From Bacteroidales bacterium (GTDB taxonomy: Bacteria; Bacteroidota; Bacteroidia; Bacteroidales; VadinHA17): 33,329 nt of DNA. Every line of letters begins with the position of its first letter. Within the stretch, counting starts at the first letter, position 1. Below, one piece after another: positions 1-33,329 of this stretch. The position numbers and the translations under genes were made by a program. The stretch lies in NCBI GenBank assembly GCA_025454775.1, contig JALONU010000007.1:1-33329 (forward strand), read 5' to 3'. The notes under the pieces are model-generated. The model saw only the letters and a list, made by a program, of their open reading frames with translations. It was not told the DNA's origin and searched no databases.

Positions 1-1113
1 GCCTATGCCGGGGGAATCGTCAATGTACAGATTGCCATCGTCAAAATTATAATTAATTTTAAATACTTCATTCACGATCTCCTGGTGCGGCATGTATTCC
101 TGTATCCCGAAATTATTTATTGCAGTGTTGAAGTGCAAGGCTGCGGCAAGGTTCACCGGTGAAAGATCAGTGGCCCCGTGGAAACCGGTGCTGATATGAT
201 ACACTGAAGCCATAGCTGCCACCTTGAGCAGGTGAGTTATGCCGCCTCCGTGCACCAGGGGCATCCTGATATAATCGATAAGCTGCTCCGTGATCAGGGT
301 AGTATAGTCGTATACCGAGTTAAAAACTTCGCCAATGGCTATGGGTGTTGTTGAATGACTTCTTATCAGCCTGAGGCCTTCCTGGAGCTCACCTGTAACA
401 GGATCCTCAAGCCAGAAAAGATGGAATGGTTCGAGTTCCCTGGCCAGCCTTGAAGCCTCAACCGGGGTGCAGCGGTGATGTGCATCGTGAAGTAAATGAA
501 TGCTTTCGCCATAAGCTTCTCTTACCTTTCCGAATAAAGATGGAAGGAAACTCAGGTATTTCGATGTATCCCAGTATTCCTCATGGGGAATGCCTTTTGA
601 AGCAGGCTCATAAGGCTTGCCGTCTTTGGGAACACCATAAGTATCCTCTATGCCTGGTATGCCCGACTGAACCCTTATCGCACGAAAACCCTTTTCTATT
701 TTCTCCCCTACCTTATCGAGAGTCTCTTCCGTATCCCTCCCGTTGGCATGACAGTAAACCAGCACCCTGTCCCTGCTTCTTCCTCCCAAAAGATTGTAAA
801 GGGGTGTATTCAGCATTTTCCCTTTTATATCCCACAAGGCCATGTCGATGGCGGAGAGAGCTGTCATGGCTACCGAACCCCTCTTCCAGTAAACACCACG
901 GTAAAAATAATGCCAGATATCTTCCGTGTTACGTGGATCCCTTCCAATCAATGCAGGGACGCAATAGTTTTCGAGGTAAGAGGCTACTGCCTTCTCCATT
1001 CCATTCAGGGTGGCATCCCCCAGTCCGTAAACACCCTCATCGGTAAAAACCTTAAGCGTTACAAAGTTCCTGCCCGGAGAGCAGACTATCACTTTTGCAT
1101 CTGTTATTTTCAT
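1..1113 (-). CDS. manD: D-mannonate dehydratase, enolase superfamily (3' end beyond window)
   Basis: Dehydrates D-mannonate to 2-keto-3-deoxy-D-gluconate in the cytoplasmic glucuronate pathway. The 371 visible residues follow the RspA/ManD family from the first codon (MKITDAKVIV, then GDATLNG, MALWDIKGK, HANG, LLHDAHHR, WLEDP, HGATDLSP). Residues expected for catalysis and Mg binding fall at R147, Y159, D210, H212, E236 and E262, the same numbers I recall for the Novosphingobium ManD. The family is about 400 aa, so roughly 30 C-terminal residues lie past position 1. The ATG at 1113 is preceded by AAAGGAG at good spacing, an unusually strong ribosome site for this window. It lies 153 bp downstream of the SDR gene on the same strand, which fits a fructuronate-to-mannonate-to-KDG pair. 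A different acid-sugar dehydratase of this superfamily is possible but less likely. Confidence 0.9.
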   Translation of the reverse strand, partial: MKITDAKVIVCSPGRNFVTLKVFTDEGVYGLGDATLNGMEKAVASYLENYCVPALIGRDPRNTEDIWHYFYRGVYWKRGSVAMTALSAIDMALWDIKGKMLNTPLYNLLGGRSRDRVLVYCHANGRDTEETLDKVGEKIEKGFRAIRVQSGIPGIEDTYGVPKDGKPYEPASKGIPHEEYWDTSKYLSFLPSLFGKVREAYGESIHLLHDAHHRCTPVEASRLARELEPFHLFWLEDPVTGELQEGLRLIRSHSTTPIAIGEVFNSVYDYTTLITEQLIDYIRMPLVHGGGITHLLKVAAMASVYHISTGFHGATDLSPVNLAAALHFNTAINNFGIQEYMPHQEIVNEVFKINYNFDDGNLYIDDSPGIG

Positions 1114-1156
1114 AACACTCCTTTTTCCTTTTTGGTCTTACTTGCAAGTTCATTTT

Positions 1157-1240
1157 TCCCGCAGATCCCGCTGATTCCCGCAGATCTCCTCACTCTTCAA
1201 CACTCATCACTCACTACTCACAACTCACTCTTCTCCTCTT
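1157..1240. repeat. Intergenic short repeats: CCCGCAGAT tandem plus ACTCAC-rich tract
   Basis: Positions 1157-1187 hold three near copies of a CCCGC(A/T)GAT unit. Positions about 1189-1240 are a degenerate run of ACTCACT/ACTCACA units, followed by repeated GTCTTCGGTCTT to 1268. No reading frame here looks real. The same ACTCAC-type tract recurs at 2069-2097 and 10434-10480, always beside other repeats. The spacer separates manD from the SDR gene. Confidence 0.6.
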
Positions 1241-1266
1241 CTTTCTTCCGTCTTCGGTCTTCGGTC

Positions 1267-2004
1267 TTAAAATCCAATCGAATTCCCCCCATCCACCGGC
1301 AGTACCACTCCCGTAATGAATGAAGCCTCTTCCGATACCAGGAAATATGCAGCACCTGCAACTTCCTCAGGCTTGCCAAGCCTTCCCATTGGAGTTCTTG
1401 CCAGCACCCGGTTTTTTCTCCCGGGGTCATTGTCGAGTGCAACCGAAGACATATTGGTCCTGATGAATCCCGGCGCAATACAGTTCACCCTTATCCCGAG
1501 GGGAGCCAGCTCGACAGCCATTGAGCGGGTCATACCTTCAACCGCTGCCTTTGAAGCTGTATATGCAATAACATTCGGGAGGCCGTAAATAGATGCCATT
1601 GAACTGATGTTAAGGATGCATCCCTCTTCCTGTTCCTTCATGATTCCGGCCACAGCCCTTGAAATGCAGAATGCCGACGTCTGGTTCGTCAGTATTATCT
1701 TCTGGTATTCATCATCAGTTACCTCAAGCATCGGTTTTTTCAGGTTTATTCCCGCATTGTTCACAAGAATATCTATGCGCCCATGTCGGTCAATTATCGT
1801 TTGTACCATAGCAGGTATAGCATGCAGGTCGGCAAGGTCACAGCTAAAGAAGTCTGAATTCTCTCCGAGCGTCCTGCAGGCAGCTTTCAGCCTGGCAATA
1901 TCCCTGCCCACAATGATTACTTTTATGCTTCCGGCGATGAATCTTTTTGCTATGGCCAGCCCTATGCCTGAAGCTCCTCCCGTTATTACCGCCACTTTCT
2001 TCAT
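1267..2004 (-). CDS. Short-chain dehydrogenase/reductase (SDR), possible fructuronate reductase
   Basis: A 245-aa classical SDR, expected to be a cytoplasmic NAD(P)H-dependent oxidoreductase. The Rossmann motif GGASGIG is at residues 9-15, the NNAG motif at 82-85, the catalytic Ser near 135, and Y148-x3-K152. The C-terminal PVDGG motif typical of the family is present and the length is normal. It is upstream of, and co-directional with, D-mannonate dehydratase. By analogy with SDR-type UxuB proteins it may reduce D-fructuronate to D-mannonate. The sequence alone cannot exclude a gluconate 5-dehydrogenase or other polyol activity. The ATG at 2004 has only a weak purine-rich stretch (AGAGAAG) upstream. 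Confidence 0.85.
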   Translation of the reverse strand: MKKVAVITGGASGIGLAIAKRFIAGSIKVIIVGRDIARLKAACRTLGENSDFFSCDLADLHAIPAMVQTIIDRHGRIDILVNNAGINLKKPMLEVTDDEYQKIILTNQTSAFCISRAVAGIMKEQEEGCILNISSMASIYGLPNVIAYTASKAAVEGMTRSMAVELAPLGIRVNCIAPGFIRTNMSSVALDNDPGRKNRVLARTPMGRLGKPEEVAGAAYFLVSEEASFITGVVLPVDGGNSIGF

Positions 2005-2036
2005 ATAGTCTTCTCTAAAAACTTTCTATTTACCAA

Positions 2037-2063
2037 GTCATTGCGAGCGAAGTGAAGCAATCT
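2037..2063. repeat. REP-like element, ATTGCGAGCGAAGTGAAGCAAT type
   Basis: A 27-bp sequence starting GTCATTGCGAGCGAAG and ending in AAGCAATCT, with ATTGC and GCAAT as short inverted ends. It resembles the widespread intergenic motif of this type that I know from many unrelated bacterial genomes. It is immediately followed by an ACTCAC-rich tract (2069-2097) and then by a 94-bp G-rich repeat, so the 243-bp spacer 2005-2247 is almost wholly repeats. Confidence 0.55.
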
Positions 2064-2120
2064 ATTAATCACTACTCACCACTCACTACTCAACTCTTTT
2101 GTCTTCAGTCTTCTTCAAAA

Positions 2121-2214
2121 AACCCACCCCAACCTCCCGCTACGCTGAAGCTTCGCGGGACAGGCTTCCGCTGTCGCGGAATCTCCACTCCGTTCCGATC
2201 TCCCAGGAGGGGAT
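2121..2214 (-). repeat. 94-bp G-rich intergenic repeat, copy A
   Basis: Matches positions 10331-10424 at 89 of 94 bases in the same orientation. Read on the minus strand it ends in a GGGAGGTTGGGGTGGGTT tail preceded by AAGCCTGTCCCGCGAAGCTT. A shortened relative lies at 27541-27600. Internal inverted segments (TCCCGC...GCGGGA) can fold. It lies just downstream of the GH67 stop codon and upstream of the SDR gene. Open frames running through it are not genes. Confidence 0.85.
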
Positions 2215-2247
2215 TTATTACGTCAATCCTTCTCCTCTTCTGGCCTC

Positions 2248-4404
2248 CTACCTGCTTATCCCCGGAATATCCGTATACCTGTAATTCCGGTAATAATCAA
2301 GGTCATGCTCCGGCTGTGCCACACCTGCAGGCAGCGGCTTTCTTGAGAAGGTCTGGAAATAAAGTATGCATCCGTCTCTCCAGATCGCAGCATCCCTTTC
2401 CTGCTTCACCAGTAGCGCAGACACCTGATCAAACCTTTCCCCGTCCACGATCCCTTTTGTTTTCTTCCAATCCGATTGCAGCCTCTTTACTGACTTTACA
2501 CCATCATCATAACGAAGGCATATCTCGTCCCATAATGTCTTTCCTGAGGAAAGCCGGTAGTCCCACGGCATATGATGGAACCACAGCAGGAGGTTCTCCG
2601 GACAGGTATTAAGGTTTTCATACATATCCCTTACTGGCTTGAAATACTGCGATACTGCATCTGAGCCTTTTGAGGTACGGTCAAATCCAATTCCCTGTGC
2701 GTCAGCCCTGTGATAATAGACTGAAGTCCAGTCGCTTCTGCCTCTGTCGACCCATGGACCGGGACCGTAGTGGTGCCCCGAGTACATAATATGGTGCAGT
2801 CCAAGGGGTGTCATGTAGTTGACTGCGATTTCCCTCGAATCAAGCATCATCTTTTTTATTGTCCCCAGGGCTGAAGATTCATTTGTGAAGGTCATCCTGA
2901 TCCATTCATCGGCAATATCCTCTGAGCTTATGTATGGATCCCATGCAAGTCTGCCGAAAGCATACCAGTTTGCCTGGGCAAACGGATGTCCGGTCCAGTT
3001 TCTCACGTTGCCGATGTTTGATACACCAGCCATAGCCGTTATCCTGTAATTATGCAGAGTGCCTTCAACAACTTTGGCTACCAGGGATCCTTCGCCCTTT
3101 GCATAGGTGTCCGATTTAAGGCACTCCTCAAATAGAGGTGCGAGGAAAACGAGGTGAACCGACGAGCCAAGATATTCCTGAGTGATCTGGAATTCAGGCA
3201 TAACAGGTGTTTGAGGCATGGCCCCGAAGAGGGGATGAAAGGGTTCCCTTGGCTGGAAATCAATCGGACCGTTCTTCACCTGTACCAGAACGTTGTTCCT
3301 GAATTTCCCGTCGAGAGGTACAAATTCATTGTAGGCCTGTTTTGCCCGGTCGTCGGGTACATTATTGTCGTATACGAATGCCCTCCACATAACTATACCC
3401 CCGTGCTGAACTACTGCATCTGCCAGCATGTTAGCCCCGTCGGCATGTGAACGGCCGTAGTTCTGAGGACCTGGCTGTCCTTCCGAGTTGGCTTTTACAA
3501 GGAATCCTCCGAAATCAGGAATTACTTTATAGATTTCATCCGCCTTTTTCTTCCACCAGTCCCTGACTTCCGTGTCAAGCGGATCGGCCGTCTTCAGTTT
3601 CCCTATCTCAATGGGAGCGCTGAAACGTGCAGTGAGATACACTTTAATATTATATGGCCTGAAAACATCGGCTATTGCTGCAACTTTTACCAGGTACTCC
3701 GGAGTAAGGATAAGTGCGTTGGCATTTACATTTGTGAGAACTGATCCGTTTATTCCCACCGAAGCATTAGCCCTGGCATAATCTTTATAACGGGTATCGA
3801 CAGAATCGGGCAGTGCCTTCCAGTCCCACAGCGACAACCCGGCATATCCTCTTTCTACGCTCCTGTTAAGGTTGTCCCAGTGGTTGAGGAGCCTTATCAT
3901 CGTTTTAGGAGAGCTTTCGACAGAAAGAGAGCCGATGTCGCGGTGCAGCTGTAAAAGCCTCAGGAAGTGAAAGGTGCCGTACAGCACTCCTGCATCGCTG
4001 TTGGCGGCTATCACTGTTATTTTCCTGCGCTTGTATGCGGTAGTATAAATAATGTATCCTTCGTTCCCTGCCCCGGCAAGCTTCTCTTCTATTCCGAGAG
4101 AGGCAATTACAGGCGAGCTTTGAGGTGTTCCTGCAACTATTACGCCGTTTTTACGCAATTTTGAAACCTGCGGGATACTGATCCCGAGCATTGATTCGAG
4201 TCCGGCCTGCATTTCCGATGAAGCCGCCGCCGCAACAGCTGATGAGGAAACAATCATTATTCCGCTGATCTGTTTCTGATATTGTTCACGAAGCTGCTGG
4301 TCTCCGATCTTTTCATATCTCAGCCAAAGTTTATAACCGTCTTCTGCCTCAAGGGAGACAGAAAAGAACGCCAGCACGAGAGCCAATAAAATTTTGTGTA
4401 TCAT
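2248..4404 (-). CDS. GH67 alpha-glucuronidase (xylan alpha-1,2-glucuronosidase)
   Basis: Removes (4-O-methyl-)D-glucuronate from the non-reducing end of xylo-oligosaccharides, probably in the periplasm. Starting at the ATG at 4404 gives 718 aa with a signal peptide (MIHKILLALVLAFFSVSLEA). The longer frame from 4464 would overlap the regulator gene and bury the signal. Order: N-terminal alpha/beta domain to about residue 140, then a TIM barrel and a helical C-terminal domain. Spacing relative to the Cellvibrio GlcA67A enzyme points to E308 (NSEGQPGPQNYGR), D382 (GPIDFQPREP) and E410 (ITQEYLG) as the carboxylates at the active site. The ATG lies 4 nt after the lacI reading-frame stop, so the two are translationally coupled. 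The length is normal for the family and nothing is missing. Confidence 0.95.
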   Translation of the reverse strand: MIHKILLALVLAFFSVSLEAEDGYKLWLRYEKIGDQQLREQYQKQISGIMIVSSSAVAAAASSEMQAGLESMLGISIPQVSKLRKNGVIVAGTPQSSPVIASLGIEEKLAGAGNEGYIIYTTAYKRRKITVIAANSDAGVLYGTFHFLRLLQLHRDIGSLSVESSPKTMIRLLNHWDNLNRSVERGYAGLSLWDWKALPDSVDTRYKDYARANASVGINGSVLTNVNANALILTPEYLVKVAAIADVFRPYNIKVYLTARFSAPIEIGKLKTADPLDTEVRDWWKKKADEIYKVIPDFGGFLVKANSEGQPGPQNYGRSHADGANMLADAVVQHGGIVMWRAFVYDNNVPDDRAKQAYNEFVPLDGKFRNNVLVQVKNGPIDFQPREPFHPLFGAMPQTPVMPEFQITQEYLGSSVHLVFLAPLFEECLKSDTYAKGEGSLVAKVVEGTLHNYRITAMAGVSNIGNVRNWTGHPFAQANWYAFGRLAWDPYISSEDIADEWIRMTFTNESSALGTIKKMMLDSREIAVNYMTPLGLHHIMYSGHHYGPGPWVDRGRSDWTSVYYHRADAQGIGFDRTSKGSDAVSQYFKPVRDMYENLNTCPENLLLWFHHMPWDYRLSSGKTLWDEICLRYDDGVKSVKRLQSDWKKTKGIVDGERFDQVSALLVKQERDAAIWRDGCILYFQTFSRKPLPAGVAQPEHDLDYYRNYRYTDIPGISR

Positions 4405-4408
4405 GATT

Positions 4409-5458
4409 TTAACCAGGTAATTTTGTGTTATTGGTTTTTTGCCTGAGTGAAGATTCCCGGACAATGAGTCTGTGTTTGAGAATGATTGAGCTGAGCCCTG
4501 CCTGCGATGAATTGCGGAGCTTGTTTATGAGCGACGATGCTGCTATCTCCCCTGTTTCCCCTGCCGGGTAATCAACAGTTGTAAGGTTTGGTTTTATGAC
4601 ATTACTTATCGGTTCGTTATTGAATCCTGCAACAGCTATGTCTGCCGGAATCCTGATCCCTCCCTTCTCCATCTCCATAATTGCTGCAACTGCGGTAGTG
4701 TCGTTGGAGGTGAACAGGCCGTCGGGCTTTTGTTTCATCCTGAGAATTCTCCTGCCGGTTTCCTTCCCGTCCAGGCTGCTCATGTTCCCGGTTATCAGGA
4801 GATCGGGATCAAACTCAATTTCATTGTCGCTCAGAGCCTGCCTGTACCCCCTGTATCTTTAGGAATAGACGTTTCTAAGCATATTGCCTCCAAGGTGCAT
4901 TATCCTTCTGCAGCCCTGTTCAATAAGATGCAAAGTTGCTTCATATCCCGCTTTGAAATTGTCGATGACGACACTTATGCATTTCGGACAATCCGCAACC
5001 CTGTCGAAAAAGACCACAGGTATGTCCCTGTCCGACAGTATGTTGAAATGCCTTATATCTTTCGTGTTCAGGGCCAGAGATACAAGCAGGCCGTCTACCC
5101 TGCTGTTGAACAAGGTTGTGACACAGGCGGCTTCTTTCTGATGAGATTCCTGCGACTGGCTTATGATAAGGCCATAGCCGTTCTCTGATGTTATCTTTTC
5201 TATGCCGGCCAGGGCGCTTGCCATGAAATAACTGTCGAGACGCGGAACAATGACTCCAATGGTATAGGTATGTTTTTGCCTGAGGTTGCTGGCGAACTTG
5301 TTCTGCCTGTAACCCATTTCAGCTGCGACGGCATGGATCTTCTTCCTGGTCTCCTTCCTGATGTGAGGATGATTGCTGAGAGCCCTGCTTACTGTGGATG
5401 CAGAGAGATGTACTGCCTTTGCAATATCATATATCGTTATATCCCTGCCAGATTTCAT
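4409..5458 (-). pseudogene. LacI-family transcriptional regulator interrupted by an in-frame TAA
   Basis: A LacI-type sugar-responsive repressor. The first 199 codons give the HTH (TIYDIAKAVHLSASTVSRAL, residues about 8-27) and half of the periplasmic-binding-like sensor domain, ending ...GGNMLRNVYS. A TAA at 4859-4861 stops translation. The same frame then continues with RYRGYRQALSDNEIEF...ITGN and reaches a normal LacI C-terminus (PDGLFTSNDTTAVAAIM, TTVDYP). Bridging the stop gives about 349 codons, the usual LacI length, so a single nonsense substitution explains it, not a frameshift. An internal ATG at 4783 opens a 124-aa remainder with no DNA-binding domain. It precedes GH67 by 4 nt. Sequencing error or true pseudogene cannot be told apart here. 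Confidence 0.85.
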
Positions 5459-5477
5459 CGGGTGTATTATGATACTG

Positions 5478-5485
5478 CAAAATTA
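5478..5485 (-). promoter_or_regulatory. Possible -7 box for the lacI-GH67 transcript
   Basis: On the minus strand this reads TAATTTTG, an exact fit to the Bacteroidetes -7 consensus TAnnTTTG. It lies about 20 nt upstream of the lacI ATG at 5458. The expected -33 TTTG is only weakly matched (TTTC). Confidence 0.35.
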
Positions 5486-5524
5486 TCATAATCGCTGATT
5501 TTCTGAAATAAATCCATTAAAATC

Positions 5525-5538
5525 TGCAATCGGTTGCA
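5525..5538. promoter_or_regulatory. LacI-type operator (site O1) in the lacI/Gfo divergent spacer
   Basis: TGCAATCGGTTGCA is a near-perfect palindrome with the central CG typical of LacI-family operators. Its exact reverse complement occurs at 23279-23292, and one-mismatch and two-mismatch forms at 23162-23175 and 14389-14402. It lies between the divergent lacI (start 5458) and Gfo/Idh (start 5646) genes, as expected for a local LacI regulator. Confidence 0.75.
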
Positions 5539-5564
5539 AAATAATGTTAAAAATGATGAAATCT

Positions 5565-5596
5565 TTTGTAGTTATGGATTGCTTTGGATACTTTTA
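5565..5596 (+). promoter_or_regulatory. Possible Bacteroidetes-type promoter for the Gfo/Idh-DUF6807 operon
   Basis: TTTG at 5565-5568 and TACTTTTA at 5589-5596 are separated by 20 nt, close to the Bacteroidetes -33/-7 pattern (TTTG, then TAnnTTTG). A start site near 5603 would leave a leader of about 40 nt before the ATG at 5646. Operator O1 lies 26 nt upstream of the -33 box. Confidence 0.4.
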
Positions 5597-5645
5597 TAAT
5601 CTCAAAAACCTGAAATAAGGCAAAACCAATCTAAATCTGAAAGCG

Positions 5646-7052
5646 ATGCAAAATTCAAAGAAACAAATTTCACGAAGGAAATTCCTCGACACATCTGCCA
5701 AAGCGACACTCTTTTCAGGAGTGGCCATGGCAGGATTTCCTACCATCATCCCTGCAAGCGTTATTGGGAAAAATCCTCCCAGCGACAAGATCAACATCGG
5801 GTGGATAGGCTGCGGCCGCCAGGGAAGAGGAGATGTTATGGGAACTCTCAGGTTTGATACGTGCATGTTCGTGGCAGTTTCCGACGTCGATTCAAACAGG
5901 ATGGCCCTTGGAAAGAAAATGATCGACGATTTCTACGGAAGGCAAACCGGCAACAGCAGCTATTCGAATGTAAAAATGTACGCCGACTACAAGGAAATGC
6001 TCCTCGACAAGTCGATAGATGCCGTCATGATCACCACACCTGACCACTGGCATTCACAGCCTGCCATCGAAGCAGCTCTCGCAGGTAAGGACATATATCT
6101 CGAGAAACCGACATCGCTTACAATAACCGAGGGACGCCAGCTGGTTGAAGTGGTGAAGAAGAAAAAGATCATTCTGCAGGTCGGAACACAGCAAAGATCC
6201 AGCGCCCAGTTCAGGGTAGCTGCAGAACTGGTGAGAAATGGCAGAATAGGTAAGCTCCATACGGTGAAGATCGGCCTTCCCGGAGATCCGTCCGGACCGG
6301 AAGCACCGGAGATGCCTGTACCCAAAACCCTTAACTACGACATGTGGCTGGGTTCAACACCACAAGTTTATTATACCGAAATAAGGGTTCATCCGCAGCA
6401 GGGATTCGACCGTCCCGGATGGCTCAGGTGCGAACAGTTCGGCGCAGGAATGATAACAGGATGGGGCCAGCATCATTACGATTCGGCAATGTGGGGCATG
6501 GACACCGAGCACACCACACCGATATCCTATGAGGCAGTTGCAGAATTCCCGAAATCAGGCCTCTGGGATGTACACGGCGATTTCATGGCCAAGGCAGAAT
6601 ATGCCAACGGAGTAACAATGTACACAAGCGGCGGATTCCCCAACGGTGTGCGCTATGAGGGTTCCGACGGATGGATCTTTGTTACACGCGGCAACTACAG
6701 AGCCACCGACAGCGACCCGATACCACAGGGACAGAGCAATCCTCCCCTTTCGGCCAGCGATCCCAAACTTATGTCACCGATAGGTGAAAACGAGCTTCAT
6801 CTTTATGTTAGCACTAACCAGCAGGGCAACTGGCTCGACTGCATCAAATCGCGCAAGGAACCGATTTCTCCTGTCGAAATCGGACATTATGCATGCTCAG
6901 TCTGTCTTCTCACTCATGTAGCAATGAAACTCGGCCGGAAAGTGAACTGGGATCCCAAAGCCGAGAAATTCATAAACGACAAGGAAGCAAATTCCATGCT
7001 GTCGAGGCCGCAGAGAGCGCCTTACGGGACGAACTATATCAAAGGAATATGA
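5646..7052 (+). CDS. Tat-type Gfo/Idh/MocA family oxidoreductase
   Basis: A 468-aa NAD(P)-dependent sugar oxidoreductase of the Gfo/Idh/MocA family, predicted to be exported folded. The N-terminus has a twin-arginine signal (ISRRKFLDTS) followed by a hydrophobic stretch to about residue 40. The nucleotide-binding loop is GWIGCGRQGRG (about 52-62), then DHWHSQP and the family EKPTS motif. The C-terminal half fits the bacterial-type Gfo/Idh/MocA substrate domain. Its stop overlaps the start of the DUF6807 gene (ATGA), so the two are translationally coupled. It diverges from lacI and shares operator O1. The substrate is not shown; a glucuronate- or xylose-containing sugar is an inference from context. 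Confidence 0.88.
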   Translation: MQNSKKQISRRKFLDTSAKATLFSGVAMAGFPTIIPASVIGKNPPSDKINIGWIGCGRQGRGDVMGTLRFDTCMFVAVSDVDSNRMALGKKMIDDFYGRQTGNSSYSNVKMYADYKEMLLDKSIDAVMITTPDHWHSQPAIEAALAGKDIYLEKPTSLTITEGRQLVEVVKKKKIILQVGTQQRSSAQFRVAAELVRNGRIGKLHTVKIGLPGDPSGPEAPEMPVPKTLNYDMWLGSTPQVYYTEIRVHPQQGFDRPGWLRCEQFGAGMITGWGQHHYDSAMWGMDTEHTTPISYEAVAEFPKSGLWDVHGDFMAKAEYANGVTMYTSGGFPNGVRYEGSDGWIFVTRGNYRATDSDPIPQGQSNPPLSASDPKLMSPIGENELHLYVSTNQQGNWLDCIKSRKEPISPVEIGHYACSVCLLTHVAMKLGRKVNWDPKAEKFINDKEANSMLSRPQRAPYGTNYIKGI

Positions 7053-7954
7053 GAAAACTGCTTTCAGGCATTTTGCTACTCCTGTCAGGGGCTGTAATAA
7101 CTCTGCCCCTGCAGGGAGCAAAAATCACCGCTGTTAAAGTCGGCTCCAAGATCAATGTTACCATCAATGGTAAATACTTCACCTCGTATATCTTTTCAGA
7201 GGATGAGAAGTATCCCTTCTTTTATCCGGTGAACGGCCCTCTTTCGGGTGGCTCTGTTACCTCAATGAGAAATGCAGAGTATCCCCACCACAGCTCACTT
7301 TTCTTCGGCTGCGACCTGGTGAACGGAGGCAACTACTGGCAGGAAGGACTGGAAAGAGGAAGGATCATTTCTGTCAATGCCGAGATAATCAAGCAGGGCG
7401 GCGATACAGTGATCATCACCGATGAGTGCATCTGGAGCAGACCGGGAGCAATATCACCTGTAAAGGATACCAGAAAGTACACTATTACAGCTCCTTCGGG
7501 TTCCATGACACAGATCGATGTTGAGATAACCATGGAGATGCTCATCGATGTGGTTATCAAAAAGACAAACCATTCGCTCTTCAGTGCCAGAATGGCGGCT
7601 GATCTGTCAGTTAAGAACGGGGGCACGATGATAAATGCCGAAGGACTGCTCGGAGAACCAGGAACCTTCGGCAAGGGATCACCCTGGATAGATTTCTACG
7701 GAAAGAGGGGAACGATGACGGAAGGACTTGCAATATTGCAGCATCCATCAAATCCATGGTATCCTTCGCCATGGTTTACACGCGACTACGGTTTCATGTC
7801 ACCCACACCCATGTACTGGCCGCAGAACGGTACCGACACCCAGATGAAGAAGGGTACCACACTCCTTCTGCGCTACCGGGTGCTCGTCCACGGCGGGTCA
7901 CACAGGGAAGCTGATATTGCGGGTAACTTTGAAAAATACAGGATTACAAAATAA
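7049..7954 (+). CDS. Secreted DUF6807 (PmoA-like) family protein
   Basis: A 301-aa protein with a signal peptide (MRKLLSGILLLLSGAVITLPLQG) and the motif YPHHSSLFFGCDLVNGGNYWQEG, typical of the family filed as DUF6807 or 'methane oxygenase PmoA'. The body is beta-rich and looks like a carbohydrate-active or binding fold; no catalytic residues can be assigned. The start at 7049 is chosen over the longer frame from 6893 because it overlaps the preceding stop as ATGA, has AAAGGA 3 nt upstream, and exposes a signal peptide. It is encoded with the Tat-type Gfo/Idh protein, a pairing I know from other Bacteroidota loci, so both may act on the same sugar in the periplasm. The methane-oxygenase name should not be taken as function. 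Confidence 0.78.
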   Translation: MRKLLSGILLLLSGAVITLPLQGAKITAVKVGSKINVTINGKYFTSYIFSEDEKYPFFYPVNGPLSGGSVTSMRNAEYPHHSSLFFGCDLVNGGNYWQEGLERGRIISVNAEIIKQGGDTVIITDECIWSRPGAISPVKDTRKYTITAPSGSMTQIDVEITMEMLIDVVIKKTNHSLFSARMAADLSVKNGGTMINAEGLLGEPGTFGKGSPWIDFYGKRGTMTEGLAILQHPSNPWYPSPWFTRDYGFMSPTPMYWPQNGTDTQMKKGTTLLLRYRVLVHGGSHREADIAGNFEKYRITK

Positions 7955-7984
7955 CCTCACCCTCATACCGACCCTGATAAGACG

Positions 7985-8016
7985 ATATAGTCCGGTTTGC
8001 CGGACTATATTATTTT
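7985..8016. terminator. Bidirectional terminator between DUF6807 and GH3
   Basis: A perfect 11-bp stem (ATATAGTCCGG, 7985-7995, with CCGGACTATAT, 8000-8010) and a TTTG loop, followed on the plus strand by TATTTT. It separates two convergent genes. The GH3 stop codon (8005-8007) lies inside the stem. Confidence 0.75.
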
Positions 8017-10233
8017 CACCAGTTTCTTGAGTATACCAGCCTCTTCATCAGCTGTCACCTTCGAAGGCTGCCTTCCTCCGACTGTTATCATGTACTGACC
8101 GGGGTCAGCTGCTCTTTTGTTGTTTTTGGCAATAACTGTAAAAGCATCAGCTGCAACTTCAAAGGTCACTGTCCTGGCCTCCCCCGGTTCCAGATGAATG
8201 CGCCTGAAACCTCTCAATGATCGTATCGGCACCGGCACGTCAGCGTCGAGGTTTGAAACATACAGCTGTGCGACTTCGTCACCTGCCATAGTTCCCGTAT
8301 TCTGTATCCTCACAGAGGCTCTGAGTGCCTGGCCCGGTTTCACTTTCTTCGGAGCCTTCAGTTTGCTGTACCCGAAAGTGGTATAGCTCAGACCATGCCC
8401 GAACTTATAAAGGGGTTCTCCCCTGAAATAGCGGTATGTCCGGTTATCCATCTTGTAATCGGAAAAATCGGGAAGGTCATTTACCGATTTGTAGAAGGTC
8501 ACAGGCAGACGGCCGGCAGGGTTGTAATCCCCGAAAATGACATCGGCCAGAGCCTGTCCTGCTGCCTGTCCTCCGTACCATGTCTCGATTATAGCAGGGA
8601 TGTTTTCATTCTCCCAGTTTATTGCCAGGGCACTTCCGTTCAGCAGCACAAGCACAACAGGCTTGCCCAGTGAATGAATTGACCTGATCAGCTCCTGCTG
8701 AACATCCGGAAGGTCAATCCTCGTCCTGTCGCCGCCCCGGAATCCGTCGATGGTCACCCTCATTTCCTCTCCTTCAAGCCTTGGAGTTATGCCCATGCAC
8801 ATTATAACCACGTCTGCCTTCCCTGCAGCTTCCATGGCTTCAGCTTTCAATTCGGCTTCGGGCTTCTGGCTGGTCATTCCAGTGGCCCAGTTGCAGCCCT
8901 GTGCATACAGCACTTCCGCATTGCTGCCAAGCTTTTCCCTGATACCTCTCAGCGGCGTAACCGGGTCGGATGGATTTCCGTTATAGTTGCCCAGGAGCAC
9001 AAACGACTGGTCTGCATTGGGTCCTATCACAGCTACCTTACTGATGTTCTTTTTCAGGGGGAGCAGGTTAAGGTCATTCTTAAGCAGAACTATCGACTTA
9101 CGTGCGGTTTCAGCTGCAAGGGTTTTATTTTGTTCTGAATCATTGACGCTGTACGGTATGCTGGCCCATTTAACCATTTCGGGAGGATCGAACATTCCGA
9201 GCCTGAACCTTGCAACGAACAGCCTCTTCAGGGCTATGTCGAGCTCTCTTTCCGTGATCATCTTCTTTTCAAGAGCTTCCTTCAGGTTCCTGTATGCCGA
9301 ACCGCATTCAAGATCGGTGCCCGTTTTTACCGCCAGTGCCGATGCTTCGGCAGCCGTCCCAACAAGTTTATGACCCCGGTAGATGTCGTTGATTGCGCCG
9401 CAGTCAGACACAATGTACCCGTCAAATCCGAATTCTGTCCTGAGAATGCCGTTCAGAAGATCTTCGCTTCCACAGGTCGCTTCGCCGTTATACCTGTTAT
9501 AAGCGCACATTACGGAATAGGCTTTCCCTTCCTTTATTCCCATCTCAAACTGTGGCAGGTAGGTCTCACGGAAATCACGTTCATCGGTAACGGCATCAAA
9601 TGAATGCCTTTCGGGTTCCGGACCGCTGTGCACCACATAATGCTTTAAAGTAGCAACGGTTTTAAAATATTTGGGATCGTCTCCCTGGAGACCTTTCACG
9701 AACTGGACACCTATCTTCCCGGTCAGAAAAGGATCCTCGCCATAAGTTTCCTGGCCTCTCCCCCACCTCGGATCCCTGAAAATGTTGATGTTGGGAGTCC
9801 AGAAGGTAAGACCCTGGTATCTTCTTCTCTGGCCATTCCTGATAAACTCATGATGTTTTGCACGGGCTTCGTCGGAAATGGCTGTGGCTACCCTGAAAAT
9901 AAGGTCTTCATCCCATGTGGCACCGAGGCCTATAGCCTGTGGAAAGACTGTCGCCAGACCTGCCCTTGCAACACCATGAAGGCATTCGTTCCACCAGTCG
10001 TAAGCAGGTACACCCAGCCTGTCAATTGCAGGAGCAGTGTTCATCATCTGGCTGATCTTCTCATCCACCGTCATCCTGCTGATAAGGTCGCTTGCACGGT
10101 CTTCGGCTGAAAGCGCCGGGTCCTGGTAAGGAAACTCATATTTCTGCTGTGCCTTTATTGAAGCCACAGTCACAAGCATCAGGACCAGCACGACTAATCC
10201 TCTCAATATCTTGTTCCAATTTTCAGAATTCAT
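8005..10233 (-). CDS. GH3 beta-xylosidase/beta-glucosidase
   Basis: Exo-acting glycosidase that should release xylose (or glucose) from oligosaccharides in the periplasm. From the ATG at 10233 it is 742 aa with a signal peptide (hydrophobic residues 10-28, cleavage near IKAQQ). The frame is open to 10446, but that extension reads through the 94-bp repeat and is not coding. The N-terminal TIM barrel has YDWWNECLHGVAR, characteristic of the xylosidase branch, and the nucleophile D277 in IVSDCGAI. The alpha/beta sandwich domain follows (LLLKN-like LLKNDLNLLPL), with the likely acid/base in LEGEEM. A fibronectin-III-like domain ends the protein. Xylan genes on both sides support beta-xylosidase activity. 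Confidence 0.93.
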   Translation of the reverse strand: MNSENWNKILRGLVVLVLMLVTVASIKAQQKYEFPYQDPALSAEDRASDLISRMTVDEKISQMMNTAPAIDRLGVPAYDWWNECLHGVARAGLATVFPQAIGLGATWDEDLIFRVATAISDEARAKHHEFIRNGQRRRYQGLTFWTPNINIFRDPRWGRGQETYGEDPFLTGKIGVQFVKGLQGDDPKYFKTVATLKHYVVHSGPEPERHSFDAVTDERDFRETYLPQFEMGIKEGKAYSVMCAYNRYNGEATCGSEDLLNGILRTEFGFDGYIVSDCGAINDIYRGHKLVGTAAEASALAVKTGTDLECGSAYRNLKEALEKKMITERELDIALKRLFVARFRLGMFDPPEMVKWASIPYSVNDSEQNKTLAAETARKSIVLLKNDLNLLPLKKNISKVAVIGPNADQSFVLLGNYNGNPSDPVTPLRGIREKLGSNAEVLYAQGCNWATGMTSQKPEAELKAEAMEAAGKADVVIMCMGITPRLEGEEMRVTIDGFRGGDRTRIDLPDVQQELIRSIHSLGKPVVLVLLNGSALAINWENENIPAIIETWYGGQAAGQALADVIFGDYNPAGRLPVTFYKSVNDLPDFSDYKMDNRTYRYFRGEPLYKFGHGLSYTTFGYSKLKAPKKVKPGQALRASVRIQNTGTMAGDEVAQLYVSNLDADVPVPIRSLRGFRRIHLEPGEARTVTFEVAADAFTVIAKNNKRAADPGQYMITVGGRQPSKVTADEEAGILKKLVKII

Positions 10234-10330
10234 GATAGTATGTTTTTCTTGATTGTTACTCCTTGTTCTCTCTTTCATCCTTTCTTTGGTCTTCTGTGAT
10301 GGTATTTTATCTTTGGCTTTGTCTAAAATA

Positions 10331-10424
10331 AACCCACCCCAACCTCCCGCTATGCTGAAGTTTCGCGGGACAGGCTTCCGCTGTCGCGGAATCTCCACTT
10401 CGTTCCGATCTCCCAGCGGGGGAT
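10331..10424 (-). repeat. 94-bp G-rich intergenic repeat, copy B, with ACTCAC-rich flank
   Basis: Copy B of the repeat at 2121-2214 (five differences, same orientation), placed in the GH3 upstream region. It is followed at about 10434-10480 by an ACTCAC/ACTCACA degenerate tract that runs into the last codons of the methionine-synthase activation-domain gene. The rest of the 241-bp spacer (10234-10330) shows no clear promoter box. Confidence 0.85.
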
Positions 10425-10474
10425 CCGTACTCTCCAGCTCACCCACTCACAACTCACAACTCACCACTCAATAC

Positions 10475-11179
10475 TCACCCCTTCCTCCTGTAGATGCAGT
10501 CCTTCATGTCGCAAAGGCTGCACGTATAGGGCATTCTCCTCACATCCGGGCCTAAACCGATTATGCCGCTGATGGATTTTACGGGATCCATGAGTGCGGA
10601 ATCTGTAAGCTTTATCCCGCAGAAATTTCCGGGTAACAGGCTGAACAGCCTGTGCTGCTGCGAAACATCCCAGCCGCAGTATCCCGGGCTGAAGCGGTTT
10701 GTTATTTTCCTTCCTTCCATCGACATTTCCACTTCCAGTTCATTCTGCATCAGGTCTGCAGCTGCCTCGACGGCTTCGCTTCCGATCACATCATAGATAT
10801 ACCCCTCGAGAAGGTCACTTTCCTTCATGGCACGGCGGCTGTTTTCTCCAATGCCCTTGCCGGCAGTGCACGTGAAAAGGGCCAGTGAATCGGCTTTCCT
10901 GATCTGACCAAAAATAATTTTACCGATATCGAATGTTACTTCACCGATTGTAACCTTTTTGTTGGTCGGGTCAAATGTTATATTCTCAAATATCCTGTAC
11001 TCAGCTTTCAGATCGCATATGGCTTCAGCTTCCTTCATCACCCTTGCTGCTATATCATATATTGGCTCATGAGACTCGCCTTCGGGGTAACCCATAGCCC
11101 TTTCAATCTGCTCCACTGTGAGATTCAGATCCCTGAAGTCAAAAAGAAAAGTCTTATGTATCATAATGTCAATACTCAT
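10475..11179 (-). CDS. Stand-alone cobalamin-dependent methionine synthase activation domain
   Basis: A 234-aa protein equivalent to the C-terminal reactivation domain of MetH, which uses AdoMet and an electron donor to rescue oxidised cob(II)alamin. The family signature is visible as NRFSPGYCGWD around residues 161-171 (MetH has an RPAPGYP-type motif), and VIGSEAVEAAAD precedes it. The C-terminus carries C220-x2-C223-x4-C228, a possible metal site. It is the last gene of the corrinoid operon, after a 135-bp spacer full of G-rich hairpins. Such free-standing domains are known from split methionine synthases and, in function, parallel the activators of corrinoid O-demethylases. The start could be 11179 or 11164. 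Confidence 0.87.
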   Translation of the reverse strand: MSIDIMIHKTFLFDFRDLNLTVEQIERAMGYPEGESHEPIYDIAARVMKEAEAICDLKAEYRIFENITFDPTNKKVTIGEVTFDIGKIIFGQIRKADSLALFTCTAGKGIGENSRRAMKESDLLEGYIYDVIGSEAVEAAADLMQNELEVEMSMEGRKITNRFSPGYCGWDVSQQHRLFSLLPGNFCGIKLTDSALMDPVKSISGIIGLGPDVRRMPYTCSLCDMKDCIYRRKG

Positions 11180-11190
11180 TCTTTCTTCAC

Positions 11191-11283
11191 GCCCCCCTGC
11201 CCCCCTATAGGGGGGTTGAAATCCATCTGTTCACAGGGTCTACAGCCCCCCTTTAGGGGGGTTGGGGGGTCAGCAGCGAAGCG
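11191..11283. repeat. G-rich palindromic repeats (two C6-N4-G6 hairpins)
   Basis: CCCCCCTATAGGGGGG at 11200-11215 is a perfect palindrome, and CCCCCCTTTAGGGGGG at 11246-11261 is followed by GTTGGGGGGTC. Both occur in the spacer between the MTHFR fusion and the reactivation-domain gene. The tail matches the G-rich repeats at 2121, 10331 and 27541. In this position they could act as attenuators inside the operon. Confidence 0.75.
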
Positions 11284-11314
11284 GAGTGTAATCCGTGTCT
11301 TTTAAAGGCACCGA

Positions 11315-12775
11315 TTACAAATCGGCGCCAGCAACATTCCCGATAATCCCCGCTTCCGTAACAATCCTTCCCACAACCTCTTCCCAACCCATCGTCATAA
11401 TATGTATGCCGTTGATCCCTGTTTTCCTTTTCACCGCATCGATCACCTCAAGAGCTATCTGTACACCTTCTTCTGCTGCACCATCTCCAGCTTTTTCCAT
11501 CCGGTTCAATACTGATGCCGGAAGAAATACACCGGGAACTTTTTCATGAAGGTAGCGCGCTACCTTAAAGCTTTTAAGCGGGGCTATTCCTGCCAGGATG
11601 TACACCTTACCCAGGACGTCCCTCCTGTCGAGCTGCTCGAGCCAGGCATCGAGACGCTCAGGTTCAAAGATCAGGTTGGTCTGGAAGAACTGTGCACCGG
11701 CGTTCATCTTCTTCTGATCCCTGATCGCCTGCATTTCAGGATCTGATGCGAACGGCGATGTTGCTGCTCCGAGAAACAGCTTCGGAGGATTTTTAATTTT
11801 CCTGCCATCAAGATATATCCCTTCATCCCTCATGCGTCTCAGAACCCACAGCATCTGGACAGAGTCGAGATCGACAAAATTCATCGTTGCAATGGGTGAG
11901 GGACCAACAACCGGATTGTCACCCGTAATACATAGGATATTTCTGATTCCCATGCTGTTAGCGCCGATCGCTGCAGACTGAAGACCTGTCCTTGTTGTAT
12001 CCCTCGCTGCTATCTGAAGGACCGGTTCAGCATTGAGATCTGTTGCCACCTTGCAGCACGAAACACTTGACATCTTGGGATTTGCCGATGATGAATCCGT
12101 GAAATTTATTGCGGCCACATAAGGCTTGACAAGTTCTATATCCCTGACCAGCTTCAGTGAACCGGCGCTCAGCGGAGGAGTAACTTCAGTGGCTATAACA
12201 AATTCTCCGCTGCGGAGTCGTTTTTCGAGGTTTGAAGCAGGTTCATGTTCCGGCGCGGCATGGTAATCCGAATCTCCGCTCCACCAGCCAGGCTGGCGGA
12301 CAGTCCGGAAGACACTGTCCCACACTGAATTATGTTTCTCCTTATCCTTTGAAAGCACACCACGGATAAATTTACCGGTCCCGACTTTTCGTACCTGTCG
12401 TACAACATCTCCCCAGGTTTCCGTACCCACCCTGTTCCAGTCGAGAGGAGGCAGCACTTCAAGTAACTTCTCCTGTCTTCCTGTTTTGAAAGACCTTTTA
12501 TATATGGCGTACCATACACATTTCCTGGTTTCATCAACATAGCAGTTCTTTTCGGGAGTCACTCCTCCGCAGGGACCGTTTCTGAGTCCTTTCGGACACT
12601 CCATGGGGCAGATGAAAGCTGTTTCCTGGAGAAGGCAGTTTCCGCACATCCTGCATCCGAAAAGAGGGCCTTTTATTGCAAGCTCCAGCTTTGCCAGCAG
12701 TCGCCCTGATAAGGGCTCTCTCCTGAACGGGTAAAAAGCAGGCTGCCACCTGCGTGCAGGTTTAATCGACGACAT
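11315..12775 (-). CDS. Fused MTHFR_C (MetV-type) + methylenetetrahydrofolate reductase (MetF)
   Basis: Reduces 5,10-methylene-THF to 5-methyl-THF, or runs in reverse, in the cytoplasm. The 486-aa protein has an N-terminal cysteine-rich MTHFR_C/MetV-type domain with eight cysteines (C41, C44, C47, C56, C60, C69, C78, C86; motifs GCRMCGNC and GLRNGPCGG) that could carry iron-sulfur clusters. A linker leads to a MetF TIM-barrel from about residue 181. EVTPP (about 197) matches the active-site Glu region of MetF, and ITGDNP is typical of the flavin site. In acetogens MetV and MetF are separate subunits; here they are one chain in reversed complex order. It follows the methyltransferase gene by 8 nt. 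Electron donor and direction cannot be read from sequence. Confidence 0.88.
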   Translation of the reverse strand: MSSIKPARRWQPAFYPFRREPLSGRLLAKLELAIKGPLFGCRMCGNCLLQETAFICPMECPKGLRNGPCGGVTPEKNCYVDETRKCVWYAIYKRSFKTGRQEKLLEVLPPLDWNRVGTETWGDVVRQVRKVGTGKFIRGVLSKDKEKHNSVWDSVFRTVRQPGWWSGDSDYHAAPEHEPASNLEKRLRSGEFVIATEVTPPLSAGSLKLVRDIELVKPYVAAINFTDSSSANPKMSSVSCCKVATDLNAEPVLQIAARDTTRTGLQSAAIGANSMGIRNILCITGDNPVVGPSPIATMNFVDLDSVQMLWVLRRMRDEGIYLDGRKIKNPPKLFLGAATSPFASDPEMQAIRDQKKMNAGAQFFQTNLIFEPERLDAWLEQLDRRDVLGKVYILAGIAPLKSFKVARYLHEKVPGVFLPASVLNRMEKAGDGAAEEGVQIALEVIDAVKRKTGINGIHIMTMGWEEVVGRIVTEAGIIGNVAGADL

Positions 12776-12783
12776 GTTCCGTT

Positions 12784-13626
12784 TTATTGCTGTCTGCTCT
12801 GAAAATATTCAACGAATCTCACCGCAAAATCATCCCTGCCGAGCACGAGGTCGGTAGCCCTCACGGCTGCAGTTACTTTTTCGGGATTTGCTATGGGACA
12901 TGTAAGCCCGTTATAGATCGAAAGACTCATGAAAGCTGCATTAAGAGACTCCCTGTCCGGAAGACCGAATGAAATATTGCTGGCTCCCTGGGTAATGTTG
13001 TGTCCCAGCTTCGTGTGGACCAGCCTTATGGTCTCGAGAGTTACGAGACAGGCATTTGGGTCTGCACTTACCGCCATTGCCAGGGGATCGATTATCACGT
13101 CTTCAGCCTTAATTCCTGCCCTTACTGCCCTTTCGATGATCTTCTCTGCTATCGAAAGCCTTTTTTCGGGATCGTGCGTGATGCCATCATCATCCATGCA
13201 AAGGCCTATGATCGCAGCCCCGTATTCCCTGGCAAGGGGAAGGAGTGCAGAAAGGGACTTTTCTTCCCCGTTCACGGAGTTGATAAGACATTTCCCGGAT
13301 GCAACTTTCAGGGCAGCTTCTATCGCCCTGGGATTAGGAGAGTCGAGGCAAAGCGGCACATCGTAATGTTCCTGCAGGACTTTCACCGTTTCCGGCAGAA
13401 GCTTCTCGTCTTCAACCCCCGGAAATCCCACATTGACGTCAAGTACATCGGCACCGGCCTTTATCTGGGTGTCTGCAAGCTCCAGGACTAATCCGAAATT
13501 CCCTTCCTGGAGTGTGCTTACAAGCTTCTTACGCCTGGTCGGGTTTATACTTTCACCTATGATGATCACAGGACCTGATGTGTCTATGATAACCTCGCCG
13601 GTTGTACCGCGTAGAATTGTCTTCAT
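12784..13626 (-). CDS. Methyltetrahydrofolate:corrinoid methyltransferase (pterin-binding, AcsE/MtvA-like)
   Basis: Transfers a methyl group between methyl-THF and a corrinoid protein. The 280-aa TIM barrel of the pterin-binding family shows IIGESINPTRRKK (about 22-34), DVLDVNVG (about 60-67), CLDSPNPRAIEAAL, INSVNGE and NITQGASNISFGLP, all characteristic of MeTr-type enzymes (dihydropteroate-synthase superfamily). The length is normal for a stand-alone MeTr. It lies between the corrinoid protein gene and the MTHFR fusion (8 nt), so it links the corrinoid to the folate pool. No homocysteine-binding domain is attached or encoded nearby. Whether it works toward THF (demethylation) or from it (methionine synthesis) is open. 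Confidence 0.9.
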   Translation of the reverse strand: MKTILRGTTGEVIIDTSGPVIIIGESINPTRRKKLVSTLQEGNFGLVLELADTQIKAGADVLDVNVGFPGVEDEKLLPETVKVLQEHYDVPLCLDSPNPRAIEAALKVASGKCLINSVNGEEKSLSALLPLAREYGAAIIGLCMDDDGITHDPEKRLSIAEKIIERAVRAGIKAEDVIIDPLAMAVSADPNACLVTLETIRLVHTKLGHNITQGASNISFGLPDRESLNAAFMSLSIYNGLTCPIANPEKVTAAVRATDLVLGRDDFAVRFVEYFQSRQQ

Positions 13627-13642
13627 ACTTTTATTGCTTTAT

Positions 13643-13687
13643 GACCCCCCACCTGCCCGCCCCCCGAGGTGGGAGGAAGAAGAAGGG
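13643..13687. repeat. G-rich hairpin repeat in the corrinoid operon
   Basis: CCCACCT (13648-13654) pairs with AGGTGGG (13667-13673) around a C-rich loop. The element occupies most of the 67-bp spacer between the corrinoid-protein stop and the methyltransferase start, and resembles the other G-rich hairpins of the window. Confidence 0.5.
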
Positions 13688-13693
13688 GAAGGA

Positions 13694-14359
13694 TCAGGAC
13701 AGTTGATTCAGGTAATTCACAGCTCCCTGTGGATCGGGCGAATAGAAGTCGGCATTGATCTTCTGGCAATATTCCATAGTTACCGGTGCACCGCCGACCA
13801 GAACATTAAGTCCGGAGTAATTCCCCCGTATCACCTCAACTGTTTTTTTCATGTTTTCCATAGTGGTCGTCAGGAGTGCCGAGAGTCCGATCACAGCTCC
13901 GGGATTATCATTAATGGCTTTAAGGAACTTTTCTGTGTTCACGTCAACGCCCAGGTCTATTATCTCCCAGCCTGCGCCTTCGATCATCATTGCCACAAGG
14001 TTCTTCCCAATGTCGTGGAGGTCTCCTGCTACAGTACCGATAATGAACTTACCCTTTCTCAGTGTCTCTCCCGACTGAAAGAAGGGCTTAAGATGCTTCA
14101 TGGCGCCACTCATGGCCTTGGCGGCCATAAGCATCTGCGGCACATAAATAACTTTCCTGCTGAATTTGTCGCCTACCAGGGCCATGGCTGGGATCAGTGC
14201 CATTTCGAGAATGTCTCCTGGCTTTATTCCTTCCTCAAGCGCTCTCTTTGTTATCTCATCGGCTCCGTCCTGGCCTTTCAGGTCGGGTGGATAGGGAGAA
14301 GCCTTATCTATCTTACCGAACTCCACACAATGCGAAAGCTGCTGAAGTATCTCGCTCAT
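13694..14359 (-). CDS. Corrinoid (B12-binding) methyl carrier protein, MtbC/MetH-core type
   Basis: A 221-aa methyl-carrying corrinoid protein. A helical cap domain (about 30-100, with the usual LIPAM...VGDKFSRKVIYVPQMLMAAKAM) precedes the Rossmann-like B12-binding domain, with the lower-ligand motif D113-L-H115-D-I-G118. A later Ser-Ala-Leu-Leu-Thr-Thr segment and GGAPV follow, as in MtbC/MtmC/MetH. It is the first gene of the operon and accepts or donates the methyl group handled by the adjacent methyltransferase. A weak LacI-type operator (14389-14402) is about 30 bp upstream. The proteins named after trimethylamine or methanol corrinoids are close in sequence, so the methyl substrate cannot be inferred from this gene alone. 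Confidence 0.92.
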   Translation of the reverse strand: MSEILQQLSHCVEFGKIDKASPYPPDLKGQDGADEITKRALEEGIKPGDILEMALIPAMALVGDKFSRKVIYVPQMLMAAKAMSGAMKHLKPFFQSGETLRKGKFIIGTVAGDLHDIGKNLVAMMIEGAGWEIIDLGVDVNTEKFLKAINDNPGAVIGLSALLTTTMENMKKTVEVIRGNYSGLNVLVGGAPVTMEYCQKINADFYSPDPQGAVNYLNQLS

Positions 14360-14388
14360 GGTATATAAAATATATTGTTATTAATAAT

Positions 14389-14402
14389 TTCAACCGATTG
14401 TA
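14389..14402. promoter_or_regulatory. Weak LacI-type operator upstream of the corrinoid operon (site O4)
   Basis: TTCAACCGATTGTA matches TGCAACCGATTGCA at 12 of 14 positions, including the whole CAACCGATTG core. It lies 30 bp before the corrinoid-protein ATG (14359). It could be a true site or chance; the two mismatches are in the outer arms. Confidence 0.4.
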
Positions 14403-14440
14403 AATATACCTTGAAAATTCATATTCCAAACTTAAAATAT

Positions 14441-14480
14441 ATTAAAAAACAGGGACCTGCCCACGACAGGCAGGTCCCTG
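14441..14480 (-). terminator. Rho-independent terminator of the GH10 gene
   Basis: A perfect 12-bp stem (CAGGGACCTGCC at 14450-14461 with GGCAGGTCCCTG at 14469-14480), with a 7-nt loop. On the minus strand the stem is followed by TTTTTTAAT. It lies 55 bp past the GH10 stop and separates GH10 from the corrinoid operon, which must therefore have its own promoter. Confidence 0.85.
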
Positions 14481-14534
14481 CAAAACTAACCCGGATCACC
14501 ACTTTGGGATATGCGCAACTAACCAACCTATCCC

Positions 14535-15644
14535 TCAGAAGTCTGTAATTTCGAAATATGCTTTTTTGGGTCTGAGCCCGGTATCAAAAAGGAGGGGGTA
14601 GTTCTTCCGTCCTGCAACCGGGAAATTATCGAGCCATGTCTTGTCATCGGCAAGTCCCCAGAAAGTGACACTGGTAATAACGTCACTGTATGACCGGAAA
14701 GCAGTAAAGAACCTGTCATAGGCAGCTGTGAGCTGCTGTTCCACTTCTGCAGTGTATTCGCTTTCAGGATCTGAAGGTGAAGGATAGACCGAAACATCCA
14801 TTTCCGTTATCTGGATCTGCAGCCCAAGTGATTTGAACTTATCCAGGGCCTGTTTTATCAGGTCATCGGAAGGGAAACTGATGCTCCAGTGCCCCTGGAG
14901 GCCTAACCCGTCGATAAGGTTTTCAGCCTTGAGTTTCACAGCAAGGTCGTAGATTTTATCTCTCTTCGCCGGAACTATCGTCGAGTAGTCATTATAAAAA
15001 AGCAGGGCATCGGGATCTGCTTCCCTGGCAGCTCTGAAAGCCTCAATTATGTAATCCTCTCCACACATGGAATACCATTGTGAAGGCCTGTAGGTGCGAG
15101 ATCCGTCGTCAATTGCTTCATTCACAACATCCCAGGCATATACCTTACCCTTATAGCGGGTCATCACCGTTGTAATATGGGTATGCAGCCGTTCAAGGAT
15201 CTGCTCCTTTGTTGCCAGGGCAGTTCCGTCTTTGAACACCCAGTCGGGGACCTGGTTATGCCAGCAGAGGCAGTGGCCCCGGATTTTAATTCCGTTAGCC
15301 GCTGCAAAAGAAACAATCTTATCTGCATTGGTGTAGTTGAAGCTCCCCTCCTGAGGCTGAAGGCTCGACCATTTCATGTCATTCTCGGCGGTTATGCTGT
15401 TGTAATGACGTTTTATGAGCGCCGTTTTGGCTGTATTATCGACAAATGATGCCGGGATCGCCACTCCCATATCGAAATAATCAATATTGTTGAAGTGATC
15501 TTTCAGTCCCTGATTTCCAGTATCGTATTCGTGAAGGTCCTGTTCCCATTCTTTTTCTTCCTCAGTAAGTTCTTCCTTTTTGCATGAGGTTGATCCGAAC
15601 GAAAGATACAGGAGCAGAACAATCAGGGCAATCTTCAGATTCAT
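14535..15644 (-). CDS. GH10 endo-1,4-beta-xylanase lipoprotein
   Basis: Hydrolyses internal beta-1,4 bonds of (glucurono)xylan, probably at the outer membrane surface. The 369-aa precursor has a lipoprotein signal (FGSTSC, lipidated C21) followed by an acidic stretch (KKEELTEEEKEWEQD) of the kind linked to surface export in Bacteroidetes. The single GH10 domain runs from about residue 47 to the end, with ENDMKW (87-92), HCLCWHNQ (123-130), acid/base E176 in WDVVNEA, and nucleophile E281 in ITEMDVS. No binding module is attached. It lies downstream of susD across a 136-bp spacer with an inverted repeat, and ends at a strong terminator. Confidence 0.96.
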   Translation of the reverse strand: MNLKIALIVLLLYLSFGSTSCKKEELTEEEKEWEQDLHEYDTGNQGLKDHFNNIDYFDMGVAIPASFVDNTAKTALIKRHYNSITAENDMKWSSLQPQEGSFNYTNADKIVSFAAANGIKIRGHCLCWHNQVPDWVFKDGTALATKEQILERLHTHITTVMTRYKGKVYAWDVVNEAIDDGSRTYRPSQWYSMCGEDYIIEAFRAAREADPDALLFYNDYSTIVPAKRDKIYDLAVKLKAENLIDGLGLQGHWSISFPSDDLIKQALDKFKSLGLQIQITEMDVSVYPSPSDPESEYTAEVEQQLTAAYDRFFTAFRSYSDVITSVTFWGLADDKTWLDNFPVAGRKNYPLLFDTGLRPKKAYFEITDF

Positions 15645-15682
15645 TGCAGTTAAAGTCTTTAATTAAGTATTCTGAAAGAGAT

Positions 15683-15768
15683 GAGGATGTCTCAGGAGCC
15701 CTGAGAACCGCAGCATACATCATGTAAGCCATCACGCGGTTAAGGTTTATTTGCCCTGAGACATCCTC
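15683..15768. repeat. Inverted repeat in the susD-GH10 spacer
   Basis: GAGGATGTCTCAGG (15683-15696) and CCTGAGACATCCTC (15755-15768) are perfect 14-bp inverted copies separated by 58 nt. An inner CTCAGG/CCTGAG pair allows an alternative small stem at the left arm. There is no following U-run on either strand. It may be an mRNA structure that sets relative susD and GH10 levels, or a small repeat element. Confidence 0.6.
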
Positions 15769-15780
15769 CTCATATATCAG

Positions 15781-17730
15781 TTAGTATCCCGGATTCTGGT
15801 ATGCAGCTTTTTCCTCCGGGGTCGCCTCCATGCCATCGAGTTGTGACTGCGGGATCGGGCGCAGATACAGGTATGGTTGTATGCTGCGTGTAACAGTTAC
15901 CGCGTTATGGTCTCCTTTCACACTGGATGCTATCCTGTAGGTAGCAGCTATTTCGCCCCATTTCTGCGTGCGTACCAGGTCCCACCAGCGCCATCCTTCG
16001 CCATAGTATTCACGCGAACGTTCTGCCAGGATATAATCAAGGGTTATTGTAGCCGGTGTTGCAGTTTCCATATCAGTGCTGTGGTCCACAACTTTAGCTA
16101 CATTACCTGCCCTGTCCCATTTCCATACTCCGGCACGTTTACGTATGACATTTATAAGGTCCCTTGCTGTTTTACCTGCCTGGGTCGTTGCTCCCTGAAC
16201 AGCTGCCTCAGCAGCTATGAAATAGAATTCGGAGAATTTGGCAATGTTGAAAGGCCTGGTGACTGCGGCATTGGGCTGTCCCAATCCCCCGGCATTGTCG
16301 GTCCGGTAAGTACTCATTTTCCAGGTACCCGGGTAAGTCACACGGCTGATGCCTGCAGGAGAAACCACATAGTCAGCTCTCCCCGGAAGAACGCCTCCGC
16401 CGACATTGCTCGGACCTGCTCCTGTCGGATAGGTGATCGGCGTTGCGGGTTCATCGGGAAGAAAAGTCAGTATTGCGTCACCGGGATAAACCTGCAATCC
16501 GTTGGCACCATAGTAGAATGCTGTGGCATCTCCGCCTTTGGGCCAGTTGCCTCTGTAAACAGTTGTAAAAGTGCCGTCAAACCTTGAGTCATTTGTCTTA
16601 TCTGCAAAAGTATTTACAAATGCCTCAATAGTCGGCGCCATACGTGTCCAGGGACGTCCGAGGTCCTGGGATGCTTCACGCAGAACTACAGGTGTCAGGC
16701 TTGAACCGTCAGGATTTTTGCCGCTGCGTATCTCAGTATAGTTCCATGTCATCATCCAGCAGGCAAAATTGTCAGCACCGCCTCCTCCTCCATATGTCAG
16801 ACTCGAGCCGTTGTATTTCTCGCTTGTCTGGGTATGATCCGCATAAAGCAGCATTTCCTTGTTGCGGTCATTTCCCCCTTTGTTCAGTTCATAGAACGTC
16901 GGCATAAGGCCGTAAGGTCCTGGGTTATCGATGGCCGTTGTTGCTACATTGTAGGCTTCCTGGAAATACCATGCGGCATTATGGCCATCAGGATCGGTCC
17001 TGTCGCTTACCGGGTAAGTTGGTATGTTGTTGGGATTCAGAAGCCACCATGCATATGTCAGGTATGCCTTTGACAGGAACAAGCGTGCCACATTCTTGGT
17101 CACAGTACCTGTTAACCTTCCTGTTTCAGGAAGATCGGCTATAGCCGTCAGCAGGTCAGGGAATACGGCTTTGGTATATACTTCAGGTACCGTGTTCCGC
17201 ACTGAGTTCCTTGCAGGATTGATGTTGAACTTAAGTTCCCCTGCACCCATATCCAGAGGCACGCCTCCATAGGTCTGCACCAGCATAAAATAATCGAATG
17301 CACGGAAGAAGCGGGCTTCGGCTATCAATGAGGCTGCGAGCCCTACGTCGGTGGCATTTTCGATGATCCCGCTTGCGGTGTTGATTGCAGGAAATGCGTT
17401 ATCCCACAGAGTATTAGTACCGCCAGGGACTGTTGGAGTGATATTCCCCTGTCCGCTGACATCCATAACCTTGAAGTTCGCATCAGCACTCTGGGCGTAG
17501 GTCGCCTCATCAGTACCCGTGACACCCGTGTTGTACCAGTATGCATTCCCCCAGATATAGCGAAGATGTGCATACAGCGAAGTCAGTCCTCCATTGACAC
17601 CCTGTTCGGTCTTGAAGAATCCGGGTTCAAATAAGCTTCGCGGTTGTTCTTCCAGAATATTAGAACAGGCTGACAGAAACAACATCAGTAGAGTTGCTCT
17701 TATTATCTTTTTTATATGTACTTGTTTCAT
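15781..17730 (-). CDS. SusD/RagB-family glycan-binding lipoprotein
   Basis: Outer-membrane surface lipoprotein that binds oligosaccharide and caps the SusC channel. The 649-aa precursor has a lipoprotein signal (LMLFLSAC, C22) and then SNILEEQPRSLF, a typical SusD N-terminus. TPR-like helical segments are visible (AEARFFRAFDYFMLVQTYGGVPL; KNVARLFLSKAYLTYAWWLL) and the C-terminal LAERSREYYGEGWRWWDLVRT and YLRPIPQSQLDG motifs are diagnostic. It is 10 nt downstream of susC. Ligand specificity cannot be read, but the GH10/GH67/GH3 genes around it point to xylan oligosaccharides. Confidence 0.96.
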   Translation of the reverse strand: MKQVHIKKIIRATLLMLFLSACSNILEEQPRSLFEPGFFKTEQGVNGGLTSLYAHLRYIWGNAYWYNTGVTGTDEATYAQSADANFKVMDVSGQGNITPTVPGGTNTLWDNAFPAINTASGIIENATDVGLAASLIAEARFFRAFDYFMLVQTYGGVPLDMGAGELKFNINPARNSVRNTVPEVYTKAVFPDLLTAIADLPETGRLTGTVTKNVARLFLSKAYLTYAWWLLNPNNIPTYPVSDRTDPDGHNAAWYFQEAYNVATTAIDNPGPYGLMPTFYELNKGGNDRNKEMLLYADHTQTSEKYNGSSLTYGGGGGADNFACWMMTWNYTEIRSGKNPDGSSLTPVVLREASQDLGRPWTRMAPTIEAFVNTFADKTNDSRFDGTFTTVYRGNWPKGGDATAFYYGANGLQVYPGDAILTFLPDEPATPITYPTGAGPSNVGGGVLPGRADYVVSPAGISRVTYPGTWKMSTYRTDNAGGLGQPNAAVTRPFNIAKFSEFYFIAAEAAVQGATTQAGKTARDLINVIRKRAGVWKWDRAGNVAKVVDHSTDMETATPATITLDYILAERSREYYGEGWRWWDLVRTQKWGEIAATYRIASSVKGDHNAVTVTRSIQPYLYLRPIPQSQLDGMEATPEEKAAYQNPGY

Positions 17731-17741
17731 TTTGCAGCTAA

Positions 17742-20700
17742 TTAAAAGGTCAGATTTACTCCAAACACGAAGTTCCGGGTTGACGGTGCATTAAAGGCAA
17801 CCGTTAAGATACGGCTGTTGAGCCCTCCTGTTGCAACGTTCTGGTTTCCGTAAGAGTTGGTTTCCGGATCCATTCCCATTTCCTTGTTGAATTCTGAGAA
17901 CAGAACAAAAGGATTCTGAACAGTGAAGTATACACGCATTTTAAGATCAGGAGTCCTGATCAGATTCTTATTCAGGTCATACCCGAGTGAAATGCTGCGC
18001 ACCTTCATATATGTGCCGTCAAAGTATTGCATGGTGCTCAGATACTTCGGGTTATCACCTACGAGGACACCGCTCGGAGCAGGATACTTGGCATCAGTGT
18101 TTTCACTTGTATAGTAGTCAACCTTGATATTACCCCTTCGGCCTGTCATCAGGTTGAGGTAACTGCTGGGCCCGTTCAGCGTACTGACAAGAATGCCGTT
18201 CAGCTGGAAACCGCCTATAACACTCAGATCAAGTCCTTTCCAGGCTACCCGGGTATTGAATCCTCCCCAGAAATCCGGATCGACATCCATGATTTGCCTG
18301 TCGTCTGAATTTATCTGCCGGGTTGGCGTCCCGTCAGGATTAAATTCTCCTGTATATTTCACCTTAATCATGCCGACATTTCCTCCGGGTTCCAGGATAC
18401 TCAGATACTGATCTTCTGCCTGCCATAATCCAATCCTCTCGTAGTCGTAGATTGCGTTTATGTTATGGCCCACGAACCAACCGTTTCCTTCATCACGGGT
18501 CTGCCCTGAAGCAAGTGATACCAGTTCATTCCTGTTTGCTGTAAGGTTGAGCCCGGCTTCCCACGTCAGTCCGCCTTCACTTTCAATAATAACTCCGTTG
18601 AGTGCAAATTCGATCCCTGTATTCCTGGTAGCTCCGATATTTGCCGTATAACTGCTAACACCTGATGTCCGCGGCAGGCTGAGACCAAGCAGGAGATCCT
18701 TAGTATTCGAGATGTAATACTCAATTGTTCCCGACAACCTGCTCTTGAGCAAGGTGAAATCAAGACCCAGGTTCCAGGTTTCGGAATACTCCCATCCCAG
18801 TGCCGGATTCGGCAGCTGTGTGACATAGTATCCGGTTGCATATGTAGCATCTCCAAAGTTGTAGTCCCTGGAGCTCAGGCGGCCGAGGGTGCTGTAAGTT
18901 TCAACAGCCTGGTTGGATGTTTGCCCGTAACCGGCACGGATCTTCAGCTTGTCGATGAAAGAGATGTTTTTCATGAATGACTCATTGCCGATATTCCAAC
19001 CCACTGATACAGCGGGATATGTATGCCATTTATGTCCTTCTGCAAGTCTTGAGGATGCATCTGCACGGATTGTTGCCGTGAGCATATACCTGTTGTCGTA
19101 TTCGTACATCACGCGTCCCATATATGAAAGCAGGCCGTTCTGAGCATAACCTCCGGGATTTGTTGTGATCTCGCCCAGCGACTGCCCAAGGCTGTAGAAC
19201 TGGAAAGCATTGGACGGGATCCCTTTAGCAGCGGTCCCCGAATTGAAGGAAGTGAACTGGTCGGCTTCGTAGAGCGCAACTGCGTTCACCCGGTGCTTTC
19301 CGGCAAACAGATGATCGTAGCTCAGCAGGTTCTGGACGTTCCAGTGGTAATTATGATAATTGCTGATGGATGCAGTCGAAATGGTCGTAGGATTATCACT
19401 TCCGACGCCCGTTGCGGTGAAGCTGCCGTTGTTGTCCTGCATGAAATCGAGTCCGAGGGTGAAACGGTACTTCAGGCCCTGTATCCATGGGATTTTAACT
19501 TCACCGTATATCGAATTATACGTTGAATATCCCCTGCTCTGGCTCAGCCATTCATCCTCCAGTCCTTCCACAATGGACCTTGTATAGTTAAACTGGTTGT
19601 CCAGCGTCATCCTGATCACTCTTTTCAATGTACCGTCCGTATTGTAAGGATCGGATATGGGTGACAGGCTTAACACTCCGTACAGGCCTACCTGGTTGCC
19701 TTCTGTCTGGTTATAGTTGCTGTTGGTATTGAAGCCGAACATAAAATACTTGCCCACCTCCTGGTCGATTGCGCCGCGGAGGGAATAACGGGTGAACTTG
19801 TTGGTCGGGATAACGCCCTGGTCGCGAAGATATCCTAAGCCGAAATTATAGCTTCCGTTTGTTGTCCCTCCGCTGAGGCTTATATCATGGCTCGCCTGGA
19901 ATCCGTCCCTGAAAAACAGGTCCTGCCAGTCGGTATTCACATCGTCTAATTCATCAGGACCGTTTGTATACCTGGCAGAAGCCGTACGCAGGGCAACGAA
20001 TTCGGATCCTTCCATCATTGGGTATTTGGAGAAGATCTTGTTTATGCTCTGGCGTCCGCTGTAGGTGATTTTTGCCTTTTGCCCCTTTTCACCCCTGTTG
20101 GTGGTGATCATGATAACACCGTTTGCGCCCCGTGACCCATAGATAGCTGTTGCCGAAGCATCCTTAAGGATATCGATGCTCTTGATATCGTCGTTGTTGA
20201 TCTCGTTGATGGATCCGACAAACGGAATTCCGTCGAGCACCACCAGGGGATCATTTGTTGCCGTGAGTGAGCGTGAACCCCTGATCCTTATCTGCAGGGC
20301 TGACCCGGGACGTGTTGATGTCTGGGTAAGTTCAACGCCCGGGAGCCTTCCCTGCACCGACTGGGTGAAGCTGTGCGACGGTATGGCGCGAAGTGCTTCT
20401 CCGCCTATTGAAGCCACAGATCCGGTAACAGCTTCCCTGCGCTGAGTACCGTAACCCACAACAACAACCTCTTCCAGTTGTGTCAGCTCCTGCAGAAGGG
20501 AAACATTCAGCTCTGCCTTGTTCCCGACTGCGATCTCCTGTGTCTGGTATCCGATAAAGGACACCAGGAGTACGGCCTGGGGAGGTACATTCTCCAGTAC
20601 ATAATTACCGTTCATGTCGGTTGTTGTTCCACGGGTGGTTCCCCTGATCACGACCGTTGCCCCTGTTATCGGAACACCTTTATCATCAGTAACAACACCC

Positions 20701-21095
20701 CTGACTATATTCTGCTGGAGATCGGCCTGTTCACGGATGTTCTTTTTGAGTGAGATTACTATCAGGTTGTTTTCAAAAACCTTATAAGTATAGTCTGTGG
20801 ATTCGAGGATTTTGTCAAGGACCTGGTTTATGTCCCTGTTTTTTACCTCCAGATTGATGACCTTGCTGGCAGATTCGAATTCATCATTGTAAAAGAAGCG
20901 GTAATTGCTCCCCTGCTCAATGATGTCGAAGACATCTCTGACCGTTTTGCCTTCGGCTTTGAAGGAAAACTGTCCAAATCCCGTTGCTGAAATATTCAGG
21001 GTGAAAACCACCAACATAATGGCTGAAAGTTTCATAATTAGGAGGATTTTACGTTTTTTCCTTTGAGAAAAAAAAGAACCTGGTTTAATTTTCAT
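17742..21095 (-). CDS. SusC/RagA TonB-dependent transporter with N-terminal STN signalling domain
   Basis: Outer-membrane importer of oligosaccharides (1117 aa). After a signal region (about 16-42) comes an STN domain (about 43-115: KAEGKTVRDVFDIIEQGSNYRFFYND) that contacts FecR. Next is a carboxypeptidase-regulatory-like domain (about 129-205), a TonB-box-like EEVVVVGYGTQ (208-218), a plug (about 220-330, with ATAIYGSRGANGVIMITT) and the beta-barrel, ending in ...FVFGVNLTF with the terminal aromatic residue expected for barrel assembly. The STN domain, together with the adjacent fecR and ECF sigma genes, predicts cell-surface signalling in which cargo binding activates transcription of this operon. 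The start at 21095 is used; 21035 is an alternative. Confidence 0.96.
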   Translation of the reverse strand: MKIKPGSFFSQRKKRKILLIMKLSAIMLVVFTLNISATGFGQFSFKAEGKTVRDVFDIIEQGSNYRFFYNDEFESASKVINLEVKNRDINQVLDKILESTDYTYKVFENNLIVISLKKNIREQADLQQNIVRGVVTDDKGVPITGATVVIRGTTRGTTTDMNGNYVLENVPPQAVLLVSFIGYQTQEIAVGNKAELNVSLLQELTQLEEVVVVGYGTQRREAVTGSVASIGGEALRAIPSHSFTQSVQGRLPGVELTQTSTRPGSALQIRIRGSRSLTATNDPLVVLDGIPFVGSINEINNDDIKSIDILKDASATAIYGSRGANGVIMITTNRGEKGQKAKITYSGRQSINKIFSKYPMMEGSEFVALRTASARYTNGPDELDDVNTDWQDLFFRDGFQASHDISLSGGTTNGSYNFGLGYLRDQGVIPTNKFTRYSLRGAIDQEVGKYFMFGFNTNSNYNQTEGNQVGLYGVLSLSPISDPYNTDGTLKRVIRMTLDNQFNYTRSIVEGLEDEWLSQSRGYSTYNSIYGEVKIPWIQGLKYRFTLGLDFMQDNNGSFTATGVGSDNPTTISTASISNYHNYHWNVQNLLSYDHLFAGKHRVNAVALYEADQFTSFNSGTAAKGIPSNAFQFYSLGQSLGEITTNPGGYAQNGLLSYMGRVMYEYDNRYMLTATIRADASSRLAEGHKWHTYPAVSVGWNIGNESFMKNISFIDKLKIRAGYGQTSNQAVETYSTLGRLSSRDYNFGDATYATGYYVTQLPNPALGWEYSETWNLGLDFTLLKSRLSGTIEYYISNTKDLLLGLSLPRTSGVSSYTANIGATRNTGIEFALNGVIIESEGGLTWEAGLNLTANRNELVSLASGQTRDEGNGWFVGHNINAIYDYERIGLWQAEDQYLSILEPGGNVGMIKVKYTGEFNPDGTPTRQINSDDRQIMDVDPDFWGGFNTRVAWKGLDLSVIGGFQLNGILVSTLNGPSSYLNLMTGRRGNIKVDYYTSENTDAKYPAPSGVLVGDNPKYLSTMQYFDGTYMKVRSISLGYDLNKNLIRTPDLKMRVYFTVQNPFVLFSEFNKEMGMDPETNSYGNQNVATGGLNSRILTVAFNAPSTRNFVFGVNLTF

Positions 21096-21134
21096 AATTT
21101 TGTGCGACGTTAGTTGGAGTTAAACATTATTTAT

Positions 21135-21210
21135 CCCAGTTATCACTGGGTAATTGCATGGCATTAACTTTGACTTCATCAGGGGGGAATTAGCCGCGAA
21201 CTAGTTCCCC
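21135..21210. promoter_or_regulatory. Stem-loops in the fecR-susC spacer
   Basis: CCCAGT-TATC-ACTGGG (21135-21150) and a 10-bp stem with one G-T pair (GGGGAATTAG, 21184-21193, with CTAGTTCCCC, 21201-21210) lie in the 214-bp susC leader. On the minus strand neither is followed by a T-run. They may end the fecR transcript or shape the susC 5' leader. No clear -33/-7 pair was identified. Confidence 0.4.
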
Positions 21211-21309
21211 TTCTTTTCAATGGAGGGAGGGTGGACTTTTCATAGGCAGGCTGGTTTAGGTTAGACTTCGGTTAATAATGTGTTCTGTTAATATTCTGGC
21301 TTTCTGATT

Positions 21310-22452
21310 TCACTCCGGTTGTTCCTTGCTTGGAAAAAGCAGAACAGTCTTTTTATCAAGCAGATAATCAACTGGTGCGGTGAGAGTTATCACATCAAGT
21401 ACCTGTTGCAGGGTCTCGTCAAGCAGTACACCCGAGAAGCGGTGTTTCTTGATTTCACTGCTGCTGAAAACAAATGTCACATTGTATTTCCGCTGAAGTT
21501 TGGTGCAGAGACTTTCGAGGTTTTCGCTTCTTATTATCAGTTTATTCTGTGTCCAGGCAGTCGCCTGTTCAACATCGGTTTCAGGCGAGACCAGCAGATC
21601 GGCAGTTTCAATCTTTTGGATCTTAACAGCCTGTGGTTCTATTTCCTTTATCTTTTCCAGTGTCAGCAGGTCAGACTGCTCGGCATATATTGCCTTCTGA
21701 TTCGGTTTAAGTATCAGCACTTTATCCTTGTCGCTGTTCCCTTTATGTGAAATCTCAACTTCACCGTCGACGAGCGTTGTTTCAATTATACCCTCTTCCG
21801 AATATGCTTTTACGTTAAATTCAGTGCCCGTAGCCTTGATGTTTATATTACCTGCATTTACCACCAGGGGCAGATCTGTATTGCTTGCAACCCTGAAATA
21901 CGCTTCGCCTTCGAGCGTCAGATCGCGGTTGTTCAGGTTGTAATCGCTCCTGTATTTTATCATGCTTCCGGCATTGAGCAGGACCTCTGTCCCGTCATTC
22001 AGTCTTACCTCAGACCTTGCTCCCAGCGGAGCCTTTACCTCGATATATGCCGCGCTTACAGGTTGTTCGGTAACGGTCACCTTGCCAGCCGGGCTGAAAA
22101 CAGTTCCCAGGAAGAAACCGAAACAGATGATCGCAGCCGCCGAAACAGCCTGAATAACCAGTCTTCTAACCCTGATCCGTCTGTTCTCATTCTCTTTTTC
22201 CTTTTCCTGCTCATCCCTGTGATTTATCTCATTCATCAGCTCAGTGTATATCCTCTCAAAATCAACCCGGCTGATGTTTTCTCCTGCTTCCTGGAAGTCG
22301 TTCAGCTGCGAGAGCAGCTCTTCCTTCGACGATCTTTCGTCCTTCACAGATCCCAGCAGTTCAATTAGCTTATTCTTCTCTTCACCCGTACACTTGTCCT
22401 CCAGATACCTTCCGATTAAAAAATCCAGGTCCTTGATACTTCTGATTGTCAT
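21310..22452 (-). CDS. FecR-family anti-sigma factor
   Basis: Inner-membrane anti-sigma/sigma regulator (380 aa). A cytoplasmic N-terminal region (about 1-95) binds the ECF sigma factor; one membrane segment spans about 97-119 (LVIQAVSAAAIICFGFFLGTVF). The periplasmic FecR domain (VKAPLGARSEVRLNDGTEV, LEGEAYFRV, ATGTEFNVKAY) follows, and a C-terminal DUF4974/STN-like domain (ESLCTKLQRKYNVTFVF...FSGVLLDETLQQVLDVI) probably meets the SusC STN domain. It lies 123 bp downstream of the sigma gene on the same strand. The spacer contains a 12-bp palindrome (GGTTTATAAACC, 22546-22557) of unknown role. Confidence 0.94.
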   Translation of the reverse strand: MTIRSIKDLDFLIGRYLEDKCTGEEKNKLIELLGSVKDERSSKEELLSQLNDFQEAGENISRVDFERIYTELMNEINHRDEQEKEKENENRRIRVRRLVIQAVSAAAIICFGFFLGTVFSPAGKVTVTEQPVSAAYIEVKAPLGARSEVRLNDGTEVLLNAGSMIKYRSDYNLNNRDLTLEGEAYFRVASNTDLPLVVNAGNINIKATGTEFNVKAYSEEGIIETTLVDGEVEISHKGNSDKDKVLILKPNQKAIYAEQSDLLTLEKIKEIEPQAVKIQKIETADLLVSPETDVEQATAWTQNKLIIRSENLESLCTKLQRKYNVTFVFSSSEIKKHRFSGVLLDETLQQVLDVITLTAPVDYLLDKKTVLLFPSKEQPE

Positions 22453-22575
22453 AATATAATTGTGGTTAATTCATATAATACAATCCTCACATAGGAAATA
22501 CTCACTGAGTCATAAGAAAAAATGCTAAATTCCGAAAAATGATCCGGTTTATAAACCTGATGGAGCAGGGAAAAC

Positions 22576-23142
22576 CTAGATCCGGAAATAAATGCTCTTC
22601 AGGGCAGCTTTAATTGTTTTTACTGCACGGTAGATCTGATTCTCCACCGTCCTTACCGAAATACCAAGCTTCCGGGCAATTTCCCTGTTGGAAAGACCTC
22701 CGTTCCTGCTGAGCTGAAAGATCCTTTGCTGCTGTTCCGGCAGAACATTTAATATGGAGTTTATGGAATTCTCGAGATCATTGAAGAAAACCTGTTCGTA
22801 GGTAGGATCATACTGAAGAATCCCTGATGCAGCCTGCGCTTCAACATACCTGTTGTGAATTGTTTTTTTCTTGAGGAAATTATAGATGTAGTTTACTGCT
22901 GACCGGTAGATATAACTTTTCACCGGCCAGGCGGGATCGAGCAACTCACGTTTCTCCCAGATCCTGATGAACACCGACTGAACCAGTTCCTCCGCTTCAG
23001 CCTCACTGCCAAGATGTTTCAGCGAGAAGCAGTAAATCTTCCTGCTGTAACGATTATACAGTATTCTGAATGCATCCTTGTCATTCTGCCTGATCCGTTC
23101 AACAAGAAGGCCATCATCAACTGTATCCGTCCTGTTCAGCAT
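22576..23142 (-). CDS. ECF-type RNA polymerase sigma factor (SusCD-associated)
   Basis: A 188-aa group-IV sigma-70 factor. Region 2 is seen in DAFRILYNRYSRKIYCFSLKHLGSEAEAEELVQSVFIRIWEKRELLD, and region 4 in LPEQQQRIFQLSRNGGLSNREIARKLGISVRTVENQIYRAVKTIKAAL, a complete HTH. The length and sequence fit the large Bacteroidetes ECF family that partners FecR. It should drive susCD and perhaps GH10 when released by FecR. A LacI-type operator (23162-23175) lies 20 bp upstream of its start and overlaps the predicted transcription start, so the relay itself may be under sugar-repressor control. Confidence 0.95.
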   Translation of the reverse strand: MLNRTDTVDDGLLVERIRQNDKDAFRILYNRYSRKIYCFSLKHLGSEAEAEELVQSVFIRIWEKRELLDPAWPVKSYIYRSAVNYIYNFLKKKTIHNRYVEAQAASGILQYDPTYEQVFFNDLENSINSILNVLPEQQQRIFQLSRNGGLSNREIARKLGISVRTVENQIYRAVKTIKAALKSIYFRI

Positions 23143-23161
23143 AAGGAATTAAATAGTTTCT

Positions 23162-23175
23162 TACAACCGGTTGCA
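23162..23175. promoter_or_regulatory. LacI-type operator (site O2) at the ECF sigma promoter
   Basis: TACAACCGGTTGCA is one base from the perfect palindrome TGCAACCGGTTGCA. On the minus strand it directly follows a -7-like TACTTTTC (23180-23187), so a bound repressor would cover the predicted sigma-gene start site. Its centre is 117 bp from that of O3, close to a whole number of helical turns. Confidence 0.7.
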
Positions 23176-23278
23176 GATAGAAAAGTATAAAATTAAAATT
23201 ATTTTAAAAACCCGGATAGTCAAAAGGGAACTAAAACAGTCACTGTGCATGTGGTATAACCCCTTCCATAAATGGCCA

Positions 23279-23292
23279 TGCAACCGATTGCA
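23279..23292. promoter_or_regulatory. LacI-type operator (site O3) upstream of the beta-propeller gene
   Basis: TGCAACCGATTGCA is the exact reverse complement of O1 at 5525-5538. It lies 95 bp upstream of the plus-strand gene at 23387, and upstream of a -7-like TATCTTTA (23328-23335). The 244-bp spacer 23143-23386 contains O2 and O3 and nothing else recognisable. Confidence 0.75.
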
Positions 23293-23386
23293 ATCCATTT
23301 ATCCTTCAGATTCTGGAACAAATTTCTTATCTTTATATTTATTGGCCATCCTCATACCCCCTTTAAATCAATATAATTCACAGAAA

Positions 23387-24919
23387 ATGGTTCTGAAAAG
23401 GCTTCTGCTGATCACGGTTATGTCTGCCCTCGCAGGCTTTGGCTCCTCCTACGCCCAGCTTTCCGATATATTCAGGTATAAAAATGATATCGGGAAACCG
23501 GCAAATCCCGGTTCATATGTGTACAATCCAGGGGAACAGTCATACCTGATGAGGGGTTCCGGCTACAACATCTGGTTTGAAAGGGATGAATTCCATTACA
23601 TGTACAACAGGCTGAAAGGGGATTTCATGATCACGGCGAACTTCAGGCTTGAAGGAAAAGGTGCAAACGCCCACAGGAAAACCGGGATAATGCTGAGAGA
23701 ATCGGAAAATGACAGTTCGGCACATATCTCAGCCGTGTTACACGGCGACGGGCTGACAGTGATGCAATGGAGGGACTGGGAGGGCGCTTCCATGAAAGAT
23801 CCCGAAGACCAGGTGTTTGCAGGGGGATCAGGATATGAGGTTCTCCAGATTGAACGTGCCGGCAAAATAATATATATGAGGGCTGGAAGAAAGGGAGAAC
23901 CCATCGAAGACATCGGTTCATATGAGATGGAAAACCTTCCCGATGAGGTGCTCGCCGGAGTTTTCGTGTGTTCTCATGACCCTAAAGTGATAGAAGAAGC
24001 CACCATATGGAACATTAGGATCGACAAGCCTGTTCCTGACAACTATGATCCCGGGAAAGAAGGCTACCCCGGCAGCCGGCTCGAAACGATGGATGTTCTC
24101 TCAGGGAAAAGACTTGTCATCTACGAAAAGCAGGGAAGGTTTGAAGCTCCCAACTGGATGCCCGACGGGAAAAAGCTGCTGTTCAACATGGACGGATCTC
24201 TTTATACAATACCCGTCGGCGGAGGAGAAATAAAGAAACTAAACACCGGTTTTGCCGACAGGAACAACAACGACCATGGGATCTCTTTCAACGGAAGGCT
24301 TCTTGCGATAAGCCACCATCGCGACGGCATGCCGGGAGGAGGATCGACAGTATATGTACTGCCCCTGAAAGGCGGCAAACCAAGGATTGTAACGGAAAAC
24401 ACTCCTTCATACTGGCACGGATGGTCACCCGACAACAGGGAAGTGCTTTATGTAGCCCAGAGAAACGATATACCTTTATATAATATATACAGGAATTCGA
24501 TAACGGGCAACAGGGAAACAGCCCTTACCGATATAAAGGAGGGCGAACACGTAGACGGCTGCGAATATTCCCCCGACGGACAGTATATATGGTACAACGG
24601 AAACCATAACGGGAAGATGCATATCTGGCGCATGAAACCCGGCGGCCCGGGAAGAGAGGAAATGACTGATGACCAGTACAACGACTGGTTCCCCCACGTA
24701 TCACCTGATGGTAAATGGGTCGTTTTTCTTTCCTTCCCGTCCTATGTAGAACCCAACTCTCACCCTGCATACAAAAGAGTGATGCTGAGACTGATGCCCG
24801 CCGAAGGAGGCGAACCTTCGGTGATAGCCTACCTCTACGGCGGACAGGGGACAATCAATGTCCCCTCCTGGGCACCCGACAGCCGTCATATTGCCTTCGT
24901 AAGCAACTCGGGTAGATAG
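23387..24919 (+). CDS. Secreted beta-sandwich + TolB-like beta-propeller protein
   Basis: A 510-aa exported protein. Starting at the ATG at 23387 gives a signal peptide (LKRLLLITVMSALAGFGSSYAQ). The open frame upstream to 23171 crosses the operators and is not coding. Residues about 25-225 look like a concanavalin/DUF1349-type sandwich (GDFMITANFRLEGKG, RKTGIMLRESENDSSAHISAVLHGDGLT, VFVCSHDP). Residues about 240-510 are TolB/PD40 propeller blades (APNWMPDGKKLLFN, YWHGWSPDNREVLYV, CEYSPDGQYIWYN, FPHVSPDGKWVVF, VPSWAPDSRHIAFVS). No catalytic residues are visible; a glycan-binding or sensing role is inferred from its LacI-type operator and its divergence from the ECF-sigma/SusCD operon. Confidence 0.82.
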   Translation: MVLKRLLLITVMSALAGFGSSYAQLSDIFRYKNDIGKPANPGSYVYNPGEQSYLMRGSGYNIWFERDEFHYMYNRLKGDFMITANFRLEGKGANAHRKTGIMLRESENDSSAHISAVLHGDGLTVMQWRDWEGASMKDPEDQVFAGGSGYEVLQIERAGKIIYMRAGRKGEPIEDIGSYEMENLPDEVLAGVFVCSHDPKVIEEATIWNIRIDKPVPDNYDPGKEGYPGSRLETMDVLSGKRLVIYEKQGRFEAPNWMPDGKKLLFNMDGSLYTIPVGGGEIKKLNTGFADRNNNDHGISFNGRLLAISHHRDGMPGGGSTVYVLPLKGGKPRIVTENTPSYWHGWSPDNREVLYVAQRNDIPLYNIYRNSITGNRETALTDIKEGEHVDGCEYSPDGQYIWYNGNHNGKMHIWRMKPGGPGREEMTDDQYNDWFPHVSPDGKWVVFLSFPSYVEPNSHPAYKRVMLRLMPAEGGEPSVIAYLYGGQGTINVPSWAPDSRHIAFVSNSGR

Positions 24920-24992
24920 AAATATGTAATATATAAGCCAGGAAACCCAGATTGTAAAAATTTACTTTACTTTGCCTCCATAAGTTGAGCGC

Positions 24993-25715
24993 ATGAGGTT
25001 GTCCCCGGGGATAAATAAAGTTCTTACAATTCCGGTTTTTGGATTTCTTTATTTATACACAGCAGTTGGTGTGCTGTTCGTTATTCCCCTGTCGTACCTG
25101 AATGCCCGTAAACCGGTTCAGATAATGGTTAAGTACTGGGCAAAGTCGGTATTTCTTGTAATGATGAAAAGAATCCGTATCGAGGGCAGGGAAAACCTTG
25201 ACAGAAAAGGGAAATACATACTTATAGCAAATCACTCGAGTCTCTTTGATATCGTGGCCATCGTCTCATTTTATCCTGAAGTATCATGGTTCGGACATGA
25301 GAGGCTGATGAAGATCCCGGTTTTCAGACGTTACCTTAAACTCATTGATTATATCCCTTTCAAAGCACCAACAATAACGAACACCCGCCGGATGCTCGGG
25401 CAGCTGGTTGATAAAACCAGGGACCGTTCCATTGCAATATTCCCCGAAGGAACACGCACAAAAGATGGCAAGATAAGTCCCTTTTACCGAGGCTTCATAT
25501 ACCTGCTCCGGACGACTGATATCGGGGTGATGCCTGTAACCCTTAATGGATTTTACGATCTCAAGCCCAAGAACAGGTCCTACATCGATTTTGGTTGCAG
25601 GCTCGGTGTGAAAATTCACAAACCCATTCCGAAAGAAGAACTTATAAATAAAACCGATGATGAAATAATCGATTCAATCAGGAATGTTATTGAATCTGCA
25701 TATAACCATAACTAA
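24993..25715 (+). CDS. plsC: 1-acyl-sn-glycerol-3-phosphate acyltransferase (PlsC family)
   Basis: Makes phosphatidic acid from lysophosphatidic acid at the inner membrane. The 240-aa protein has an N-terminal membrane segment (about 11-34), the catalytic HxxxxD motif in NHSSLFD (H81, D86), and FPEGTRTKDG (150-159), the acyl-acceptor binding motif. The length is typical. It starts a co-directional set with a diacylglycerol-kinase-family protein and a HAD phosphatase. An alternative acyl-chain acceptor (for example an ornithine or amino-acid lipid) cannot be excluded. Confidence 0.93.
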   Translation: MRLSPGINKVLTIPVFGFLYLYTAVGVLFVIPLSYLNARKPVQIMVKYWAKSVFLVMMKRIRIEGRENLDRKGKYILIANHSSLFDIVAIVSFYPEVSWFGHERLMKIPVFRRYLKLIDYIPFKAPTITNTRRMLGQLVDKTRDRSIAIFPEGTRTKDGKISPFYRGFIYLLRTTDIGVMPVTLNGFYDLKPKNRSYIDFGCRLGVKIHKPIPKEELINKTDDEIIDSIRNVIESAYNHN

Positions 25716-25724
25716 CCCTTTATG

Positions 25725-25779
25725 ATCCTTCGTATCCCTTCGTGGTTGAATCTTTCTGCCACAAAGGGGCACAAAGGAT
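25725..25779. repeat. Imperfect inverted repeat, CCTTCGTGG/CCACAAAGG type
   Basis: Arms of 21 nt (25725-25745 and 25759-25779) match at 17 positions around a 13-nt loop. The arms are of the CCTTCGTGG...CCACAAAGG intergenic type and fill the spacer between plsC and the lipid kinase. It could fold in RNA and act as a weak terminator or stabiliser. Confidence 0.6.
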
Positions 25780-25796
25780 GAAAACAACGAAAGCCT

Positions 25797-26720
25797 GTGG
25801 AAAAAGAAAAGTGGATCTTCATAGTAAACCCGATAGCAGGGAACGGTTTTGCCAGAACTCTTGTTCCTGAAATAGAAAAACAGATAGCCCGTCATGGCAT
25901 CGACGGGCAGATTGTATTCACGGAACGTATCGGTCATGCAACGGAACTATCAAAATCATTCCTGGAAAAAGGCTATAAATATTTCATCAGCGTCAGCGGC
26001 GACGGGACACTGAATGAGATGGCCAGGCCGCTCGTGAACAATAAGGATGTGGTGGTTGGCATCATACCTGCCGGCACGGGCAATGATTTTATACAGATCC
26101 TGGGCTTCCCCGGCAGATTCGGGGAAAAAGAATGGGAAATATTCTTCAGAAAAAATACCAGGAAGATGGATGCGGGAACCGTTAACGACATGATCTTCCT
26201 CAATGGAATGGGGCTCGGCTTTGACGCTGAGGTCGCCGCAGAGAATTATACAGAGACAGGCGAGGTAAAGAAAGGCGGCGCTTACAAATATATCCTACAG
26301 ATCATCAAGGTGCTGCTTTTCTTCAGGGAAAAGAAAATGAAGCTGCTGAGCGAGGGCGATCAGCATGAAACAGACTGTTTCATAAATACCATCTCCATAG
26401 GACGAAGATTCGCTGGCAGTTTCTTCCTCACACCCGAAGCACTTGCCGATGACGCGCTGCTCGATGTATGCTCGATCAGGAAGCTGAACCTCTATAACAG
26501 GTTCAGGCTGCTGCTGAAAGTCCCGAAAGGCGAACATATCAGGGATAAAATGGTGCACTACTTCAAAACCCCTGCCCTTGAAATTGAATTTGCGGAAAAG
26601 GTGCCCTTCCATGTTGACGGAGAGCTTAATTTCGCGAAAAGCTTCAGTGTCAAAGTAATTCCCGGAGCACTCAACATCATTTACAACCCTGATGGCAACC
26701 ACTTCTTCAAAAGACAGTGA
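25797..26720 (+). CDS. Diacylglycerol kinase / YegS-like lipid kinase family protein
   Basis: A 307-aa member of the DAGK catalytic-domain family (lipid or sphingoid phosphorylation at the membrane). Visible motifs: IVNPIAGNG (9-17), the nucleotide-binding GDGT in SVSGDGTLNEMARPL, IPAGTGNDF, and NGMGLGFDAEVA; the C-terminal half is a beta-sandwich with VPFHVDGEL. The start is a GTG at 25797: an in-frame TGA at 25779-25781 rules out anything further upstream, and the ATG at 25778 is in another frame. The 3' end overlaps the HAD gene by 29 bp. Exact lipid substrate unknown. Confidence 0.9.
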   Translation: MEKEKWIFIVNPIAGNGFARTLVPEIEKQIARHGIDGQIVFTERIGHATELSKSFLEKGYKYFISVSGDGTLNEMARPLVNNKDVVVGIIPAGTGNDFIQILGFPGRFGEKEWEIFFRKNTRKMDAGTVNDMIFLNGMGLGFDAEVAAENYTETGEVKKGGAYKYILQIIKVLLFFREKKMKLLSEGDQHETDCFINTISIGRRFAGSFFLTPEALADDALLDVCSIRKLNLYNRFRLLLKVPKGEHIRDKMVHYFKTPALEIEFAEKVPFHVDGELNFAKSFSVKVIPGALNIIYNPDGNHFFKRQ

Positions 26721-27381
26721 TCGAGGCAAAAGCTATTTTGCCTTTTTTGATCTCGACCATACTATAGCCGGAACCGTAAGCGGAAGAGAACTAGCCCTGG
26801 CTGCACACAGGAAAGGATTTATGAAGCGCTCCGACCTGATAAGTGCGATCTGGCTCTCGTTGGGTTACAGGATGAAGCTTCTCCTGCCTGAGAATGCAAT
26901 AGCGAAAATGGGATCATGGGTGAAGGGAATGACCGTTGAGTCCATCGATGAACTCTGCATGGAAGTAACGGACAGGATACTCAAACCTGCAGTTTACGAT
27001 GAGGTGAGGAATGAGCTGGATAAGCACCGTGAAAAAAATGCAGGGCTGGTGATACTGTCCTCAACCGTTGAACCCGTTTGCAGGAGAATGGCGGAATTGC
27101 TGGGAATGGATGACACTTTATGCACCGGGCTGGAAGTAATTGACGGGATACTGACAGGCAGGCCGCTGGGACGATTCTGCTTCGGCGGGGAAAAGGAAAG
27201 AAGGCTGAGGGAGTACTGTGAAAATAATAACAGTAAGCTGCAGGATGCATGGTACTATGGCGACGCCATCTCCGACCTGCATGCACTTAACTGTGTCGGG
27301 CACCCTGTGTGTATCAATCCTGAAAGGAAACTGGCAGGAATTGCACGTGAAAGGGGATGGGAAATAAAATACTGGAAATAA
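26692..27381 (+). CDS. HAD-IB family phosphatase (SerB/PSP-like)
   Basis: A 229-aa haloacid-dehalogenase superfamily phosphomonoesterase of subfamily IB. Motif I is FFDLDHT (D20 nucleophile, D22), motif II is ILSSTVEPV, motif III/IV is YYGDAISDLHAL; the helical cap lies between motifs I and II. The family includes phosphoserine phosphatase and lipid-phosphate phosphatases. Its overlap with the lipid kinase gene, and PlsC one gene earlier, favour a lipid-phosphate substrate (for example phosphatidylglycerophosphate or lysophosphatidate), as inference only. The ATG at 26692 lies within the preceding gene. Confidence 0.87.
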   Translation: MATTSSKDSDRGKSYFAFFDLDHTIAGTVSGRELALAAHRKGFMKRSDLISAIWLSLGYRMKLLLPENAIAKMGSWVKGMTVESIDELCMEVTDRILKPAVYDEVRNELDKHREKNAGLVILSSTVEPVCRRMAELLGMDDTLCTGLEVIDGILTGRPLGRFCFGGEKERRLREYCENNNSKLQDAWYYGDAISDLHALNCVGHPVCINPERKLAGIARERGWEIKYWK

Positions 27382-27386
27382 AAAAA

Positions 27387-27632
27387 TTTAACCACAGAGG
27401 TGCACGGAGTGTCAGGGAGTGGCACGGAACGACACTGTATGATTAAAATAATAGCAAAGGTGCACAGATCACATCCCGATAGTTATCGGGGCGGCTACCG
27501 GTGACCGGTGACCGGTGACCGGCTAGAGTACTGGGTTTATAGCCCCCCTTTAGAGCCTGTCCCGCGAAGCTTATGCGGAGCGGGAGGGGTTGGGGGGTTG
27601 AAAAGATTACTCCGTGTAAATCCGTGGTTTAA
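27387..27632. repeat. Composite intergenic repeat with ACCACAGAGG/CCGTGGTT inverted ends
   Basis: The 262-bp spacer before the SGNH gene is bounded by imperfect inverted ends (27387-27409 and 27610-27632, 18 of 23 matching). Inside are a hairpin CCCGATA-GT-TATCGGG (27475-27490), a 7-bp tandem ACCGGTG x3.7 (27497-27522) and a G-rich repeat (27541-27600) related to those at 2121 and 10331. No gene or clear promoter is present. Confidence 0.65.
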
Positions 27633-27643
27633 TAGAATGTCAT

Positions 27644-28378
27644 ATGAAACAATTCAGCCTTATTTCCCGGATAATTTTAAGTGTGATCATCCTTTCAGTG
27701 CCATGTATTCAGGCAGACGCTTCGTCAAAAGAAAAGCCAAAACGGGCCAGGGACAAATCACTGAATATACTGACCCTTGGCGACTCCAACGGTGCGCTGC
27801 CATTCGGCTGGGTGAATCAGCTGAGACAGATCAGGACCACCGATACAATATTCAACATCTCCATATCGGGGAACACTATAGGCTATAACAACAATGGCCG
27901 TACTTCCCTGAATACCCTGGCCAATATCGGTAACCATATGGAAAAGGCATATGCCGGACTTGGAAGGATAGACAGGATAATCATAATGCTCGGAACCAAC
28001 GACTGCAAGGCTGTGTTCAGCGACTCCCTGCAGTTCGTACCCGGGAATATGAAAATGATGATCGATGAAATAAGAAAAATTGCCAGAGAACATAAGGACA
28101 AACCTGTGATTTATATTGTTTCTCCTCCACCTTTCGGGCCCGACGACATGCTTGAAGAAAAATATAAAGGCGGTATGGAAAGGGTTACGCAACTGAATCG
28201 AAAGCTTGAAATACTTGCAGGGGATGAATCAGTGATTTTCATAGATGCATTCCGGATATTATCCCCTGTTTTCCGGCAGCTGACAGCTGATGGTGTACAT
28301 CTGAGTGCCGAAGGTCAGAGGATGATCGCCCTGATAATCCAGGAAAATCTTAAGCACCAGGATCGTGTTTCACCCTGA
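27644..28378 (+). CDS. Secreted SGNH/GDSL-family hydrolase
   Basis: A 244-aa esterase/lipase-like protein with a signal peptide (LISRIILSVIILSVPCIQA, cleavage near residue 25). The SGNH blocks are clear: block I LTLGDSNG (S48), block II Gly in SISGNT, block III LGTND (N119), and block V DGVH (D216, H219). Many xylan loci encode acetyl-xylan esterases of this fold, which would suit the neighbourhood, but substrate is not determinable; lysophospholipase activity is the main alternative. The ATG at 27644 follows a repeat-filled spacer with no obvious ribosome site. Confidence 0.88.
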   Translation: MKQFSLISRIILSVIILSVPCIQADASSKEKPKRARDKSLNILTLGDSNGALPFGWVNQLRQIRTTDTIFNISISGNTIGYNNNGRTSLNTLANIGNHMEKAYAGLGRIDRIIIMLGTNDCKAVFSDSLQFVPGNMKMMIDEIRKIAREHKDKPVIYIVSPPPFGPDDMLEEKYKGGMERVTQLNRKLEILAGDESVIFIDAFRILSPVFRQLTADGVHLSAEGQRMIALIIQENLKHQDRVSP

Positions 28379-28425
28379 TTTTATACCTTTATAATAAAAT
28401 TCCGTTAGACATAAATCATAACTAA

Positions 28426-30543
28426 ATGCTGATGAAAAAGATCGTTTTCCTATTTTTTGCAGCAGCCTTGCTGACTGCCTGCTCATCCGGTAAGCAGGAG
28501 AAAATAACCTATCCTGTAACAAAGACCGGTAACGTCGTCGACACTATCTTCGGGACACCTGTTCCGGATCCTTACCGCTGGCTTGAGGATGACATGTCGG
28601 AAGAAACAGCCCAATGGGTTAAGGAACAGAACCTTGTAACTTTCGGTTACCTCGAAAAGATCCCTTACAGGGAAGCTATCAAGGAGAGACTGACTAAAAT
28701 CTGGAATTTTGAAAAGTTCGGCATGCCTTTCAGGGAGGGTGATTTTATCTATTTCACAAAGAATGACGGGCTCCAGAACCAGTACGTATATTACCGCCAG
28801 AAGGAAGGCGGAGAACCGGAAGTTTTTCTCGATCCCAATAAATTTTCGGAGGATGGAACAACTTCCCTCGGTGAAATGGGATTCTCAAAGGATGGAAGCA
28901 TGATGGCTTATTCCATTTCCGAAGGAGGTTCCGACTGGAGAAGGGTGATCACCCTTAATGCAGTGACAAAAGAAATTGTTGGCGACACACTTAATGACCT
29001 TAAATTTACTGGAATAGCCTGGCAGAACAATGAGGGATTCTACTACTCCACGTACGACAAACCCAAAGGAAGCCAGCTGTCGCAGATGACCGACCATCAC
29101 AAGCTTTATTTCCATAAGCTCGGCACAAAACAAAGCGAAGACAAGGTCGTCTGGGGAGCAGATGTGAGGAGAAGATATGTAGGCGGCTATATTACAGAAG
29201 ACCAGCGCTTTCTTGTCGTTTCTGCATCTGTATCAACTACCGGTAATGAACTTTACATCAGGGACCTTACTAAAAAATCAGCTGATTATAAAGTTGTTGT
29301 AGGGAATTTTGACAGCGACAGCTATGTGGTTGACAATGACGGGACGAAGCTTTACATAATGACAAACCTCAATGCCCCCAACTGGAAGGTGGTGACTGTC
29401 GATGCTGAAAACCCGGGAGTGGAAAACTGGGTTGATTTCATTCCTGAGACCGAAAATGTGCTTTCAATCTCAACGGGATCGGGATACTTCTTCGCAAACT
29501 ACCTGGCAGATGCAATATCGAAAGTGCAACAATATGACAACACCGGAAAGCTTGTCAGGGATATTGCTCTTCCCGGACCAGGAAGTGCAGGAGGCTTCAG
29601 CGGATGGAAGGATGATAAGGTGCTGTATTATTCCTTTACAAACTATATTACCCCGGCTTCGATTTATTCGTTCGATCCTGCCTCGGGAAAGGCTGAAGTT
29701 TACAAGAAACCCACCGTGGACTTCAACAGTGATCTTTATAAATCAGAACAGGTCTTCTATAATTCCAAGGATGGGACCAGGATACCGATGATCATAACCT
29801 ACAGGAGCGATCTTCTCCTGAATGGAAAGAACCCGGCCATGCTGTATGGTTACGGCGGTTTCAGTTCCTCGATGACCCCCGGGTTCAGCATAACCGCAGC
29901 ATGGTGGCTTGAGAACGGTGGTGTTTATGCAGTGCCCAATATCAGGGGCGGCGGCGAGTACGGAGAGAAATGGCATCTTGCCGGGACCAGGATGAACAAG
30001 CAGAATGTATTCGACGATTTCATTGCAGCCGCAGAGTATCTGATCAACAATAAGTACACATCATCCGACTACCTGGTAATAAGAGGCGGTTCCAATGGCG
30101 GCCTCCTGGTTGGTGCTGTGATGACACAGAGACCAGACCTGATGAAAGTCGCACTTCCCGCTGTGGGGGTGATGGATATGCTCCGCTATCATAAATTCAC
30201 TGCAGGAGCCGGCTGGGCCTATGATTACGGAACTGCAGATGAAAGCGCCGGGATGTTCAATTATATCCTGAAATACTCGCCTGTACAAAATATAAGGAAA
30301 GGGGTGAGCTACCCGGCAACGCTTGTAACAACGGGTGACCACGATGACAGGGTTGTGCCTGCACATTCCTTTAAATTTGCTGCCCACCTGCAGGCTAAGC
30401 AGGCAGGTATGGCTCCAGTACTCATCAGGATCGAGACAAAAGCCGGTCATGGAGCAGGAACACCTGTAAGCAAGTCGATAGAACAGTGGGCCGACATTTA
30501 CAGCTTCACGCTCTGGAACCTGGGGATTCGAAAACTGAACTGA
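28426..30543 (+). CDS. Prolyl oligopeptidase (S9A) lipoprotein
   Basis: Serine peptidase cutting after proline in short peptides. The 705-aa precursor begins with a lipoprotein signal (AAALLTAC, C19), then the seven-bladed propeller (about 75-430; begins [28 protein letters not shown], a typical S9A start) and an alpha/beta-hydrolase domain. The catalytic triad is S556 in RGGSNGG, D641 in HDDRVVP and H675 in GHGAG. The length is normal. The next gene starts 5 nt after its stop. The start may be M1 or M3 (28432); a TACCTTTA at 28384-28391 could be a -7 box. Periplasmic or surface location. Confidence 0.95.
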
Positions 30544-30548
30544 AAGAA

Positions 30549-31730
30549 ATGGCTGAAAGATCTATCCGTGCCGCGTTCGCCGGATCAGGCTTCGCAGCAA
30601 GGTTTCACTATGATGCTCTCCTCAGGCTTCATTCGGTAAGGCCTGTGATTACGGGAGCATGGTCTCCAACGGCAGAAAACCTTGAGCGATTCACCGGCCA
30701 GAGGGGGATCAGGGCATTTAAAAATATAAATGAGATGATCGAAAGTGCAGACGTCATACATGTCTGCACTCCTCCTTCATCACACGAACCTTTGGTTGTT
30801 GAAGCCCTCCAGAAGGACAGGCATGTAATTGTCGAAAAACCTTTTACAGGCTATTTCGGCGACGGCACTGATAGCTTCAGCGGCGACAGGTTTGCCAGGG
30901 AAAAAGGACTTGAATATGCCCTACATAGCATCTCACGGATGATCGAAGCCGAAAGAAAAAGCAGGGGCAGGATCATGTATGCCGAGAATTGGGTGTACGC
31001 TCCTTCAATAATTAAGGAAAGGGAAATGCTGGAGAAAACCGGAGCCCAGATCCTCTGGATGCATGGAGAGGAATCACATTCCGGGTCCCATTCACCGACA
31101 TACGGAATCTGGAAATATTCCGGCGGCGGATCGATGATCGGCAAAGGCTGCCATCCCCTTTCGGCAGCACTGTACCTCAAGCAGGCTGAAGGAAAGATCC
31201 GCGACGGAAACCCTATAAGGCCTGCAGCAATTTCCGCCCGCACTCATGCTGTTACAAGAATGAAGGGGTACAGGAACGAAGGACACCTGAGATCAGGCTA
31301 CACCGATATCGAGGATTTTGCGCAGATGCATGTGATCTTCGGCGACGGCACCTTCGCTGACATATTTGCCAGCGAGCTGGTGCTGGGCGGTGTTCACAAC
31401 TGGATAGAGGTCAACACCAGTAATCACAGGACCATCTGCAACATCAGTCCCAACAATGCAATGCAGACCTATACTCCCGATGAAAAGCATTTTAAGGATG
31501 TTTACATCGTCGAAAAGACTGAGACAAAGCAGGGATGGTCGTCCGTTTCACCGGATGAAAGCTGGTTCACGGGCTATCAGCACGAAATGGAAGCTTTCTA
31601 CAGGACCGCCGTTTTCGGTGACCCCCTGGAAAGCGACAGCAGGCTTGCCGCTGATGTCATTGCAACGATCTACGCAGGTTACCTCTCAGCAGAAAGGAAG
31701 GGCGCAGAGGTAAGTATTACCCTGATTTAA
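30549..31730 (+). CDS. Gfo/Idh/MocA family oxidoreductase (cytoplasmic)
   Basis: A 393-aa NAD(P)-dependent oxidoreductase. The ATG at 30549 gives MAERSIRAAFAGSGFAARFHYDALLRL with the nucleotide loop GSGFAA at the very N-terminus; the frame open from 30486 overlaps the peptidase gene out of frame and is not coding. VCTPPSSHEPLVVEAL and VEKPF are family motifs. C-terminal sheet segments include YSGGGSMIGKGCHPL, with His/Lys candidates for catalysis. It has no signal, unlike the Tat-type relative at 5646. It follows the peptidase by 5 nt and ends 4 nt before the convergent GH-A gene stop. Substrate unknown. Confidence 0.88.
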   Translation: MAERSIRAAFAGSGFAARFHYDALLRLHSVRPVITGAWSPTAENLERFTGQRGIRAFKNINEMIESADVIHVCTPPSSHEPLVVEALQKDRHVIVEKPFTGYFGDGTDSFSGDRFAREKGLEYALHSISRMIEAERKSRGRIMYAENWVYAPSIIKEREMLEKTGAQILWMHGEESHSGSHSPTYGIWKYSGGGSMIGKGCHPLSAALYLKQAEGKIRDGNPIRPAAISARTHAVTRMKGYRNEGHLRSGYTDIEDFAQMHVIFGDGTFADIFASELVLGGVHNWIEVNTSNHRTICNISPNNAMQTYTPDEKHFKDVYIVEKTETKQGWSSVSPDESWFTGYQHEMEAFYRTAVFGDPLESDSRLAADVIATIYAGYLSAERKGAEVSITLI

Positions 31731-31734
31731 TATT

Positions 31735-32835
31735 TTATAATCCCTTGTTTGTGCCTGTCAGGTTAAGGATCATCTGCAGCTCATCGCCGCGGTAGGGTGT
31801 GCCGTCCTTCCTGAAGATATCGTGGAACCACAGTTCAGGCTCCGAGCCGTCATGTATCGGTGTGTCCCATGCATAGATAGTGTTGGTCTTCCCCGAAACA
31901 AGACCCCAGTTTATTGCACCTATATTCTGTTCCTTAAGGATGGGCATAATATTGGTGAACAGACTGTTGTGCTTACGGGCCATATATTCTGTGCATATCA
32001 GCGGCCGGTTGTATTTCCGCAGGGAATCTATCATCACCTGGTGCTTTTCGGGATCCACATAATTGTGATACGTGATGACATCCGAATTATTAAGCTGAAA
32101 GGCATTCAGGTCCTTCAGGTCATATCTCCACACTCCCGACGAAAGAGGTTGTGACGGATTTACCTCCCTTCCCCACAGGAAGACCTTTTCGAGAAGAGGG
32201 AGCGACCTGTTGCCGTATCCCGAATTGCCCGGCTCATTGTAAAGGTCCCACAGGGCTATCCTGCTGTCGTCCCTGAATGTTGTCAGGATGTCTTTAACAT
32301 ATTCCTCGAGCAGGCTGATTATCTTCGGGTTGGAGTAAAGAAGCTCACCCGGGTCCCTCACCCAGCCTGAGTTATGTATCCCCGGCTTTGGCTCTGGTTG
32401 TTTACCGGCCTGGTATGTCGGGTTCCAGCAGTCGTCGAAGAAGACGAAAATGGTTTTGATTCCGTTCTTCTCCGCGATACCAAGGTACTCGCCCATCCTC
32501 TTTTTAAATCCTTCCCTGTCGGTTTCCCAGGCAAGGTGGTGAAGGTAGACTCTCATGCAGTTCAGTCCGATCTCATCGGCCCAGCGAAGTTCGCGTGCTA
32601 TTGTTTCCGGGTCGAAGGTTTCTGCCTGCCACATCTCGAGCTGGTTGATCGCCGTTGAAGGAATGAAATTGCTTCCCCTCAGCCATCCCTGGATCCTGTA
32701 CCAGTCATTGGCCTTCTCAATGCTCCACTTTTCTACGGGAGCCGGTTCTGCTTTTTTCGCTTTGCTGCCGCAGGATAAAGCAATAAGCATTATCGACGCG
32801 ACCGCTGTAAGTGAAAATAATTTTCTGAGTTTCAT
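31735..32835 (-). CDS. GH-A clan (GH5-like cellulase-fold) glycoside hydrolase lipoprotein
   Basis: A 366-aa secreted TIM-barrel glycosidase, of the type often labelled '1,4-beta-xylanase' in Bacteroidetes. Lipoprotein signal LIALSC (C22); the mature protein opens with WYRIQGWLRGSNFIPST, then LGLNCMRVYLHH-like (INCMRVYLHHLAWE), VFFDDCWNP, acid/base E201 in LWDLYNEPGN, and nucleophile E283 in LICTEYMAR. It lacks extra modules. The family assignment (GH5 or a GH5/GH2-related subfamily) and specificity (xylan, glucan or mannan) are not settled by sequence. It is transcribed toward the oxidoreductase, with only 4 bp between stop codons. Confidence 0.85.
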   Translation of the reverse strand: MKLRKLFSLTAVASIMLIALSCGSKAKKAEPAPVEKWSIEKANDWYRIQGWLRGSNFIPSTAINQLEMWQAETFDPETIARELRWADEIGLNCMRVYLHHLAWETDREGFKKRMGEYLGIAEKNGIKTIFVFFDDCWNPTYQAGKQPEPKPGIHNSGWVRDPGELLYSNPKIISLLEEYVKDILTTFRDDSRIALWDLYNEPGNSGYGNRSLPLLEKVFLWGREVNPSQPLSSGVWRYDLKDLNAFQLNNSDVITYHNYVDPEKHQVMIDSLRKYNRPLICTEYMARKHNSLFTNIMPILKEQNIGAINWGLVSGKTNTIYAWDTPIHDGSEPELWFHDIFRKDGTPYRGDELQMILNLTGTNKGL

Positions 32836-32871
32836 ATTTATACTTGGTTTATTTGTTTCTAAAGAACTTAT

Positions 32872-33090
32872 GAGGCTGTCTCAAAAAAGGAAGTCCATTA
32901 ACCGCAAAGGTCGCAATCCCGAGTACTCGGGAGCGCAAAGAGCGCAAAGTATTATTTATCAGATCCTTAACTTTGCGTCCTTTGCGTTGATCTACCCGCC
33001 GGAGCTTTCCCCAAACGTTGAAGCTTTAGAGTTGGTAGTGTAGGCGGGCTTTGCGTACTTTGCGGTTAAAACTGACTTTCGAAACACCTT
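32872..33090. repeat. MITE-like element with GGCTGTCTCAAAA / CGCAAAG inverted ends
   Basis: The 268-bp spacer 32836-33103 contains perfect 12-bp inverted copies TTAACCGCAAAG (32898-32909) and CTTTGCGGTTAA (33058-33069). Partly matching outer arms extend to about 32872 (GAGGCTGTCTCAAAA) and 33090. Internal CGCAAAG units repeat on both sides, and a perfect 14-bp palindrome CCCGAGTACTCGGG (32918-32931) interrupts one run. No transposase is present. It resembles non-autonomous mobile or REP-type elements. Confidence 0.65.
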
Positions 33091-33103
33091 CTAACTTTTA
33101 ATA

Positions 33104-33329
33104 TCATCTTACCACAAATTCCTTAACCGTTATATCCCCATAGGCAACTTCCAGCTCAGGTTTTCCACCCTTAAGACTTATATTTCCGAATCCTGTTGCA
33201 GTCGATATGAAGGATGTGAAATCACCGATCTTCGAATCGATGTACATTTTCTGCTCCAGTGCATCGTACCTAACACCAGTGAGACCCTGCAGCATTCCGT
33301 AGCTCGACATTGCCCTTGCATACCAGTGG
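33104..33329 (-). CDS. C-terminal end of a probable GH116-type glycosidase (5' part beyond window)
   Basis: The last 74 residues of a minus-strand gene entering from the right edge. The sequence begins HWYARAMSSYGMLQGLTGVRYDALE, which matches the (H/N)HYARAxASxxLLxxLxGxRYD segment near the C-terminus of GH116/DUF608 enzymes (non-lysosomal glucosylceramidase-like beta-glucosidases and beta-xylosidases). It continues with a beta-rich tail ending KEFVVR. The ATG at 33310 is an internal Met, since coding sense continues to the window edge. With so little sequence, a related GH family is possible. Confidence 0.6.
   Translation of the reverse strand, partial: HWYARAMSSYGMLQGLTGVRYDALEQKMYIDSKIGDFTSFISTATGFGNISLKGGKPELEVAYGDITVKEFVVR

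Follow-up and report, generated by a model that had tools for sequence, protein, structure and literature searches.

Why a Bacteroidales genome should carry a corrinoid methyl-transfer operon among genes for xylan breakdown is the question raised by the first 33,329 nucleotides of contig JALONU010000007.1, the whole stretch analysed and called the window below. The side chains of hardwood glucuronoxylan carry a 4-O-methyl group, and the first-pass annotation had proposed that four genes lying between a GH3 and a GH10 gene funnel this group to tetrahydrofolate (THF), or else form a split methionine synthase that landed there by chance. The four genes are here considered to be, with fair probability, the shared part of a demethylation system that depends on a corrinoid and has a xylan-linked donor. 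What survives of the original proposal is a catabolic-looking corrinoid/THF module, a conserved xylan linkage and a shared operator; the dedicated 4-O-methylglucuronate sink is not supported. The literature search found no anaerobic enzyme for removing the 4-O-methyl group of glucuronoxylan and nothing on corrinoid demethylation of sugars; PMC4454575, in the part consulted, has no bearing on the latter subject.

The xylan neighbourhood read from the sequence is borne out by family searches, which recovered GH3, GH10, SusD, SusC, FecR, GH67, mannonate dehydratase and the SDR dehydrogenase (Table 1), and the features of a Bacteroidota glucuronoxylan utilisation locus, namely SusCD, GH10, an α-glucuronidase and GH3, occur together in the window. 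The Gfo/Idh/MocA oxidoreductase and the DUF6807 protein are recurring neighbours of the module in relatives. A fold attempt for the DUF6807 protein gave a poor model (pLDDT 64) with weak, uninformative mutarotase-like matches, and no Rfam family reached threshold within the window.

Table 1. Features of the window, with strand and basis of assignment.
Feature	Position	Strand	Basis and remarks
D-mannonate dehydratase ManD	1..1113	-	NF043051 above cut-off; cut by contig start
SDR dehydrogenase	1267..2004	-	family search; probably of the uronate branch, judged by position
GH67 α-glucuronidase	2248..4464	-	PF07488, PF07477, PF03648
LacI-family regulator	4409..5458	-	similarity to the LacI of locus L069 (itself PF00356); broken by in-frame stop
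LacI-type operator, perfect	5525..5538	.	pattern scan; between LacI/GH67 and Gfo-Idh/DUF6807
Gfo/Idh/MocA oxidoreductase	5646..7052	+	PF01408, PF19051
DUF6807 protein	6893..7954	+	PF14100; true start probably near 7052
GH3, xylosidase-like	8005..10446	-	family match; signal-peptide-like start suggests true start at 10233
ACT, MetH-type activation domain protein, 234 aa	10475..11179	-	PF02965; fold match 1j6r
MetV-MetF fusion, 486 aa	11315..12775	-	PF12225 (DUF5981) + PF02219 (MTHFR, methylene-THF reductase)
MeTr, methyl-THF:corrinoid methyltransferase, 280 aa	12784..13626	-	PF00809; NF005719; PDB 4o0q, 2e7f
COR, stand-alone corrinoid carrier, 221 aa	13694..14359	-	PF02607 + PF02310; PDB 1y80, 7xcn
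LacI-type operator, 2 mismatches	14389..14402	.	pattern scan; 30 bp before COR start
Terminator-like hairpin, 15 pairs	14449..14481	-	between GH10 and module
GH10 xylanase	14535..15644	-	PF00331
SusD + SusC (two genes)	15781..21095	-	family matches
FecR anti-sigma + ECF sigma factor (two genes)	21310..23142	-	family matches
LacI-type operator, 1 mismatch	23162..23175	.	20 bp before ECF sigma gene ahead of FecR-SusC-SusD-GH10
LacI-type operator, perfect	23279..23292	.	pattern scan; divergent intergenic region ECF sigma / TolB-like gene
TolB-like gene	23387		probable start

The four-gene methyl-transfer set is likewise sustained, all four open reading frames lying on the minus strand with family matches in agreement. 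COR contains a DLHDIG stretch, presumably a cobalamin motif, and its closest NCBIfam models, MtgC_2 and MtbC, score under cut-off. MeTr exceeds its own model NF005719 (271.5 bits, cut-off 259), and MetV-MetF follows 8 bp downstream. ACT combines an RxSPGY stretch with a CxxCx4C tail, and its cysteines C168, C187, C220, C223 and C228 are invariant in 26 aligned sequences; the AlphaFold2 model (mean pLDDT 89) predicts the fold of the MetH activation domain, the top PDB match being 1j6r (E 4e-12), the stand-alone TM0269 of Thermotoga. Two hallmarks of corrinoid O-demethylases, a stand-alone carrier and a corrinoid:THF methyltransferase, are present in the module, and the MetH-type ACT takes the place of a RACo-type activator, which is absent from the window cluster. 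As already remarked upon, neither a substrate-side methyltransferase nor a homocysteine domain turned up among the window proteins searched. As a substrate-side enzyme, MttB (PF06253) was not found in the own genome, which has only two corrinoid carriers (PF02607), and MtaB (PF12176) was found in none of 21 genomes.

A palindromic LacI-type operator pattern, TGCAAYCGRTTGCA, connects the module with its surroundings. Four copies occur in the window at two mismatches or fewer, against 0.44 expected, and none of 100 shuffles reached four. They precede the module, LacI/GH67, Gfo-Idh/DUF6807 and the sigma-SusCD-GH10 unit, and their placement ahead of the last of these, the module and LacI/GH67 suggests a candidate common regulator, yet the LacI gene of the window is interrupted. 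The weak shared operator first reported before COR does belong to this palindrome family, which is shared with xylan genes and conserved in relatives, but the 14 bases originally chosen give only a weak excess (seven in the window at three mismatches or fewer against 2.8 expected, with 4 of 100 shuffles as high). With the hairpin standing between GH10 and the four genes, these are probably transcribed on their own, from a start downstream of the operator before COR. Across relatives, the 31 xylan-clade loci (485 kb) hold 23 sites with at most one mismatch, spread over 14 of them, the other 17 having none. No site was found in the controls, whether from xylan-clade genomes (37 loci, 575 kb) or from other genomes (17 loci, 246 kb), nor in 44 other fusion-bearing loci (719 kb, counted without L069, a xylan-clade locus carrying one site); the pattern was defined after the data were seen, and the related genomes are not independent. 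Because of this distribution, co-regulation of the module with xylan use through the putative LacI operator is well supported at the sequence level. Directly before COR the operator stands at 0-1 mismatch in seven relatives, and within 250 bp before COR at two mismatches or fewer in only 8 of 27 loci.

The place of the module beside xylan and xylose genes, reported at first for this genome, is conserved in relatives. Such genes occur at 18 of 26 Bacteroidales module loci with at least 4 kb of downstream DNA (shorter contigs and overlapping ORFs being left out) and at none of 54 control loci, which were non-random, consisting of fetched URO-D and GcvP neighbourhoods (37 from xylan-clade and 17 from other genomes; L139 and L160 dropped, L129 and L148 overlapping); with contigs of any length the figure is 20 of 37. 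The loci of MetV-MetF homologues were the best 80 of 239; ORFs in relatives were called mechanically and named by best BLAST match to annotated representatives, at 40% identity or more in the counts. On the tree, which leaves out L139 (same place as L035), every xylan-linked module locus sits in a single 31-member clade, a pattern that one origin of the linkage followed by inheritance may explain. The 25 fusion genomes followed up comprise 20 of the xylan clade (the own genome and G247-G265, reached from 20 fetched loci) together with G112, G007, G125, G131 and G140; G140 has the fusion and no stand-alone carrier was found in it, and in G007 and G125 another activator, or none, was seen in place of ACT.

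Sister modules bear on the direction of the chemistry. Loci L034, L035, L039 and L046 combine AraC, COR-MeTr-MetVF and Fhs, with ACT seen in L035 only and an MtaA/CmuA-like URO-D gene in L035 and L046, while L010 has the order RACo-COR-AraC-FocA-Fhs-MeTr-MetVF. These additions, a formate-THF ligase, a formate channel and RACo or URO-D methyltransferases, point to a demethylation in which the methyl group is oxidised. The best candidates for the substrate-side methyltransferase are URO-D-superfamily proteins in sugar loci elsewhere, and the own genome encodes three URO-D proteins, all outside the window. One of them represents a subfamily, the C69 type, found in 21 of the 25 fusion genomes (typing in G247-G265 used only URO-D matches of about 420 aa), and in the order sample this type accompanies the fusion (5/6 versus 10/241, p 2e-6). 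In L160 a C69-type gene precedes COR by about 55 bp, and in L150 such a gene shares a co-directional row with ACT; the type was not found in G265 nor in G248, which has a perfect operator before COR, and the loci of C69 and of a second own protein, C186, have no operator at one mismatch or fewer. C69 reaches 53.7 of 235 bits with the MtaA/CmuA models, far under cut-off, and matches MtaA in the PDB at E 0.07 only. Compared with HxC...C, taken here to be the zinc motif of MtaA, the C69 type keeps HxC invariant in 19 aligned sequences and mostly has Trp for the third Cys, the subfamily score being far below cut-off. For the xylan side, the best candidate is a 345-aa type known from G043, where the URO-D gene comes about 40 bp after LacI, in a locus (L188) with SusCD, GH115, a glucuronoyl esterase and two perfect operators; no protein of this type was found in the own genome. 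The view of a 345-aa URO-D beside GcvP as housekeeping synteny was dropped after that locus, and for a 338-aa URO-D (contig C4) the assignment as HemE was rejected, since the stretch LHICGDT and the NCBIfam scores indicate an orphan MtaA/CmuA-like protein.

In the mechanism proposed, COR would receive the methyl group from a substrate-specific methyltransferase, most likely a URO-D-superfamily protein with its gene elsewhere, MeTr would transfer the group from COR to THF, and MetV-MetF would oxidise methyl-THF into the C1 pool, ending in formate or biosynthetic C1 units. Upon cobalt oxidation, ACT, which would work on the free carrier, may re-methylate COR with AdoMet, replacing the RACo-type activators of known demethylases. 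Since the module appears to be part of a LacI regulon for xylan use, the likeliest donor is a methyl ether encountered during xylan consumption, the foremost candidate being the 4-O-methyl group of glucuronoxylan side chains. It is somewhat probable that the donor is an O-methyl sugar of some kind, and quite possible, a little short of even, that in this organism it is 4-O-methylglucuronate. More tentatively, the module may be an anaerobic sugar O-demethylase core, into which scattered URO-D methyltransferases for 4-O-methylglucuronate and methylated deoxysugars feed. Gfo/Idh dehydrogenases are found beside the module and beside URO-D genes, and prior oxidation of the sugar to a keto form by such enzymes may activate the ether, so that the alkyl ether leaves well enough for cobalt(I). 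Were the proposal true, Bacteroidales living in fens, lake sediments and comparable habitats would convert the O-methyl groups of polysaccharides into formate and C1 units, hemicellulose decay would be connected to C1 metabolism, many uncharacterised URO-D-superfamily proteins would gain a function, and a source of oxygen-free sugar demethylases would be available.

Among known systems, the OdmB/VdmB-type URO-D O-demethylases, hosted by acetogens and Desulfitobacterium, resemble the module in corrinoid carrier and THF-side methyltransferase, and RACo or URO-D occurs in its sister loci; the window differs in having a MetH-type AdoMet activator for RACo, no adjacent substrate-side gene and a xylan-type operator. 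According to PMC10418091, whose text does not use the word "sugar", OdmB and VdmB act as phenolic O-demethylases, and type 1 mlp clusters, which contain URO-D methyltransferases, a corrinoid protein and an activator, are proposed for methyl-sulfur or methyl-selenium compounds and, unlike the module, are described without a THF methyltransferase. MtgBCDE, a split glycine-betaine demethylase / methionine synthase of marine bacteria (PMC12478193, part consulted), similarly has a separate carrier and a pterin protein feeding THF, but the own genome shows no MttB family, the locus no homocysteine subunit, and COR scores below the MtgC cut-offs. With the Thermotoga and MetH activation domain, ACT has the predicted fold and the RxSPGY stretch in common, and it differs in its invariant CxxCx4C tail and two more invariant cysteines. 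Aerobic marine polysaccharide degraders also remove an O-methyl group from a polysaccharide sugar, a P450 monooxygenase demethylating 6-O-methyl-galactose with release of formaldehyde (PMC8360166, part consulted), whereas the present set would act without oxygen.

Several other explanations have to be weighed. MeTr and MetV-MetF are typical of the methyl branch of the Wood-Ljungdahl pathway, and MetV-MetF homologues occur in Chloroflexota among the best 80 of 239 loci, yet CdhC/AcsB (PF03598) was found in none of 33 genomes, with a control match in two archaea; since no CODH/ACS was found, an acetogenic branch is unlikely, and a methyl branch running in the reductive direction is exceedingly improbable. 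A split methionine synthase or MetH accessory that landed in a xylan locus would account for the MetH-like character of carrier, pterin protein and activation domain, and both split synthases (PMC12478193, part consulted) and a stand-alone activation domain (1j6r) exist. A search for a homocysteine domain elsewhere in the own genome, the check suggested at the outset, found it only within a complete MetH on another contig, whose ORF runs through its own activation region, and the module is therefore unlikely to be the cell's methionine synthase. The refuting finding named at the outset, a stand-alone homocysteine-binding domain, was thus not made in the own genome. Across the 25 fusion genomes the frame holding this domain measures 1000 aa or more in 21 and is truncated in two, the domain not being found in the other two, and a further stand-alone copy of 304-335 aa occurs in seven, in four of them on the metH contig. 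With no homocysteine domain at the module and an operator common to module and xylan genes, the split synthase is very unlikely. It is improbable as well that the module is a functionless passenger of a slowly shuffled chromosomal region: a single origin suffices on the tree and many module loci have AcylT, LipK and TolB-like flanks in common, but the operator placed before COR in the seven relatives is absent from control loci, and G112 keeps GH3, DUF6807 and Gfo-Idh while lacking those flanks.

The donor itself invites a wider reading, in which the module is a general demethylation hub for several methylated plant compounds (methyl-rhamnose or methyl-fucose, methylated hexoses, lignin methoxyl groups), many URO-D methyltransferases supply it, the xylan link is regulatory because plant polymers arrive together, and 4-O-methylglucuronate is not special. 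Some module genomes do carry many URO-D genes (20 in G250, 15 in G252), and the settings of URO-D genes vary: C186 lies behind GH106, between a GH29 α-L-fucosidase and a transporter read as RhaT-like (with no PDB match), L145 pairs C186- and C69-type genes with a fucosidase-like and a rhamnulokinase-like gene (the latter below its cut-off), and the C69-type gene of L168 neighbours a glycoside 3-dehydrogenase, two sugar porters and GH2. The genome fen_982 holds both a xylan-type (L029) and an AraC/Fhs/URO-D-type (L035) module. GH67/GH115 occurs in only 8 of 25 fusion genomes, leaving 17 with none seen, against 7 of 45 comparison genomes (p 0.13), a tie of fusion to α-glucuronidases too weak to keep as a general rule or to sustain a dedicated sink. 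Set against the hub, the operator was found among scanned loci only at xylan-clade module loci, besides xylan loci such as that of G043, and α-glucuronidases track it, being confined to genomes with operator-bearing module loci (6/9 versus 0/11, p 0.002; a post hoc comparison of 20 related xylan-clade genomes). The hub is rated a possibility on the unlikely side, and a demethylation system with a xylan-linked donor is preferred. Carriers were distinguished from other B12 proteins by frame length, and their comparison, also post hoc and among related genomes, gave 13/15 versus 2/15 (35 genomes searched; G140, G006, G042, G029 and G064 left out); in G006, G042 and G064 a carrier likewise occurs, along with a more distant URO-D.

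It is well supported that the window carries a corrinoid/THF methyl-transfer module linked to xylan use. The four-gene set reported in the first-pass annotation was recovered with all its families, and its glucuronoxylan setting (GH3, GH10, GH67 and mannonate dehydratase nearby) is as described there: ManD, SDR, GH67, LacI, Gfo-Idh, DUF6807 and GH3 occupy one flank of this glucuronoxylan locus, while GH10, SusD, SusC, FecR and an ECF sigma gene occupy the other, with a hairpin between GH10 and the module. The model of the activation protein (mean pLDDT 89, built on a 26-sequence alignment) finds its top structural match in the stand-alone activation domain 1j6r (E 4e-12), followed by MetH reactivation domains. 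This protein retains the RxSPGY stretch and has five cysteines that are invariant; three of these belong to a CxxCx4C tail that was modelled with low confidence. The stop in the LacI gene reflects either real decay or an assembly error, and the inverted stretches inside the module resemble, by eye, a small repeat insertion.

Coordinates of features in the window and in fetched loci (L numbers)
Feature	Location	Strand	Description
Module	window 10475-14359	-	from 14359 to 10475: corrinoid carrier, methyl-THF:corrinoid methyltransferase (MeTr), MetV-MetF fusion, MetH-type activation domain
LacI regulator gene	window 4409-5458	-	broken by one in-frame stop
Inverted stretches	window 11180-11314		C-rich and G-rich, between MetV-MetF and activation genes
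Operator before carrier gene	window 14389-14402		2 mismatches
Operator between LacI and Gfo-Idh	window		perfect
Two operators	window		between sigma gene and divergent TolB-like gene
TolB-like gene	window, likely start 23387
Second GH67, source genome, contig C232	L181:8867-10975		with alginate-lyase-family protein, SASA esterase, MFS_2 porter, GH3 pieces
C186 URO-D locus	L125:1513-8983		flanked by transporter read as RhaT-like and GH29 fucosidase, after GH106
C69 URO-D locus	L126:2669-8001		then directly XylE-like porter and GH2
L150 row	L150:62-6049		URO-D with weak thioredoxin match, CobW, activation protein, C69 type, glycoside 3-dehydrogenase
LacI and 345-type URO-D of genome G043	L188:14110-16260		URO-D ~40 bp after LacI, in tandem
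345-aa URO-D beside glycine dehydrogenase GcvP	L144:9671-13721		also in 12 further loci; often with DUF6807 or Gfo/Idh protein

A search of 247 genomes of the order at E <= 1e-60 turned up the MetV-MetF fusion in 6. A scan of species genomes returned 239 stretches related to it, and the best 80 of these were retained. In all, 37 loci with the four-gene layout were scored; contig ends truncate some, and 26 extend at least 4 kb past the module. Of the linkage that the first-pass annotation proposed to survey, these 26 loci show an association with xylan and xylose genes: XylA, XylB, GH10, GH67 or GH115 occur in 18, XylA/XylB in 16 and GH67/GH115 in 6; Gfo-Idh or DUF6807 accompany 14. XylA, XylB, GH10, GH67 and GH115 were absent from all 54 control loci (821 kb; 37 loci from xylan-clade genomes), which are URO-D and GcvP neighbourhoods rather than random stretches. 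When 81 fusion proteins were placed in a tree, every one of the 20 xylan-linked rows fell within one clade of 31 (support 97/99). The most economical interpretation is therefore that the linkage arose once and was long retained. Fusion relatives with 62-66% identity are seen in L050-L094, many of them from Chloroflexota; in Anaerolineae they adjoin a distant MeTr.

The weak shared operator noticed before the carrier gene proved to be a member of a site family, TGCAAYCGRTTGCA, that recurs in xylan-clade loci and has four sites in the window. At no more than one mismatch, the 31 xylan-clade loci (485 kb) hold 23 sites, distributed over 14 loci. No site was seen in the control loci, 37 from xylan-clade genomes (575 kb) and 17 from other genomes (246 kb), or in 44 other fusion-bearing loci (719 kb). 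Sites with 0-1 mismatch precede the carrier gene in L018, L019, L025, L027, L031, L036 and L037, and other xylan-clade loci have them before LacI, GH115 and SusC. Allowing up to two mismatches, a site stands within 250 bp before the carrier gene in 8 of 27 loci; for the remaining ORF starts of these loci the figure is 24 of 323. Xylan loci at a distance from the module share the operator, including some in genomes that do not belong to the xylan clade (L182, L184, L188, L192, L197); L182 reads XylA-XylB-ManD-SDR-GH67-LacI / GH10-Gfo-DUF6807. The module is probably co-regulated with xylan use.

Demethylation is the likeliest role of the module. The first-pass alternative, a split methionine synthase, has a described counterpart in a split glycine-betaine/methionine system (PMC12478193), and 7 of 25 followed-up genomes with the fusion have an extra stand-alone homocysteine domain (304-335 aa), on the metH contig in 4 of the 7. 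It is nevertheless unlikely that the module serves as the cell's methionine synthase, because the source genome (3.28 Mb, 94.8% complete) has a complete MetH elsewhere; this MetH contains the homocysteine domain sought outside the window and the only PF02607 carrier besides the window's. Among the 25 fusion genomes, 21 have this domain in a reading frame of 1000 aa or more and 2 in a truncated one; in 2 it was not found. CdhC/AcsB had no match in 33 genomes, which makes methyl transfer to an acetyl-CoA synthase unlikely as well. Demethylation with oxidation to formate fits the make-up of sister loci, because these contain AraC and formate-THF ligase (L034, L035, L039, L046), an MtaA/CmuA-like URO-D protein (L035 and L046) and, in L010 of another clade, a RACo-type activator adjoining the carrier, together with AraC, a formate/nitrite channel and formate-THF ligase. 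Genes of ~500 aa occupy the RACo position in L014, L058, L072, L077 and L080. Genome G255 (fen_982) houses two paralogous modules, L029 of the xylan type and L035 of the AraC/Fhs/URO-D type. Descriptions in PMC10418091 include UroD-superfamily phenolic O-demethylases and methyl-sulfur gene clusters with UroD-superfamily proteins, and PMC8360166 describes methyl-sugar demethylation by P450; nothing on anaerobic sugar demethylation was found in the literature searched, whose scope left out most subscription papers and bioRxiv.

Of the proposed 4-O-methylglucuronate sink, the tie to xylan use stands and the sugar is a plausible candidate methyl donor, but GH67 or GH115 occurs in only 8 of 25 fusion genomes, compared with 6 of 10 C69-type-only genomes and 7 of 45 others (fragments counted). 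Across 20 xylan-clade genomes, α-glucuronidase is present in 6 of 9 with an operator at the module locus versus 0 of 11 without, where, on short contigs, a missing operator may be a gap. The GH67/GH115 counts, the C69 loci, which have no operator at <=1 mismatch, and the different URO-D of G043 speak against a single donor. That G043 locus also holds SusCD, GH115, glucuronoyl esterase and two perfect operators; its 345 type, named for a length of 345 aa, was not found in the source genome. Of the 25 fusion genomes, 14 or more have this type, and in 13 of those 14 it is next to GcvP.

The source genome has three URO-D proteins, named after their contigs: C4, which is MtaA/CmuA-like with a score below the cut-off, C186 and C69. 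The C69 type is present in 21 of 25 fusion genomes, was not found in G140, G248 and G265, and is truncated in G247; at >=49% identity it occurs in 15 of 247 order-sample genomes, including 5 of 6 fusion genomes (p 2e-6). A stand-alone carrier accompanies it in 13 of 15 genomes, versus 2 of 15 chosen without it. Its gene lies ~55 bp before the carrier gene in L160 and adjoins the module's AraC gene in L035/L139, relatives such as L168 have an additional glycoside 3-dehydrogenase and TIM-barrel isomerase, and the L150 row is a second arrangement of module parts. Contig C232, with the second GH67, contains none of the genome's URO-D or corrinoid matches. The C186 locus is a possible methyl-deoxysugar demethylation locus.
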